Shown in pieces: positions 1 through 64,000 of a stretch of DNA of 64,000 nt (positions are counted from its first letter, which is position 1; each line of letters starts with the position of its first letter). Source of the DNA: an uncultured Algibacter sp. (lineage in GTDB: Bacteria; Bacteroidota; Bacteroidia; Flavobacteriales; Flavobacteriaceae). The notes below the pieces were generated by a model that ran no database searches, was not told the origin of the DNA, and saw only the letters and a list, made by a program, of their open reading frames with translations. The DNA is taken from positions 1 to 64,000 of the forward strand of contig CANMZT010000010.1 in the NCBI GenBank assembly GCA_947502405.1, read 5' to 3'. A program made the translations under genes and the position numbers.

Positions 1-2790
1 AATGTAGCACAGATCACAGCAAGCGATCAGTTTGATCCAGATAGTGATCCAACTACAGACAATACGGTAGATGAAGACGGCGATGGCAATGGCGATGATG
101 ATGACGAAGATGAACTTACCATAGCTCCAGCGCAGGCAGATTTATCATTAACTAAAATAGTTGTTGATGGAGATACAACGCCACTTGTAGGGTCAGAAAT
201 CACTTTTGAAATTAGAGTATTTAATGACGGGCCACAAGATGCCACAGGAGTAGAAGTGATGGATTTATTACCATCAGGATATGACTTTGTGTTATATAGT
301 TCAACATCGGGAGTATATGATGAGACTACGGGGTTATGGACATTAGGAACAGTGCTTTCAGGAGAATCAGAAACATTATTAATAGACGTTTTAGTGAATG
401 CAACAGGAGATTATTTCAATGTTGCAGAAGTAATTTCTTCAGATGTATTTGATCTAGATTCAGTTCCAAATAATGATGATGGTGATCAAAGTGAGGATGA
501 TGAAGACAATGCTGTAGTGACACCTATAGAATCTATCTCAGACCTTTCATTAGTAAAAACTGTAGTAGATAATGATATAACGCCATTAGTAGGTTCAGAA
601 ATTACATTTCAAATTACAGTAACTAATGATGGGCCTCAAGATGCCACAGGTGTATCTGTTACAGATGCATTACCATCTGGATACGACTTTGTATTATTCA
701 GTTCTACATCGGGCGTATATGATGAATCAACAGGGGTATGGAATATAGGAGGTATAGCTTCTGGAGAATCAGAAACATTGTTAATAGATGTATTAGTTAA
801 CGCTTCAGGCGACTACTTGAATATAGCAGAAGTGACATCATCTAATACCACAGATTCAGATTCTACACCAAATAATGATGATGGCGACCAGAGTGAGGAT
901 GATGAAGATAGCGCAAGTGTTACACCAGTAATTTCGGTGGCAGATTTATCATTAACAAAAGATGTTGTGGATGGTGATACAAACCCATTAGTAGGTACAG
1001 AAATCACATTTATAATAACGGTAACTAATGATGGTCCGCAAGATGCAACAGGTGTAGAAGTTACAGATCTATTACCATCAGGTTTTGATTATATCTTATT
1101 TAGTTCTACATCTGGAACTTATGATGAGACAACAGGAATTTGGAATGTTGGTAACATTGTTAACGGTGCAACAGAAACTTTATTGATAGATGCTTTAGTT
1201 AACGGATCTGGTGATTATTTAAACATTGCACAAATCTCAAATTCAGATGTTGCAGATAATGATTCTACACCAAATAACGATGATGGTGACCAGAGTGAAG
1301 ATGATGAGGATAATGTGTTAGTTACTCCAGTTGATGCTATGGCCGATTTATCTCTTGCAAAAACAGTTGTAGATAATGAGATTATGCCAAATGTAGGTGA
1401 TGAAATTACATTCCAAATTACAGTAAGTAATGCAGGTCCAGACGCTGCTACAGGTGTAGAGGTTATAGACTTGCTACCACAGGGATTCGACTTTGTTCGT
1501 TTTAGTGCAACATCAGGAATATATGATGAAGTAACTGGTTTATGGACGGTAGGCACCGTTCCTAACGGAAGCTCACAAAGTTTATTTATTGATGTAATTA
1601 TTAATGAGCCAACAGGAACAGCAGGCGAGTACTTAAATGTTTCAGAGATTATAGCAAGTGATGTTATAGACCCTAACAGTACACCAAATAATGATGACGG
1701 AGACCAAAGTGAGGACGATGAAGATAGTATTTTGGTAATGACTGAAACAGCAGATTTAAGTTTATCAAAATCTGTAAGCAACATGAATGCTAATGTAGGC
1801 GACATAGTAACATTTACACTTCAAATAGATAACGCAGGAGTTGATGCGGCTACTGGAGTTTCTTTAGAAGATATCTTACCAATTGGCTACAGCAACATTA
1901 GCAATATTAGTAACGGTGGAGAACTAATTGGAAACATCATTACTTGGTCAGGATTGAATGTGCCTTTAACAGGGCTTACAGTTACCTATGATGCTACTGT
2001 AAACATGCCAACATTACAGGCGGGTGAGTATTTAAACATTGCCCAAATTACTGGAAGCGATCAGTTCGATCCTAATAGTGAACCAGATAATGATGATGGC
2101 GATCAAAGTGAAGATGATGAAGATAGTGCATTTATTAATACCCCAATTGCTGATATAGCAGTAACCAAAACTGTAGATAATACAAACCCATCAATAGGAG
2201 AAACTATTGTGTTTACAATAGTAGCAAATAATCTTGGAGGTATAGACGCAACATCGGTTGAGATTCTTGATGCATTACCTAGCGGATATGAGTTTGTATC
2301 CTTTAATGCTACTGCAGGAAGTTATAGTGAGCAAACTGGATTGTGGGTAATACCTCGTGTTACAGCAGGTAGCTCTGAAACTTTAGAAATTACTGTTGAG
2401 GTGGTAGATGTTAATGATTATATAAATACAGCATCGCTAGAATTCTTAGATCAAATAGATGGTAACGAAAACAACGATACTGATCAGGCTACAATAGAGC
2501 CACAATGTTTACATATTTACAACGAGTTCTCGCCTAACGGAAATGGTAAAAATGAGTTTTTCGTAATTGATTGTATTAACAATTACCCAAATAATGAATT
2601 GCAAATTTATAACAGATGGGGTAATGTAGTTTACATTAAAGAGGGTTACGATAACACGTTTGATGGTATATCAAACGGAAGAGCGGTTGTGAACAAAAAC
2701 AAAAAATTACCAGTAGGGACATACTATTACATTCTTGACCTCGGAGATGGATCTGAACCAAGAGCAGGATGGCTTTACATAGTAAGATAA
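1..2790 (+). CDS. DUF11-repeat surface adhesin, type B T9SS sorting domain (5' partial)
   Basis: The reading frame is already open at base 1 with no stop, so the gene begins upstream; the ATG at 256 is internal. About 930 residues are visible. They form six complete DUF11-type beta-sandwich repeats of about 135 residues. Each opens with a D-L-S-L-x-K motif and closes with an acidic linker (PNNDDGDQSEDDED) that may bind calcium. The last ~95 residues (from about base 2509) match the gliding-motility C-terminal domain (CHU_C), the type B signal for type IX secretion: EFSPNGNGKNEFF, then IYNRWGNVVY, ending in GWLYIVR. The product is probably exported across the outer membrane and attached at the surface as an adhesin or matrix protein. 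The adjacent PorP/SprF-like and PorE-like genes fit this, since type B cargo such as SprB depends on a SprF partner. Total length and N-terminal domains are unknown. Confidence 0.9.
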   Translation, partial: NVAQITASDQFDPDSDPTTDNTVDEDGDGNGDDDDEDELTIAPAQADLSLTKIVVDGDTTPLVGSEITFEIRVFNDGPQDATGVEVMDLLPSGYDFVLYSSTSGVYDETTGLWTLGTVLSGESETLLIDVLVNATGDYFNVAEVISSDVFDLDSVPNNDDGDQSEDDEDNAVVTPIESISDLSLVKTVVDNDITPLVGSEITFQITVTNDGPQDATGVSVTDALPSGYDFVLFSSTSGVYDESTGVWNIGGIASGESETLLIDVLVNASGDYLNIAEVTSSNTTDSDSTPNNDDGDQSEDDEDSASVTPVISVADLSLTKDVVDGDTNPLVGTEITFIITVTNDGPQDATGVEVTDLLPSGFDYILFSSTSGTYDETTGIWNVGNIVNGATETLLIDALVNGSGDYLNIAQISNSDVADNDSTPNNDDGDQSEDDEDNVLVTPVDAMADLSLAKTVVDNEIMPNVGDEITFQITVSNAGPDAATGVEVIDLLPQGFDFVRFSATSGIYDEVTGLWTVGTVPNGSSQSLFIDVIINEPTGTAGEYLNVSEIIASDVIDPNSTPNNDDGDQSEDDEDSILVMTETADLSLSKSVSNMNANVGDIVTFTLQIDNAGVDAATGVSLEDILPIGYSNISNISNGGELIGNIITWSGLNVPLTGLTVTYDATVNMPTLQAGEYLNIAQITGSDQFDPNSEPDNDDGDQSEDDEDSAFINTPIADIAVTKTVDNTNPSIGETIVFTIVANNLGGIDATSVEILDALPSGYEFVSFNATAGSYSEQTGLWVIPRVTAGSSETLEITVEVVDVNDYINTASLEFLDQIDGNENNDTDQATIEPQCLHIYNEFSPNGNGKNEFFVIDCINNYPNNELQIYNRWGNVVYIKEGYDNTFDGISNGRAVVNKNKKLPVGTYYYILDLGDGSEPRAGWLYIVR
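130..2480 (+). repeat. tandem ~400-bp coding repeats (DUF11 modules)
   Basis: Six complete in-frame repeats can be followed at DNA level. The acidic linker recurs near 466, 868, 1270, 1684 and 2092, giving spacings of about 402, 402, 414 and 408 bp. The linker is nearly identical in nucleotides between copies, whereas the globular parts have diverged more. Such arrays commonly change copy number by recombination and often collapse in assembly. Confidence 0.85.
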
Positions 2791-2832
2791 ATTTAGAACA
2801 CAGTATATAGTTTAAAACATAAGAATTTAAAG

Positions 2833-3750
2833 ATGAACTTAAAATTTAAAATAGTATTTAGTCTAGCTCTAGCATTTACATGTTTTCATGTAAATGCACA
2901 GCAAGATCCGCAATATACAGACTACATGTTTAATACATTAACTGTAAATTCTGCCTATGCTGGTTCTAGAGGGCACTTAACCGCTACAGGATTGTACCGA
3001 ACGCAGTGGGTAGGTCTTGATGGTGCACCAGAAACCCAGACCTTTAGTGTGGAATCTCCAGTAGGTAAAAATGTAGGTTTAGGTGTTGTATTGGTAAACG
3101 ATAGATTAGGACCATCAGATGAATTTTTCTTAGATGCTAACTTTTCATATACCATTAATCTAAATTACGATAGCAAGCTGTCTTTTGGGATTAAGGGTGG
3201 ATTAAGGTTGTTGAATGTTGATTGGTCTAGAGGATCATTTCAGGAACAAGAAAATGTATTTCAACAAAATATAGATAATCGATTTTTGCCTACTATAGGT
3301 GCTGGTGTTTACTGGCATAATGATAATAGCTATTTAGGATTATCTGTACCTAATTTTTTAACAAGCGAGCACTACGATGGCGTGCAAAATGCAGTTGCTG
3401 CAGAACGTTTACATTACTTTTTAATTGGTGGTAAAGTGTTTGACTTAAGCCCAAGAATAAAATTAAAACCAGCCTTTTTAGGAAAGTTTGTAGTTGGTGC
3501 ACCAATAATAGTGGATTTATCAGCAAATGTAATGTTTGATGATGTATTTAGGCTAGGTTTAGCATACCGTTGGGACGATTCCGTAAGTGGTCTATTAGGA
3601 TTTCAATTAGGTCCAAAATTAATGATAGGCTATGCTTATGATGCTACTACTACACGTTTAAACAATTTTAACTCTGGAACACATGAAATTATGTTACGTT
3701 TTGAATTAAGATCTAGAGAAAAACAATTAAAATCACCACGATTCTTCTAA
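2833..3750 (+). CDS. PorP/SprF family type IX secretion-associated membrane protein
   Basis: The 305-residue product has a signal peptide (MNLKFKIVFSLALAFTCFHVNA, cut near AQQDPQ) followed by the typical PorP/SprF opening QDPQYTDYMFNTLTVNSAYAG. Alternating amphipathic strands to the C-terminus fit an outer-membrane beta-barrel. SprF is needed for secretion of the adhesin SprB, and type B cargo genes often have a dedicated PorP/SprF neighbour. Here the gene starts 42 bp after a CHU_C adhesin and is followed 12 bp later by a PorE-like gene, so all three are probably co-transcribed. Family membership is clear. That it serves the adjacent adhesin specifically is inferred from position. Confidence 0.9.
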   Translation: MNLKFKIVFSLALAFTCFHVNAQQDPQYTDYMFNTLTVNSAYAGSRGHLTATGLYRTQWVGLDGAPETQTFSVESPVGKNVGLGVVLVNDRLGPSDEFFLDANFSYTINLNYDSKLSFGIKGGLRLLNVDWSRGSFQEQENVFQQNIDNRFLPTIGAGVYWHNDNSYLGLSVPNFLTSEHYDGVQNAVAAERLHYFLIGGKVFDLSPRIKLKPAFLGKFVVGAPIIVDLSANVMFDDVFRLGLAYRWDDSVSGLLGFQLGPKLMIGYAYDATTTRLNNFNSGTHEIMLRFELRSREKQLKSPRFF

Positions 3751-3762
3751 AATATAAGCTAC

Positions 3763-5784
3763 ATGAAAAACATAATTACACTTTTATTTTTAGCTACTGC
3801 AAGCATCACAATGGCACAAAACTCTAACGAGAAAGCCGATAAGTTGTTTGATAGAATGTGGTACAAAGAAGCATCAGCATTATACGAATTAGAGCTGAAA
3901 AAGGCAGAAAGAAAGAAAAAGGGGTTTAATAATGCTACTGATTCTACTTATGTAAATCTTTTAAAACGAGCTGGCGATTCTTATTATTTTAATACCGATA
4001 TGGAAAATGCCCATAGATGGTATGATAAATTGGTGTCTGATTTTTACTCTGATGTAGATACCGAATATATTTTTAGATACGCACACAGTTTGCAGGGTAT
4101 TGGAAAATACAGAGAGGCTAAGCGCTGGATGAAAGAGTTCTCTAAAAGAACTAAAAATAAAGACGATCGTTCACCTAACTTCAGTCAAGAAAAAATAACC
4201 GTTGAAGATATTTTAGATATAGAACCTAGGTTTGTACTTAAAAATATATCAACAAACACCAAGTATTCAGATTTTGGGCCAATGTACTATAAAGACAAGT
4301 TGGTGTATTCATCAGCCGTAGATAGTTCAACATTTCATACTAGAATTTACCACTGGAACGAGCAACCTTTTTTAAATATGTATTTAGGAGCGTTGAATGC
4401 CATAGAATCTGACGTAAAACTAATTGATGAGTTTTCAGATAAATTGAACACACGCTATCATGAGGCTACTTTAGCATTTTCACCAGACGAAACTAAAGTA
4501 TATTTTACCAGAAATAATTACGATGGCGATTTAGGACGTGATGGCAAAGGCACTAATCATTTAAAATTATACAGTGCAGAGTTACGAAAAAATGAAGATA
4601 GTTTGCCTCAATGGAAAAATGTAAAAGAGCTTCCCTTTAATAGTGAAGATTACTCAGTTGGTCATCCAACAGTGAGTAAGGACGGAAAGCTTCTATATTT
4701 TGTTTCTGATATGCCGGGATCCATTGGTGCTACAGACATTTTTGTTGTAGATATTTTGGAAGAAAACGAAACTACCAAACTAGACAGCACTTTTACAGGT
4801 TATTCCAGACCAAGAAATTTAGGGGATAAGGTGAATACTGCTGGTAGAGAAATGTTTCCTTATATCACTAACAATGCCTTGTATTTTGCTTCTGATGGTC
4901 ACTTGGGTTTAGGAGGTCTTGATGTGTATGAAAGTAGGGTGATTGAAGAACAATTTCAAAATCCTGTAAACCTTGGGGCACCCCTTAATAGCAAGCTAGA
5001 TGATTTTGGGTTTATAGTGAATGAAGCTAAAGATAGAGGGTTTGTATGTTCTAATAGGTTAGAAGGAAAGGGCGATGATGATATTTATTCCTTTGTGCGC
5101 TTGCCTGCACCAGAAGGTCCACCTTGTGAACAAGCCATTAGAGGTTATGTGTCGAATGCCATAACTGGCGAACGTATTTCAAATGTAAATATGAATTTAT
5201 TTTCTGATACGGGTAAGTTGTTAGAAACTATAAAAACCAATATTGCTGGCGCATATACATTTAGTACAGTTTTAGATTGTGCAACACCATATAAAGTTAC
5301 AGCAGAAAAAACAGGTTATGAGCTTAAGGAGAAACCAACACTTACATTAAATGAAAATGGAGAGACTGTTGTTGCCCTTGGCTTAGAAACCTTAAACGAA
5401 CTTATAGTTGAAGAACGGGGAGTTTTAAAAATAAAGATTGGTATTATTTATTTTGATTTGGATAAATCGTTTATACGCAATGATGCCGCTGTAGAACTTA
5501 ATAAAATTGTATTGTTAATGACGCAGTATCCGCAAATGGTAATCAAGATTGAATCGCATACCGATTCCAGAAATTCTCAATCTTATAACTTAAGCTTGTC
5601 AGATAGAAGAGCAAAATCTACAAGAGAATATATAATTAGCCAAGGGATAGATGGTAAAAGAATTGAGAGTGCCAATGGTTTTGGGGAATCTCAGCTAATT
5701 AATGATTGTATCGATGGAGTAAGCTGTTCTGAAACGGAACATCAGCTTAACAGACGATCAGAATTTATAATTACTAAAATGTAG
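3763..5784 (+). CDS. PorE-like OmpA family protein (TPR, beta-propeller, CRD, OmpA domain)
   Basis: The 673-residue product has a signal peptide (MKNIITLLFLATASITMAQ). Next come TPR-like helices to about residue 120 and a PD40/WD40-like propeller at about 160-450, with repeats such as LAFSPDETKVYFTRN and PTVSKDGKLLYFVSD. A carboxypeptidase-regulatory-like fold lies at about 455-530 (IRGYVSNAITGERISNVNM), and a C-terminal OmpA peptidoglycan-binding domain at about 560-673 contains ESHTDSR and LSLSDRRAKSTREYI. This is the domain order of PorE, which links the T9SS outer-membrane complex to peptidoglycan. Because it follows a PorP/SprF gene and an adhesin, it may be an anchor dedicated to this adhesin rather than the housekeeping PorE. 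It ends in a TAG at 5782-5784, before a hairpin. Confidence 0.88.
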   Translation: MKNIITLLFLATASITMAQNSNEKADKLFDRMWYKEASALYELELKKAERKKKGFNNATDSTYVNLLKRAGDSYYFNTDMENAHRWYDKLVSDFYSDVDTEYIFRYAHSLQGIGKYREAKRWMKEFSKRTKNKDDRSPNFSQEKITVEDILDIEPRFVLKNISTNTKYSDFGPMYYKDKLVYSSAVDSSTFHTRIYHWNEQPFLNMYLGALNAIESDVKLIDEFSDKLNTRYHEATLAFSPDETKVYFTRNNYDGDLGRDGKGTNHLKLYSAELRKNEDSLPQWKNVKELPFNSEDYSVGHPTVSKDGKLLYFVSDMPGSIGATDIFVVDILEENETTKLDSTFTGYSRPRNLGDKVNTAGREMFPYITNNALYFASDGHLGLGGLDVYESRVIEEQFQNPVNLGAPLNSKLDDFGFIVNEAKDRGFVCSNRLEGKGDDDIYSFVRLPAPEGPPCEQAIRGYVSNAITGERISNVNMNLFSDTGKLLETIKTNIAGAYTFSTVLDCATPYKVTAEKTGYELKEKPTLTLNENGETVVALGLETLNELIVEERGVLKIKIGIIYFDLDKSFIRNDAAVELNKIVLLMTQYPQMVIKIESHTDSRNSQSYNLSLSDRRAKSTREYIISQGIDGKRIESANGFGESQLINDCIDGVSCSETEHQLNRRSEFIITKM

Positions 5785-5869
5785 ATTTATAAAGCTTAAG
5801 GGAATCTACTCTTATGTATAGTCTAAGGTTGGTTAATAGCGATTTCTTGACAAACATTTAGTAGAGAGT

Positions 5870-5893
5870 GAAGCGAGCATTTATGCTCGCTTC
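5870..5893. terminator. bidirectional hairpin between convergent genes
   Basis: An 11-bp perfect inverted repeat (GAAGCGAGCAT / ATGCTCGCTTC) with a 2-nt spacer lies between the plus-strand OmpA gene and the minus-strand histidine kinase, abutting the kinase stop codon. The T tract is weak on both sides, so terminator strength is uncertain. Confidence 0.65.
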
Positions 5894-7411
5894 TTATTTT
5901 ACGTACTTATAGATTTTTTCTAACAGACTTTTTTTATCAAATGGTTTTGGTAGTATAGCATTTGCTCCAGCCTGTTTAAATCGTTTTAAGTCTTCTTTAA
6001 ACACTTCAGAAGATATGACTACAATTGGGGTTTTTCTATATTCTTTCGAGAGATTACGTATTGAAGTAGTTATATCCATAGCACTAAAACCTTCAATAGT
6101 GTTAGATAATAATATTAAATCTACGTTATGATTAATAATATGTGGAACAACATCATTACCATTTGTAATAATGTTTAAATAAAAGCCGCCTTCATTAGCT
6201 ATGATTTTTAATACAGATAATTGAATTAATTCAGCATTTTCAACCAACAATATACTCTGTTTAGAAGCTAAGTTACCTTTCAAATCTTCTACTAATTTAT
6301 TTTTTAAACTTTTATTATATCTCGTAAGTTTAAAACTAATATTACAAGTAAATTTACTGCCGCCATTAACCTCGCTTTCAACATTTATGTTGCCGTTCAT
6401 TTTTAAAACTAAATATCTTACAATGGATAACCCTAGTCCAATACCATTATTATTTTCGATTACAGAGGGAAATTTTTTAAATCTAACAAATATCAGTTCA
6501 TGGTTTTCTGGATGAATTCCAATGCCAGTATCGCTAACGGCTATTTGTATGTTAGCTTTATTAGCTCTTTCATAATTTAAAGAGACACTAAGATTTATAG
6601 AGCCCTTTTTTGTGAATTTAATAGCATTATCAAGTAGGTTGCCTACAATTTGTTTTAACCTGTAGGAATCTCCGTTTAAATATTCTGGCAGTTTTGGGTC
6701 TAGAATATAATTGAACTCAAGATTTTTTTTAGTAATGAGGTGTTTATAAGCTTCAATCAGTTCATTTAAAAGCTCTTCTAAACTAAATACTTTATCAACT
6801 AAAATAAGCTTACCAGATTCTATTTTTGAGAGATCTAAAACATCTTCAATTCGGTTTTTTAAATCTCTATTGGCAGATTTAATAATATTGATATAGTTTT
6901 TCTGGTCAGAGCTTAAATCACTATCAATTAATAATTCACTAAATATTATTGAAGCTGTTATTGGGTTTCTTAGTTGATGGCTAAAATTAGCTATGAAGTT
7001 ATTTTTAAAGGCTTCTTTTTCTAATAAATACTCATTTTTAAGTTCTAATACCTGACTATTTATTATGGATTCGTTTCTCGTTTGTGCAGTAAGTTGATAA
7101 TTATTGTAATGTTTGGTTAAATCTTCAATTACTATTAAATTCTCATTACTTTTTTCGGAGTATATAGTAATATCAGTAATAAAAGTATTTGTTTTGAACT
7201 CTATATGAATACATGAAAATTCAAAGCATTCATTTTTTATTATGTTTAGATTTTCAAGTATTTCAAAAAATGGATGGATATTTTGAATTTTACAATGGCG
7301 TTTAATGAAAAATAAAGTGTCATCACTCTCTATTACGTTTCCGTAATCATCAATTAAGATATATTGAAAATTATGTTTATGATATTTTTTTTTGTAATTA
7401 TCTAACATCAA
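5894..7411 (-). CDS. hybrid sensor histidine kinase with degenerate receiver
   Basis: The 505-residue protein has no predicted membrane segment. A PAS-like N-terminal region (~1-105) leads to a HisKA dimerisation domain with H145 in FSHQLRNP, then an HATPase_c domain with N box (NLLDNAIKFT), G1 (DTGIGI) and G2 (NGIGLGLSI) all intact. The C-terminal ~120 residues fold like a receiver and keep the distal Lys (ILPKPFD). However, the phospho-acceptor Asp is Ser436 (DLILLSN), and the N-terminal acidic pair is reduced to VENAE. The H box also has Gln146 where Glu is usual after the His. It is the last gene of a four-gene minus-strand cassette, 9 bp after the GTPase gene. ATP binding looks competent. 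Normal phosphorelay to its own receiver is not possible, so the receiver may act as a protein-interaction domain. Confidence 0.88.
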   Translation of the reverse strand: MMLDNYKKKYHKHNFQYILIDDYGNVIESDDTLFFIKRHCKIQNIHPFFEILENLNIIKNECFEFSCIHIEFKTNTFITDITIYSEKSNENLIVIEDLTKHYNNYQLTAQTRNESIINSQVLELKNEYLLEKEAFKNNFIANFSHQLRNPITASIIFSELLIDSDLSSDQKNYINIIKSANRDLKNRIEDVLDLSKIESGKLILVDKVFSLEELLNELIEAYKHLITKKNLEFNYILDPKLPEYLNGDSYRLKQIVGNLLDNAIKFTKKGSINLSVSLNYERANKANIQIAVSDTGIGIHPENHELIFVRFKKFPSVIENNNGIGLGLSIVRYLVLKMNGNINVESEVNGGSKFTCNISFKLTRYNKSLKNKLVEDLKGNLASKQSILLVENAELIQLSVLKIIANEGGFYLNIITNGNDVVPHIINHNVDLILLSNTIEGFSAMDITTSIRNLSKEYRKTPIVVISSEVFKEDLKRFKQAGANAILPKPFDKKSLLEKIYKYVK

Positions 7412-7420
7412 ATCTAACTC

Positions 7421-7912
7421 TTAAAATAACTCCCTAGCTAATTTAGAGAAAAGAGATTCAACTCTACTACCAGTTTTAGCACTTACAAAAAATTCGACAA
7501 GAGGTTTAAAAGTACCGGTGTGTTGTGTTAAATATGCTTTATTAACCAAATCTACTTTGTTACCAACTACTTTTACAGGAATATTTTTGTAATTTTCACT
7601 TAAGAAACTTAGTTCAGATTTAAGATTTTTAAACGTTTCGGGTCTAGATAAATCAAATACATAAATAAACCCATGAGTTCCTAAAAGATAGGAGGTTCGT
7701 GTTTTTTTAATATCGTCCTGCCCTTCCAAATCCCAAATAACGAGAGAAACAGACGTTTTATTATCACTTATTTCAATAGTTTTTTTTGAAATATGAACAC
7801 CAATTGTAACCTTATAGTCTTCAGAAAATGTATTTTCAACAAAACGTCTTATTAATGAGGTTTTGCCAACTCCAAAATGACCTATTAAAACAATTTTTTT
7901 AGATGTTATCAT
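7421..7912 (-). CDS. Ras-like small GTPase
   Basis: The 163-residue single-domain GTPase has all five G motifs: P-loop GHFGVGKTS (residues 11-19, Lys17), switch I Thr36 (YKVTIG), DLEGQ (61-65, Gln65 equivalent to Ras Gln61), NKVD (118-121) and SAK (144-146). The order and spacing are those of Rab/Ras-type proteins, not of Era or EngA. There is no C-terminal cysteine for lipidation. The start overlaps the end of the preceding gene by 14 bp, so translation is probably coupled. Bacterial Ras-like GTPases such as MglA work as switches with roadblock/longin-type partners, and the overlapping upstream gene may encode such a partner. The downstream effector may be the histidine kinase. The biological role is not known. 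Confidence 0.92.
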   Translation of the reverse strand: MITSKKIVLIGHFGVGKTSLIRRFVENTFSEDYKVTIGVHISKKTIEISDNKTSVSLVIWDLEGQDDIKKTRTSYLLGTHGFIYVFDLSRPETFKNLKSELSFLSENYKNIPVKVVGNKVDLVNKAYLTQHTGTFKPLVEFFVSAKTGSRVESLFSKLARELF

Positions 7913-8729
7913 TTTTAAAAAAAGCCTCTAATTTTGTGGTTAGTTTTGTTTTGTTATTCAAATTTTTAATTACACTTTTTTCATTTACAAATTTAAGAAT
8001 TTGATCCTCAAGTTTATCTTTATATATGATGTTATATACTCCTGAGACTACAACAGCGATATAGAATGAAGAAAAGTTTTGAAGATGTATATGGTATAAA
8101 TCGTATTCAATGTATTGCAGGTCTTGTTCTTCTTTTTTAAATGCATCTTCTACAAAACTTTTGATGGCTGTAAGCATACCGGCCACCATGTCTTCATCAG
8201 CCATTTTGGTTTTGGAATATTTCGCCAAAACTATTCCAGAACCTTTTTCAATGATGATAACCTGTTCTATTTTAGCATTAGTTTGATCTTGAATAATTAA
8301 GTCTGATTCTTCAATGCCAGAAGCTCTAGATTTTGCTTTTCTAAACAAGCGTTTAAATGAAAACGTTTTATTAATTTGATTGTTTATGTTTTCAGATAAC
8401 AATTTCATCTCATGCTGTACATAACGTTTTACCATTTGCCCAAGAATGGGGAAAAGTGCTTCTACAACTGAGTCTTTAGAATGTTTTATTTCTTCTTTTA
8501 ATGCCTCGGTAATAGAAGGACCAAGTGTGTCTGGAATTTCTTTTATAAACTGTTGTAACTTTTTATTTATTATTGGATCTACCTTGGTTGATAGATTTTT
8601 CCTTTCATTAACTGTGCTTTCAAGAATCTTTATTTTTTTTTCAATAGATGAAGCAAACTCTCGCTCATCGGTAAGCAGAATATCTTTTATAATACTTAGT
8701 TTTTCATCTTGATTCATGTAAGAAAACAA
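7899..8729 (-). CDS. core of GTPase-associated OmpA-type proteins, lacking the OmpA domain
   Basis: The 276-residue protein has a helical N-terminal region (LLTDEREFASSIEKKIKILE) and a block containing LGPSITEALKEEIKHSKDSV and VVEALFPILGQMVKRYV. An alpha/beta segment follows (~140-240), with IEQVIIIEKGSGIVLAKYS and DEDMVAGMLTAIKSFVEDAF. From memory, these motifs recur in large OmpA/MotB-domain proteins of cyanobacteria and proteobacteria that lie next to Rab-like GTPases. There they read roughly as FPvxGPairra, then RVEQVFLIHRETGLLL, then DADMVSGMLTAIQDFVRDSF. The family normally continues into a C-terminal OmpA domain, which is absent here. The alpha/beta segment could be a roadblock/longin-like GTPase partner; that is inference. 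No signal peptide or membrane helix is apparent. Confidence 0.7.
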   Translation of the reverse strand: MFSYMNQDEKLSIIKDILLTDEREFASSIEKKIKILESTVNERKNLSTKVDPIINKKLQQFIKEIPDTLGPSITEALKEEIKHSKDSVVEALFPILGQMVKRYVQHEMKLLSENINNQINKTFSFKRLFRKAKSRASGIEESDLIIQDQTNAKIEQVIIIEKGSGIVLAKYSKTKMADEDMVAGMLTAIKSFVEDAFKKEEQDLQYIEYDLYHIHLQNFSSFYIAVVVSGVYNIIYKDKLEDQILKFVNEKSVIKNLNNKTKLTTKLEAFFKNDNI

Positions 8730-8731
8730 AT

Positions 8732-9094
8732 TTATTCACTAATTCTTTCTCCTAATTTTATGAAGAGTTCACTTAATAATTTGCGATTAACTTTTTCGTT
8801 ATCAAGAGTATCCAATTTATCGTTTATTGAATTTTCTAAATCGGTAATTCTAATGTTAATATCAGTACTTAGTGAGTCAATATTTTGCAAAAGCTCCGAT
8901 TCTACACTGCTAATTAAGTTTTGTAGTTCTTCTTTTTTTGCTAAAATATCTGCTTTTATACTTTCAAATTCAGAATTGTATGCCTGAATATTTTCACCAA
9001 AAATGAGATCTTTTATAGCATCAATTTTTGATGTAGTGTCTTTGGAATTGCCGTTTATATGTTCTTTTGGGTCTTTAATCGCTTGTTCTTTCAT
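8732..9094 (-). CDS. coiled-coil protein of the GTPase cassette
   Basis: The 120-residue product is strongly charged and almost entirely helical. It begins with a polar tail, then IDAIKDLIFGENIQAYNSEF, followed by heptad-like sequence (LISSVESELLQNIDSLSTDI) typical of a coiled coil, and ends in LLSELFIKLGERISE. It is the first gene of the minus-strand cassette. Its stop lies 2 bp from the start of the next gene, so the two are translated together. A scaffold or oligomerisation role for the GTPase module is possible but inferred. I do not recognise a named family. Confidence 0.8.
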   Translation of the reverse strand: MKEQAIKDPKEHINGNSKDTTSKIDAIKDLIFGENIQAYNSEFESIKADILAKKEELQNLISSVESELLQNIDSLSTDINIRITDLENSINDKLDTLDNEKVNRKLLSELFIKLGERISE

Positions 9095-9488
9095 TTTCAG
9101 GAAGTTTTATGATTAATAACAAAAGTAGTTTAAAACTAGTTAAAAGTTGAATATGAAATTATGAATTTAATAATTTTATAAATAATGATTAGAAATTATG
9201 AGCTTTAAATTTAGTTTTATCAACTTTATTGAGTTTAATTAGCAATAAAATTTTTCAAAATTTACTTTTTTGAGAAGTTTTTTATCCAATATGCTCCACC
9301 ATCATATATTTTCTTTTGAATAATAGTAATTTCTTTTTATAATCGTGGGGTTTATTATCATACAATATATCCGCAATTTAAACTCGTAGAATACTTCCAT
9401 ACTAACTTATTTAGTTTCCTTTTAATCCAAGATTTTATTTTCCGTTTGAGTTCTACAAAAATGGTGATTAACCTAAAATTTAAGTATT
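9095..9488. other. intergenic region, cassette promoter and element left flank
   Basis: This very AT-rich 394-bp stretch separates the minus-strand GTPase cassette from the parB remnant. No ORF of interest and no tRNA-Leu-like sequence is visible, so the left attachment site of the decayed element is not recognisable here. The part from about 9381 is related to the leader in front of the 53-residue gene. Confidence 0.6.
9120..9127 (-). promoter_or_regulatory. candidate -7 element for the GTPase cassette
   Basis: On the minus strand the sequence TACTTTTG fits the Bacteroidota -7 consensus TAnnTTTG. It lies 26 nt from the start codon of the coiled-coil gene. A clear -33 TTTG is not seen at the usual spacing. 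Confidence 0.4.
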
Positions 9489-9491
9489 ATG
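9381..9491 (+). repeat. leader repeat copy A (upstream of parB remnant)
   Basis: The stretch carries AACTCGTAGAATAC, then CTTATTTAG followed by TTTCCTTTT, then GATTTTA and TTCCGTTT, and ends in TTAAGTATTATG at the original parB start. The same ordered blocks occur at 11395-11543, with about 40 extra bases after the first block. It looks like a shared promoter or leader of the mobile element. Confidence 0.6.
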
Positions 9492-11282
9492 ACAACATAA
9501 GTGAGTGCTGAAAGTAAAAACGTAAAGGCATCAGCCACCGTTAAAAATGAAGTCAAGAAAAAATTGACTCAAAAAATGATTGGACTTCAAATTAAAGAAC
9601 TACCTATCAGAAGGCTTATTCCGTACCTAATTAACCAAGAAAACCCTTTAACGAGGAAGCTCTTAAGCAACTGTCTGAAAGCATCGAAGAACACGGTGTC
9701 CTGCAACCTAATACAGTCCGAAAATCTGGAAAAGATTACATCATCATCATGGGAGAGCGAAGGTATCGTGCAAGTAAGTTGGCAAAAAAGAAAACAATTC
9801 CGAGTATCGTAAGGGAATATGCAAATAATAATGTTCTGGAAATTCAAATTATCGAAAACCTACAAAGACAGGATGTTGAACCTACAGAAGAAGCCGAAGC
9901 GGTAGCATTCCTAAGCGAAAAATATGCACCAGCAGAGATTTCAAAACGGTTGGGAAGAACAGAAAACTTTGTAAGACAACGCTTAAAATTAGCAGGTTTA
10001 ATTGAAGGTTTTAAAGTCTTTGTTCGTAATGGCGAAATGACGATTTCGTTAGGTGTAGGTGTTGCACTTTTCGAGCCAGAGGAACAGCAAATGATGCTGG
10101 AGACAATGGGAGAAGAATTTAATACCCATCAAATTAATCAGATGATTAAAAACCAGACCTACGATTTGGAAAATGCACCTTTTGATGTGGTCGATGAAAA
10201 ATTGATTACTAAAGTTGGAGCTTGTACAACATGTCCATTCAACGCAGCAAATCAAGGTAATTTGTTTGGCGATGGTAAAATGGTGTGTACAAAATCAGCC
10301 TGTTATGAAACGAAGAAAAATAAGTCATTTTTGAACTTGATTGAAAAATCGAAGAAAGAAAATGTGCTGTTGATTGCTGAAATTCGAAAATATTGGGCTG
10401 ATGACGAGAATAATCAGCTCATTATATCTCAATTGGAAAAAATGGATTGAAAGTTTATCTTTTGGATGATGTTGAAATAATCGAAGATCCAATTAAACCT
10501 ACAATTGAAGCGATTAAGATAGAATACCAACATTACGACTATTCTGAAGATGAACTAAAAGCTGAACTTGAAGAAGCGGTTGAAGTTTACAAGGAAGAAT
10601 TGAAAATTTATAATTCCGCCAAAGAAAACGGATTTGTAAATGGTGTTATGTTTCATCCAAAAACGTATGTACACAAATCAATCTTTGTGAAGCTAGTAGA
10701 AGGTTCAAAAACTGAAAGTTCTACGTATTCAGAACCGTTTGCAAATCGAAAAATGGCAGAGTGTTCGCCTGAAGAACAAATCGTTAAAATCAACGAAAGA
10801 GAAACTCGTAAGAGACATATCGAGCACAATAAGGAATTTGAGGACATAGTTCAGATGATTCGTGGAACTGATTACATCGAAAAGAAGAAATCAATTTCGG
10901 TTGATGAAATGGTGGCTTTCTCATTAAGTTTATTTGAAAATAATGTGGACTACGTAGGTCGACAAAAACACTTTTCGAAATTATTGGGCAACACATCCAA
11001 GAAGACTGATGTGGAAACTGTCGAGAATTTCAAAAAGAATTTCAAAAAGGAAACCTTCTATAAGTTGATTCGGTACATTCTTACCAAGCAAGTACATTTT
11101 GGCGAAAGCAATCATGTTAATAGTCTAACGAACATTTCATTCTACAATGCGATGCAAGGGTATTATAAAACCAAAATTGCAATATTGAAAAGGAATATGT
11201 AGAAGAGAGAAACAAGCGTGAAGCACGTTTGAAAGAGCGAATAGGAAATCTTGAAAAGAAAATTCAGGAATTAAACGATTAG
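9489..11282 (+). pseudogene. ParB/Spo0J-type partition protein, decayed
   Basis: Three frames together read as one ParB-like protein of roughly 595 residues. The likely start ATG at 9489 is followed by an in-frame TAA at 9498-9500. After LQIKELPIRRLIP a one-base loss near 9624 changes frame. The new frame then has TAA at 9632-9634 just before PRKPFNEEALKQLSESIEEH, the start of the ParB nuclease-fold domain. The domain continues with MGERRYRASKLA and a helix-turn-helix (EISKRLGRTENFVRQRLKLA). A cysteine cluster follows (CTTCPFN, then VCTKSACYETK). One A appears missing in the run at 10437-10442, shifting into LKVYLLDDVEII. Another base is lost near 11180, after which EYVEERNKREARLKERI runs to TAG at 11280-11282. 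Similar proteins occur on Bacteroidota plasmids and integrative elements, including PRTRC-type loci. Five lesions in 1.8 kb amid intact neighbours mean real decay. Confidence 0.88.
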
Positions 11283-11301
11283 TTTTTGTTGTTGGAAGTA
11301 A

Positions 11302-11334
11302 GGGTCAGCATTCGTGCTGGCTCTTATTTTTTTA
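11302..11334 (+). terminator. rho-independent terminator after parB remnant
   Basis: A hairpin GTCAGCA-TTCG-TGCTGGC (one G-T pair, TTCG tetraloop) is followed by CTCTTATTTTTTTAT. It lies just after the original parB stop codon. Confidence 0.75.
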
Positions 11335-11394
11335 TATAGTTCTTCATAAAAAAGAGTAAGTAGAAAGTACTCAATCAATATCAACGCAAAGATA

Positions 11395-11543
11395 AACTCG
11401 TAAAATACACCCATCAAAAGACTACGACATAAAGCCTTCGCATCATCCAACGCTTATTTATTCCGTTTCCTTTTGAGCTGTGATTTTAACTTCCGTTTAG
11501 GTAGTGCTCAAATATTGTTTAATCAAAAAATCTTAGAATTATG
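11395..11543 (+). repeat. leader repeat copy B (upstream of 53-residue gene)
   Basis: It has the same blocks in the same order as 9381-9491: AACTCGTAAAATAC, CTTATTTATTCCG, TTTCCTTTTGAG, GATTTTAAC, TTCCGTTTAG and a final AGAATTATG. About 40 extra bases separate the first two blocks compared with copy A. A common promoter/leader for genes of the element is the simplest reading. Confidence 0.6.
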
Positions 11544-11702
11544 AAACAAGTATCTGAAAAATTTAACATGTCATTACAAGAAGCACAAGAACATTATCAA
11601 TTAAGTAGTGATAATTACGATTTTGATAGTGGAGAAAGTCATTTAGCTTATTACAGGGATAAGCACCCTGCAAATTATCAAGTACTATTAGATAGCGTTT
11701 AA
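11541..11702 (+). CDS. hypothetical 53-residue protein of the mobile element
   Basis: ATG at 11541 opens a short intact frame encoding MKQVSEKFNMSLQEAQEHYQ and ending in NYQVLLDSV. It is acidic and polar, with no signal peptide or membrane helix. It follows the shared leader repeat and lies 16 bp before a second small gene, so the two probably formed an operon. I do not recognise a characterised family. Small proteins of this kind are common cargo of Bacteroidota conjugative elements. Confidence 0.6.
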   Translation: MKQVSEKFNMSLQEAQEHYQLSSDNYDFDSGESHLAYYRDKHPANYQVLLDSV

Positions 11703-11718
11703 TTTAAAATCTCAAATC

Positions 11719-12026
11719 ATGAAAAATTTAAAAGTAGTTCAGTTCGATTTCGGTTTTGAATGTAACCCAATATTTGCAAAAGAAAAAGTAGTAAAACCAA
11801 CTAAAAAGGATAAGACTAATTTTGTATTCTATTTATGGATTGCCTTACGAGTCCAATCATTGTTTTTAAATCTGCATGGCAAAATACCATACCAAAGGAC
11901 ATTCTCAGTAGAATAAAATTATCACGAATAATTTGCTCAATGACAGGAGATAAAATGGCATCACTTACAGAGGCTTTAGCTTACATGATGCCAAGAACCT
12001 ATGAAATTAGTGACGTTCTACATTAG
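11719..12026 (+). pseudogene. small mobile-element protein, frameshifted
   Basis: ATG at 11719 encodes MKNLKVVQFDFGFECNPIFA and continues to KTNFVFYLWI near 11838. There the sensible reading moves to another frame: DCLTSPIIVFKSAWQNTIPK, then DKMASLTEALAYMMPRTYE. Each half alone is an unlikely protein, but joined they give one soluble product of about 100 residues, so one base has been gained or lost near 11835-11840. The last six codons before TAG at 12024-12026 run into the truncated integrase remnant, so the original C-terminus may be lost. Function unknown. Confidence 0.65.
12012..12023. repeat. 12-bp inverted repeat, left arm
   Basis: GACGTTCTACAT here is the exact reverse complement of ATGTAGAACGTC at 12623-12634. 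The left arm sits at the truncation point of the integrase. The right arm sits at its first frameshift. Confidence 0.5.
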
Positions 12027-12622
12027 ATAAGTTTTTTAAGTTCTCGATGGCTTTTATTTCTTTTTCTGAAAGCCCTAATTTGACAGTTTCAGGAAATTTT
12101 ATTTTGAATTTGCCAGGATCGAAAGAGTATAGTTCTTTACTAACCACCTTATCCTTAATCGCTCTATTAAAAAGTAGTCGAATCAATACCATTACATTCA
12201 TTGCAGTAGTTTCGGTAAGAGAGCAGTTGCCTTTTAGGTATATTTTAAACTTTTTAAGAAATCGTTCATCAATTTCTTGAAAAGTTAAATGTCTTACCTT
12301 ACAATATTTTTCTATACAACTAACCCAAGCTGAATCCGTAGAAAGACGATTCATTTTTTCCTCAACTTCTAAAGCTTCAAGGTGCTCATCAACAAAATCA
12401 AAAAAATGTTAGGTTTGAAGTGGGTTTATAAATCTCTTTTTTAATTTGATTCACAGATGCATCCTTATTGTTGGTTTGGAGAGCTATAAGACCTTTTCTA
12501 GCTTCTGATAGTTTTGAAGACAGAAGATTATTTAAAGATTCAGAATTTGGATGGGATTTTTTAACTTTATTATTTTTTGAATCCCAATGCTCTATATCTA
12601 TGTAATGACCTAATAAGTTAGT

Positions 12623-12634
12623 ATGTAGAACGTC
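12623..12634. repeat. 12-bp inverted repeat, right arm
   Basis: ATGTAGAACGTC is the exact reverse complement of the sequence at 12012-12023. It lies in the integrase arm-binding domain where the reading frame is broken. Confidence 0.5.
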
Positions 12635-12719
12635 GATTTTTGGTAATCCGAATCGCAAGCGGATAAAGCCCCTTAGTGTTGGGTTTTTTGCGTAAAACTA
12701 TTTTTGCACTTGCTGACAT

Positions 12720-12920
12720 CGTTGACCTGTTTTTGCGAGAGTCAAATCAGTATATCATTTGTTATAGTACTACAGTAAAGATGCAAATTATTATCTGTAT
12801 GTTAGATGCAACATGGGTACAACAAATATTGATATCATTTGATATTATATGACTTTAAAGAAAATTAGCAAACACTTAAATAATTGAAAATGAGTGTATT
12901 TGTTTTTTTTAGTGCAAAAT
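12720..12920. other. integrase upstream region, possible recombinase arm sites
   Basis: This noncoding stretch lies between the integrase start and the tRNA fragment. It contains imperfect direct repeats: TATATCATTTGTTAT near 12752 and GATATCATTTGATAT near 12831, plus two AGATGCAA copies near 12779 and 12804. Repeats between int and the att core could be arm-type binding sites; this is inference. Confidence 0.4.
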
Positions 12921-12980
12921 ACGCTAGACTTAGGATCTAGTGCCGCGAGGTGCGAGAGTTCGAGTCTCTCCGCCCGCACT
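12921..12980 (+). tRNA. tRNA-Leu(UAG) 3' fragment, attachment-site remnant
   Basis: The segment has the anticodon arm CTAGA-CTTAGGA-TCTAG (anticodon TAG), a type II variable arm, the T arm GAGAG-TTCGAGT-CTCTC and the 3' acceptor strand CGCCCGCAC. The 5' acceptor strand and D arm are absent; in their place is unrelated AT-rich sequence. Tyrosine integrases of integrative elements commonly recombine within the 3' half of tRNA genes. The whole gene is then restored at one end and a 3' copy left at the other. The adjacent integrase remnant supports this. This copy is not expected to give a functional tRNA, and no complete tRNA-Leu is visible in the window. Confidence 0.88.
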
Positions 12981-12986
12981 TAAAAA

Positions 12987-13019
12987 GAAAAGCCGAAGAT
13001 TTATCTTTGGCTTTTTTAT
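12987..13019 (+). terminator. tRNA-Leu terminator
   Basis: AAAAGCCGAAGA-TTTA-TCTTTGGCTTTT (one G-T pair) is followed by a T run. It is the native terminator downstream of the tRNA-Leu 3' end. Confidence 0.8.
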
Positions 13020-13076
13020 TTTTTATAAAGTACAGAAAGTTTTCTCTCTGTATGAAAAAGTTTTGATGAGGTAAAA

Positions 13077-13084
13077 TATCTTTG
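13077..13084 (+). promoter_or_regulatory. candidate -7 element upstream of the HTCS gene
   Basis: TATCTTTG matches TAnnTTTG and lies 170 nt before the HTCS start codon, in a 234-bp intergenic region with no other visible feature. No -33 TTTG at ideal spacing was found. Confidence 0.3.
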
Positions 13085-13254
13085 TTTAATTCTTAATCAA
13101 CAGCTAGATTTTTTTACTAAATTGCCCTCAAAAACACACAATTGCAATAACCAAAGATTAGGTGGAGTTTGTATTTGCATTTAATTTTCTAGGATTAATA
13201 ATCTAGTTTTTATAATCTTATCTTAAACTTATAAATCAATTGATTAAAAATAAT

Positions 13255-16200
13255 ATGAAGTTTTTAAATACTTGTGTTTGTCTTTTTTTATTATGGTTTA
13301 GTGGATACTCTCAGGGTCAAATAAAAAACCTAGATTTTGTCAATATAAAAAAGGGTAAATCTAAAGTAGCTGTTACAACTATTATTCAAGACCATTATGG
13401 TTTTGTATGGTTTGGAACTGCAGGTGTTGGTTTAACTAGGTTTGATGGGATGGATTACGTCAGTTATAAACACTCATTAAAAGATTCTACTTCTATAAGC
13501 AGTAGTCTTGTTTATTGCTCGTATTTAGATAAAGAAAATAAATTGTGGTTTGGTACAGAAGAGGGGTTGAATTTGTATAACAGAGATTTAGATAGATTTT
13601 CAAGAATACCTATTTATAATGCAGATACTGGGGCGGAGGAGTTTTTTGCCATTAGGAGTATATGTAGTGATAAGAAAAATACTTTGTTTATTGGAACCTA
13701 TGGAGCTGGTTTATATAAACTAGATCTTAATACATTAAAAGTAAAAAAAGTATCAAATTCTCCAGAAATAGATAATTCTTTCATTGTCATTTTCGATTTA
13801 AAGTGTAATAGTGAAGGACGCGTATTTGCAGGTACTAATTTGGGGTTATTAGAGTATGATGAAACAACTCATGAACTAATATTTGCTAAGATAAATAATA
13901 AAGTTTCTTCTTTAAAAACACCTATACATTCGTTACTTACTGATCATAAAGATATTTGGATTGGGACTGAATCGGAGGGGTTAATATGTTTAAAATATAG
14001 AGATTCAGATTTAGTTGGATATAGAGTAGTAGATTCTAAAATAACCAATAAAAGGATTCTGGACATGGTTAAACTTGCTGATGGCACAATTCTGTGTGGG
14101 ACCGAAAATGATGGGCTTATACATGTTGATACCAACGGAAATGTTCTCAACACCTATTTATTTAACAAGGAAGAGGAAAACAGCTTGTTGTCTAATTCCA
14201 TTTGGACTTTATTTAGAGATAATGATAACCGTATTTGGTTGGGGTATTACAATAGCGGTGTGGCTATATATGATGATTTATATGATAAATTTAACCATAT
14301 AAAAAGTGTAAAAAACAATAAGAACTCGTTGTCAAATCCTTCTGTTACCGGGTTAGCTAAAGACAATCAAGACAATTTGTGGATTTGTATGGATGGAGGA
14401 GGCGTTGATTTATATAATATAAAGAAGCAAAGTTTTATCCATATTAATACAAAAGACACTAATATATATTCTGGCTTAACAAGTGATTATATTGAATGTG
14501 TGTTTGTAGACAGTAAAAACAATATTTGGTTAGGCAGTTGGAACGATGGTTTGTTTCTTCTACCAAATGGATCGAAAAGATTTATAAATTATAATACTAG
14601 AAATACAAGTGGAAATTTAGCCTCCAATACTATTTTAAGTATTACAGAAGATAATGAAGGAACCATTTGGATTGGAACATTCTATAAGGGGCTTCACTCA
14701 TTTAATCCCAAAAGTAAAACTATTAAAAGACATGATTCTACACCGTTTATAGAAAACAACTTAGTAGAGGTTGATATAAGAAAGGTTTTGGTAGATTCCA
14801 GACAAAACCTATGGATAGGAACCACTCGCGGGCTATTTAAAATAATAAAAGACGATGCGAATCATTTTTACATCGTATCATGCAAAGATGAAATGGCTCA
14901 AGAGTTTGATAATCAAATAACATCGAGTCATATTTTAACGCTTTACGAATCCTTAAACAAGGAGAAAATATGGATAGGTACAAGAGGTGCTGGTCTTTGT
15001 GTATACGATTATAATCAAGAAACTTTTTCTTGGTATAATAATCAAAAAGGTTTTGATGGAGAAAATATTACTGGAATAACAGAAAGTAATCATGGTGATT
15101 TATGGCTTAGTAGTAATTCTGGTTTATACAGGTATGAAGTAGAGACTTCTAAGTTTACAAATTTCACTTATAATGATGGGTTATTGTCAAATGATTATAA
15201 TATTAATGCAGCATTTAAAGATGAAGGAGGTATTCTGTATTTTGGGAATTACCAAGGTGTAGATTACTTTGATCCCAATAAAATTGAAACCAATACAACT
15301 TTGCCTTCAGTATATCTTACTGATTTTAAGTTATTCAATCAAAAGGTTTTTCCCAACAAAGAAAAGGGGCCTTTAAATAAAGTAATATCTGAAACTGAAG
15401 AGATAGAATTAACTCATAAACAATCTGTATTCACTATTGAGTTTACAGCCATTAATTATACAAGACCTGAAAAAAATCAATTTGCTTATTATTTAGAAGG
15501 TTTAGAAAATTCATGGAATTACGTAGGCAACACGCGAAATGCCACTTATACTAATTTGGATTATGGAACCTACACATTTAAACTAAAAGCAGCAAATAAT
15601 GATGGGGTTTGGAACGAAATACCTACGAGTATAAAGATTACAATGCTCCCGCCTTGGTGGAAAACAAATTGGGCTCTTTTTGTTTACACTATTTTGCTTT
15701 TACTTGGATTGTATTTCTTAAGAAAAATTGTTCAAGATCGTATTCAAGAAAAGCAATTAATGGCCTATGAAAGAGAAACAAGAAAACAAAAGGAAGTTTT
15801 AAATGAAAAGAAATTTCAATTTTTCACCAATATATCACATGAATTTAGAACACCACTAACATTGATTATGAATCCTCTTGAGGATATTTTACAGAATAAT
15901 AACCTAAGTTTTCCTGAAATTATAAAAACGAAACTTAAAACGGTTCATAAAAATACTGATAGGCTACATAGGCTAATTAATGAGCTTTTAGATTTTAGGA
16001 AGCTAGAGTTAGATAAAGTAAGAGTAAAAGCAAGTAGAATAAATCTAGTTCAATTTATTAAAAGCGTAGTAAGTCATTTTAAAGAAGAAGTATTAGCGAA
16101 ACACATATACTTGTCTGTTGATACTGATGCTCCTGATATTCCATTGTGGGCAGATAGTAGTATGTTAGAGAAGATTATTTTTAATCTGCTTTCTAACGCA

Positions 16201-17418
16201 ATTAAAATTACACCAGACGGTGGTGCAATCAATGTTGAAGTGAGGCTAAAAGAAGAAAAGATAGTTATGCCTTTGGTTGATGAATTTAAAGCTATTGATG
16301 TTGTTGAAGTAATTATTTCAGATTCTGGTCCAGGTATTGATGAAGAACAGATGAATAAAATATTTGAGAGATTCTATCAAGTAGAAAACTTAAACAATAC
16401 TTATTATGGAGGAACTGGCATAGGCTTAGAAGTAGTTAAAAGTTTTGTTCATCTCCACAAAGGAAATATAGAGGTTGAAAGCGAATTAGGAAAAGGCACT
16501 AGCTTTAAGATTTATTTGCCGTTAGGTAATGATCATTTTAATATAAATGAATTAGCTGTTGGTGTTGAGGAAATAAAAGAAATAGAAGATGATTTTGTAA
16601 ACGAAAATAATCTAGACAAAAGTTCAAAAGAAGAAATAACTAATCAAAAAGAGAAATCAACTGTAACTCATACATTATTGATTGTAGAAGATAATTTAGA
16701 GCTTCAAACATACTTAAAACAAGAATTGAAAAGTGAGTATGATATTTCTACAGCTACTAACGGATTTGAAGGTTTGGAAATAGCAACTAAAATTTTACCA
16801 GACGTAATAATAACGGATGTAATTATGCCCGAAATGGACGGGTTTGAGTTTTGTAAAAAAATAAAAAGTGATGTAAAAACTAGCCATATCCCCTTATTAA
16901 TGCTAACCGCTAAAGCAAGAATAGATAATAGGATGGAAGGTATAGAGTTGGGTGCAGATGCTTATATGGTGAAGCCTTTTAATTTGAGGCTTTTAAAGCT
17001 AAGACTCGCTCAACTAATTACAAGTAGAAAACTGATTTTTGATAAATATTTTAGTGTTATTAGTGAGCTCCCTGAAGATGTTAAAACAACCTCTATAGAT
17101 AAAGAGTTTATTGAAAAAGTTTTAAATTATATTAATGATAACATTAGTAATCCAAACCTAAATGTTGAAATGTTAGCGGCAAAAATGAACTTAAGCAAAA
17201 GTCAGTTTTATCGTAAAATAAAAGCTTTAACCAATCAAACTGCTAATGAATTCTTGAGAAACATAAGACTTCAAAAGGCAAAACAAATATTGGAACTTGG
17301 AAGCGCTACAGTTGGTGAAGTTTCATATAAGGTAGGTTTTTCTTCACAATCATATTTTACAAAATGTTTTAAAAATTACTATGGTGTTTTGCCTACTAGC
17401 ATAGAGGTTAACAATTAA
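13255..17418 (+). CDS. hybrid two-component system regulator (HTCS)
   Basis: The ATG at 13255 gives a signal peptide (MKFLNTCVCLFLLWFSGYSQ); a TTG five codons upstream is less likely. The product has 1387 residues. A periplasmic two-propeller sensor of Reg_prop repeats (~25-690, with many IWIGT and LWIG motifs) leads into a Y_Y_Y domain (~720-790) and one membrane helix near 800-820. The cytoplasmic part has HisKA with His862 (NISHEFRTP), HATPase_c (NLLSNAIKIT, DSGPGID, GGTGIGL), a complete receiver with Asp1188 (ITDVIMPEMDG) and a C-terminal AraC helix-turn-helix. HTCS proteins bind an oligosaccharide from the target glycan in the periplasm and activate the adjacent utilization locus, here the GH3-GH16-SusC/SusD genes downstream on the same strand. 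The ligand cannot be read from sequence. Confidence 0.95.
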   Translation: MKFLNTCVCLFLLWFSGYSQGQIKNLDFVNIKKGKSKVAVTTIIQDHYGFVWFGTAGVGLTRFDGMDYVSYKHSLKDSTSISSSLVYCSYLDKENKLWFGTEEGLNLYNRDLDRFSRIPIYNADTGAEEFFAIRSICSDKKNTLFIGTYGAGLYKLDLNTLKVKKVSNSPEIDNSFIVIFDLKCNSEGRVFAGTNLGLLEYDETTHELIFAKINNKVSSLKTPIHSLLTDHKDIWIGTESEGLICLKYRDSDLVGYRVVDSKITNKRILDMVKLADGTILCGTENDGLIHVDTNGNVLNTYLFNKEEENSLLSNSIWTLFRDNDNRIWLGYYNSGVAIYDDLYDKFNHIKSVKNNKNSLSNPSVTGLAKDNQDNLWICMDGGGVDLYNIKKQSFIHINTKDTNIYSGLTSDYIECVFVDSKNNIWLGSWNDGLFLLPNGSKRFINYNTRNTSGNLASNTILSITEDNEGTIWIGTFYKGLHSFNPKSKTIKRHDSTPFIENNLVEVDIRKVLVDSRQNLWIGTTRGLFKIIKDDANHFYIVSCKDEMAQEFDNQITSSHILTLYESLNKEKIWIGTRGAGLCVYDYNQETFSWYNNQKGFDGENITGITESNHGDLWLSSNSGLYRYEVETSKFTNFTYNDGLLSNDYNINAAFKDEGGILYFGNYQGVDYFDPNKIETNTTLPSVYLTDFKLFNQKVFPNKEKGPLNKVISETEEIELTHKQSVFTIEFTAINYTRPEKNQFAYYLEGLENSWNYVGNTRNATYTNLDYGTYTFKLKAANNDGVWNEIPTSIKITMLPPWWKTNWALFVYTILLLLGLYFLRKIVQDRIQEKQLMAYERETRKQKEVLNEKKFQFFTNISHEFRTPLTLIMNPLEDILQNNNLSFPEIIKTKLKTVHKNTDRLHRLINELLDFRKLELDKVRVKASRINLVQFIKSVVSHFKEEVLAKHIYLSVDTDAPDIPLWADSSMLEKIIFNLLSNAIKITPDGGAINVEVRLKEEKIVMPLVDEFKAIDVVEVIISDSGPGIDEEQMNKIFERFYQVENLNNTYYGGTGIGLEVVKSFVHLHKGNIEVESELGKGTSFKIYLPLGNDHFNINELAVGVEEIKEIEDDFVNENNLDKSSKEEITNQKEKSTVTHTLLIVEDNLELQTYLKQELKSEYDISTATNGFEGLEIATKILPDVIITDVIMPEMDGFEFCKKIKSDVKTSHIPLLMLTAKARIDNRMEGIELGADAYMVKPFNLRLLKLRLAQLITSRKLIFDKYFSVISELPEDVKTTSIDKEFIEKVLNYINDNISNPNLNVEMLAAKMNLSKSQFYRKIKALTNQTANEFLRNIRLQKAKQILELGSATVGEVSYKVGFSSQSYFTKCFKNYYGVLPTSIEVNN

Positions 17419-17730
17419 ATTATTTACAATATTTAGTTAAATTCCTCCTTTAAAATACAGACAAACGTTTTTATAACTTTATATGTAAAACCAGAGTTTT
17501 GAGTGTTTCACAGCGTTTTGCTTAAAATGTAATAACGAATGCTTCGCATTTACCAAACTGTAGTAGCGTGCATATATATTTTTGTTCTGATTAAAGTATA
17601 GGTTTTTTTAAAATCAAAGTTATTTTCCTTCAGGCTTCAAGGCTCAAACGAAGTAGAATTGAATTCCTGTAACTCCATATTTTTTATAAATCTTATATTT
17701 AAGACTAATTCGATAATCAATAATATAAAA
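17419..17730. other. intergenic region before the GH3-GH16 pair
   Basis: This 312-bp stretch holds no convincing ORF. A small hairpin AATGC-TTC-GCATT is at 17538-17550. An upstream extension of the GH3 frame to an ATG at 17659 reads as low-complexity sequence in front of a good lipoprotein signal, so it is treated as leader. It probably contains the promoter for the GH3-GH16 unit, but I could not identify a -7 element with confidence. Confidence 0.5.
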
Positions 17731-20379
17731 ATGAATAAACTCAAGTTTAGTAAGCTTACTGTCTATGTTTTATTTGGCACATTATTTTTCTTCGCTTGTA
17801 AAACACAAGAAAAAAAATATGACTATCAATTTCAAAATCCAGATATTGATTTGAAAGTTAGAGTAGCTAATTTAATTGAGCAAATGTCTCTTAAAGAGAA
17901 AGTGTCTCAAATGCGATATGACGCACCGGCAATTGACCGATTAGGAATACCAGAGTATAATTGGTGGAATGAGTGTTTACATGGTGTAGCAAGAGCTGGA
18001 GAAGCTACAGTATTTCCTCAAGGTATAGGTATGGGCGCTACTTGGAATCCAGATTTGATTTTTGAAATGGGAGAGGTTGTTTCTGACGAAGCAAGAGCTA
18101 AGCATCATAAATTTAAATCAGAAGGTAAAAGAGGTATATACCAAGGGTTGAATTTCTGGACACCCAATATCAATATATTTAGAGATCCGCGTTGGGGAAG
18201 AGGACAAGAAACTTATGGTGAAGACCCTTATTTAACTAGTAGAATAGGTGTTAATTACATTAAAGGCCTTCAGGGAGATGATGATAAGTATTTTAAAGTT
18301 ATAGCTACTGCAAAACACTTTGCAGTACATAGTGGACCAGAAAAATCAAGACATCAAGATAATTATCATACTTCCAATAAAGATTTATACGAAACTTATT
18401 TGCCTGCGTTTGAAGCTGCTATTAAAGAAGCAAAAGTACATTCTGTGATGTGTGCATATAATAGATATAGAGATGAAGCCTGTTGTGGTAGTAATTTATT
18501 ACTAAATAAAATTCTAAGAGATGATTGGGATTTTGGAGGTTATGTTGTTTCAGATTGTTGGGCTATTAATGATTTTTGGGAACCTGATAAACACCATTTA
18601 GTTGAAACACCTGAAGAGGCCGCAGCACTAGCTGTTGATAGAGGAACAGATTTAAACTGTGGAAGTGTTTACGATCCTAATTTAACTGAAGCAGTTTTAA
18701 AGGAATTAATTGATGAATCAAAAATTGATTTAGCCTTAACACGTTTGTTTACTGCGCGTTTCAGGTTAGGAATGTTTGATCCAGATGATCAAGTTAAATG
18801 GTCTAAAGTGCCATATAGTGTTGTTGCCAGTAAAAAACATCATCAATTATCCGAAAAGATTTCTAGAGAGTCCATGGTTTTGCTGAAGAATGAACAGAAC
18901 ACTTTGCCTCTTGATAAAAACATTAAATCTATAGCTGTAATAGGGCCTAATGCAAACTCCAAACAATCGCTGTTAGGTAATTATCATGGTACACCAAGAA
19001 ATCATATTACACCTCTACTGGCAATTAAAAACAAGTTACCTAATGCTACTGTTAACTATGCTTTAGGTAGTGATATTGCTGTGGGCTGGCCCATGTTAAA
19101 TACCATTCCTTCAAATGTTCTTAAAAATGGAAGTAATAAAGGGTTAAAAGGTGAGTATTACAAAAACATGAATTGGGAAGGTGCACCTGAATTCACCCGA
19201 AACGATGGCGTTGTAGATTTTACTTGGGTAGGTGAAAGACCTTTGGAAAACCTAGAAAAAGATGTTTTTTCAGTAAAATGGACAGGAGAATTGGTTCCTG
19301 AAGAAAGTGGTGCGTACAGAATTGGATTGAGAGCAAGTAGCGGAGGCAAGCTATATTTTAATGATGTTTTACAGTTTGAGTTTAAAGACGACCACGAACC
19401 AAAAACTAGATATTTTGATGTGGATTTAGTTAAGGGTAAACCAAATAATATAAAGATAGAATACTTTAACTATCATGCGGATCCTCAAGCACAATTAGTT
19501 TGGGCAAAAACAGATCAAGATTTAATAACACCCGCATTAGAAGCCGCAAATAAATCAGATGTTGTAGTACTATGCTTAGGGCTTTCTCCTTCTATTGAAG
19601 GCGAGGAAATGCCTGTGTTACTTGAAGGATTTGATAAAGGCGATCGATCTGATATTACACTACCAAAAACTCAAATTGAACTCATGAAAAAAGTGCAAGC
19701 TCTGGGTAAACCAACTGTTTTGGTTTTAATGAATGGTAGTGCATTAGCAGTCAATTGGGCAGCAGATAATATTCCAGCAATTTTAGAAGCGTGGTATCCA
19801 GGAGAATTTGGTGGTAAGGCTATAGCTGATATTCTATTTGGAGATTATAATCCTGCCGGAAGGTTACCTGTAACTTTTTATAAATCAGTTAATGATTTAC
19901 CTGATTTTAAAAATTATAATATGGAAAATAGAACCTATAAGTACTTCAAAGGCAAGCCTCTATTCTCTTTTGGTCATGGTTTAAGTTATACCAATTTTAC
20001 CTATTCTAATTTGGATATTAAAGAAAATATCATTGTTAATGATCCAATTGAGGTAAAAGTGGATGTAAAAAACTCAGGTAGCTTAAAAGGAGATGAAGTC
20101 GTTCAGTTTTATTTGTCTCATGAAGGAGAGGATGAATCAGCTCCAATAAGATCGTTAGTCGGATTTAAAAGAATCACTTTAAATCCTAATGAAACCAAAA
20201 CAGTAACGCTAACAATAACTCCCAAACAATATGCTTTAATATCGTTAGAAGGAAAACCTATAAATAATGCTGGTACAATAAGTATATATGCAGGTGGAAG
20301 TCAACCAGATTTTAAAAGTACTGCAACCACTAATAAAACTGAAGTTTTAAGAAAGTTAATTACACTCATAAAAAAATAA
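17731..20379 (+). CDS. GH3 beta-xylosidase/beta-glucosidase with PA14 insert, lipoprotein
   Basis: The start at 17731 is chosen because MNKLKFSKLTVYVLFGTLFF followed by FAC is a lipoprotein signal. The 882-residue enzyme has the GH3 barrel with KHF (TAKHFAVHSGPEKSRH) and the nucleophile Asp275 in VVSDCWAIND. The second GH3 domain is interrupted by a PA14 domain at about 470-610 (GLKGEYYKNMNWEGAPEF), and a fibronectin-like C-terminal domain follows. The SDCWAI form and PA14 insertion resemble the GH3 branch containing bacterial beta-xylosidases, though beta-glucosidases also occur there. It would release monosaccharides from oligosaccharides in the periplasm or at the surface. It is followed 2 bp later by the GH16 gene, so the two are co-transcribed. 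Confidence 0.88.
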   Translation: MNKLKFSKLTVYVLFGTLFFFACKTQEKKYDYQFQNPDIDLKVRVANLIEQMSLKEKVSQMRYDAPAIDRLGIPEYNWWNECLHGVARAGEATVFPQGIGMGATWNPDLIFEMGEVVSDEARAKHHKFKSEGKRGIYQGLNFWTPNINIFRDPRWGRGQETYGEDPYLTSRIGVNYIKGLQGDDDKYFKVIATAKHFAVHSGPEKSRHQDNYHTSNKDLYETYLPAFEAAIKEAKVHSVMCAYNRYRDEACCGSNLLLNKILRDDWDFGGYVVSDCWAINDFWEPDKHHLVETPEEAAALAVDRGTDLNCGSVYDPNLTEAVLKELIDESKIDLALTRLFTARFRLGMFDPDDQVKWSKVPYSVVASKKHHQLSEKISRESMVLLKNEQNTLPLDKNIKSIAVIGPNANSKQSLLGNYHGTPRNHITPLLAIKNKLPNATVNYALGSDIAVGWPMLNTIPSNVLKNGSNKGLKGEYYKNMNWEGAPEFTRNDGVVDFTWVGERPLENLEKDVFSVKWTGELVPEESGAYRIGLRASSGGKLYFNDVLQFEFKDDHEPKTRYFDVDLVKGKPNNIKIEYFNYHADPQAQLVWAKTDQDLITPALEAANKSDVVVLCLGLSPSIEGEEMPVLLEGFDKGDRSDITLPKTQIELMKKVQALGKPTVLVLMNGSALAVNWAADNIPAILEAWYPGEFGGKAIADILFGDYNPAGRLPVTFYKSVNDLPDFKNYNMENRTYKYFKGKPLFSFGHGLSYTNFTYSNLDIKENIIVNDPIEVKVDVKNSGSLKGDEVVQFYLSHEGEDESAPIRSLVGFKRITLNPNETKTVTLTITPKQYALISLEGKPINNAGTISIYAGGSQPDFKSTATTNKTEVLRKLITLIKK

Positions 20380-20381
20380 AA

Positions 20382-21293
20382 ATGAAAAATATACTGGTTT
20401 TAACTAAATATATAGGTTTGGTGTTCTTTTTTATATGTTTTGTAGCTTGTTCAGGTTCTGATGGAAATAAAGAAGTTGTTAAGATTGATAGAGAAGAAGA
20501 AGCACCTGAAGGAGATACAGAACAAAATGAAGGGGATAATACTAATTCTGATGATTGGACTTTAGTTTTTGAGGAAGAATTTGATACTAATTTAGATAAA
20601 TGGAATATTTGGCTTGGAGGTGCTTTTAATAACGAGATTCAGTTGTATAATCAAGAACAATTGAATATTGAAAACGGACTTCTTACTATACGAGCACAAA
20701 AGAGATCTGTAACAGGAGATTCTAGCCCTTTTGATGCCACGCCTAAAAATTTTGATTATGTGTCTGGCAGAATAGAATCTAAAATGCAATTTGGACCATC
20801 TGATGTTGAAGGTGAAAGAGAATATAGGATACTTTCTCGAATAAAATTAGCTAATGGTAATGGAATGTGGCCTGCCTTTTGGACTTACACAGATCCTTGG
20901 CCAACGAAGGGAGAAATAGATATTTTGGAAGCAAGGGGTAATCAAACTAACCGATTTCAATCCAACATATTTTATGGAACGGAAGTTAATATGCCATTAA
21001 CTAAAAATGAAGATACGTCAAAATCTCATCAGTTAGATGCAAACCTAACTCTTGATTTTCATACTTATGAGTTAATATGGAAGGCAAATAGCTTGGAGAT
21101 TTTATTTGATGGGCAGCTACTTCATACTTACAATGCAGATTCTAAAAATTTTGTGGCAGAATTATTTGGCAATAAACATCAAGTAGTTTTAAACCTAGCT
21201 GTTGGAGGAGGTTTTTTTGATGGTGTAGACCCTAGCGGATTTGTAAACGCATCTTTTATGCAAGTTGATTGGGTAAAGGTGTATAAACGTTGA
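20382..21293 (+). CDS. GH16 endo-beta-glucanase, lipoprotein
   Basis: The 303-residue protein has a lipoprotein signal (ICFVACSGSD), a short acidic linker, and a GH16 beta-jelly roll from about residue 50. The catalytic signature GEIDILEARG is present, with Glu178 as nucleophile, Asp180 as helper and Glu183 as acid/base. Strand motifs WPAFWTY and FHTYELIW fit laminarinase or lichenase-like members. It would cut beta-1,3 or mixed beta-1,3/1,4 glucan at the cell surface to feed the SusC/SusD pair that follows. Exact linkage preference is not readable, and GH16 also contains agarases and porphyranases. The sequence lacks obvious marks of those. Confidence 0.9.
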   Translation: MKNILVLTKYIGLVFFFICFVACSGSDGNKEVVKIDREEEAPEGDTEQNEGDNTNSDDWTLVFEEEFDTNLDKWNIWLGGAFNNEIQLYNQEQLNIENGLLTIRAQKRSVTGDSSPFDATPKNFDYVSGRIESKMQFGPSDVEGEREYRILSRIKLANGNGMWPAFWTYTDPWPTKGEIDILEARGNQTNRFQSNIFYGTEVNMPLTKNEDTSKSHQLDANLTLDFHTYELIWKANSLEILFDGQLLHTYNADSKNFVAELFGNKHQVVLNLAVGGGFFDGVDPSGFVNASFMQVDWVKVYKR

Positions 21294-21385
21294 TATATAT
21301 GGTTAAGCCACAGTAAATTAAGGGGCTTGCGTAAAATTTACAAAACAATGCTTTAATTGTTTTAATAAAGACTTAGAGTAAAAAT

Positions 21386-21393
21386 TAAATTTG
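21386..21393 (+). promoter_or_regulatory. candidate -7 element of the first susCD operon
   Basis: TAAATTTG fits TAnnTTTG and lies 68 nt upstream of the SusC start, giving a leader of about 60 nt. The -33 position reads TTTA rather than TTTG. Confidence 0.4.
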
Positions 21394-21461
21394 ATTTCAA
21401 AGTGCACTCCACTTTTTAATCTAACAAACAAACTAAATAGTTAACTAAATTAAACTAAATT

Positions 21462-24400
21462 ATGATTATGAATTACTTAAAAAAACTACTTTCAGTAGTT
21501 GTGTTGTTGTTCGCTAATCTGGTAATTGCCCAGACAATTACGGGTACAGTTACAGATGGTACTGTTCCTTTACCAGGGGCTAGTATAGTAGAAAAAGGAA
21601 CCACTAATGGAACAACAACGGATTTTGATGGGAATTTTTCTATCACTTTAAAATCAAGTAAATCAACCATTACTGTGGGGTTTCTTGGTTACGTGTCAAA
21701 AGAAATTCAAGTAAATGGTAAAACAGAATTTAATGTGGTGCTTGAAGAGGATCTACAATCTTTGGATGAAATAGTTGTAATTGGCTATGGAACACAAAAA
21801 AGATCAGATTTAACAACTTCTATATCTTCTGTGAAAGCTGAAGATATTAGTGAGATACCAGCAGCAGATATATCACAAACCTTACAAGGTAGAGCCGCCG
21901 GTGTAAATATTTCAGCAGGGGGAGCTCCAGGTTCTAGAACTCTAGTAAGTATTAGGGGTTTAAATACTTTTGGTGACGGAGATCCGCTTTATGTTGTGGA
22001 TGGTGTTTTTACAGGCAGTATTAATAATATAGATCCTGCAAGTATTGAGAAAATAGATGTGTTAAAAGATGCAGCAGCAGCTTCGGTTTATGGTTCTAGA
22101 GGGGCTAATGGTGTGATTATTGTAACGACTAAGCAAGGTGTTGTTGGTAGAACATCATTTACTTTTAGTACTTATACAGGAGTTCAAAGTTCTAACCAAA
22201 GATATGATCTTTTAAATACAGAGCAATATGTGCAATACATTAAAGAAATAAACGCACAGCAAGATGGAGGGACTCAGGTTGGTATAGTTAATACAAATCC
22301 TGATTTTGATGGTAACGGTATTGATACGGATTGGCAAGATGCGCTTTTTAGAACAGCACTTATGAGGAATTATAGTTTTGGTGCTAATGGTGGTACAGAA
22401 AAAGCAAAGTATAATTTTTCTTTCTCAGCTTTTGATCAAGATGGTATTTATATAGATACTAACTTTAAGCGTTACACCTTTAACGCAAATAGTGAAGCTA
22501 AAATAAGTGATAACTTCAAAATAGGAGAAACTTTTGCTTATGGATACACTGAGACTATTGCACCTCAAACTAGTGGTGGTCGAGTACCTTTATATAATGT
22601 TATTGCAGCAGCGCCTTATATTCCAGTTAGAAATCCAGATGGCAGTTTTGCAGGGCCAAATGATGGCGATGTAAATAACTCTAGAAACCAAGTGCGCGTG
22701 CAAGAAACAGAAGATAATTTAAATAGAACTACTTCTTTAATAGGTAGTTTGTATGCAGAATTTAAATTAGCAGAAGGCTTAACATTTCGCTCTCAGTTTG
22801 GTTTAAATGCAGCATATGGATTCCAAGACAATATTAGTAGAGCCTTTGTTACTACGGGGCAATTTGGTCAGTTAAACACAGTAATCTCCAAAAGAAGAAC
22901 AAATTTAGTGTCTACTGTGTTAACAAACACGCTTAATTACAATAAATCTTTTGGTGATCATAATATTAACGCAACACTAGTTGCAGAGCAACAAAAAGAT
23001 AAATCAGAAACGTTAACGGGTGATTTAAATAACGAAGTTACTTCAGAAATACCAGAGGTTCAAAACGGAATTTCCAATAGTTTTACTATACCTGTAAAAC
23101 TATTATCTTACTTAGGTCGATTTAGCTACAGCTATAAAGGTAAATATTTGTTGCAAGGTTCTATTCGTAGAGATAAGTCATCATTTTTTGCACCAGAAAA
23201 TAGTGTAGGTTGGTTTCCTGGAGGATCAATTGGTTGGGTAGTATCAAAAGAAAAGTTTTTAGAAAATAGTGATGTAATTAATAATTTAAAACTAAAAGCT
23301 AGTTACGGTGTAACAGGAAACAATAGGTTGCCTAACTCTAATAATCTAGTTAATCAATTTGATCCTGTTGTACGTGCTGGTTTTAACTATGCTATTGATG
23401 GCGCATTAGCACCTGGTTTTACTGTTTCAGGAGCAAATAATAGAGACTTAGTTTGGGAGCAGGGTATTAATCAAAATTATGGTTTTGAATTAGGCTTGTG
23501 GAATAATAAAGTAACCTTCGCTGCAGATTATTTTAATAATAGAAGTGATGGATTAATTGTAGGAGAAGCTCAAAGACCGTCAGCAGGTATTCCTGGAGAT
23601 GGACAAACAGGTGTTGTTTTACCTAAAAACGTAGGAGATGTTGAAGTAGAAGGTTTAGAACTTACTTTAGGGTATAATGATTATGAAGGGGATTTTAAGT
23701 GGAGCTTTTGGGGCAATGTATCTAGATCTGAAAGTAATGTGATTTCTTTGGGGTCTGTTACTCAGCAGCTCAGACAAGCGTCCTTTAACCCTCCATTTTC
23801 TGAACAGTTAAGTAGGTTAGCACCTGGGGAGCCTATTTTTCACTTTTATGGATATGATTTTGAAGGTGTATATTCAACAGAACAAGAAATTATTGATCAT
23901 TTAGGAGCAGATAACCTTGATCCAGATTCAAATGCTGTTTACAAGCCACAACCGGGAGATGTAAGATATAGAGATATTGATGGTGATGGTGATATTAGCG
24001 ATATTGATAAAAAAGTAATTGGTGATCCTAACCCAGACTTTACATTTGCTGCAAATATTAAAGCTGAGTATAAAAACTTTGATTTAAGTCTTTTGATTAC
24101 TGGAGTTTCTGGTGTGGATGCCTTGAATGCTAACATTTGGTTTTTACAGGGTCAAGAAAATGTTACTAACCATGGCGTTGAAGTGTTAAGAAGATGGCAA
24201 AACCCAGGTGATATTACTGATATCCCACGTTTTAGATTCGAAGGAAATAATCCTAACAATTTTATATCTACCAGATATATTCAGGATGCCTCTTATGCTA
24301 GATTAAGAAACTTAACCATAGGTTATAATTTTAATAAAGAGTTTTTAAATAACGCATTTAGAGGTGTAGTTTCTAAAGCTAGGCTTTACTTACAAGGACA

Positions 24401-24551
24401 GAATTTAGTAACTTTAACAAGGTATGAAGGTTTAGATCCTGAAATAGCACCATTCTATGGCGCTAACGGTCTTTTACAGGGAACTAGTATAGATCGTGGT
24501 GAAGCACCAAGACCACAAACGTTTATAGTAGGTTTACAATTAGAATTTTAA
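21462..24551 (+). CDS. SusC/RagA family TonB-linked outer-membrane transporter
   Basis: The 1029-residue protein has a signal peptide ending in VIAQ, a carboxypeptidase-like N-terminal domain (GTVTDGTVPLPGASIVEKGT) and a TonB box region (LDEIVVIGYGTQKR). A plug (LQGRAAGVNI, DPLYVVDGVF, DAAAASVYGSRGANGVI) and a 22-strand barrel ending in FIVGLQLEF complete it. A second ATG at 21468 is an equally possible start and changes only two residues. It pairs with the SusD gene 10 bp downstream and imports oligosaccharides across the outer membrane using TonB energy. The neighbouring GH16, GH3 and GH10 genes indicate a beta-linked glucan or xylan oligosaccharide as substrate. Confidence 0.95.
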   Translation: MIMNYLKKLLSVVVLLFANLVIAQTITGTVTDGTVPLPGASIVEKGTTNGTTTDFDGNFSITLKSSKSTITVGFLGYVSKEIQVNGKTEFNVVLEEDLQSLDEIVVIGYGTQKRSDLTTSISSVKAEDISEIPAADISQTLQGRAAGVNISAGGAPGSRTLVSIRGLNTFGDGDPLYVVDGVFTGSINNIDPASIEKIDVLKDAAAASVYGSRGANGVIIVTTKQGVVGRTSFTFSTYTGVQSSNQRYDLLNTEQYVQYIKEINAQQDGGTQVGIVNTNPDFDGNGIDTDWQDALFRTALMRNYSFGANGGTEKAKYNFSFSAFDQDGIYIDTNFKRYTFNANSEAKISDNFKIGETFAYGYTETIAPQTSGGRVPLYNVIAAAPYIPVRNPDGSFAGPNDGDVNNSRNQVRVQETEDNLNRTTSLIGSLYAEFKLAEGLTFRSQFGLNAAYGFQDNISRAFVTTGQFGQLNTVISKRRTNLVSTVLTNTLNYNKSFGDHNINATLVAEQQKDKSETLTGDLNNEVTSEIPEVQNGISNSFTIPVKLLSYLGRFSYSYKGKYLLQGSIRRDKSSFFAPENSVGWFPGGSIGWVVSKEKFLENSDVINNLKLKASYGVTGNNRLPNSNNLVNQFDPVVRAGFNYAIDGALAPGFTVSGANNRDLVWEQGINQNYGFELGLWNNKVTFAADYFNNRSDGLIVGEAQRPSAGIPGDGQTGVVLPKNVGDVEVEGLELTLGYNDYEGDFKWSFWGNVSRSESNVISLGSVTQQLRQASFNPPFSEQLSRLAPGEPIFHFYGYDFEGVYSTEQEIIDHLGADNLDPDSNAVYKPQPGDVRYRDIDGDGDISDIDKKVIGDPNPDFTFAANIKAEYKNFDLSLLITGVSGVDALNANIWFLQGQENVTNHGVEVLRRWQNPGDITDIPRFRFEGNNPNNFISTRYIQDASYARLRNLTIGYNFNKEFLNNAFRGVVSKARLYLQGQNLVTLTRYEGLDPEIAPFYGANGLLQGTSIDRGEAPRPQTFIVGLQLEF

Positions 24552-24561
24552 AAAAAATATT

Positions 24562-26070
24562 ATGAAAAATACATTTAAAATCAGTAGTGTTGTCATTATC
24601 ATATTGGCAACCATGCTATCTATTTCTTGTAACGACGATGTTGCTGTAAAAAACACAAATGATCTTTCTAGAGATAGCTTTTTTGAATCATTGGCTCAAA
24701 TCGAAGCATCTGCTAATGCGGCTTATGCTCAGTTACAAAATGTGGGTTTATATCAGCGCTATGGTTATATATTGCCTGATACATTTTCAGACGAATCACA
24801 ATCTGGAGGAGATCCTAATTTTGTGACATCATTTACTTTTTCACTCACACCTTCTCTAGAACAAGTAACACGCTTTTGGAACAACTGTTACAACGGTATT
24901 GGTGCTTGTAATTTTATAATTGAAGGAGAGGAAACTATGCGATCTAGATTAGCCACATCTAACTTTACAGAAGCCGATGTAGAAGATGCTGTTGGTCAAG
25001 CACACTTTTTAAGAGGTCTTTATTATTACATGTTAGTAAAACGTTATGGTGGAGTGCCTTTATTATTGCAGTCTGAAGCAACAATTACACCAGAACCAAG
25101 AGCTACTGTAGATGCAGTATACGATGTAATTATAGATGATTTAAAAGTAGCCTCTCAGTTATTGTACTCTAAAGGTGCAACCGAGAATGGTAGAGCTACA
25201 AGTGGTGCTGCTTTCGGTATGCTGGGTAAAGTATACTTACACAGAGAAATGTATAGAGAAGCACAAGAGGCATTTGCTGCTATTCCAGAAACAGAATATG
25301 AACTTTTACCTCTAGAAGATTATCATGATAACTTTAATGAATCTGGAGAATATAATGATGAATCTTTGTTCGAAGTGTCCTTTAATGGAGATGCTACAGA
25401 GCAAGATTTATGGTCTGGAACTGGTATTGGTGTTTCAGAGGTAACGTTCCATGCACAAGAATACACGGCTTGGGGTAACTTAAATCCATCTAGGAAATTA
25501 ATCGATGAGTTTGAAGATGACGACCCAAGGTTAAACTTAGCTATACTACAAGATGGTGTGCCTTATGGTCCTAATTTTGATTTAATTTGGAATCAAGGTA
25601 ATATCAGATGGTTCAAATTTTCACAGCTTTATGATAATGCTCAAATTAAGCAGAACGGATCAACAAATGCCAGAGTGTTACGTTACGCAGATATTGTTTT
25701 GATGAAGGCTGAAGTAGAGCATAAATTACAAAACGATGAAATGGCAATTAACTATTTAAACGAAATACGTGATCGTGTTGGGATGCCGCGTTATGGAACA
25801 CCAGAAATGGATGCTGCTGGGTACCCTGTTGATACACCCTCAGGGGTCTTTGACGCTATTGTTCATGAACGCATGATTGAACTCTGTGGAGAACAAGTAA
25901 GATATGACGACCTTGTAAGATGGAATTTAGATGCTCAAGAAATAACTGTGGATGATTTTGGTAACTCAAGAGGATATAATCCGAATGTACATAGGCTTAT
26001 ACCTATACCACAAGTGGAGATAGATACTAATGATGGTATTACTCCCGCAGACCAAAATCCAGGTTATTAG
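24562..26070 (+). CDS. SusD/RagB family surface glycan-binding lipoprotein
   Basis: The 502-residue lipoprotein (SISCNDD at the lipobox) has SusD features: a TPR-like helical core with HFLRGLYYYMLVKRYGGVPL and a C-terminal RagB/SusD domain with LRYADIVLMKAEVEHKL and HERMIELCGEQVRYDDLVRW, ending in DQNPGY. It forms the lid of the SusC transporter encoded just upstream and binds the oligosaccharide at the surface. A 124-bp gap separates it from the next gene, so transcription may continue or be partly reinitiated. Confidence 0.95.
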   Translation: MKNTFKISSVVIIILATMLSISCNDDVAVKNTNDLSRDSFFESLAQIEASANAAYAQLQNVGLYQRYGYILPDTFSDESQSGGDPNFVTSFTFSLTPSLEQVTRFWNNCYNGIGACNFIIEGEETMRSRLATSNFTEADVEDAVGQAHFLRGLYYYMLVKRYGGVPLLLQSEATITPEPRATVDAVYDVIIDDLKVASQLLYSKGATENGRATSGAAFGMLGKVYLHREMYREAQEAFAAIPETEYELLPLEDYHDNFNESGEYNDESLFEVSFNGDATEQDLWSGTGIGVSEVTFHAQEYTAWGNLNPSRKLIDEFEDDDPRLNLAILQDGVPYGPNFDLIWNQGNIRWFKFSQLYDNAQIKQNGSTNARVLRYADIVLMKAEVEHKLQNDEMAINYLNEIRDRVGMPRYGTPEMDAAGYPVDTPSGVFDAIVHERMIELCGEQVRYDDLVRWNLDAQEITVDDFGNSRGYNPNVHRLIPIPQVEIDTNDGITPADQNPGY

Positions 26071-26194
26071 AAAGAAAATAATAATATTTTGTAGTTGTTT
26101 AGTTTTAGTTAAGAAAATTGGGGGTAAGGCTCTAACTTTACTCTCTTTTTCTTGATAAAAAAACTAAGATGAAACATCCTTTTATTACTTTAAA

Positions 26195-29100
26195 ATGAAG
26201 ATAAACCGGCTTATTATTACTATAGTTTTTTTTACAAGCTTATTTCAAGCCTGTAAAAAAGATACTGTTATAACTGATAAGTTAGATAAAGAGGATAAGA
26301 ATATAATTTTTAATAAACTCAATAAAGACTTTACGGGAATTACTTTTTCTAACATTCTCACTGAGAATGATACGTTAAATTATTTTACTTATCCATACTT
26401 ATACATGGGAGGTGGGGTTTCTGCTGGTGATGTAAATAATGATAGCCTTATAGACTTATTTTTTACTGGTAATATGGTAGAAAACAAGTTATTCTTAAAC
26501 CAAGGTGGACTTAAGTTTAAAGATGTTACAAATACTGCAAATCTAAACGGAGATAATAGATGGTATACAGGTACTACCATGGCTGATGTAAATAATGATG
26601 GGTACTTAGATATCTATTGTTTGGTTGGAGGGAAGTTTACACCAAAAGAAAATCAATTGTTTATTAATAATGGCGATAATACATTTTCTGAACGCGCAAA
26701 GGAGTATGGACTTGATGATATAGGTAATAGTGTAGACGCTTCATTTTTTGATTATGATAATGATGGTGATCTTGATCTATTTGTAGCTAATTATCCTATT
26801 ACCCCATTTAATTACAATAGTTTTAACTATAAAATGAGGATGGATCGTGTTACCGACGATGAAACTGATAACTTATATCGTAACGATGGAAATAAATTTA
26901 CTAAGGTTACAGCAGCGGCAAATGTTAAAACTTATAGCTTATCTCTCAGTGTAACTGTTTCAGATTTAAATCAAGACGGGTATAAGGATATATATGTTTC
27001 AAATGATTTTGGAACTCCAGATTGTATGTATATCAACAATCAGGACGGAACATTTACTGATCAAATAAAGGAAACCACAAACCATACTTCATTTTATGGT
27101 ATGGGTGTAGATATTGCAGATTTCAATAATGACGGTTATCTAGACATATTGCAAATGGACATGGATGCTGAAAGTAACAGACGCTCCAAAGCAAACATGG
27201 CTAGTATGAATCCATTGATGTTTAAGAATATAGAAGACATAGGTTTTCAATATCAATTTATGCAAAACACATTACAACTTGGAGTAGGAAATCAAGGTGA
27301 TAACCTTCCCAAGTTTGCTGATATTTCAAGACTAGCAGGTCTTTCATCAACAGATTGGAGTTGGGCACCATTATTTGCAGATTTAGATAATGATGGTTGG
27401 AAAGATGTATTTATATCCAATGGGACTAGGAGAGAAATTAACAATAAGGACTATTTCGCTAAATTAAAAGGTCAGAAAAAACACAAAGACAGTCTTTTGT
27501 CAAAAAGTTTAAAAATTCCGTCTGAAAAATTAGATAACTACGTCTTTAAAAACAACAAAGACTTAACCTTTGATAAGGCAAATAAATTTTGGGGAATTGA
27601 GTACGAAGGGTTCTCCAATGGTGCGGTTTATGCAGATTTAGATAACGATGGTGACTTAGAAATTGTAACAAATAATATTGATGACTACGCATCTGTTTTT
27701 GAAAATAAGAGCTCGGAAATCAACAGTTATATCGTATTTCAGTTTTCTGGAAAAAAAGATAACACATTTGGTTTGGGATGTCGTGTCGATTTAAAAACAC
27801 AAACAACTCAACAAACACAAGAATTAACATTAAGTAGAGGTTTTCAATCCTCAGTAGCTCCAACTATCCACTTTGGATTAGGCAGTGCTAAAAGTATTGA
27901 TGAGGCTAAAATAACATGGCCTGATGGTAAGGTTCAGGTTTTAAAAGATTTAGAGGCTAATCAGTTTATTACAGTAAATTATAATGATGCACAAAATGTT
28001 AATAAAGTAACGCCGTCAAGCGCATTAGTGTTTAACAGTTTTACAGATACTTTGGCCATCTATAAGCATAAAGAAAATATTTATGATGATTTCAAGTATG
28101 AACTTTTATTGCCTCATAAAACATCTCAATTTGGACCCGGTATTGCAGTAGGAGATTTAAATAATGATGGGTTAAAAGATTTTTATGTAGGCGCAGCATC
28201 AAAATATCCTGGAGGGATGTATTTTCAAGAACCCGATGGCAGTTTTACTCAGCAAAAAACAAAAATATTAATTCAAGATAGACAGCATGAAGACGTAGGT
28301 GCGTTAATTTTTGATGCTGATAACGATGGTTATAACGATTTATATATTGTAAGTGGTGGAAACGAGTTTAAGCCAAACTCTAATATGCTTCAAGATCGCT
28401 TATATATAAATAGGGGTAATGGAAATTTTGTTAAAAGTAAATTTGCTTTACCTAGAATGTTAACAAGTGGTAGTAGGGTAACTGCAGAAGATTTTGATAA
28501 TGATGGCGATTTAGATTTGTTTGTGGCAGGAAGATTATTACCTGGCAACTACCCTTATCCTGTCAATAGCTGCTTATTGGAAAATGTAAGTAAACCAGGG
28601 AGACCTCAGTTCAAAATCAATAGGCAAAATGAATCCGTTTTTTCAAAATTAGGTTTAGTAACTACATCCCTCTGGTTGGATTATGATAAAGATGGTTGGA
28701 AAGATTTATTCGTTGCAGGTGAATGGATGCCTATAACCGTTTTTAAGAATGAAAAGGGAAGCCTTAAAGAAGTAACAAAAGAGGTAGGTCTTGCTGATAC
28801 TGAAGGATGGTGGTTTAGTTTGTCTTCGGGTGACTTTGACAATGATGGTGATTTAGATATTATCTGTGGTAATTTAGGTTTAAATTATAAGTATAAGGCA
28901 CATGAAAATGAAACTTTTGATATTTATTTCAATGATTTTGATGGCAATAATATCAATGATATAGTACTTAGTTATTACAATGAAGGAAAAAAATACCCTG
29001 TGAGAGGCAGACAATGTTCTTCTGAACAAATGCCTAATATAAAAAAGAAATACGAAACTTATAATGAATTTTCTGTAGCAACCCTTACAGATATTTATGA

Positions 29101-29509
29101 CAAGGAAAAACTAGAAAAAGGAATACACTATCAAGTTAAATCTTTTGCAAGTGTGTATTTAGAAAATGAGAATAACACATTCAAAAAGCATGTTTTACCT
29201 AATGAAGCACAAATTAGTCCTATCAATCAGACTCTAATAAAGGATTTTGATAAAGATGGGCATTTAGATGCTGTAACTGCCGGTAATCTTTACGCGTCAG
29301 AGGTTGAAACCCCAAGAGCAGATGCAGGTTATGGGTTATTTCTTAAAGGCGATGGTAAAGGGAATCTAAATCCTGTATCAGCAAGCTTTAGTGGTTTTTA
29401 TACCAATGGAGATGTAAAAGATCTGGCGCTTATAAAAATTAAAAATAGCGAATACATTATATCGGTAAAGAATAATGATTTTTTACAATTTATTAAAATT
29501 AATAATTGA
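26195..29509 (+). CDS. FG-GAP/VCBS repeat protein with ASPIC/UnbV domain, lipoprotein
   Basis: The 1104-residue protein has a lipoprotein signal (LFQACKK). It carries many FG-GAP-type calcium-binding motifs of the form DxNNDGxxD, for example DVNNDSLIDLFF, DVNNDGYLDIY, DFNNDGYLDILQ, DLDNDGWKDVF and DFDNDGDLDLFV, arranged as two beta-propellers. Between them (~520-620) lies the ASPIC/UnbV domain (GLGCRVDLKTQ, SRGFQSSVAPTIHFGLG, ITWPDGKVQVL). Such proteins are frequent in Bacteroidota SusC/SusD operons, but their role is not settled; calcium-dependent glycan binding at the surface is a reasonable guess. It sits between SusD and a PKD glycan-binding candidate on the same strand. Confidence 0.85.
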   Translation: MKINRLIITIVFFTSLFQACKKDTVITDKLDKEDKNIIFNKLNKDFTGITFSNILTENDTLNYFTYPYLYMGGGVSAGDVNNDSLIDLFFTGNMVENKLFLNQGGLKFKDVTNTANLNGDNRWYTGTTMADVNNDGYLDIYCLVGGKFTPKENQLFINNGDNTFSERAKEYGLDDIGNSVDASFFDYDNDGDLDLFVANYPITPFNYNSFNYKMRMDRVTDDETDNLYRNDGNKFTKVTAAANVKTYSLSLSVTVSDLNQDGYKDIYVSNDFGTPDCMYINNQDGTFTDQIKETTNHTSFYGMGVDIADFNNDGYLDILQMDMDAESNRRSKANMASMNPLMFKNIEDIGFQYQFMQNTLQLGVGNQGDNLPKFADISRLAGLSSTDWSWAPLFADLDNDGWKDVFISNGTRREINNKDYFAKLKGQKKHKDSLLSKSLKIPSEKLDNYVFKNNKDLTFDKANKFWGIEYEGFSNGAVYADLDNDGDLEIVTNNIDDYASVFENKSSEINSYIVFQFSGKKDNTFGLGCRVDLKTQTTQQTQELTLSRGFQSSVAPTIHFGLGSAKSIDEAKITWPDGKVQVLKDLEANQFITVNYNDAQNVNKVTPSSALVFNSFTDTLAIYKHKENIYDDFKYELLLPHKTSQFGPGIAVGDLNNDGLKDFYVGAASKYPGGMYFQEPDGSFTQQKTKILIQDRQHEDVGALIFDADNDGYNDLYIVSGGNEFKPNSNMLQDRLYINRGNGNFVKSKFALPRMLTSGSRVTAEDFDNDGDLDLFVAGRLLPGNYPYPVNSCLLENVSKPGRPQFKINRQNESVFSKLGLVTTSLWLDYDKDGWKDLFVAGEWMPITVFKNEKGSLKEVTKEVGLADTEGWWFSLSSGDFDNDGDLDIICGNLGLNYKYKAHENETFDIYFNDFDGNNINDIVLSYYNEGKKYPVRGRQCSSEQMPNIKKKYETYNEFSVATLTDIYDKEKLEKGIHYQVKSFASVYLENENNTFKKHVLPNEAQISPINQTLIKDFDKDGHLDAVTAGNLYASEVETPRADAGYGLFLKGDGKGNLNPVSASFSGFYTNGDVKDLALIKIKNSEYIISVKNNDFLQFIKINN

Positions 29510-29558
29510 ACAAATAAGGCTTAACGCCTTAATAAATTAAACTAAAACTAATCTAAAA

Positions 29559-31235
29559 ATGAAAAATTTCTTAAAACTTTTAACTATGTTGGCCATTGTG
29601 ATGGCTTTCACATCTTGTGAGGAGGAGAATGATTTTAATTATGTATTATTTGAAGCCGATGCGCCGTCCGAGTTGCAGGTAAGTGTTGAAGTAGCTACGG
29701 ATAACTCAGGTCTTGTAACGGTTACGCCTTCAGGGGTTGGTGTTGCTTCATATAAAATCTTATTTGGTGACCCGAATAATACAGAAGCACTTATTGGCCC
29801 TAGAAATGCAGAGGCCACTAACATATATCCAGAAGGTAATTATACAATCAGGATTATAGCAAGCTCTACCAATGATAAAACTACAGAGATAACTCAAGAC
29901 ATATCTGTTGAAACTACTGCTGTACTGAACATAGAGAGTGGTTTGTTAATATCAGAAACAGCAAAACAAGTAAGTTTAAGTCCTTCAGCTGATAATGCTG
30001 ATACTTACACCATTGATTTTGGAGACGGAACTACTGAAATAGTAGGATCTGGTGAGACTGTTTTGCATACTTACACTGAAGGCGGCGATTTTCAAATAGA
30101 ATTAGTTGCTAGCAATTCTCAAAATAATAAGTCGAATCAAATTACTGAATTTGTTTCTATACAAGTTGGGCCGCTAGATTTACTATTAACATTTGATGAC
30201 CCTTTAACTGATTATACATTTAATCCTTTTGGAGGGGTTTCAACTGAAATTGTTGCTAATCCTAACTTGTCGGGTACAAATGAAGAAGAAAGCAACGTTG
30301 CAGCTATTACAAACTCAGGGAATGCTTTTGAGGGCTTTGTTTACGATATACCTACACCAATAGATTTTAGTAGTGACAAGAAAACTATATTTGTTAAAGT
30401 TTTTAATGATAGTGGTAATACAATACCAGTAACTCTTCAGTTTGTAAATGGTGTTAATGGAGAACGTGGAGTAGAAGTAATTGCTAATCATACGGGTTCA
30501 GGATGGGAAACCTTAGAATTCAACTTTTTTGAAGCAGTAAAAGTTTTTATACCAAATGATCCTGAAAATTCGCAACCTCTTGTTCCAATAGGACAATATG
30601 GAACTATTGCTATGTTTATTGATGGTCCAGGAAGTACTCAAGGCACTTTCTTTGTAGATGATTTTATTCAAGCTCTAGGAGAAGTTCCTGCTGGACCTTC
30701 TTATATTTTTGATTTTGAAAATGAAATGTTAGATGGCTCATTCGATTTTGGTGCACCAATACAAATTATAGATAATCCGTTTCCAAGTGGTGTGAATTCT
30801 TCTGCAAAAGTTTTAGAAATACAAAGGGGCGCTGGACAATTCCAAGGATCTGGATTTAACATACCTTTATTAGATTTAACTACGGATGAAAAGATTATTA
30901 CAATTAAGTTGTATTCTGATATACCAGTACCTTTCGCTGTAGATTTAAAAGTGTCACCAAATGGTGCAAGATCTGCTCAAGTAACAGCTAACCATACAGG
31001 TTCTGGATGGGAAGAGTTAACATTCAATTATGCTAACGCTATAAGAGCTTTTGAACGGATAGACGGGGTGGATGATCCAACAAATTTTCAACCAATGACT
31101 CCTGATGAAATTGGAGCATATACGCAAATTGTATTTATCGTAGATGGGCCTCAAAAACCAGACCCTAATAACCCTAATCAAATGATAGATCCAGAAGCTA
31201 ATGTATTTTATATGGACGATATTATTAAACCATAA
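29559..31235 (+). CDS. PKD-domain surface glycan-binding protein candidate with two CBM-like modules
   Basis: The 558-residue lipoprotein (AFTSCEEE) contains two immunoglobulin-like domains; the second (~125-205) is PKD-like with YTIDFGDGTTEIVG. Two homologous modules of about 160 residues follow, at ~210-370 and ~385-558. Each has FDFE or FDDP near the start, an ANHTGSGWE motif, and a final FFVDDF or FYMDDI. They look like beta-sandwich carbohydrate-binding domains. Position after SusC/SusD matches that of SGBPs, which help hold polysaccharide at the cell surface; PKD-containing SGBPs are known from laminarin loci. No catalytic motif is seen. The duplicated module could bind the target glycan cooperatively. 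Confidence 0.75.
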   Translation: MKNFLKLLTMLAIVMAFTSCEEENDFNYVLFEADAPSELQVSVEVATDNSGLVTVTPSGVGVASYKILFGDPNNTEALIGPRNAEATNIYPEGNYTIRIIASSTNDKTTEITQDISVETTAVLNIESGLLISETAKQVSLSPSADNADTYTIDFGDGTTEIVGSGETVLHTYTEGGDFQIELVASNSQNNKSNQITEFVSIQVGPLDLLLTFDDPLTDYTFNPFGGVSTEIVANPNLSGTNEEESNVAAITNSGNAFEGFVYDIPTPIDFSSDKKTIFVKVFNDSGNTIPVTLQFVNGVNGERGVEVIANHTGSGWETLEFNFFEAVKVFIPNDPENSQPLVPIGQYGTIAMFIDGPGSTQGTFFVDDFIQALGEVPAGPSYIFDFENEMLDGSFDFGAPIQIIDNPFPSGVNSSAKVLEIQRGAGQFQGSGFNIPLLDLTTDEKIITIKLYSDIPVPFAVDLKVSPNGARSAQVTANHTGSGWEELTFNYANAIRAFERIDGVDDPTNFQPMTPDEIGAYTQIVFIVDGPQKPDPNNPNQMIDPEANVFYMDDIIKP

Positions 31236-31313
31236 TAATATTAACTTAGTTGTGTTTCGTAATATTATAGCAAACAAAAAGGTTTACTATAATTACTAAA
31301 GAAAATTGTTTCA

Positions 31314-32657
31314 ATGAATAGAAAAAGTCTAATTAAATATTTTAGATTAATATTTTTATTACTATTTAGTTTCATGCTCTCTTGTGGAGGTGATGATGAT
31401 ATTAATGTTGTTATTATTGATGATGAGGGAGAAACACCGATTTCTGTTGATTTCGATATCATAGTATCTGAAACAAATACGTTTGAAATTTCAGTTAATA
31501 ATACATCTACAGGAATTACAGGATTAAATAGTTATTGGCAGTTTACCGAAAATGGTGAGGTTGTTCCTGATGTTGCTGGTCCAGAACGACATGTTTATAC
31601 AATGTCTGGAGATTATTTAGTTACATTAACTGTTGAGGCTCCAGATGGAGATATTGCAGTTAGTAAAACAGTTATTATTACTGGAACTGATGAAGGGCCT
31701 GCTTTAAAAGTTGCTACAAATAATACATTCTCTATGGGAATGGCAGTGCGTTCAGACCGTTTAACGGGAAGTCATAATGCAGTTTTGGTCCGAGAGTTTA
31801 ATAACCTTACGGCAGAGTTTGAAATGAAGATGGATCAGATTTATAAAACTGAAGGTAGCTTAGATTTTACAGCTGCAGATGCTATTGTAGATTATGGTGT
31901 TGCTAATAATATGGATATTCATGGTCATACATTAGTATGGCATAACTCTATCCCAGGATGGATGAATAATTTTTCTGGAACTGATGAAGAATTTGAGACT
32001 CTAGTAAAAGATTATATTACTACTGTAATGCAAAGATATGCAGGTAAAGTAAGGTCTTGGGATGTAGTAAATGAAGCTATTGAGGATGGGAGTAACAACT
32101 TAAGGAACTCAATTTTTAGAGTTAGAATGGGAGACGATTACATCCAGAAATGTTATCAATATGCCAGAGATGCAGATCCAAATGCTATATTGTTTTATAA
32201 CGATTACAATGTTACTTTTGATAGTGGTAAACAATCTGCTATGTTTGCTATTGTAGATGATTTAATGTCTAACAACCTAATAGATGGTGTTGGCGCTCAA
32301 ATGCATATTGCGTATGATTTTCCTAGTAAAGCACAAATACAAAGTGTAGTAGATGGAACCGTATCTAGGGGATTAAAAATGCATTTTGCTGAATTAGATA
32401 TTAGAGTGAATCCTAACAATGATATTACGTCATTAACTGAGCAAAGAGCAATAGCCCAACAAAATAAAGCTAAAGAAGTTGCTGAAATTTATAATGCAAT
32501 CCCTGATGAAAATAAGTTTGCTTTAACGCTTTGGGGAATGAGAGATAGCGAATCGTGGCTTCCTGCATTCTGGGGACAACCAGAATGGGGTTTATTCTAT
32601 AATGAAGATTTTACACCAAAAAAATCACATACAGGCTTAATAGAAGGTTTTAGATAG
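31314..32657 (+). CDS. GH10 endo-beta-1,4-xylanase, PKD-containing lipoprotein
   Basis: The 447-residue lipoprotein (LSCGGDDD) has a PKD-like domain at ~45-125 and a GH10 (beta/alpha)8 barrel at ~135-447. Characteristic motifs are HGHTLVWH, WDVVNEAIEDG with acid/base Glu254, FYNDYN, GVGAQMHI and HFAELDIRV with nucleophile Glu360. Near the end, ALTLWGMRDSESW matches the substrate-binding region. GH10 enzymes cut beta-1,4-xylan, including mixed beta-1,3/1,4-xylan of red algae. In this locus it accompanies a GH16 and three GH3 enzymes. It closes the susCD operon and is followed by a terminator. Confidence 0.92.
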   Translation: MNRKSLIKYFRLIFLLLFSFMLSCGGDDDINVVIIDDEGETPISVDFDIIVSETNTFEISVNNTSTGITGLNSYWQFTENGEVVPDVAGPERHVYTMSGDYLVTLTVEAPDGDIAVSKTVIITGTDEGPALKVATNNTFSMGMAVRSDRLTGSHNAVLVREFNNLTAEFEMKMDQIYKTEGSLDFTAADAIVDYGVANNMDIHGHTLVWHNSIPGWMNNFSGTDEEFETLVKDYITTVMQRYAGKVRSWDVVNEAIEDGSNNLRNSIFRVRMGDDYIQKCYQYARDADPNAILFYNDYNVTFDSGKQSAMFAIVDDLMSNNLIDGVGAQMHIAYDFPSKAQIQSVVDGTVSRGLKMHFAELDIRVNPNNDITSLTEQRAIAQQNKAKEVAEIYNAIPDENKFALTLWGMRDSESWLPAFWGQPEWGLFYNEDFTPKKSHTGLIEGFR

Positions 32658-32691
32658 TTATTTAATTAAATAACTAGTATATAAAAAAAAG

Positions 32692-32719
32692 AGACTGCAT
32701 TTTAAGCAGTCTTTTTTTG
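32692..32719 (+). terminator. rho-independent terminator of the susCD-GH10 operon
   Basis: AGACTGC-ATTTTAA-GCAGTCT is a perfect 7-bp stem followed by a run of T residues, 35 bp after the GH10 stop. Confidence 0.88.
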
Positions 32720-32910
32720 TTTACATCAATTTTTAGTCTAGAATGCTTTATTGTTTATCCCTAGTAAATTAAAAGATGTTATAGTTTGTCATACTCATCT
32801 CATAGAGGTTTTTTCGCGCTGTAATAGTAATTATAATAGATTTAATATTTAGTATTAACCAAATAGTCGTTTTTAATAAACTAGCTTAAAAGATATAAGT
32901 AAGTAAAAAA

Positions 32911-32936
32911 GAGGATGCTTTAAGCATCCTCTTTTT
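32911..32936. terminator. bidirectional terminator of the minus-strand GH3
   Basis: GAGGATGCT-TTA-AGCATCCTC is a perfect 9-bp stem, with A tracts on the left and T tracts on the right, so it can work for both strands. It lies 30 bp beyond the GH3 stop codon. Confidence 0.85.
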
Positions 32937-32965
32937 ATAAATAGTGTTTTGATTTACTCTAAAGC

Positions 32966-35152
32966 TTATTGAATTTTCACTTTAATTTTTTTAGTAATAT
33001 TATTAGATGCATTTCCAACATAAATTATGTATTCACCTTTTTCAATTTCCCAATCAGATTTGCCTTCGTTATAGAAGGCTAGCGAACTAACAGGAATATC
33101 TATATCTATCGTTTTAGATGTTCCAGATTTTAAAGTAACTTTCTCAAAACCTTTCAACTCTTTTAAAGCACGTTTAACTTTAGATTTTTTCTTGCCCACA
33201 TAAACTTGCACAACTTCAGCCCCGTCAACATTGCCAATATTACTAACTTTACAAGAGATTTTTATGGAATCGTCCGTGTTGAATTTGTTGGTGTTACTTT
33301 CAATATCAGATAAATCAAAATTTGAATAAGACAAACCGTATCCAAAAGCATATTGAGGTTCAATTTTCTTAGTATCAAACCATCTATAGCCTACTAAAAT
33401 ATCCTCTTTATAATATTGATTAACACCATCACCTGGATAGGATAATTCCCCATAAAAATGAGCGCCATTATCTTTTAACTGTTTAGGAAAAGAAAATGGA
33501 AGTTTCCCCGAAGGATTAATGTCACCACTTACCACATCAGCAATAGCATGACCAGCCATACTGCCCAAATACCAAGTTTGAATTAAACCATTCACTTTGT
33601 CTAACCACGGCGTTTCAACAGCGTTTCCAGTTACCAATAACATCCCTAAATTTGGATTAACCGTCTTTAATTCACTTATAAATTCTTTTTGATTATAGGG
33701 CAACTCATAAGATTGCCTATCATCACCTTCACAATCTTGTAAATGGCTCTTATTTAATCCACCCACGTATAGAACAATATCTGCTTTTTTAGCAGTTTCT
33801 ATAGCCTCTACTCTTAGAGAGTCTTGATTTAGTTTTGATGGAATAATATTATCATAAACAGAAGGTCCTGTATGATAACCCATGGCGTGAATAATTTTAG
33901 CTTTTTTATAGCGTTGTTTTAAACCTTCGAGTGGAGAAATTTCAAATTGAGGTTTTAATTCTGAAGAACCTCCACCTGCAGTCATAGAGCGTGTTGCATT
34001 TTCACCTATTACAGCAATAGTAACCCCTTCTTTATCTTCAATAGGGAAAAAATTATTTTCATTTTTCAATAAAACAATACCTTCTTGGGCTACTTTTCTA
34101 GCAACATCATGATGAGCTTTGGTATTTACACTTCCAAAACCTCTATTAGGTTTCAAAGTAGTGCGGAACATCAATCTTAAAATACGTCTTACTTTGTCAT
34201 CAACTACAGATTCTTCTATATTACCATTTTTTATTGCTTTTAAAAAAGGAGAAGCTAAATAATAATAATCATAATGGTTAGAAGTAGTTGTGCCTAAACC
34301 GTCTGTACCTGTTCCCATTTCCATATCTAGTCCATTAAGCGCGGCTTCCATAGTATCATGCGCCGAACTCCAATCGCTAATTACCACACCATCATATTCC
34401 CAGTCACCTTTTAAAATCTTATTGGTAAGCAATTCGTGATGCGTTGTATACTGTCCTCTAAATTTGTTGTATGCACCCATAACTGCCCAAACTTTTGCGT
34501 CTTGTACAGCAGCTTTAAATGCAGGTAAGTAAATTTCATGTAAAGCTCTATCACTAACTTCTACATTAATAGTACTTCTCCAATGTTCTTGGTTGTTCAA
34601 TGCAAAATGCTTTACACATGCAGCAACATTGTTTTTTTGCACATTTTTAATGTATGGTACAACCATTTTTGAGGCTAGATGAGGGTCTTCACCCAGATAC
34701 TCAAAATTTCTTCCATTCAATGGTGTTCTGTAAATATTAACACCGGGACCTAAAAGCACATCTTTTTCCCTGTAAAGAGCTTCTTCACCTATACTTTTAC
34801 CAAATTGGGCAGACAAGTTTGGGTTAAAGCTAGCTGCTAAACAAGTAAGTGCAGGAAATGCAGTAATGGAATCGTTAGTCCAACCCGCATAATCCCATGA
34901 ATCCCAACTGATTTCTGCTCTCACACCATGAGGGCCGTCAGACATCCATATTTCAGGAATCCCCAAACGTTCAACACCTTTAGTGCTAAATTTAGATTGT
35001 GCATGACACATTGCTACTTTTTCTTCAAGTGTTAAAAGTGATATTATGCTATCAATTTTTTTATTTATTTCATTGTCTTTAATATCATTTTGAGCAGTTG
35101 CTAAAGTGAATGTGAAAAATGTTATTACTAATAAATATGAATACTTAATCAT
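32966..35152 (-). CDS. GH3 beta-glucosidase-type enzyme, secreted
   Basis: The 728-residue protein has a signal peptide (LLVITFFTFTLATAQ) without lipobox Cys, so it is probably periplasmic or exported. The GH3 barrel has GVNIYRTPLNGRNFEYLGED, KHFALNNQE and nucleophile Asp260 in VVISDWSSAHD. The second domain has GGGSSELKP and a substrate-region loop (GDDRQSYELP), and a fibronectin-like domain ends the protein. This subtype is typical of beta-glucosidases. It is transcribed away from the next GH3 gene across a 237-bp spacer and convergently to the GH10, so it is regulated separately from the susCD operon. It would finish breakdown of imported oligosaccharides to monosaccharides. Confidence 0.9.
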   Translation of the reverse strand: MIKYSYLLVITFFTFTLATAQNDIKDNEINKKIDSIISLLTLEEKVAMCHAQSKFSTKGVERLGIPEIWMSDGPHGVRAEISWDSWDYAGWTNDSITAFPALTCLAASFNPNLSAQFGKSIGEEALYREKDVLLGPGVNIYRTPLNGRNFEYLGEDPHLASKMVVPYIKNVQKNNVAACVKHFALNNQEHWRSTINVEVSDRALHEIYLPAFKAAVQDAKVWAVMGAYNKFRGQYTTHHELLTNKILKGDWEYDGVVISDWSSAHDTMEAALNGLDMEMGTGTDGLGTTTSNHYDYYYLASPFLKAIKNGNIEESVVDDKVRRILRLMFRTTLKPNRGFGSVNTKAHHDVARKVAQEGIVLLKNENNFFPIEDKEGVTIAVIGENATRSMTAGGGSSELKPQFEISPLEGLKQRYKKAKIIHAMGYHTGPSVYDNIIPSKLNQDSLRVEAIETAKKADIVLYVGGLNKSHLQDCEGDDRQSYELPYNQKEFISELKTVNPNLGMLLVTGNAVETPWLDKVNGLIQTWYLGSMAGHAIADVVSGDINPSGKLPFSFPKQLKDNGAHFYGELSYPGDGVNQYYKEDILVGYRWFDTKKIEPQYAFGYGLSYSNFDLSDIESNTNKFNTDDSIKISCKVSNIGNVDGAEVVQVYVGKKKSKVKRALKELKGFEKVTLKSGTSKTIDIDIPVSSLAFYNEGKSDWEIEKGEYIIYVGNASNNITKKIKVKIQ

Positions 35153-35235
35153 GATGTTTTATTGAGAATTAATATGTTGTCAAAGTTTTTAAAATGTAAT
35201 TTTTTATTTTTTATAAAACTAAAGAGGCGCACTAC

Positions 35236-35277
35236 CTGTATTTATTACAGATTAAGCATTTTTTAGTATAAATACAG
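35236..35277. promoter_or_regulatory. 10-bp inverted repeat between divergent GH3 genes
   Basis: CTGTATTTAT (35236-35245) and its exact reverse complement ATAAATACAG (35268-35277) are separated by 22 nt in the divergent GH3 promoter region. This could be an operator for a dimeric regulator; no known motif was recognised. Confidence 0.4.
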
Positions 35278-35389
35278 CAAGAGTGTCAAGTATAACCAAA
35301 AGTATTCGGGTTTTAAGTGATAGAAAGGGTTTTGGAGACTTTTGTTGTGATTAAAAATTGTATTTTAGAGCATAATTAATAAAAATCGA

Positions 35390-37675
35390 ATGAAAAAAAT
35401 AATTCTTTCTTTAGCTGTATTATCAGTTTTAATAGGTTGTAAAAATGAGAATAGTAGTATGCATGTTGTAAATAATGATAATCAAGATGTAGAATTAAAA
35501 ATAGATTCATTAATAAAATTGATGACTATTGAAGAGAAAGTTGGTCAGATGAATCAATATAATGGATTTTGGGATGCCACAGGGCCGTCACCAAAAAATG
35601 GTACTGCAGCTAAAAAGTACGAGCATTTGCGTAAAGGTTGGGTTGGGTCTATGTTAAATGTTAGAGGAGTGGAGCAAGTACGTTCGGTGCAAAAAATTGC
35701 TGTCGAAGAATCCCGATTAGGCATTCCTTTAATCATTGGTTTTGATGTTATCCATGGTTACAAAACACTAAGTCCCATACCGTTGGCAGAATCTGCAAGT
35801 TGGGATTTGAAAACCATTCAGGAATCAGCAAGAGTTGCAGCATTAGAAGCTTCTGCTGTTGGTATTAATTGGACATTTGCTCCTATGGTTGATATCTCTA
35901 GAGACGCGCGATGGGGTAGGGTAATGGAAGGTGCCGGGGAAGATCCTTATTTGGGTAGCTTAATTGCTAAGGCTCGTATTAAAGGGTTTCAAGGAGATGA
36001 TTTGTCGGATGTAGGAACCATTGCAGCTACTGCTAAACATTTTGCAGGCTATGGGTTTGCTGAAGCAGGTAGAGAATATAATTCGGTTGATATAGGTACA
36101 TCAACACTTCATAATATTGTGCTTCCACCATTTAAAGCAGCTGCTGAAGCAGATGTTAAGACGTTTATGAATTCGTTTAATGAAATTAATGGCGTACCAG
36201 TTACGGGAAGTTCTTATTTACAACGTAATATTTTAAAAGATAAATGGAATTTTAATGGTTTTGTAATATCAGATTGGGCTTCAATAAGAGAGATGATATC
36301 TTGGGGGCATGCAAAAGATAAAAAACAAGCAGCTGAAATAGCCGTTATAGCTGGGTCTGATATGGATATGGAAGGCTATGTTTATATTGAAGAATTAGCA
36401 CAATTGGTAAAAGATGGTGTTATTGAAGAAGACTTACTTGATGATGCTGTGCGTCGCATTTTAAGAGTGAAATTTGAGCTTGGACTTTTTGATGATCCTT
36501 ACAGATATTGTGATGAAGTTAGAGAAAAAGAAATCGTTGGTAATCCTAAGCACCACGAAGCTGTTTTGGATATGGCAAAAAAATCTATTGTACTTCTTAA
36601 AAATGAAAAAAATCTATTACCTCTCAAGAAAGAAGGACAAAAAATAGCGCTGATAGGCGCTCTAGCAGCAGATAAAAATAGCCCGTTAGGAAGTTGGCGT
36701 TTGGCTTCAGATGATAATACAGCAGTTTCTGTTTTAGAGGGTATGCAAAGTTATAAAGGCAATTCATTAGTTTATAAAAAAGGAGCAGATGTTTCAATAG
36801 GTAAAACAGCTTTTATCGAAGAAGTGAAAATTAATACAACAGATAAGAGTGAGTTTCAGGAGGCTATTACAGCTGCAAAAAATGCTGATGTAGTAGTAAT
36901 GGTTCTAGGAGAACATGGTTTTCAGTCTGGAGAAGCTAGAAGTCGAACTAATTTACAATTACCCGGTGTTCAACAAGATCTATTAGAAGCTGTTTATAAA
37001 GTAAATCAAAACATCGTTTTAGTTTTAAATAACGGACGCCCTTTGGCAATCACTTGGGCAGATGAACATATTCCTGCAATTGTTGAAGCGTGGCAACTTG
37101 GTACGCAAACTGGTAATGCAGTTGCTCAAGTTTTGTATGGTGATTATAATCCTAGTGGTAAATTACCTATGACTTTTCCTCGAAATGTTGGTCAAGTTCC
37201 TATATATTACAACTATAAGAATACGGGAAGGCCAATAAATAAAGAAGGAAACGTGTTTTGGTCTCACTACATTGATACAGAAAACACACCGCTTTATCCT
37301 TTTGGATATGGCTTAAGCTATACCACTTTTGAATACAGCAACCTTAAACTTAACGGTTCAAAATTTAATGTAGGAGAAGATATAAAAGTGTCAGTTGAAG
37401 TTAAAAATACTGGAAACCGAGATGGAAAAGAAGTTGTACAATTGTATATCAGAGATTTAGTTGGAAGCATTACCAGACCTGTTAAAGAGCTGAAAGGGTT
37501 TGAGTTGCTGGAAATAAAAGTAGGAGAATCAAAAACAGTAACCTTTACATTAAATAGCGCAACCCTAGGTTTTTATAATAATCAAGAGAAGTTTATTACT
37601 GAGCCTGGAGATTTTAAGGTGTTTGTTGGGGGAAGCTCTATAAAGACCTTAGAAGCGAATTTCGAATTAGAATAA
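35390..37675 (+). CDS. bglX: GH3 beta-glucosidase, BglX-type lipoprotein
   Basis: The 761-residue lipoprotein (SVLIGCKN) matches the BglX layout. The barrel has FDVIHGYKT, FAPMVDISRDARWGR, KHFAGYG and nucleophile Asp295 in FVISDWASIREM. The (alpha/beta)6 sandwich has LGEHGFQSGEARSRT with the acid/base Glu region, followed by a fibronectin-like C-terminal domain (VEVKNTGNRDGKEVVQLYIR). The family hydrolyses short beta-linked gluco-oligosaccharides in the periplasm. It is the third GH3 of the locus and is divergent from the minus-strand GH3. The gene symbol is based on overall resemblance, not on proven orthology. Confidence 0.9.
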   Translation: MKKIILSLAVLSVLIGCKNENSSMHVVNNDNQDVELKIDSLIKLMTIEEKVGQMNQYNGFWDATGPSPKNGTAAKKYEHLRKGWVGSMLNVRGVEQVRSVQKIAVEESRLGIPLIIGFDVIHGYKTLSPIPLAESASWDLKTIQESARVAALEASAVGINWTFAPMVDISRDARWGRVMEGAGEDPYLGSLIAKARIKGFQGDDLSDVGTIAATAKHFAGYGFAEAGREYNSVDIGTSTLHNIVLPPFKAAAEADVKTFMNSFNEINGVPVTGSSYLQRNILKDKWNFNGFVISDWASIREMISWGHAKDKKQAAEIAVIAGSDMDMEGYVYIEELAQLVKDGVIEEDLLDDAVRRILRVKFELGLFDDPYRYCDEVREKEIVGNPKHHEAVLDMAKKSIVLLKNEKNLLPLKKEGQKIALIGALAADKNSPLGSWRLASDDNTAVSVLEGMQSYKGNSLVYKKGADVSIGKTAFIEEVKINTTDKSEFQEAITAAKNADVVVMVLGEHGFQSGEARSRTNLQLPGVQQDLLEAVYKVNQNIVLVLNNGRPLAITWADEHIPAIVEAWQLGTQTGNAVAQVLYGDYNPSGKLPMTFPRNVGQVPIYYNYKNTGRPINKEGNVFWSHYIDTENTPLYPFGYGLSYTTFEYSNLKLNGSKFNVGEDIKVSVEVKNTGNRDGKEVVQLYIRDLVGSITRPVKELKGFELLEIKVGESKTVTFTLNSATLGFYNNQEKFITEPGDFKVFVGGSSIKTLEANFELE

Positions 37676-37874
37676 ATATTATCAATTTTCTTATCAAATT
37701 ATCAATAAGTAATATCTTTTTTTAGATGTTAACACTTGTTATTAAAATATTTTCAAGTACAGGATACATAAGCAATGTAAAGATTATATATTTGCAAAAA
37801 CTTGAGTGATTTAAAAGTTATTTAGAGTATTTAAATCACCATTTTAAAGCTTTAATATAAATAGTAATTAAAAA

Positions 37875-39911
37875 ATGAACAAAGACATTAATTTACAAGC
37901 AGCAGATAATATCAGAGCATTAGCTGTGGCTATGGTGGAAAAAGCAAAATCGGGTCATCCAGGTGGTCCAATGGGAGGTGCAGATTTTATGCATATTCTT
38001 TATTCAGAATTTTTTAATTACGATCCTTCTGATATGACATGGCCATTTAGAGACCGTTTCTTTATGGATGCTGGTCACTTATCTACATTAATGTATGCGC
38101 AGTATTACCTTTTAGGAAACTATGCTAAAGATGATGTTGCAAATTTCAGACAATGGGGTTCAATTACTCCAGGTCACCCAGAAGTTGATGTTGCTAGAGG
38201 TATTGAAAATACATCTGGACCTTTAGGACAAGGACATACTATGGGTGTGGGAGCAGCAATTGCTGCTAAGTTTTTAAAAGCACGTTTCGGAGATTGGATG
38301 AATCATAAAGTATATGGTTTTATTTCTGATGGAGGTATTCAAGAAGAAATTTCTCAAGGTGCAGGTAGAATAGCAGGTCATCTAGGATTGAGCAATTTTA
38401 TCATGTTTTTCGATTCTAATGACATTCAATTATCAACATCTACAGATGAAGTAACCAGTGAAGATACAGCAGCCAAATATGAAGCATGGGGATGGAAAGT
38501 AGTAACTATTGATGGACATAACCATGATGAAATCAGAAAAGCGCTAACTGATGCAAATAATGAAACTGAAAAACCAACATTAATTATTGGTAAAACAATA
38601 ATGGGTAAAGGTTGTGTAACTGCTGATGGTAGTATGTTTGAAGGACACTGTGAATTACACGGTCAGCCTATTGGAAATACTGGAGCAGATTACGAAAAAA
38701 CATTGTTAAATCTAGGCGCAAGTGTTGAGAGCCCGTTTGATATTTATAACGATGTTTCTGATTTTTATAAAAACATAATAGAAGAAAAAACTGCTAAAGC
38801 TGCAGAGAAGAAGTCAGTTATTAATGCATGGAGAAAAGATAATAAAGCATTAGCAGATAAATTAGATTTCTTTTTATCTGGGCAATTACCTGAATTAGAT
38901 TTTGAATCTATAGAACATAAAGCAGGTTTAGCTACTAGAGCAGCTTCATCTGGTGTTTTAGGGTACTTAGCTGAAAATGTTGAAAACATGATTGTGTCTT
39001 CGGCAGATTTATCAAACAGTGATAAAACAGATGGTTTTTTAAAGAAAACACAAGCGTTACAAAAAGGAGATTTTAGCGGATCGTTTTTACAAGCGGGTGT
39101 TGCAGAATTAACCATGTCATGTATAGCAAATGGTATCGCTTTGCATGGTGGATGTATCCCTGTAGTAGCAACATTCTTTGTGTTTTCAGATTATATGAAA
39201 CCCGCCATTCGTTTAAGTGGTATTCAAGAATTGCCAGTAAAATATGTTTGGACCCATGATGCTTTTAGAGTAGGTGAGGATGGGCCAACACACCAGCCTG
39301 TTGAACAAGAAGCTCAAATTCGCTTGTTAGAAAAACTTAAAAATCACAGTGGAAAAAATAGTTTCTTAGCATTGCGTCCTGCTGATTCAGCTGAAACTAG
39401 TGTAGCTTGGAAAATGGCTTTAGAAAATACAGATACACCATCAGGCTTAATATTATCTAGACAAGGTATAAAAGATGTTCCAGCTCATGGAGAATCAAGA
39501 TACCAAGAAGCCTTAGCTGCAGAAAAAGGTGGATATTTAGTAAAAGAAGTAGAAAATCCAGATATAGTGCTAGTTGCTAATGGTTCTGAAGTTTCAACAT
39601 TAGTTGCAGCTTCTGAAATTTTGGAGAAAGAAAATGGATTGAAAGTGAATATAGCTTCAGTGATTTCTGAAGGATTATTTAGGCTTCAAAGTGATGATTA
39701 CCAGAATAGTGTAATTCCAAAAGGGAAGCCATTATTTGGCTTAACTGCTGGCTTGCCGGTAAACTTAGAAAGCTTAGTTGGAGATAATGGAAAAGTATTT
39801 GGTTTAGAACATTTTGGTTATTCTGCACCTGCAACCGTGCTGGATGATAAATTTGGTTTTACAGGAGAGAAGGTAAGTAAAGAAGTATTGAAATATTTAG
39901 AAACAGTATAA
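37875..39911 (+). CDS. tkt: transketolase
   Basis: The 678-residue cytosolic enzyme has the transketolase start ([19 protein letters not shown]), the thiamine diphosphate/magnesium motif ([20 protein letters not shown]... then [13 protein letters not shown]), and the pyrimidine domain with [19 protein letters not shown] and [19 protein letters not shown]- and C-terminal halves are fused as in the full-length family. It moves two-carbon units in the non-oxidative pentose phosphate pathway. The transaldolase gene begins 10 bp later, giving a pentose-recycling operon. It adjoins the GH3 genes of the beta-glycan locus, which could matter if xylose is released, although no xylose isomerase or xylulokinase is seen. 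Confidence 0.96.
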
Positions 39912-39921
39912 AACAAACTTT

Positions 39922-40578
39922 ATGAAATTTTTTATTGATACAGCAAACCTTGATGATATTGCAGAAGCACAAGCTTTAGGTGTTTTAGATGGTGTAACAA
40001 CTAATCCGTCTTTAATGGCAAAAGAAGGTATCACAGGTGAAGAGAATATTATTAATCATTATAAGAAGATTTGTGATTTAGTAGAGGGCGATGTAAGTGC
40101 CGAGGTTATTTCTACAGATTTTGAAGGTATGGTTAAAGAAGGTGAAGCTTTAGCGGCTCTCAATCCACAAATTGTTGTGAAATTACCACTAATTGCTGAT
40201 GGTATAAAAGCGTGTAAACACTTTTCAGATAAGGGTATTAAAACTAATGTGACTTTAGTTTTTTCTGCTGGTCAAGCGCTATTAGCGGCTAAAGCAGGAG
40301 CAACTTATGTGTCTCCTTTTATTGGAAGATTAGATGATATTTCAACAGATGGTTTAAATCTTATTGCAGAAATCAGACAGATTTATGATAATTACGGTTT
40401 TAAAACACAAATTTTAGCCGCATCTGTGCGTCATACCATGCATGTTATCGATTGCGCTAAATTAGGTAGTGATGTTATGACTGGAGGATTAGCATCTATC
40501 AAGGGGCTATTAAAACATCCTTTAACTGATATTGGTTTAGCTAAGTTTTTAGCAGATTACAAAAAAGGGAATAGTTAA
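39922..40578 (+). CDS. tal: short transaldolase / fructose-6-phosphate aldolase-like
   Basis: At 218 residues this is the compact transaldolase type. It begins [20 protein letters not shown], has [13 protein letters not shown], the Schiff-base Lys87 in VVKLPL, and the conserved [20 protein letters not shown] and ASVRHTMH. It exchanges dihydroxyacetone units in the pentose phosphate pathway. Members of this subfamily act either as transaldolase or as fructose-6-phosphate aldolase, and pairing with transketolase favours transaldolase. It is cotranscribed with tkt and followed by a terminator. Confidence 0.95.
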
Positions 40579-40601
40579 TAAGTAACTATTTTAAAATAAA
40601 C

Positions 40602-40637
40602 AAAGCTTCTCTTTCCTTCTGGATTGAGAAGCTTTTT
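40602..40637 (+). terminator. rho-independent terminator after tkt-tal
   Basis: AAAGCTTCTC and GAGAAGCTTT form a 10-bp perfect stem with a 14-nt loop, ending in TTTTT, 23 bp after the transaldolase stop. Confidence 0.85.
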
Positions 40638-40681
40638 CAATTAAACAAACTAAACTAAATAATTGAATGATATGCTATTAA

Positions 40682-41398
40682 TTATTCAATACTAAATTGA
40701 AATATTTGAGACTCGGAAGTGTTATTTTGATTGTCTTTAGTAATAATTTTCCAATAGTACGTATTACCAGAACTCACAGTAACCGTATGATTCATATTAG
40801 TTGTAGTGGTTTCTTTAGTATTAAGATTTGTAGTCGTCCCAAAAAACAAATCATATTCTTTTATATCATTATCAACATCTTCTCCCTTCCATTCCAAACT
40901 TATACTAGTAATTGAAGCACTCAAAGTTTCAGAGAGAGCAGGAGAAACTAAGTCTGCTGGAAATGGCGCATAAGAAGATGTTGCTTCACCAGCATTATAA
41001 AACTTCCAAGTAGCACTTTGAGACGTTTCTGTTCCAGAGTTTTTCGAAACAACATACCAAGAGTAGGGTGTGCTTCTCAGAATAGTGACACTTCTTTCTG
41101 AAATATTAGAAGTGAAACGTTCTGTGGTTTGGTTGTCTAGATTTTTAACAAATAATTCATATGAATCGGTATTATTTGAGTCATTCCAATCAAAAGTAAT
41201 AGTGCTTTCAGTACTTGTTAAATTAGAGCCAGTTGTGCACTCTGAATTTTGCTCTGGAAAAGCTAATACTGCAGAACTGGGAGGGTCTACTTCTGTAGGG
41301 CCTGAGTCTGGTCCATCATCACCTCCACTACTGCTGCAATTCAAATTAAAAAGACAAAAAGCTAAACTCCAGATGATATATGTAATTGACTTTTTCAT
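40682..41398 (-). CDS. lipoprotein with two fibronectin type III-like domains
   Basis: The 238-residue lipoprotein (LNCSSSGGDD) has an acidic Gly/Pro-rich linker and two beta-sandwich domains at ~50-135 and ~145-238. Each contains a fibronectin-like strand pattern (STITFDWNDSNNTDSYELFV; SISLEWKGEDVDNDIKEYDL) and a YSWYVV or YYWKII strand. No catalytic motif is present. The start overlaps the stop of the upstream GH13 gene by one base (TAATG), so the two are translationally coupled and this is the last gene of the minus-strand alpha-glucan operon. It may be a SusF-like surface accessory protein, but no starch-binding signature is evident. Confidence 0.75.
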   Translation of the reverse strand: MKKSITYIIWSLAFCLFNLNCSSSGGDDGPDSGPTEVDPPSSAVLAFPEQNSECTTGSNLTSTESTITFDWNDSNNTDSYELFVKNLDNQTTERFTSNISERSVTILRSTPYSWYVVSKNSGTETSQSATWKFYNAGEATSSYAPFPADLVSPALSETLSASITSISLEWKGEDVDNDIKEYDLFFGTTTNLNTKETTTTNMNHTVTVSSGNTYYWKIITKDNQNNTSESQIFQFSIE

Positions 41399-44300
41399 TA
41401 GTTCTTAATTATTTTAAAGCTTTTATTGCTTGTTGCTGTTTCTACTCTCAATATATAAATGCCCTTTGAAAAACTTGAAGTATCTATGTTTAGGCTACGT
41501 TTATTGTAACCATTAGTATGGAAAACACGGTTACCTAACACTGAATAAATTTGTACTTCAATACTTTTATTTTTCAAATCTCCTAGATGTATATTCAGTT
41601 CATCTGAAATTGGGTTAGGAAAAACTGCAATAGTATCGCCATAGAAAATGGTTTCTTCGTATTTGCCTTGACATATCTTATCTGTTTCAATACTAATTTT
41701 GTTTTCTCCAATCTGTAATGGTAACTCTATTGTTGCTGCTGTAGTTTCTGTAATATTACCATTTAAGTTTACCGTGTATGACGTACCTCCGCTAAGGTTT
41801 AAGGATATGGTGTTTTTACTATTACTTACTCTTGAGAGTACTGCTAAATCTTCAGGTTCGTTGATGGTTATATTAAAGCATTGCTCATAATTGGATTCTC
41901 CATCAACAGTTATGCATACCTTGTATTCTCCGGCCTCAAAGTCAGATTTTAAAAATGCTGTTGTAAAGGTGTCTGAAAAGTTTAATCCGTTACCAGTAAT
42001 TGAAACCATATAATTTAGATTTTCCAATGCAGAAATATCAATGATACCATTATTACTATTTCTACAAGTTTCACCTGATATTTGCAACCTAAAATTGTTA
42101 GTAGGCAATACAAAGATTTCACAGCCATTAGCATCAACAGTAGCTCCTAAAGGTGTATTGCTACATAAATCTTCACTGTTTAATACGCCATCGCTATCTG
42201 TATCATTAGGGTTTACAATAGGTTGAGAACCGTAAACTATATATTCCCCCGGAGCCAAAGTAATTGCGGATGATACATCTGTAACTTCAAGAGGTGTGTT
42301 TTTATTTAATAAACTATACCAAGTACCTATTTTAGAAAAATTGGGGCTTATGGTTTTAGATGTTATATCAAAATTGGCTATTACTGTAACATCAAAATCT
42401 CCAACATTATCATTTAAATTGATGCGTTTAACTAAACCATTTAAGCTATATGAAAAATCATCGGTGTTAAAAGTAGAAGGATAGTCCGTTTTTAACATCA
42501 TCATTTTAGATGTTATATTATATAGATCTATTCTGTCTGAATTTTCATCATAATTTAAAGTCCATGCTACTGGTTTTCTATCTAATCTACAACTACCATC
42601 TGTAATATCGTTTTCACAATTTATACTCTTATCATATCCAAGTTCGCCAAATTGCCATAGCATTTTTGGTCCTGGAATACTATAAAAAATAGCTGTTGCT
42701 GCTTCAACCCTATCCAGTGCTGTTTGAAAGTTTTTCGTATTATGGTCATTATTTGAATTGCCATAATTTAAATTTCTTACCATTAAACGTTCTTCATCAT
42801 GACTTTCCATGTATCCAACTACATGAGGGTTATTCCAACCTCTTTCTGTATGGGATAACCAAGACACATTAGCATCTGTACTGAAACCCATAGTGTTTTG
42901 GTTAAAATTGTGATTCAAATTACCCCAAAGCATAAATCCGTAATTAGCTAAAACAGTTTCTTCGGAGTTATCAGCTAAATGTTCTAAAATTAAGTAAGCA
43001 TCTGATGAAACATTATTCCAAATATAGTCTGCGTAATCTTCTAGAATAGCTATTCTAGAAGCATCAAAGTTACTCCAAGCACTAACATTGCTTGGGTTAT
43101 TAGTTTGAGTAAATCCTTTAGATAAATCAAATCTAAAACCATCAACTTTAAACTCATCAATCCAATATTTTAAAGTCTGTTTAACGTAAGTTTTGGTATA
43201 CTCACTTTCGTGGTTAAAATCATAACCTACATTAAAAGGGTGTTTGGCATCAGGGTTTAGCCAAGGGTTGTTTGATGCTGGTTTGGAATTTGAACTATCC
43301 CAATACATTTGGGCTAATGGGCTTTGGCTAAACGCATGATTATATACCACATCGATAATAACTGCAATACCTCTTTTATGACATTCATCTACAAAAGATT
43401 TAAAGTGGTTTTGAGTGCCGTAATATTTATCTAAAGCACCATGAAATGATGGGTTGTAACCCCAACTATCATTACCCTCAAATTCATTTATGGGCATCAA
43501 TTCAATAGCATTGATACCTAGAGTTTCTAGATAATCAAAATGTGTCATGGCTTCAAGGAACGAATCCTTTTCTGTGAAATCACGAATAAGCATTTCGTAT
43601 ACAATTAAGTTATCTTTATCTGGTTTAGAAAATGAATTAACTTGCCAGTTAAATGGTGTTTCATTGATTTTAAAGGTTGATACATTTCCTGTAGTTTTTC
43701 CATTGGGATAATCCATCAAATTAGGATAAGTTTCTTCAGGAATAAATTGGTCGTTATTAGGGTCTAATACTTTTTTGGAGTAAGGATCTGCGATAGTTAA
43801 ATTGTAGTCAATATAATATTGGTAAGCAAATTCAGTATTAGGATCTAAGCCGCTTAAAGTTAGCCAAAACGTATCGTCATCTTTTTTCATCTGATATGCT
43901 GGATCTAACTTCCAATCATTAAAACTTCCTATTATAAATACATCATTTTTTAAAGGTGCTTGCAGTACAAAAGTTACTGAGCCATCATTATTTTTGTTAA
44001 GACCATTTTCTAAACCAGCTGGTAAAGTTTCATTTTGAGTAGCTGTTTTTACATAAATTGAAATAGTTTCTTCTTTAGTTTCTGAGTTTTGATTTGCACT
44101 TGCGTTTATAGTGAATAAACCAGTAGTTGTGAATATGTAATTTGCAGATATAGTATTAGTATTTGTAGCTGTTTGAATGGATGTGTTATTAATTTTTAAC
44201 TCTAAATCTGCAGCTTTACTAGATTCAGCACTAATGGTGATGTTGTCGTTTAAATCAAATACATCATTATTGGAAGGATTAGTAATAGTAATATTTAATC

Positions 44301-44724
44301 CTTCTTCAAAAATTGGAATAAAAATATCAGGTCTAGATTGCTGATTGCCATCTGCACTTCTAAAAACAATAGCAATATCAGTTACAGTTTCACTTGAGCC
44401 TACATTGTAGAATGTATTAATGTTAGGAGTAATTTGTAATTCGTAAGTATTAGTAGAAAGTCTTGTTAGTTTAGGTTGTGTACTATTATTCCCCCATGCA
44501 CCTATAACATGTTTCCAATCAGAATTACCCGAAGAAGCTGAGGTTAAAACACCTGTGTGTGCATATATATCTCCAGTATAACCTTCAAGTTCAGAGCCTG
44601 TAGCATCAAAAGTTATTGTGACTGTATTTGTAGCTATTGGAATTGCCGGGGTAGTTGAAACGGACTGTGCAATAATAGAGCTATAACTGACAAGAAGTAA
44701 AAGTGTGAATAATAGTTTTTTCAT
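41398..44724 (-). CDS. GH13 alpha-amylase-type enzyme with T9SS type A sorting domain
   Basis: The 1108-residue protein has a signal peptide (LLLVSYSSIIAQ), N-terminal beta-sandwich domains (~20-230) and a CBM48-like domain at ~245-330 (DVFIIGSFNDWKLDPAYQMK). The GH13 barrel carries Asp533 (GFRFDL), Glu581 (LILEHL) and Asp643 (ESHDEERL), and a thrombospondin type 3-like stretch follows near 830 (NDTDSDGVLNSEDLC). The C-terminal ~80 residues (AVFPNPISDELNIHL to KSFKIIKN) are a type A signal for type IX secretion. The enzyme is thus exported across the outer membrane and attached at the surface or released. It should cut starch or glycogen-like alpha-glucan, supplying SusC/SusD/SusE upstream. 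A hairpin separates it from susE. Confidence 0.92.
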   Translation of the reverse strand: MKKLLFTLLLLVSYSSIIAQSVSTTPAIPIATNTVTITFDATGSELEGYTGDIYAHTGVLTSASSGNSDWKHVIGAWGNNSTQPKLTRLSTNTYELQITPNINTFYNVGSSETVTDIAIVFRSADGNQQSRPDIFIPIFEEGLNITITNPSNNDVFDLNDNITISAESSKAADLELKINNTSIQTATNTNTISANYIFTTTGLFTINASANQNSETKEETISIYVKTATQNETLPAGLENGLNKNNDGSVTFVLQAPLKNDVFIIGSFNDWKLDPAYQMKKDDDTFWLTLSGLDPNTEFAYQYYIDYNLTIADPYSKKVLDPNNDQFIPEETYPNLMDYPNGKTTGNVSTFKINETPFNWQVNSFSKPDKDNLIVYEMLIRDFTEKDSFLEAMTHFDYLETLGINAIELMPINEFEGNDSWGYNPSFHGALDKYYGTQNHFKSFVDECHKRGIAVIIDVVYNHAFSQSPLAQMYWDSSNSKPASNNPWLNPDAKHPFNVGYDFNHESEYTKTYVKQTLKYWIDEFKVDGFRFDLSKGFTQTNNPSNVSAWSNFDASRIAILEDYADYIWNNVSSDAYLILEHLADNSEETVLANYGFMLWGNLNHNFNQNTMGFSTDANVSWLSHTERGWNNPHVVGYMESHDEERLMVRNLNYGNSNNDHNTKNFQTALDRVEAATAIFYSIPGPKMLWQFGELGYDKSINCENDITDGSCRLDRKPVAWTLNYDENSDRIDLYNITSKMMMLKTDYPSTFNTDDFSYSLNGLVKRINLNDNVGDFDVTVIANFDITSKTISPNFSKIGTWYSLLNKNTPLEVTDVSSAITLAPGEYIVYGSQPIVNPNDTDSDGVLNSEDLCSNTPLGATVDANGCEIFVLPTNNFRLQISGETCRNSNNGIIDISALENLNYMVSITGNGLNFSDTFTTAFLKSDFEAGEYKVCITVDGESNYEQCFNITINEPEDLAVLSRVSNSKNTISLNLSGGTSYTVNLNGNITETTAATIELPLQIGENKISIETDKICQGKYEETIFYGDTIAVFPNPISDELNIHLGDLKNKSIEVQIYSVLGNRVFHTNGYNKRSLNIDTSSFSKGIYILRVETATSNKSFKIIKN

Positions 44725-44738
44725 AGTATTATTTGGTT

Positions 44739-44776
44739 AAAAAAAGAGGTTGCATTTAGTGTACTGCAACCTCTTT
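44739..44776 (-). terminator. hairpin terminator between susE and the GH13 gene
   Basis: A perfect 12-bp stem (AAAGAGGTTGCA / TGCAACCTCTTT) with a 10-nt loop is followed on the minus strand by a T run. It lies 30 bp beyond the susE stop codon and 14 bp before the GH13 start, so it likely reduces expression of the downstream genes relative to susCDE. Confidence 0.8.
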
Positions 44777-44806
44777 CTAATTCAAATATTTATTTTTTAA
44801 AGAGGT

Positions 44807-46159
44807 CTATCTAGAGCCTAAATAATATACAGGTCCATTAGCATCGTTAAAATCTATTGATACGACGTAGTTTCCAGCAGTTACAGCAATATTGTTGTCT
44901 GAATCTTGGTCTAAAATACCATCAGCATTAGCATCACCATAATCACCACCCCAATTATTATTCATTCGGAATTTTATTTCACCATCAAGCATGGTTATGT
45001 TTTCAGCAAAAAACACACCTGGTTGAATTTCTGTTAAACTAGCATCAGGAGTAGCTCCCCAGTCATTATATCCAGAACCTACAGCTCCCCAAACGTTTGT
45101 TGCTGGTTCGATACTGTAAGACATATCCTTTAAGTTAACAGTTACTAAATAATGTCCAGCAGTTACAGCAATATTGTTGTCAGAATCAGAGTCTAAAATG
45201 CCATCATTGTTTGCATCTCCAACATCACCACCCCATGTATTATTCATACGGAATTTTATTTCTCCGTCTAAGAGTTGTACGCCAGCTTTAAAAGTATCTG
45301 TTGTATGATCGTAATATAATTTAGCATCAAGAGTTGCTCCCCAATCGTTATAACCTGAGCCTACAATACCCCAAGAAAAAGGTTCTATCGTATAAGAATT
45401 GTCATTAGTGTCTATAGTAATTTTGTAATCACCAGCAGTAACTGCAATATTGTTGCCATCGTCAGCATCTAAAATACCATCTAAATTAGCGTCACCTAAG
45501 TCACCACCCCATTGATTATTTTCTCTAAATTTTATTTCACCATCAACTAAGTTTACATAAGATACTATAACACCTGGTACCGCAGTAGTATAGAATTTAC
45601 CATCAGCAAATGCTCCCCAGTTATTATAACCAGAACCTACAACACCCCATGTAGCTACTTCAAAGCTACCACCACCTAGTACTTCTTCAGGCAGTACAAC
45701 AGTAAGTTCTTGAATTGCTGAATAGGTTGGAAGCCCTTCAGTTCCAATAAAACCTTTTACTCTAAAGTATAAAGTTCCAGTATTTGGCATATCTGTGTTA
45801 GGATCGTTATCTAAACCTGCAGCTTCAGCAAAACCCAACATATCCCCAATGGTTACTGCAAGTTCGTTTCCGTCTGTTGTTCCAACTGTAGTAGCATCAG
45901 TAAAATCACCTAAGATTGAATTCTCTAATTCATAAGTTGTATTTGTTGGTACTCCAAAATCAGCATCTTGCCAAGTGAATCGTTCTCCTAAATTATTGGA
46001 TGCGCCTACAGTTAATACGTATTCATCTAAAAATGAATTAGAGAATACTATACCATCAACTGGTTCTTGAGCGGTGAATACTAAATCATCATCCTGATCA
46101 CAAGCGTTGAAGCCTATGAATGCTATTAATAAGAGTGATAAAATTTTTATGTTTTTCAT
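44807..46159 (-). CDS. SusE/SusF-like starch-binding lipoprotein with three tandem modules
   Basis: The 450-residue lipoprotein (GFNACDQDD) starts with a SusE N-terminal immunoglobulin-like domain (~20-160) containing FTWQDADFGVPTNTTYELEN. Three similar modules of about 95 residues follow from ~171, each opening with VVGSGYNNWGA or a variant, then LVDGEIKFRENNQWGGD and an acidic loop such as GDANLDGILDADDGNN, and closing with an AGDYKITID-type strand. The modules resemble the starch-binding domains of SusE and SusF. The acidic loop looks like an EF-hand or dockerin-type calcium site. The protein would hold alpha-glucan at the surface next to SusC/SusD. The third module ends at the C-terminus (YYLGSR). 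Confidence 0.88.
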   Translation of the reverse strand: MKNIKILSLLLIAFIGFNACDQDDDLVFTAQEPVDGIVFSNSFLDEYVLTVGASNNLGERFTWQDADFGVPTNTTYELENSILGDFTDATTVGTTDGNELAVTIGDMLGFAEAAGLDNDPNTDMPNTGTLYFRVKGFIGTEGLPTYSAIQELTVVLPEEVLGGGSFEVATWGVVGSGYNNWGAFADGKFYTTAVPGVIVSYVNLVDGEIKFRENNQWGGDLGDANLDGILDADDGNNIAVTAGDYKITIDTNDNSYTIEPFSWGIVGSGYNDWGATLDAKLYYDHTTDTFKAGVQLLDGEIKFRMNNTWGGDVGDANNDGILDSDSDNNIAVTAGHYLVTVNLKDMSYSIEPATNVWGAVGSGYNDWGATPDASLTEIQPGVFFAENITMLDGEIKFRMNNNWGGDYGDANADGILDQDSDNNIAVTAGNYVVSIDFNDANGPVYYLGSR

Positions 46160-46178
46160 GATTGTTGTGTTTTAGTTT

Positions 46179-47738
46179 TTAAAAATATCCTGGGTTTTGA
46201 GTTAAATTGGGGTTAGCTTGTATAGCTGAAGATGGAATAGGGAATAATTTATATGTATCTGGAATAGAAGTTCCATCTTTTACACCACCTTTCCAAGGCC
46301 ATAAATATGAATTACCTGTGAACATTTCAAAGCGTATTAAATCAGTACGTCTATGACCTTCAAGGTTTAATTCTCTCCCGCGTTCATCTATAATAAATTG
46401 TTCTGTTAAATCAGATTGAGTAATACTGGTAGCATTTGATCTATTACGAACAGCATTTACATATTGAACAGCTGTTCCCATATCAGTTCCAGCTGCGCCT
46501 CTTACAGCACATTCAGCATACATTAGGTAAGCATCTGCAAGTCTGAATAACGGAAAATCTGTACTAGAAAATGCTGAAGGCAAAGATGAACCAGTAAAAT
46601 TTGTATTTCTAAACTTTATTGAAGGATAACCATCTGTCCATTCTTTATAATCTTCCATTTCGAAGTTATGCCCCTCTGTCCAGAATAGACTTGCTCTTAC
46701 ATCTGTAGAAGTTTCTATATCACCAAATAAACCATACCATGCTTTGCTAGATCTATGACCACCCCAGCCCTCAGTAGCTCCAAATTGAGTTAGAGGTATT
46801 GTGGCATCATTAAGGCTACCATTAACTATATAAGTGGTGTTGCCAAAACTTTGACTTACAAGATTGTCTGCTATTAACGGGAATATAATTTCTGGAGATG
46901 AGTCATTATCAGCGGAAAATAGACTAACAAAATCTGTTGCCAAAGAATAAGGACCTTCCGTAATTATTTTATTGGCATAAGTTGCTGCTGCATCATAATT
47001 AGTGGAACCAGTATAAACTCCTGCATTTAGATATAATTTTGCTAAAAGCATTTGAGCTGCCCCCTTAGTTGCTCTTCCATAAGTATTATTTACTGGCAAT
47101 ACAGCTTCAATCTCTAAAAGTTCAGATTCCACAAAGTCAAATAACTCTTGACGTGAAGCTTCAGGTAAAGATTCAGTTTGTCCAACTGTGTTTTCTGTTG
47201 GAATAACACCTTTTCCAAATACATCAATTAAGTAATAGTTAGCCAATGCTCTAATAAATCGTACTTCAGAGATAATGATATCTTTGTTTTCAACATCTAC
47301 ATTCGGGAGTATAGAAAGTAAGTTGTTACATTGAGGAATGGTAAAAAATATTCTATTATATAAATATCTAAAGAATTTATTTTCAGGAGTCCAATCAGAT
47401 GTAGTAGTTAATTGGTCCAGACCATTGTCTCCCCACCTGTTTTTCATAGCATCTGCAGCAAAATCTTGTAAGTTAATAATACCTCTTAAAAAAGGAGACT
47501 CTCCTGCGTTATCACTAATATCTGAACTTTCAGGACCATCAGCGCCAGATAGTGCGAAAGAACCATAAAGTCTTGATAAAATTCCTTCAACTGCTTGAGG
47601 GTCATCAGCTAAAAGTTCTTCTAATGATAATTCTATTAATGGTTTAGTATTTAAATCATCTGTACAGCTTATGTTAACCGTAAAGATTGCTACTAAACCA
47701 AATAGTAATTTTAAAATTTTATTTTTCATAATTTTCAT
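46179..47738 (-). CDS. susD: SusD/RagB family starch-binding lipoprotein
   Basis: The 519-residue lipoprotein (VNISCTDD) has SusD family signatures: EVRFIRALANYYLIDVFGKG, GAAQMLLAKLYLNAG, FPLFRLADAYLMYAECAVRG and ERGRELNLEGHRRTDLIRFE, ending in NPGYF. Translation may start at the first ATG or three codons in (MKNKILK). It lies 3 bp after the SusC gene and 19 bp before the SusE-like gene. It binds maltooligosaccharide as the lid of the SusC transporter. The alpha-glucan assignment rests on the SusE, GH13, GH97 and GH65 neighbours. Confidence 0.93.
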   Translation of the reverse strand: MKIMKNKILKLLFGLVAIFTVNISCTDDLNTKPLIELSLEELLADDPQAVEGILSRLYGSFALSGADGPESSDISDNAGESPFLRGIINLQDFAADAMKNRWGDNGLDQLTTTSDWTPENKFFRYLYNRIFFTIPQCNNLLSILPNVDVENKDIIISEVRFIRALANYYLIDVFGKGVIPTENTVGQTESLPEASRQELFDFVESELLEIEAVLPVNNTYGRATKGAAQMLLAKLYLNAGVYTGSTNYDAAATYANKIITEGPYSLATDFVSLFSADNDSSPEIIFPLIADNLVSQSFGNTTYIVNGSLNDATIPLTQFGATEGWGGHRSSKAWYGLFGDIETSTDVRASLFWTEGHNFEMEDYKEWTDGYPSIKFRNTNFTGSSLPSAFSSTDFPLFRLADAYLMYAECAVRGAAGTDMGTAVQYVNAVRNRSNATSITQSDLTEQFIIDERGRELNLEGHRRTDLIRFEMFTGNSYLWPWKGGVKDGTSIPDTYKLFPIPSSAIQANPNLTQNPGYF

Positions 47739-47741
47739 AGT

Positions 47742-50700
47742 TTAAAAATCAATATTCACACCTAAATTATATATTGTTGCTCTTGGATAGAAGTTGTTAT
47801 CAATACCTGTGAAATTTTCGGGGTCTTGCCCAGAATAATTTGTAATCAAGAAAGGATTATTAACAGCCCCATATATTTTTAGTCTAGCATTTTTAATAGC
47901 ATTATTTAGTGTATGACCTAGTACAATATTTTCACATCTCAAGAATGATGCACCTTCAAGAAAGTAATCAGAATATTGAACAGGATCTACAATATCAGTA
48001 AACACAGGGTTTGCTGCACCAGTAAAGAAATTTAACGTATTGTTAAACGAATTACCATCTAAAGATAATGCATTCTCAATAGCGCCATGAGTAAGTCGTC
48101 TAGAGTTGTAAACTTCTCCGTCAAGTTGCCCTCTAAAGCTTGCACTGAAATCCCAGTTCTTATAGTTTAAATTAAAACCAAAACCAAAAGTCCAGTTAGG
48201 TTGTATCGCTCTATAGTACCTGTCATCATCAGTAATTCTACCATCGTCATTTAAATCGACAAAAGAACCTAGTACAGGGTCGCCAGCAGTATCATAAACT
48301 TGTTTGAATACCCAAGCAGATCCTGCTTGTTGACCTACAGCGTGTCTTAATAGTTCATTACCAGTACCAATTGCAAGTCCACCGTCTTTAACATTTATAC
48401 GAGCTCCTCCTTCTAAATCAGTAACTTCTGTAAAATTATATGATAGATTTCCATTTAATGATAAATCAAAGTTTCCATTTTGTACAGGGTTTAGGTTTAA
48501 ATTTAACTCAAAACCTTTACTTTCAGTATCGCCTACATTTTGGATTAATATATCCGAAAGAGCTTGACCAGGTGGTACAAAAGTAGCAACTAATAAATCT
48601 GAGGTTTTTCTTTTAAAGATATCGAAAGAACCAGATATAAAACTGTTATTAAAGAAATCAAAATCTACACCTAAATTGTATGTTGTTGATTTTTCCCAAG
48701 TCAAATCTGGATTGAATTCTTTGGCATTATATAAGTTTACACCGTTTAAGTACTGACTATCCGGTGACCCAATTTCGAATAAAGGGATGGAAGGATAAAA
48801 ACCTATTCCTGGTGATTGAGAAACATCTTGGTTTCCAGTTTCACCCCAACCAAATCTTATTTTAAAATCGTTAACAAAGTTCAAATCTTTTAAAAAACTT
48901 TCTTCTTTTACTTTCCAAGCTAATGCTGCAGAAGGGAAATAACCCCAACGGTTATCTTCTGTAAAGAATGAGGAACCATCTGCTCTTAAAGAGGCTGTAA
49001 GAAGGTATTTGTTGTTTAAATTAATATTTGCACGCCCAAAAAACGATTGAAGATTCAATTCGTTAAAATATCTAGCATTAGGATTTAAAGAATTTATATC
49101 TGGAATCCTTACTCCGGTATCTTGGTCATTAAGAAATTCATCCTTATTACCATCATTTTTAAAATTTTGATAAGAGTAACCTGCTTGAATATCAAAATTA
49201 TTAATAAAGAAGTTATCAAATTCTTTGCGGTAAGCTAAGTAAGACTCCATAGTTACATTTGTAATATGTTGTCTTTCACCAAAACTCTTTCCAGAATTAA
49301 ATATATAGGTGTATGTACCACCAGGTGTTGCTGTTGATGGTACTAATGCATAAGCGTTAATTGCATTTTCAGAAAAACGCTCAGTAATTTCAGTTCTTGA
49401 AGCCTCTAACCCTAAATTTACAACTGCACGTAATTCAGGTAAAAAATGCATCTTATAGTCTAGTTCTATGTTACCTAGTAATCGGTTTACTTTCTCTGGT
49501 CTTGTTCTCTGAAGCAATACACCTAATGGATTACCTGCTCCAATTTTTGCATTTGGATTGTTAGGATTGTCAGCAGCCTGTAATTGCTGGTAAAAACCAC
49601 CAAAAATAGAATTTCTATCATAAATTGGTTTTGTAGGATCCATGGAAATGGCACCACCTAAAGCAGCACCTTCATCTATGGAGTTTTTATCTACAACAGT
49701 TCCTTTTGCATTAATATCTACTTTTAAATGGTCATCAAAAAACTTAGGTGACAATCTTAATGAAGCTGTAATTCTTTCATAGTCATTAGTTTTTACAACA
49801 CCTTCAGTTTCATTATAACCAATAGATGCTCTAAAAGGAATTTTTTCAAATAAATTAGCTCTTACACCAAAATTATAATCTTTTGTAATGGCTGCTCTGT
49901 AAATTACATCCTGCCAATCTGTATTATAAATGGCTCTATCTCCATCTGGTGTACTAATAATTTGTGATATTTCCTCATTATTATCTACACTACCAACAGG
50001 CACGCCTAAAGCACTTAAGTTATTTGGAAAGTATGTTTCTGCAAATTGTACAAACTCATCACCATTCATAACTTGAATTTGGTTCTTTGAACTTATGTTG
50101 CTTAAAGATGTTCTAGCAGAAAAATTAAACTTAGCTTCACCTGACGTTCCTTTCTTTGTGGTGATTATAAGAACACCATTGGACGCACGAGAACCATAAA
50201 TAGCTGTAGCTGATGCATCTTTAAGGATACTGAAACTTTCAATATCATTAGGGTTTATTAAGCTTAATGGATTTCCAACTCCTGCAACACCACCATTATC
50301 TAATGGAACACCGTCAATAACAATTAAAGGCGCATTGTTTCCAGAAAGCGATGAACCACCTCTAATACGAATATTTGGAGCTGCATCTGGTTGTCCACCT
50401 GCACTAGTTATTCTTACACCAGCGGCTTTACCTTGTAGTAGTTGATCAGGTGATACTACTGCACCTTGGTTAAATTCCTTTGAAGATATAACATCAACTG
50501 CCCCAGTTAAATCTTCTTTTTTTACGCTACCATATCCAATAATAACTATCTCATCCAACTGAGCTGCATCTTCCATTAATTGGATGTTTAAAGTTGATTG
50601 ACCACTATATGTTATCTCTTTAGATTGGTATCCTACATAGGAAAAAACAATAACTTCTCCATTGTTTACTTCAATGCTGTAATTTCCGTCAAAGTCAGTT

Positions 50701-50858
50701 GCAGTACCAGTTGTGGTACCTTTAATAACAACATTAACCCCTGGAAGTGGAATTGAAGTGGACTGTTCAGTTACTGTTCCTGATACTTTCGTTTGACCAA
50801 AAGATAGTATTGGTATTACAAACAGGAAAAACAGTAAACTATTAATAGTTGTTTTCAT
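47742..50858 (-). CDS. susC: SusC/RagA family TonB-linked transporter for maltooligosaccharides
   Basis: The 1038-residue outer-membrane protein has a signal peptide (FLFVIPILSFGQ), a carboxypeptidase-like domain (GTVTEQSTSIPLPGVNVVIK), a TonB box region (LDEIVIIGYGSVKKEDL) and a plug (LLQGKAAGVRI, NAPLIVIDGVPL, DASATAIYGSRASNGVL). A barrel ending in IYNLGVNIDF follows. It starts the minus-strand alpha-glucan operon, divergent from lacI, with a 248-bp spacer that carries a LacI-type palindrome and a candidate -7 element. It imports maltodextrins across the outer membrane. Confidence 0.94.
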   Translation of the reverse strand: MKTTINSLLFFLFVIPILSFGQTKVSGTVTEQSTSIPLPGVNVVIKGTTTGTATDFDGNYSIEVNNGEVIVFSYVGYQSKEITYSGQSTLNIQLMEDAAQLDEIVIIGYGSVKKEDLTGAVDVISSKEFNQGAVVSPDQLLQGKAAGVRITSAGGQPDAAPNIRIRGGSSLSGNNAPLIVIDGVPLDNGGVAGVGNPLSLINPNDIESFSILKDASATAIYGSRASNGVLIITTKKGTSGEAKFNFSARTSLSNISSKNQIQVMNGDEFVQFAETYFPNNLSALGVPVGSVDNNEEISQIISTPDGDRAIYNTDWQDVIYRAAITKDYNFGVRANLFEKIPFRASIGYNETEGVVKTNDYERITASLRLSPKFFDDHLKVDINAKGTVVDKNSIDEGAALGGAISMDPTKPIYDRNSIFGGFYQQLQAADNPNNPNAKIGAGNPLGVLLQRTRPEKVNRLLGNIELDYKMHFLPELRAVVNLGLEASRTEITERFSENAINAYALVPSTATPGGTYTYIFNSGKSFGERQHITNVTMESYLAYRKEFDNFFINNFDIQAGYSYQNFKNDGNKDEFLNDQDTGVRIPDINSLNPNARYFNELNLQSFFGRANINLNNKYLLTASLRADGSSFFTEDNRWGYFPSAALAWKVKEESFLKDLNFVNDFKIRFGWGETGNQDVSQSPGIGFYPSIPLFEIGSPDSQYLNGVNLYNAKEFNPDLTWEKSTTYNLGVDFDFFNNSFISGSFDIFKRKTSDLLVATFVPPGQALSDILIQNVGDTESKGFELNLNLNPVQNGNFDLSLNGNLSYNFTEVTDLEGGARINVKDGGLAIGTGNELLRHAVGQQAGSAWVFKQVYDTAGDPVLGSFVDLNDDGRITDDDRYYRAIQPNWTFGFGFNLNYKNWDFSASFRGQLDGEVYNSRRLTHGAIENALSLDGNSFNNTLNFFTGAANPVFTDIVDPVQYSDYFLEGASFLRCENIVLGHTLNNAIKNARLKIYGAVNNPFLITNYSGQDPENFTGIDNNFYPRATIYNLGVNIDF

Positions 50859-50893
50859 ACAAATTAGTTTAATTTAAAGTCATTTTTGTTTAG

Positions 50894-50913
50894 TTATATT
50901 TTCACTCCTCACA
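50894..50913. promoter_or_regulatory. shared 20-nt motif, copy 1 (susC leader)
   Basis: TTATATTTTCACTCCTCACA matches 52259-52278 in 19 of 20 positions. It lies just downstream of the candidate -7 element of susC, close to the expected transcription start. Confidence 0.5.
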
Positions 50914-50914
50914 T

Positions 50915-50922
50915 CAAAACTA
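50915..50922 (-). promoter_or_regulatory. candidate -7 element of the susC operon
   Basis: On the minus strand TAGTTTTG fits TAnnTTTG and lies 56 nt before the susC start codon. The -33 position does not show a clear TTTG. Confidence 0.5.
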
Positions 50923-50967
50923 TGTAAAGAAATTGTTAAGAGATAATTTTAGATTACGAAATATTTA

Positions 50968-50983
50968 ACGAAAACGTTTTCGT
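50968..50983. promoter_or_regulatory. LacI-family operator palindrome
   Basis: ACGAAAACGTTTTCGT is a perfect 16-bp palindrome with the central CG typical of LacI/GalR operators. It lies between divergent susC and lacI, about 46 nt upstream of the susC -7 candidate. The probable ligand protein is the LacI-type regulator encoded next to it. Confidence 0.75.
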
Positions 50984-51106
50984 GTTGACAACTTTTTAAT
51001 TTTATGTCATTTTTATGAGAAATTGATATTTAATTTACTGTGTAAATAATTTGATAAGTTTCTGAAAACAAGAGAATAATTGCTATTTTAGAGAGAATTT
51101 AAGAAC

Positions 51107-52180
51107 ATGAAAAGAAAGATAACATTAAAGCAAATTGCAAAGGAGTTAGATGTCTCTGTTTCAACAGTTTCAAAAGCGTTGAGTAATAGTAAGGAAATCA
51201 GTGAGGATACAACTCAAAAGATTCAGGCATTTGCTAAACTTTATAATTACAAGCCCAATAATATTGCGCTTAGTTTAAAAAATAGAAAAACCAAGACCAT
51301 AGGTATTCTTATCCCAGAGATTGTGCATCACTTTTTTTCAACGGTAATTAGGGGTATAGAACGTGTTGCTAATCGCAGAGGTTACAATGTTATTGTAGGA
51401 CTGTCGAATGAATCTTTTACAAAGGAAATTATTAACATGGAAATGCTTGCTAATGGTAGTATTGATGGTTTTATTTTATCCATTTCTAAGGAGACCTTAT
51501 TGAAGCAAGATTATCATCATTTTAACGCTACTATAAATCAAGGGATGCCTATTGTAATGTTTGATCGCGTGGTTAATGAAGTGGACTGCGACAAGGTTAT
51601 TGTAGACGATTTAAATGGTGCAGTTAAAGCTGTAAAGAAACTAGTTGAAAACGATTGTAAAAACATAGCATTAATTACCACAATGGATTATGTAAGTGTG
51701 GGACGATTGAGAACTCAAGGTTATCTGGAAGCACTTCAGGCTAGTGGAATGGAAGCGAACTCTAATATGATTTTGAAGATTGATGATAGCTTGGATGTTG
51801 AAAATCATTTAGAAGTTTTAGAAACTGAAATAGCACATTTCTTCAAATCAAATCCTAGTATTGATGGGGTATTCGCTGTAAACGAGCTGTATGCGGTTAC
51901 TGCTATGAAAGTAGCAAGAAAGTTAGGATTGAAAATACCTGATGATATGCAAGTTATTGGTTTTACTGATGGCGTGCTTTCCAAACACGCTACACCTAGC
52001 TTAACAACGGTAAGCCAGCATGGTCAAAAAATGGGTGAGCAATCGGCTAATTTATTGATTGATAGGTTAGAAGCAGAAGAGGCTGAAACCGAGCAATACT
52101 TTACTAATAATGAGAAAAAACGTGACTTTATAAAGATGGTAATAGAGACCGAAATCATAGAAAGAGAATCTACTAAATAG
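51107..52180 (+). CDS. LacI/GalR family transcriptional regulator
   Basis: The 357-residue protein starts with a LacI helix-turn-helix (ITLKQIAKELDVSVSTVSKA) and hinge (NYKPNNIALSLKNRKTKTIG), followed by a periplasmic-binding-protein-like sensor domain (IGILIPEIVHHFFSTVIRGI; DGVFAVNELYAVTAMKVARK; DDMQVIGFTDGVLSKHATPS). It lies between the susCDE operon and the maltose transporter/phosphorylase operon. It probably binds the palindrome at 50968-50983 and responds to a maltose-derived sugar. Flavobacteria often use LacI-type regulators for maltodextrin in place of the SusR of Bacteroides. Whether it represses or activates is discussed under findings. Confidence 0.93.
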   Translation: MKRKITLKQIAKELDVSVSTVSKALSNSKEISEDTTQKIQAFAKLYNYKPNNIALSLKNRKTKTIGILIPEIVHHFFSTVIRGIERVANRRGYNVIVGLSNESFTKEIINMEMLANGSIDGFILSISKETLLKQDYHHFNATINQGMPIVMFDRVVNEVDCDKVIVDDLNGAVKAVKKLVENDCKNIALITTMDYVSVGRLRTQGYLEALQASGMEANSNMILKIDDSLDVENHLEVLETEIAHFFKSNPSIDGVFAVNELYAVTAMKVARKLGLKIPDDMQVIGFTDGVLSKHATPSLTTVSQHGQKMGEQSANLLIDRLEAEEAETEQYFTNNEKKRDFIKMVIETEIIERESTK

Positions 52181-52235
52181 TTTCGTAGCACTAAGTTGCC
52201 AAAAAACATGTATTAGGAAAAACGAAATTCTTTTA

Positions 52236-52243
52236 TATCTTTG
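52236..52243 (+). promoter_or_regulatory. candidate -7 element of the MFS-pgmB-GH65 operon
   Basis: TATCTTTG fits TAnnTTTG, 100 nt before the transporter start. An alternative, less perfect core (TAAGTTTTG) lies at 52280-52288. Confidence 0.35.
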
Positions 52244-52258
52244 GATGGAAATCAAGAC

Positions 52259-52278
52259 TTATATTTTCACTTCTCACA
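52259..52278. promoter_or_regulatory. shared 20-nt motif, copy 2 (MFS transporter leader)
   Basis: TTATATTTTCACTTCTCACA differs at one position from the motif at 50894-50913. It lies in the only promoter-bearing spacer between lacI and the maltose catabolic operon. Confidence 0.5.
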
Positions 52279-52343
52279 ATAAGTTTTGATAAGACATACT
52301 CAAGTATCGCTTATCAAATAGTATTAATTTAATATACTATTTA

Positions 52344-53702
52344 ATGGAAAAGCGTAGATTAAGTTTCTGGGAAATATGGAACATGAGTTTCGGTTTCTTA
52401 GGAATTCAAATGGGGTTCGCCCTTCAAAATGCTAACGCCAGTAGAATACTTCAAATTTTCGGAGCCGATGTTCACGAGTTGTCATGGTTTTGGATAATTG
52501 CGCCCTTAATGGGCTTGATTGTTCAACCTATTATAGGACATTACAGTGATAAAACTTGGAGCAAATTTGGTAGACGTAAACCCTATTTTTTAGTTGGAGC
52601 AATTTTAGCATCCATTGGTTTAGTGCTTATGCCACAAGCCGACATTTTTATAGCATTTTTACCTGCGCTTTGGGTAGGTGCCGGAATGCTTATGATTATG
52701 GACGCTTCATTTAATATTGCTATGGAACCATTCCGTGCTTTAGTTGGAGATAATCTAAGAACAGACCAAAGAACCTTAGGTTTTAGTGTACAAACTGCAC
52801 TTATTGGTTTTGGAGCTGTTATTGGCTCGTGGCTGCCTTACGCCTTAACCAATTGGTTTGGTGTTTCAAATGAAACTACAGAGGGGGCAGTTCCGTTCAA
52901 CTTAATTTTATCCTTTATTATTGGTGCTATCATTTTAATAGTTTCAATTTTAATAACTGTTACAACTACTAAAGAGTACTCACCAGAAGAACTTGCTAGC
53001 TTTGATGAAAATCAATCAGATTCTAATACAGCAATAAAAGAAGGAGAAGAAAAATCAAGCTTGCTAGATATTTTTGAGGATTTCAAAAAAATGCCAGCAA
53101 CCATGCGTCAATTAAGTTGGGTGCAATTCTTTTCTTGGTTTGGTCTTTTTGGAATGTGGGTATTTGCTACTCCAGCTATTGCGCAACATACTTACGGTTT
53201 ATCTCATACTGATAGTAGCAGTGCTTTATATCAAGATGCTGGTGATTGGGTAGGTATTTTATTTGGAGTGTACAATCTTGTTTCGGCGTTTTACGCTTTT
53301 GCTTTACCATACATAGCTAAACAAATAGGGAGAAAGAAAACACATTCTGTTTCTTTAATTATTGGTGGTATTGGCTTATTGTCTATCTATATTATGCCTG
53401 ATAAAAATTGGCTAATTCTTTCTATGGTAGCTGTGGGAATAGCTTGGGCAAGTATTCTGGCTATGCCTTATGCTATTTTAGCAGGTTCAATCTCGCCTAA
53501 GAAAATGGGAGTTTATATGGGAATTTTTAATTTCTTCATCGTAATCCCTCAAATTATTAATGCCTTAATTGGCGGTCCGCTTGTAAAATATGCTTATGGT
53601 AATCATGCCATTTTTGCTTTAGTAATGAGTGGAGTAAGTTTTTTAATTGCAGCGTCTTTAGTATATAAGGTTAAAGATGTTGACGATGTAATTCAATCAT
53701 AA
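52344..53702 (+). CDS. MFS sugar transporter, SLC45-like (probable maltose importer)
   Basis: The 452-residue integral membrane protein has about 12 hydrophobic segments. Its first loop reads GHYSDKTWSKFGRRKPYFLV, the MFS signature of the SLC45/GPH-like group seen in bacterial maltose transporters. A long charged central loop (~215-250) separates the halves. It lies 2 bp before pgmB and upstream of a GH65 phosphorylase, so it most likely moves maltose from periplasm to cytoplasm by proton symport. Specificity is inferred from the operon. Confidence 0.9.
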   Translation: MEKRRLSFWEIWNMSFGFLGIQMGFALQNANASRILQIFGADVHELSWFWIIAPLMGLIVQPIIGHYSDKTWSKFGRRKPYFLVGAILASIGLVLMPQADIFIAFLPALWVGAGMLMIMDASFNIAMEPFRALVGDNLRTDQRTLGFSVQTALIGFGAVIGSWLPYALTNWFGVSNETTEGAVPFNLILSFIIGAIILIVSILITVTTTKEYSPEELASFDENQSDSNTAIKEGEEKSSLLDIFEDFKKMPATMRQLSWVQFFSWFGLFGMWVFATPAIAQHTYGLSHTDSSSALYQDAGDWVGILFGVYNLVSAFYAFALPYIAKQIGRKKTHSVSLIIGGIGLLSIYIMPDKNWLILSMVAVGIAWASILAMPYAILAGSISPKKMGVYMGIFNFFIVIPQIINALIGGPLVKYAYGNHAIFALVMSGVSFLIAASLVYKVKDVDDVIQS

Positions 53703-53704
53703 TA

Positions 53705-54403
53705 ATGAACAAAATAGGAGTCATATTCGATTTAGATGGTGTTATTGTAGACACTGCTAAATATCATTTTTTAGCTTGGAAAGACCTTGCTGATGAATTG
53801 GGTTTTGAGTTTACCGAATCACACAACGAATTGCTAAAAGGAGTAAGTCGCGTACGATCTTTGGAAATCTTGCTAGACATAGGTAAAGTTGAACTTTCTG
53901 AAGAAAAAAAGCAAGACTATCTAGTTAGTAAAAACGAACACTATCTGGAATATATTTATAAAATGGGACCCGAAGAAATTCTTCCCGGGGCAAGTCAACT
54001 TTTAGACACCTTGGATGCTTTAGGGATACACTACGTTCTAGGTTCTGCAAGTAAAAATGCACCATTAATTCTAAAGCAGGTAAATCTATTTAATCGATTT
54101 GCTGGAATAGTTGATGGTAATAGCGTTTCAAAAGCAAAACCAGACCCTGAAGTTTTTCTTATTGGTGCTAAAAAACTAAATCTACAACCACAACAATGTG
54201 TGGTTTTTGAAGATGCTATTGCAGGTGTTGAAGCTGCAAATAGAGCACATATGATATCTGTCGGCATTGGAGACGCAAAAACACTCCATGAAGCCGATTT
54301 TAATTTTAATAATTTAACTGAATTACCCCAGGATTTCTTCACTAAGGTAATTTCAGAAAAAATATCAAATAACAATGAACCAAGATTATATAAAACCAGA
54401 TAA
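53705..54403 (+). CDS. pgmB: beta-phosphoglucomutase
   Basis: The 232-residue HAD-superfamily enzyme has nucleophile Asp9 and acid/base Asp11 (FDLDGVIVDT), the helical cap, motif II (LGSASKNAP), the Lys of SKAKPDPEVFL and motif III (VVFEDAIAGVEAANRA). This pattern is diagnostic for beta-phosphoglucomutase. It converts beta-glucose-1-phosphate, the product of the GH65 enzyme encoded next, to glucose-6-phosphate. Its final 29 bp overlap the start of the GH65 gene, indicating translational coupling. Confidence 0.94.
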   Translation: MNKIGVIFDLDGVIVDTAKYHFLAWKDLADELGFEFTESHNELLKGVSRVRSLEILLDIGKVELSEEKKQDYLVSKNEHYLEYIYKMGPEEILPGASQLLDTLDALGIHYVLGSASKNAPLILKQVNLFNRFAGIVDGNSVSKAKPDPEVFLIGAKKLNLQPQQCVVFEDAIAGVEAANRAHMISVGIGDAKTLHEADFNFNNLTELPQDFFTKVISEKISNNNEPRLYKTR

Positions 54404-56684
54404 TTGGTCCATCATAGAAGAAGGGTTTGATGCAAGTCGCGTAAAATCTTCCGAAAGCTTATTTAGCATTGGTAACGGTGCTATGGGGCAACGCGCCAAT
54501 TTTGAAGAACAATACTCTGGTGCTACATTTCAAGGCAGTTATATTGCTGGGGTGTACTATCCCGATAAAACGCGAGTAGGTTGGTGGAAAAATGGTTATC
54601 CTGAGTATTTTGCGAAAGTGCTAAATGCACCAAATTGGATAGGCATTAACGTTTTGGTAAACGGTGAATCACTTGATTTAAACACTTGCAAATCAGTTGA
54701 GAATTTCAAAAGAGAACTCAACATGAAAGAAGGTTGGCTCTCTAGGAGCTTTTGTGCCACCATGCCAAATAATATTAAAGTTGATGTATTCACAAAACGA
54801 TTTTTGAGTTTAGATTTAGATGAAATAGGCGCAATAATCTATGATATAAAACCATTAAACGCTGATGCCGAAATTATTTTTGAGCCCTATTTAGATTCAG
54901 GAATTACAAATGAAGATACCAATTGGGATGATAAGTTTTGGGATACCACTCATGTGAGTCATTTAAACAATCAGGCATTTATCGAGGCTAAAACTATGAA
55001 AACGGATTTCCATACCTGCACGTTTATGGAATCGAAAGTTTATATTTCAAATAAACCGATTATAGTTGAGCACAATGTTAAAGCAGATTCAAACCATGTG
55101 TCGTTTAGCTATGCATATCCTGTGAAAAAAGGAGAGACGTATAGCATTCAAAAATTTGGTGGTTATACGGTTGATAGATATCATGACAAATCTGAATTAG
55201 TTAAAGCTGCAAAACAAGTATTGAAGACAGCTACAAAAAAGGGGTTTCAACATTTGTTGGAAGACCAAAAGAAAGCTTGGGAAAATATTTGGGAAATGGC
55301 AGATATAACCATTGATGGTGATGTAAAAGCACAACAAGGTATTCGTTTCAATATTTTTCAATTGAACCAAACTTATTTAGGAAAAGATTCAAGACTAAAT
55401 ATTGGACCCAAGGGGTTTACTGGTGAGAAATATGGAGGTAGTACCTATTGGGATACAGAAGCCTATTGTATTCCTTTTTACATGGCAACTAAAGATCAAA
55501 AAGTAGCTAAAACATTACTTGAATACCGTTATAATCATTTGGAAAAAGCCATTGAAAATGCCGAAAAATTAGGTTTTAAAAATGGTGCGGCTTTGTATCC
55601 CATGGTAACGATGAATGGGGAGGAGTGCCATAATGAATGGGAAATTACATTTGAGGAAATTCATAGAAATGGGGCCATTGCATTTGCTATTTATAACTAT
55701 CATCGTTTTACTGGAGACTACAGTTACATTCCAGAAAAAGGACTGGAAGTATTAATAGGTATCGCTCGCTTTTGGCAGAAACGTGCCACATACTCCAAAG
55801 ACAAAAGCAAGTATGTTATCCTTGGGGTAACAGGTCCAAATGAGTATGAAAATAACGTGAATAACAATTGGTATACTAACTATTTAGCAAAATGGTGTAT
55901 TGATTATACACTTGAGCAAATTGAAAATGTTGAAGAAGCATATGCTTCTGATTTTGCAAGAATTGCAAAAAAAGTAAAGCTTACCAAAAAAGAACTGGCA
56001 CTTTGGAAAGCGGTTTCAGATAATATGTATTTTCCATATTCTGAAAAGCATCAAGTGTACTTACAGCAAGATGGATTTTTGGATAAAGAATTAATCTCAG
56101 TTGAAGATTTACCAAAATCGGAAAGACCAATAAACCAAAAATGGAGTTGGGACAGAATATTACGGTCACCATATATAAAACAGGCTGATGTATTGCAAGG
56201 GTTCTACTTTTTTGAGGATCAATTTACAGATGAATCTTTAGAACGTCATTTTGATTTTTATGAACCATTTACAGTTCATGAAAGTTCATTATCACCATGT
56301 GTACATAGTATTCAAGCTGCTAAATTAGGTAGAATGGAACAGGCTTATACCTTTTATTTAAGAACTTCAAGATTAGATTTAGATGATTATAATCACGAGG
56401 TTCATGAAGGATTACACATCACATCAATGGCAGGTACATGGATGAGTATTGTAGAAGGCTTTGGTGGGATGCGGGTTAAGGATGGCAAACTTTCTTTTTC
56501 TACAAAAATCCCAAAGCAATGGAAAGGCTATTCTTTTAAAGTGAATTTTAGAGATCATGTGTTAAAAGTGAATGTTACGCAAGAACAAACCTGTTTTGAA
56601 ATGTTATGCGGTGAAGCATTAGAGATTTTATGTAATGATAAACCTTTGGTTCTGGAAAGTAATGTGTTAAAAGCCGTGAGTTAA
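54375..56684 (+). CDS. GH65 maltose phosphorylase
   Basis: The 769-residue cytosolic protein shows the GH65 layout: N-terminal beta-sandwich (RVKSSESLFSIGNGAMGQRA), then an (alpha/alpha)6 barrel with YGGSTYWDTEAYCIPFYM, the catalytic Glu490 in GPNEYENNVNNNWYTN, and a phosphate-loop region late in the barrel (HEGLHITSMAGTW). GH65 enzymes cleave alpha-linked disaccharides with phosphate and inversion, giving beta-glucose-1-phosphate. Pairing with pgmB and a maltose-type MFS transporter favours maltose over trehalose or kojibiose. The start at 54375 lies inside pgmB, and the next upstream in-frame start is less likely. Confidence 0.92.
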   Translation: MNQDYIKPDNWSIIEEGFDASRVKSSESLFSIGNGAMGQRANFEEQYSGATFQGSYIAGVYYPDKTRVGWWKNGYPEYFAKVLNAPNWIGINVLVNGESLDLNTCKSVENFKRELNMKEGWLSRSFCATMPNNIKVDVFTKRFLSLDLDEIGAIIYDIKPLNADAEIIFEPYLDSGITNEDTNWDDKFWDTTHVSHLNNQAFIEAKTMKTDFHTCTFMESKVYISNKPIIVEHNVKADSNHVSFSYAYPVKKGETYSIQKFGGYTVDRYHDKSELVKAAKQVLKTATKKGFQHLLEDQKKAWENIWEMADITIDGDVKAQQGIRFNIFQLNQTYLGKDSRLNIGPKGFTGEKYGGSTYWDTEAYCIPFYMATKDQKVAKTLLEYRYNHLEKAIENAEKLGFKNGAALYPMVTMNGEECHNEWEITFEEIHRNGAIAFAIYNYHRFTGDYSYIPEKGLEVLIGIARFWQKRATYSKDKSKYVILGVTGPNEYENNVNNNWYTNYLAKWCIDYTLEQIENVEEAYASDFARIAKKVKLTKKELALWKAVSDNMYFPYSEKHQVYLQQDGFLDKELISVEDLPKSERPINQKWSWDRILRSPYIKQADVLQGFYFFEDQFTDESLERHFDFYEPFTVHESSLSPCVHSIQAAKLGRMEQAYTFYLRTSRLDLDDYNHEVHEGLHITSMAGTWMSIVEGFGGMRVKDGKLSFSTKIPKQWKGYSFKVNFRDHVLKVNVTQEQTCFEMLCGEALEILCNDKPLVLESNVLKAVS

Positions 56685-56702
56685 TAATTAAATTAAAAAT
56701 AA

Positions 56703-58826
<2,124 letters not shown>

Positions 58827-58836
58827 AAGAATTATT

Positions 58837-60816
58837 ATGGGCATTTATTTAAGACATCAAAAAAAGATAACACTACCAATCTTGATTGGGTTAGTGTTTG
58901 TATTTGCTTTAAATTTATCTTGTAAAAAACAAAGTGATATGATTACAGGTAAAGTTGAGGAAGGATATACATTGGTTGAAAAGAATGACATTAACCGTAT
59001 TGAGCCTTTAAATTGGTGGGTAGGCTTCAAAAATCCAACTTTGCAACTCTTGGTACATCATCCTAACATTTCTGAAAGGATTCCTGAAATTTCATACCAA
59101 GGTGTTTCTATAAAAAAAGTACATCAGGCTGATAGTCCAAATTATTTATTTATAGACTTAAGTATTTCCGAAAACACAAAAACTGGGAAATTCAATATTA
59201 TTTTCAAAAAAAATGGAGAAGATGATTTAATTCAAACTTATGAGTTAAAACCAAGAACACAATCATCAGAAAACTATTCAGGTTTTAATAGTAGCGATGC
59301 TATTTATTTAATTACACCCGATAGATTCGCAAATGGAAACCCAGAAAATGACATTGACAATAAACTCAAAGAAAAAACTATTGACAGAACTAATAATTAT
59401 GCTAGACATGGCGGGGATATTCAAGGAATAATAAATCATTTAGACTATATAGACCACATGGGTTTTACAGCCATTTGGTCTTGCCCTTTGCTAACCAACG
59501 ATATGCCTGAAAGCTCTTATCATGGCTATGCTATTACAGATTATTATCAAGTTGACCCACGTTATGGCTCATTAGATGACTACATTAACCTTTCAACCAA
59601 AATGAAAGACAGAGGCATGAAGCTTATCATGGATCAAGTGGCAAATCATTGTGGTATAGAGCATTGGTGGATGAAAGATTTACCATTTAAAGATTGGATA
59701 AATCATCAAGAAGACTATATAAAGAATAAAGACAATTGGGATTGGAAAATGACCAATCATACTAACCACAGACGCACTACAAATCAAGATATGTATGCAT
59801 CTAAAACTGATAAAGAAAATATGAGTGTAGGGTGGTTTGTTTCTGCAATGCCAGATTTAAACCAACGTAATCCATTCATGGCCATTTACACAATTCAAAA
59901 CAGTATTTGGTGGATAGAAACAGCTAATTTAGGAGGAATCCGTCAAGACACCTATCCATATCCAGATAAAGATTTTATGAGTAAATGGGCTGGTGAAATC
60001 ATGAACGAATATCCCAATTTTAGTATTGTTGGAGAAGAATGGAGTTTAAACCCATTACTTATTGGGTATTGGCAAGATGGTGCAAAAAACAATGATGGTT
60101 ATAAATCCAACCTCAAATCGCCTATGGATTTTGCTATGCAACGACTCATTATTGAATCATTAAATGAAGAGGAAAAATGGGATACAGGCTTGATTAAAAT
60201 ATATGAAGGATTGGCAAACGATTTTCATTATACTAGTCCAAAGGATATTATGATTTTTCCTGATAATCATGATATGAGTCGCATTTTTACTCAACTTAAA
60301 GGAGATGTAGTAAATACAAAAATGGCATTAAGTTACATATTGACTTTGCCTAGGATTCCACAAATATATTACGGCACAGAAATTTTAATGAATGATTTTG
60401 ATAAACCTGGAGACCATGGATTAATCAGAACTGATTTCCCAGGAGGATGGAAGGGTGATAAGGTGAATGCATTTACAGGAGAAGGTTTAAAGCCCAATCA
60501 AAAAGACATGCAATCATTTTTGAAAAAGTTTCTGAATTACAGAAAGACAAGTAAAGCTATTCACGAAGGAAAAACTGTTCATTTTGCACCAGAGAATGGA
60601 ATTTATGTGTTGTTTAGAATTTTTGAAGATGAAACAGTTATCCACATCATTAATAAAAATAAGAGTTCGGTTAAATTGGATTTAAACAGATTTGAAGAAA
60701 TAGGTTTAAAAGGTAAGGCTATTAGAAATATCATAACAGATGCTCAATTTTTCTGGGGAGATAACATCACTCTGGATGAAAAAGGAAGTACTGTTTTAAC
60801 TACTAAATTAAATTAA
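58837..60816 (+). CDS. GH13 neopullulanase/cyclomaltodextrinase-like, SusA-like lipoprotein
   Basis: The ATG at 58837 is preferred because it gives a lipoprotein signal with FALNLSCKKQ and does not overlap GH97; an upstream in-frame ATG at 58774 lies inside the GH97 gene. The 659-residue enzyme has an N-terminal cyclomaltodextrinase-type domain (INRIEPLNWWVGFKNPTLQL) and a GH13 barrel with Asp371 (GGIRQDTYPY), Glu400 (VGEEWS) and Asp479 (PDNHDMSR). A short C-terminal beta domain ends the protein. MDQVANHCG and GYAITDYYQVDPRYG are usual for this subfamily. It should cleave maltodextrins, cyclodextrins or pullulan in the periplasm or at a membrane surface. Confidence 0.92.
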   Translation: MGIYLRHQKKITLPILIGLVFVFALNLSCKKQSDMITGKVEEGYTLVEKNDINRIEPLNWWVGFKNPTLQLLVHHPNISERIPEISYQGVSIKKVHQADSPNYLFIDLSISENTKTGKFNIIFKKNGEDDLIQTYELKPRTQSSENYSGFNSSDAIYLITPDRFANGNPENDIDNKLKEKTIDRTNNYARHGGDIQGIINHLDYIDHMGFTAIWSCPLLTNDMPESSYHGYAITDYYQVDPRYGSLDDYINLSTKMKDRGMKLIMDQVANHCGIEHWWMKDLPFKDWINHQEDYIKNKDNWDWKMTNHTNHRRTTNQDMYASKTDKENMSVGWFVSAMPDLNQRNPFMAIYTIQNSIWWIETANLGGIRQDTYPYPDKDFMSKWAGEIMNEYPNFSIVGEEWSLNPLLIGYWQDGAKNNDGYKSNLKSPMDFAMQRLIIESLNEEEKWDTGLIKIYEGLANDFHYTSPKDIMIFPDNHDMSRIFTQLKGDVVNTKMALSYILTLPRIPQIYYGTEILMNDFDKPGDHGLIRTDFPGGWKGDKVNAFTGEGLKPNQKDMQSFLKKFLNYRKTSKAIHEGKTVHFAPENGIYVLFRIFEDETVIHIINKNKSSVKLDLNRFEEIGLKGKAIRNIITDAQFFWGDNITLDEKGSTVLTTKLN

Positions 60817-60845
60817 TTCAGTTTAATAATCATTTTTTAATACTA

Positions 60846-62027
60846 ATGAAAAAACAGTTTTTCATAGGATTTCTATTTATAATTTGTACATCTTGTTTGA
60901 ATAAAAAGAACAAAGATGAGAATCCGATTTTAGGTGAAGAAGTAGTTACGTTTATGGTTGAGGCTTTGCCTGTTGAACATAATTTTGAGGATGATATTTA
61001 TATTTCTGGTGATTTTGAAGGCTGGTCTGGAGGTAGAGTGCAATTCAAATTACAGAATAAAGCTCATTCATATGTAATAGATATCCCAAAGTACAGAGAG
61101 ACGATTAACTTTAAATTTACACAGGGTAAGTGGGGTACAGAAGAGTGCCAGATAAATGGTAATCCTATTGAAAATAGAACGTATTCTTTTAATAAATTGA
61201 AAGATACTATTAGGATTGATATTGAAAAATGGAATAATGCAAAGAATCTAGATAAACCTTCAACTGCAGCAGATAACGTTCAGGTTTTTTATGAGAATTT
61301 TAAAATTCCACAATTAAATAGGGAACGAAAAATTTCAGTCTATTTGCCTCCTAATTATTCATCTTCAAATGAAGAATTTCCTGTTTTATATATACTAGAT
61401 GGTCAAAATGTATTTGATACTGCAACTTCATATAGCGGAGAATGGGAAGTAGATGAAACCTTGAATAAGATATTTAATGAAACAGGTTTTGGACTTATTG
61501 TGGTTGCAATTGATCATGGCGGAAATATGAGGCTAAATGAATATTCGGCTTGGGATAATAAAAAGTATGGTAAAGGTGAGGGTGAGTTCTTTCTAAATTT
61601 TTTAACTAATACACTAAAACCAGAAATAGATAGGGCGTTTAGGACAAAAAAAGAGCCACATAACACAGTTATTATGGGTTCATCAATGGGAGGTTTGTTT
61701 GCCCATTATGCGGTGACTAAAAGGCCCAATGTGTTTGGAAAGGCAGGCATCTTTTCGCCTTCGTTTTGGTATAACCAAGCAGTATTTAAATTTACTAATG
61801 GAAATTATAGTTCTAGTAAAAGTCGATTGTATTATTTAGTAGGGAGTAAGGAAGGCGATAATATGGTTGAACCCACGCAAGAAATGGTGAGTTTAATGCA
61901 AGAAAATGGTTTTCCAAAAGAAAATATTCTTAGTAAAGTGGTACCTGATGGGACACACAGTGAATCGTTTTGGAAATTAGAATTTAGGAACGCTATAGAA
62001 TGGTTGTTTGCGACTAATAAAGATTAA
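60846..62027 (+). CDS. CE1-like esterase lipoprotein with N-terminal CBM48/CBM20-like domain
   Basis: The 393-residue lipoprotein (IICTSCLNK) has an N-terminal beta domain (~30-130) with DIYISGDFEGWSGGRVQFKL and INFKFTQGKWGTEECQINGN, a pattern like the starch-binding CBM20/48 folds. An alpha/beta hydrolase of the esterase D/IroE group follows (~150-393): ISVYLPPNY, VLYILDGQNVFD, catalytic Ser280 in GSSMGG and a His in DGTHSESFW. It is encoded among maltodextrin genes and is paralogous to the next gene. The ester it cuts is not evident; an acyl group on carbohydrate is plausible. Confidence 0.85.
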   Translation: MKKQFFIGFLFIICTSCLNKKNKDENPILGEEVVTFMVEALPVEHNFEDDIYISGDFEGWSGGRVQFKLQNKAHSYVIDIPKYRETINFKFTQGKWGTEECQINGNPIENRTYSFNKLKDTIRIDIEKWNNAKNLDKPSTAADNVQVFYENFKIPQLNRERKISVYLPPNYSSSNEEFPVLYILDGQNVFDTATSYSGEWEVDETLNKIFNETGFGLIVVAIDHGGNMRLNEYSAWDNKKYGKGEGEFFLNFLTNTLKPEIDRAFRTKKEPHNTVIMGSSMGGLFAHYAVTKRPNVFGKAGIFSPSFWYNQAVFKFTNGNYSSSKSRLYYLVGSKEGDNMVEPTQEMVSLMQENGFPKENILSKVVPDGTHSESFWKLEFRNAIEWLFATNKD

Positions 62028-62029
62028 AT

Positions 62030-62956
62030 ATGAAGTGGGCTCCAATTATATTGGCTTTTCTGTTTATGGTTTCTTGTAAAAAAGAACATAAGAATGTTGT
62101 TTCTAAGGATATCAAAAATGAAAGCATCGCTTTTTTTAAACCGTATTCTCAAGCCAAATTATCTAGCGGAAAACTAATGCGATTAGATAGTTTTACCTCA
62201 AAATATATTACACCGCGTCCAGTTGATGTTTGGTTACCTGAAAATTATTCAAAAGAAAAGCAGTATGCAGTGTTGTATATGCATGATGGACAAATGCTTT
62301 TTGATTCTACTTCTACATGGAATAAACAAGAATGGAAAGTAGATGAATGGGCTTCAAAATTGATGAATGAAGATGAAATAAAAAACTTTATAGTTGTCGC
62401 AATTCATAATATTAAAGCCGAACGTTGGCAGGATTTATTTCCTCAGAAAGCATTTAAATATTTGTCTAAGGAGGAAGAAACAGTCATTAATCAGCAAAAA
62501 AATCATATTAAGCAAGGGAGTAAACTTAACGGCGATAGCTATTTAAAGTTTCTAGTTGAAGAACTAAAACCAATTGTTAATAAAGAATTTTCAACGTTAA
62601 AAAATAAAGAAAACACCTTTGTTATGGGATCTAGTATGGGTGGTTTAATGAGTATGTATGCCATTTGCGAATACCCTGAAGTGTTTGGTGGAGCAGCATG
62701 TATATCTACGCATTGGCCCGGAGCAAAACCCATAGATAATAACCCGCTTCCATGGGCAATTTTTAAATACATGGAAAATAACTTGCCAGATCCAGTAAAC
62801 CATAAAATTTACTTTGATTATGGTACTGAAACTTTGGATGCGTACTATCCCAAATACGCCCCAACTGTTAACCAAATTTTAATGAGTAAAGGTTATACTG
62901 AGAATAACTTTAAAAACTTAAAATTTGAAGGCACTAACCATTCCGAAAACGCTTGA
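62030..62956 (+). CDS. CE1-like esterase lipoprotein, truncated by a TGA
   Basis: The 308-residue lipoprotein (FMVSCKKEH) resembles the preceding gene's catalytic domain but lacks the starch-binding-like part. It has VDVWLPENYS, VLYMHDGQMLFD, Ser202 in GSSMGG and His304 in TNHSENA. It stops at TGA 62954-62956, exactly where family members usually have Trp (compare DGTHSESFW in the paralogue). The same frame continues open for 15 codons, NKRLDVPLNFLLEKE, to TAA at 63002-63004, just before the next gene. This points to a TGG to TGA change removing the last helix. All apparent catalytic residues are still encoded, so some activity is possible. Confidence 0.8.
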   Translation: MKWAPIILAFLFMVSCKKEHKNVVSKDIKNESIAFFKPYSQAKLSSGKLMRLDSFTSKYITPRPVDVWLPENYSKEKQYAVLYMHDGQMLFDSTSTWNKQEWKVDEWASKLMNEDEIKNFIVVAIHNIKAERWQDLFPQKAFKYLSKEEETVINQQKNHIKQGSKLNGDSYLKFLVEELKPIVNKEFSTLKNKENTFVMGSSMGGLMSMYAICEYPEVFGGAACISTHWPGAKPIDNNPLPWAIFKYMENNLPDPVNHKIYFDYGTETLDAYYPKYAPTVNQILMSKGYTENNFKNLKFEGTNHSENA

Positions 62957-63005
62957 AATAAAAGGTTAGATGTACCTCTAAATTTTTTATTAGAAAAAGA
63001 ATAAA

Positions 63006-64000
63006 ATGAAACCAACAGTATATATATTAATAGCATTAATGATAACAGGAACAAGCTGTGTAAAAGATAACACGCAGGTTAAAACAGAAACGGAAAAGGT
63101 TAAAATAGCCAAAAAAAAGTATGTAGTGTATCAAGTCTTTACACGTCTGTTTGGGAATACAAATACAACGAATAAACCTTGGGGAACTATTGAAGAAAAT
63201 GGTGTTGGTAAATTCAATGATTTTACTGAAAAGGCTTTAAAAGAGATTAGAGATTTAGGCGTAAGCCATATTTGGTACACAGGCGTCCCTCATCATGCTG
63301 TTATAAATGATTATACAAAATACGGTATTACAAACGACGACCCAGATGTGGTAAAAGGGCGAGCAGGTTCTCCTTATGCTGTAAAGGATTATTACAATGT
63401 GAATCCTGATTTGGCTGTAAATATTGAAAATAGATTACAGGAGTTTCAAGCTCTAATTGACCGTACACATAAGGTAGGAATGAAAGTCATTATTGATATT
63501 GTTCCTAATCATGTGGCTAGAAATTACAGAAGTATTTTAAAACCTGAAGGTGTGAAGGATTTTGGAGAAGATGATGATGTTTCTGTCATGTATGATAAAA
63601 ACAATAATTTTTATTACAACCCTGATGAAGCGTTTCAAGTGCCCGAATGGAAAAACGGGTATTCTCCTTTAGGTGAAGAAAAACATCCTCTTGAGGATAG
63701 TGAATTTCCCGAGCAGCCAGCAAAATGGACGGGGAATGGGTCGCGTTTATCACAACCCGATATGAACGATTGGTATGAAACCGTTAAGGTTAATTATGGA
63801 ATATATCCTGACGGCAAGAAAGATTTTGATGAATTGCCTGTTGGATTTGAAAATGAAGATTTTAAAAAACATTTTGACTTTTGGAAAGACAAAGATATCC
63901 CTGATTCTTGGATTAAATTTAGAGATATTGCATTGTATTGGTTAGAAAAAGGTGTGGATGGATTCAGATACGATATGGCGGAAATGGTACCTGTTGAATT
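63006..64000 (+). CDS. GH13 alpha-amylase family lipoprotein (3' partial)
   Basis: The ATG at 63006 opens a frame with a lipoprotein signal (ALMITGTSCVKD) and no stop before the window ends. The GH13 barrel begins at about residue 38 (KKYVVYQVFTRLFGN). Conserved region I is KVIIDIVPNHVARNY, and region II, VDGFRYDMAEM, contains the nucleophile Asp at the very end of the visible sequence. A long insert between these regions (~150-300) is rich in acidic residues and resembles surface alpha-amylases of Bacteroidota such as SusG. The acid/base Glu and the third catalytic Asp lie beyond the window. It follows the esterase genes in the same direction. Confidence 0.9.
   Translation, partial: MKPTVYILIALMITGTSCVKDNTQVKTETEKVKIAKKKYVVYQVFTRLFGNTNTTNKPWGTIEENGVGKFNDFTEKALKEIRDLGVSHIWYTGVPHHAVINDYTKYGITNDDPDVVKGRAGSPYAVKDYYNVNPDLAVNIENRLQEFQALIDRTHKVGMKVIIDIVPNHVARNYRSILKPEGVKDFGEDDDVSVMYDKNNNFYYNPDEAFQVPEWKNGYSPLGEEKHPLEDSEFPEQPAKWTGNGSRLSQPDMNDWYETVKVNYGIYPDGKKDFDELPVGFENEDFKKHFDFWKDKDIPDSWIKFRDIALYWLEKGVDGFRYDMAEMVPVE

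What the first reader, a model, noticed from the sequence alone, without database searches (positions are those of the whole stretch)
5894..9094. Four-gene Ras-like GTPase signalling cassette with a hybrid histidine kinase
The coiled-coil protein, the OmpA-family core protein, the Ras-like GTPase and the hybrid kinase are packed with 2 bp, a 14-bp overlap and 9 bp between them, so they form one transcription unit. The GTPase has a full set of G motifs. Bacterial Ras-like GTPases are known as polarity switches (MglA) with roadblock partners, but a fusion of such a module with a histidine kinase in Bacteroidota is, as far as I recall, not characterised. A system where GTPase state controls a kinase is inferred.
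Basis: partly seen in the sequence, partly recalled or inferred. Interest (0 to 1): 0.75.

Follow-up and report, generated by a model that had tools for sequence, protein, structure and literature searches.

The report
Bacterial Rab-like switch with longin-fold partner
Four neighbouring genes in a flavobacterium encode a known but experimentally untested kind of signalling unit, a small Ras/Rab-like GTPase paired with a histidine kinase, and its unexplained third protein appears to carry the longin/roadblock fold that regulates Rab GTPases in our own cells.

Summary
On the minus strand, 5894-9094 holds a helical protein, a 272-aa core protein, a Ras/Rab-type GTPase and a PAS-HisKA-HATPase-receiver kinase. 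All four genes are kept in order in 30 of 31 family loci examined; 78 of 80 named loci hold all four, and in the other two a GTPase-kinase pair sits elsewhere in the same assembly. Core and GTPase occur in the same 14 of 395 Bacteroidota genomes. A Nostoc plasmid has the same order. The kind is not new: it matches the four-gene neighbourhood of 'Group 1 Rup' GTPases (PMC4316618). 'OmpA-family' is wrong for the window protein; distant homologues carry TM+OmpA. What appears new: the core's unassigned C-terminal domain looks like a longin/roadblock fold (structure searches; profile comparison; sub-threshold Pfam longin hits in homologues). The core model is weak, so this is likely, not certain. 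The kinase N-terminus is a PAS fold; its receiver has Ser at the phospho-Asp site. That GTPase state controls the kinase is inferred.

The parts
8732..9094 (-). gene 1: 120-aa helical, probably coiled-coil protein
   Evidence: ORF; homologue in the same place in 30 of 31 loci, window counted; its profile also matches the Nostoc plasmid protein, E 1.2e-12. No coiled-coil predictor was run.
7899..8717 (-). gene 2: core protein, 272 aa from ATG (276 from TTG at 8729); no OmpA domain and no hydrophobic segment in the window
   Evidence: max 19-residue hydropathy 1.26 (no TM predictor was run)
8280..8717 (-). core N-terminal helical half, residues 1-146
   Evidence: AF2 secondary structure, low confidence; alignments
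7902..8273 (-). core C-terminal longin/roadblock-fold domain, residues 149-272 (strand-strand-helix-strand-strand-strand-helix-helix)
   Evidence: AF2, VIA-align vs PDB, Foldseek vs PDB, HHalign vs roadblock with controls, Pfam Fuz_longin_1 sub-threshold in two homologues only
7421..7912 (-). gene 3: 163-aa Ras/Rab-like (Rup-type) GTPase; overlaps gene 2 by 14 bp
   Evidence: best PDB sequence matches Rab35 and Rab1, E about 1e-24
7718..7720 (-). codon of Gln65, equivalent of Ras Gln61, in G3 (WDLEGQ)
   Evidence: Gln in 16 of 111 cassette GTPases, duplicates included
5894..7408 (-). gene 4: hybrid histidine kinase, 504 aa from ATG (505 from TTG at 7411); probably soluble
   Evidence: max 19-residue hydropathy 1.59
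7118..7375 (-). PAS-fold input domain of the kinase (residues 12-97 from ATG), with conserved Gln15
6812..7006 (-). HisKA (DHp) domain, His present
   Evidence: Pfam 1.3e-17; H-box His in 120 of 122
6335..6673 (-). HATPase_c catalytic domain, N and G boxes present
   Evidence: Pfam 1.1e-25; alignment
5912..6253 (-). receiver domain, probably not phosphorylatable (Ser436 in TTG numbering at the Asp site, codon 6104-6106)
   Evidence: Pfam 1.3e-12; alignment; D in 82 of 122

Best explanation
This is a soluble, flavobacterial member of the Group 1 Rup signalling systems: a Rab-like GTPase switch with a dedicated regulator and a dedicated kinase. Proposed mechanism: the helical protein and the longin/roadblock-fold core form a platform that binds the GTPase and sets its nucleotide state, as roadblock/longin proteins (MglB, Mon1-Ccz1, TRAPP) do for their GTPases. 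The loaded GTPase then engages the PAS-fold N-terminus of the kinase and changes its autophosphorylation, and the phosphate leaves to a separate acceptor because the kinase's own receiver lacks its Asp. Shown here: gene order, co-occurrence, intact G motifs, intact kinase boxes, a confidently predicted PAS-fold input, receiver degeneration. Supported but not certain: the longin/roadblock fold of the core. Inferred: every physical contact, whether the core acts as GEF, GAP or scaffold, the separate phosphate acceptor, and the direction GTPase to kinase.
Against: The core model is weak (mean pLDDT 55; residues 171-210, which hold the helix, 40-48), and only 6 Foldseek matches reach E 0.001. The chain identity of the axonemal and GATOR/Rag rows is not stated there. 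The window core has no longin or roadblock Pfam match. The homologue matches are below cut-off (19.5 and 13.1 vs 26.1 bits), unrelated families scored better on other members (UPF0058 1.6e-4, Apolipoprotein 6.6e-4), and Fuz_longin_1 also rings below cut-off in 3 of 14 control genomes. HHalign gave 25.5 for an unrelated GTPase control over 15 columns, and a first comparison with an unclean roadblock set gave Prob 19. A short helix before the first strand (137-146) leaves roadblock topology open. No complex could be modelled. Co-occurrence partly reflects shared descent, and the two searches used different E limits (1e-5 and 1e-30). One extra kinase without an extra GTPase in 12 of 80 loci shows the pairing is not strictly one to one.
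Confidence: 0.6

Rival explanations
1. Reverse flow, as posited for actinobacterial conservons: the PAS-kinase senses a signal and acts on the GTPase or its regulator, and the GTPase is the output.
For: No separate response regulator was seen in the cassette, and the receiver phospho-Asp is lost in the window clade (S, A, T), in another lineage (K), in L062 (S) and in the second kinases (N); it is D in 82 of 122. Wuichet and Sogaard-Andersen posit the GTPase as output for conservons. PAS domains are classical sensors (general knowledge).
Against: In other members the fourth gene is a clear output protein, such as a sigma-54 activator (L165, L167), which puts the variable gene at the output end; PMC4316618 likewise calls it an output module.
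Confidence: 0.22
2. The conserved Gln of the kinase PAS domain is the catalytic Gln given in trans to a GTPase that lacks its own (the speculation of the 2014 paper), so the kinase is the GAP.
For: Gln in 121 of 122 flavobacterial kinases; most GTPases lack G3 Gln (95 of 111).
Against: The window GTPase and 15 others have their own G3 Gln and still keep the PAS Gln. By eye, the aligned residue is Glu in the fourth-gene proteins of L165-L167 and in the Nostoc kinase although their GTPases lack G3 Gln.
Confidence: 0.1
3. Ordinary hybrid kinase next to an unrelated GTPase gene, held together by operon inertia without physical coupling.
For: No contact has been tested; the flavobacterial block often keeps flanking genes too (fbp upstream in 64 of 80 loci).
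Against: The order is also found in a cyanobacterial plasmid, the genes stay matched in number and presence when split or duplicated, and the window cassette holds its four genes away from fbp.
Confidence: 0.08

Closest known systems
Group 1 Rup GTPase systems (Wuichet and Sogaard-Andersen 2014, PMC4316618; passages plus sections 17 and 19 read)
   Same: Four conserved genes: coiled-coil protein, unassigned-domain protein, Ras-superfamily GTPase, output protein (kinase or c-di-GMP enzyme) with an N-terminal region holding a conserved Gln; Bacteroidetes members included.
   Different: The window core lacks TM and OmpA (the paper says 'often' present); its GTPase has G3 Gln, which the paper says the group lacks; the receiver phospho-Asp is lost. 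The paper leaves the core domain unassigned; here it looks longin/roadblock-like. Sigma-54 activators appear as a further output type (the word 'sigma' is not in the paper's main text).
Actinobacterial conservons / AGPS (CvnA-D; PMC13343842, abstract and outline seen)
   Same: Four-gene operon with histidine kinase and small Ras-like GTPase plus a protein of a GTPase-regulator fold.
   Different: Conservons use an MglB-type roadblock protein and a further protein with a domain of unknown function. Here no Pfam family reaches its cut-off on the core or gene 1.
MglA-MglB (Myxococcus)
   Different: G3 Asp is kept here (111 of 111), whereas MglA is recalled to have Thr there (the listing of PMC3000849 says Thr78 replaces a highly conserved residue); no Robl_LC7 match in the window genome.
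Longin-domain Rab regulators (Mon1-Ccz1, Fuzzy-Inturned, TRAPP) and Asgard longins
   Same: Rab-like GTPase with a longin-fold partner; match by fold and, in two distant homologues, by sub-threshold Pfam Fuz_longin_1.
   Different: One longin-type domain, attached to a long helical part, in a bacterial operon with a kinase; dimerisation and GEF or GAP activity untested.

Membership tests
Group 1 Rup four-gene system | Ras-superfamily small GTPase with G1-G5, G3 Asp present | tested here: met
   Pfam Ras 1e-33; Asp in 111 of 111
Group 1 Rup four-gene system | Neighbourhood of coiled-coil gene, unassigned-domain gene, GTPase, output module | tested here: met
   same order with OmpA-bearing core in Nostoc. 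Coil character of gene 1 is by eye.
Group 1 Rup four-gene system | Output module with N-terminal region holding a conserved Gln | tested here: met
   Gln in the window and in 121 of 122 kinases; Glu by eye in L165-L167 and Nostoc
Group 1 Rup four-gene system | Not coupled to a Pfam-recognisable MglB | tested here: met
   No Robl_LC7 match in the window genome
Group 1 Rup four-gene system | Reported trait (the group was set by tree, taxonomy and neighbourhood): no Gln in G3 | tested here: not met
   Window has Gln65; 95 of 111 cassette GTPases lack it
Group 1 Rup four-gene system | Place in the Group 1 clade of the published tree | not tested
   The published sequence set was not at hand; only cassette GTPases were put in a tree
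Longin/roadblock fold (longin topology) | Two strands, helix, three strands, two C-terminal helices, no N-terminal helix | tested here: inconclusive
   Order of elements and structural matches over 149-272 fit, but the model is weak there (171-210 at 40-48) and a short helix precedes the first strand
Longin domain | Match to a longin Pfam model above its cut-off | tested here: not met
   Best 19.5 bits vs 26.1, in homologue L164; none in the window protein
MglB roadblock (Robl_LC7) | Match to PF03259 | tested here: not met
   but HHalign to Bacteroidota roadblocks scores 37.1
Actinobacterial conservon | MglB-type CvnB by Pfam | tested here: not met
Actinobacterial conservon | Histidine kinase and small GTPase in one operon | tested here: met
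   (co-transcription inferred from spacing)
OmpA family | C-terminal OmpA domain | tested here: not met
   No OmpA match in the window core; matched in 9 of 10 other cores scanned, one of them (L173) just under cut-off

The most novel reading that the evidence does not exclude
Bacterial Group 1 Rup cassettes pair a Rab-like GTPase with a longin-type regulator in one operon, so the Rab-longin partnership known from eukaryotic membrane traffic (and suggested in Asgard archaea) also exists in bacteria, coupled to two-component signalling, and could be as old as, or a source of, the eukaryotic pairing.
Probability: 0.4. Interest if true: 0.8.

Novelty: new member of a known kind. Interest (0 to 1): 0.52.

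Why it matters
[quoted passage not shown] If the core is a longin-type regulator, a candidate for the missing regulator is named and can be tested with four small, apparently soluble proteins; named strains of Algibacter, Tamlana, Olleya and Aquimarina carry the cassette. [quoted passage not shown] here the pairing is given by the operon. A caution: the longin/roadblock superfamily as such is already listed as present in bacteria, mainly through roadblocks such as MglB (PMC4917890 Table 1, passages; PMC10933270). The new part would be the longin-type partner of a Rab-like bacterial GTPase; my searches for bacterial or prokaryotic longins listed no paper on that.

Tried and rejected
Pfam, NCBIfam and PDB sequence searches of the core gave nothing usable. 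Profile comparison with a first, unclean roadblock set gave only Prob 19; the set was rebuilt. The PAS domain was compared with roadblock and with the core: no relation. Pfam on 31 PAS-domain members matched no PAS model. PF03259 over 14 cassette genomes: 10 weak matches, none at a core. Plasmid search: one record only. Considered and rejected: OmpA-family protein; MglAB; conservon member; GTPase-kinase fusion. The G3 Gln gain and the receiver Asp loss fall in one group of the GTPase tree (17 rows, support 93/95: Asp lost in 17, Gln in 14; Gln in 0 of the 90 other rows), so they count as about one event and prove no link. The PF19036 genome scan was made after the hits in G361 and G462 were known; its new information is only that no other place in the 14 genomes matched at E up to 10, after the tool's own first look. 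Paired co-evolution was not attempted because the paired sequences were too few and too alike.

Rows dropped or double: G079's fragment was not fetched; L068 (a fragment, with stops in the match) is the one miss. Several loci are the same contigs as (for example L069/L039, L070/L040), so tallies include duplicates; four were removed for the tree, where my motif pattern also left G3 unread in 3 rows. 446 relatives were found, of which only the best 80 were kept and examined. The fbp-to-gene-1 gap was measured in 27 of the 64 loci with fbp.

Full report
WHAT IS THERE. The minus strand of 5894-9094 holds four genes in the order 120-aa helical protein, core protein, GTPase, kinase. The reported spacings are right for TTG starts; ATG starts give 14 bp, a 14-bp overlap and 12 bp. 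The GTPase matches Pfam Ras at 1e-33 and, among solved structures, Rab35 and Rab1 best. The kinase has HisKA, HATPase_c and Response_reg. The core has no Pfam or NCBIfam match above cut-off and no PDB sequence match. All four proteins look soluble: the highest 19-residue hydropathy is 1.59 (no TM predictor was run). The core occurs once in the genome.

CONSERVATION. The core was found in 32 of 149 genomes of the family, and not in the one other same-genus genome listed. Of 31 loci examined (window plus 30), 30 hold all four genes in order; the miss is a contig fragment. A second scan found 446 relatives and kept 80 named loci; 78 hold all four. In the other two, both metagenome assemblies, gene 1 and core remain behind the fructose-bisphosphatase gene, while a GTPase-kinase pair lies elsewhere in the same assembly. 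In a phylum sample, core (E up to 1e-5) and GTPase (E up to 1e-30) are in the same 14 of 395 genomes, including one with two of each and three of one genus where they are on different contigs. A Nostoc plasmid has the same order with an OmpA-bearing core. With the first start codon of each frame, core and GTPase overlap by 8 to 20 bp in 70 of 78 named loci.

NOT A NEW KIND. Wuichet and Sogaard-Andersen (PMC4316618; passages, sections 17 and 19) describe Group 1 Rup GTPases in neighbourhoods with a coiled-coil protein, an unassigned-domain protein often followed by TM and OmpA, and an output protein (c-di-GMP enzyme or histidine kinase) whose N-terminus has an invariant Gln. None of 71 small Rup sequences was coupled to MglB, and none had been characterised by experiment then. 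My searches of the held library listed no later experimental study; most subscription papers are not held.

MODULARITY. Where the unit is split or its halves face apart, the break lies between core and GTPase (L124, L130, L168, L170 and the genus of L169, L171, L174). Three loci carry an extra GTPase followed by a stand-alone PAS-type protein; a fourth, L057, has the stand-alone protein with one GTPase. Twelve of 80 loci carry a second kinase with the same N-terminus and no extra GTPase. The fourth gene can be a sigma-54 activator instead (L165, L167). This fits a two-part design: a regulator (gene 1 + core) and a switch-output pair (GTPase + PAS protein).

VERDICT. Observation confirmed; kind known since 2014; the longin/roadblock reading of its orphan domain is the new and testable point. 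The superfamily itself is known in bacteria through roadblocks (PMC4917890 passages), so the novelty is the longin-type partner of a Rab-like GTPase. The mechanism is inferred from anatomy and family knowledge, not shown.

Noticed in passing
L069-L148 (80 named loci): In 64 of 80 loci a fructose-1,6-bisphosphatase-like gene lies upstream on the same strand (FBPase confirmed by Pfam in one; gap 6-219 bp in the 27 measured), and in 61 a TerB-like gene follows on the other strand. The window cassette is not in this place; it sits beside porP/sprF and an OmpA-PD40 gene.
   Followed up: partly
window 7718-7720 and 6104-6106: G3 Gln present and receiver Asp replaced by Ser; in the tree group that holds the window 14 and 17 of 17 rows show these.
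   Followed up: yes
L050, L055, L056: Second GTPase plus a stand-alone protein of 198-200 aa resembling the kinase PAS domain, between core and kinase.
   Followed up: partly
L062 kinase, 5438-6940: Kinase G1 box degraded (HHQG for DTGxG) and G2 region partly missing: a likely pseudokinase.
   Followed up: no
L165, L166, L167 and L224 cores: Helical N-terminal half is extended by repeats of an 'ALxP' type segment (by eye), so repeat number varies between families.
   Followed up: no
window 9501-12658: ParB-like gene and two separate pieces of a tyrosine-type integrase (Arm-DNA-bind_5, Phage_int_SAM_5) beside the cassette: probably an old integrated element.
   Followed up: partly
window 13240-32657: Large hybrid two-component regulator (by eye) followed by glycoside hydrolase genes of families 3, 16 and 10 and PKD proteins: a likely polysaccharide utilisation locus.
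   Followed up: no
window 256-5784: DUF11-repeat protein with type IX secretion signal (CHU_C), PorP/SprF and an OmpA-PD40 protein in a row.
   Followed up: no
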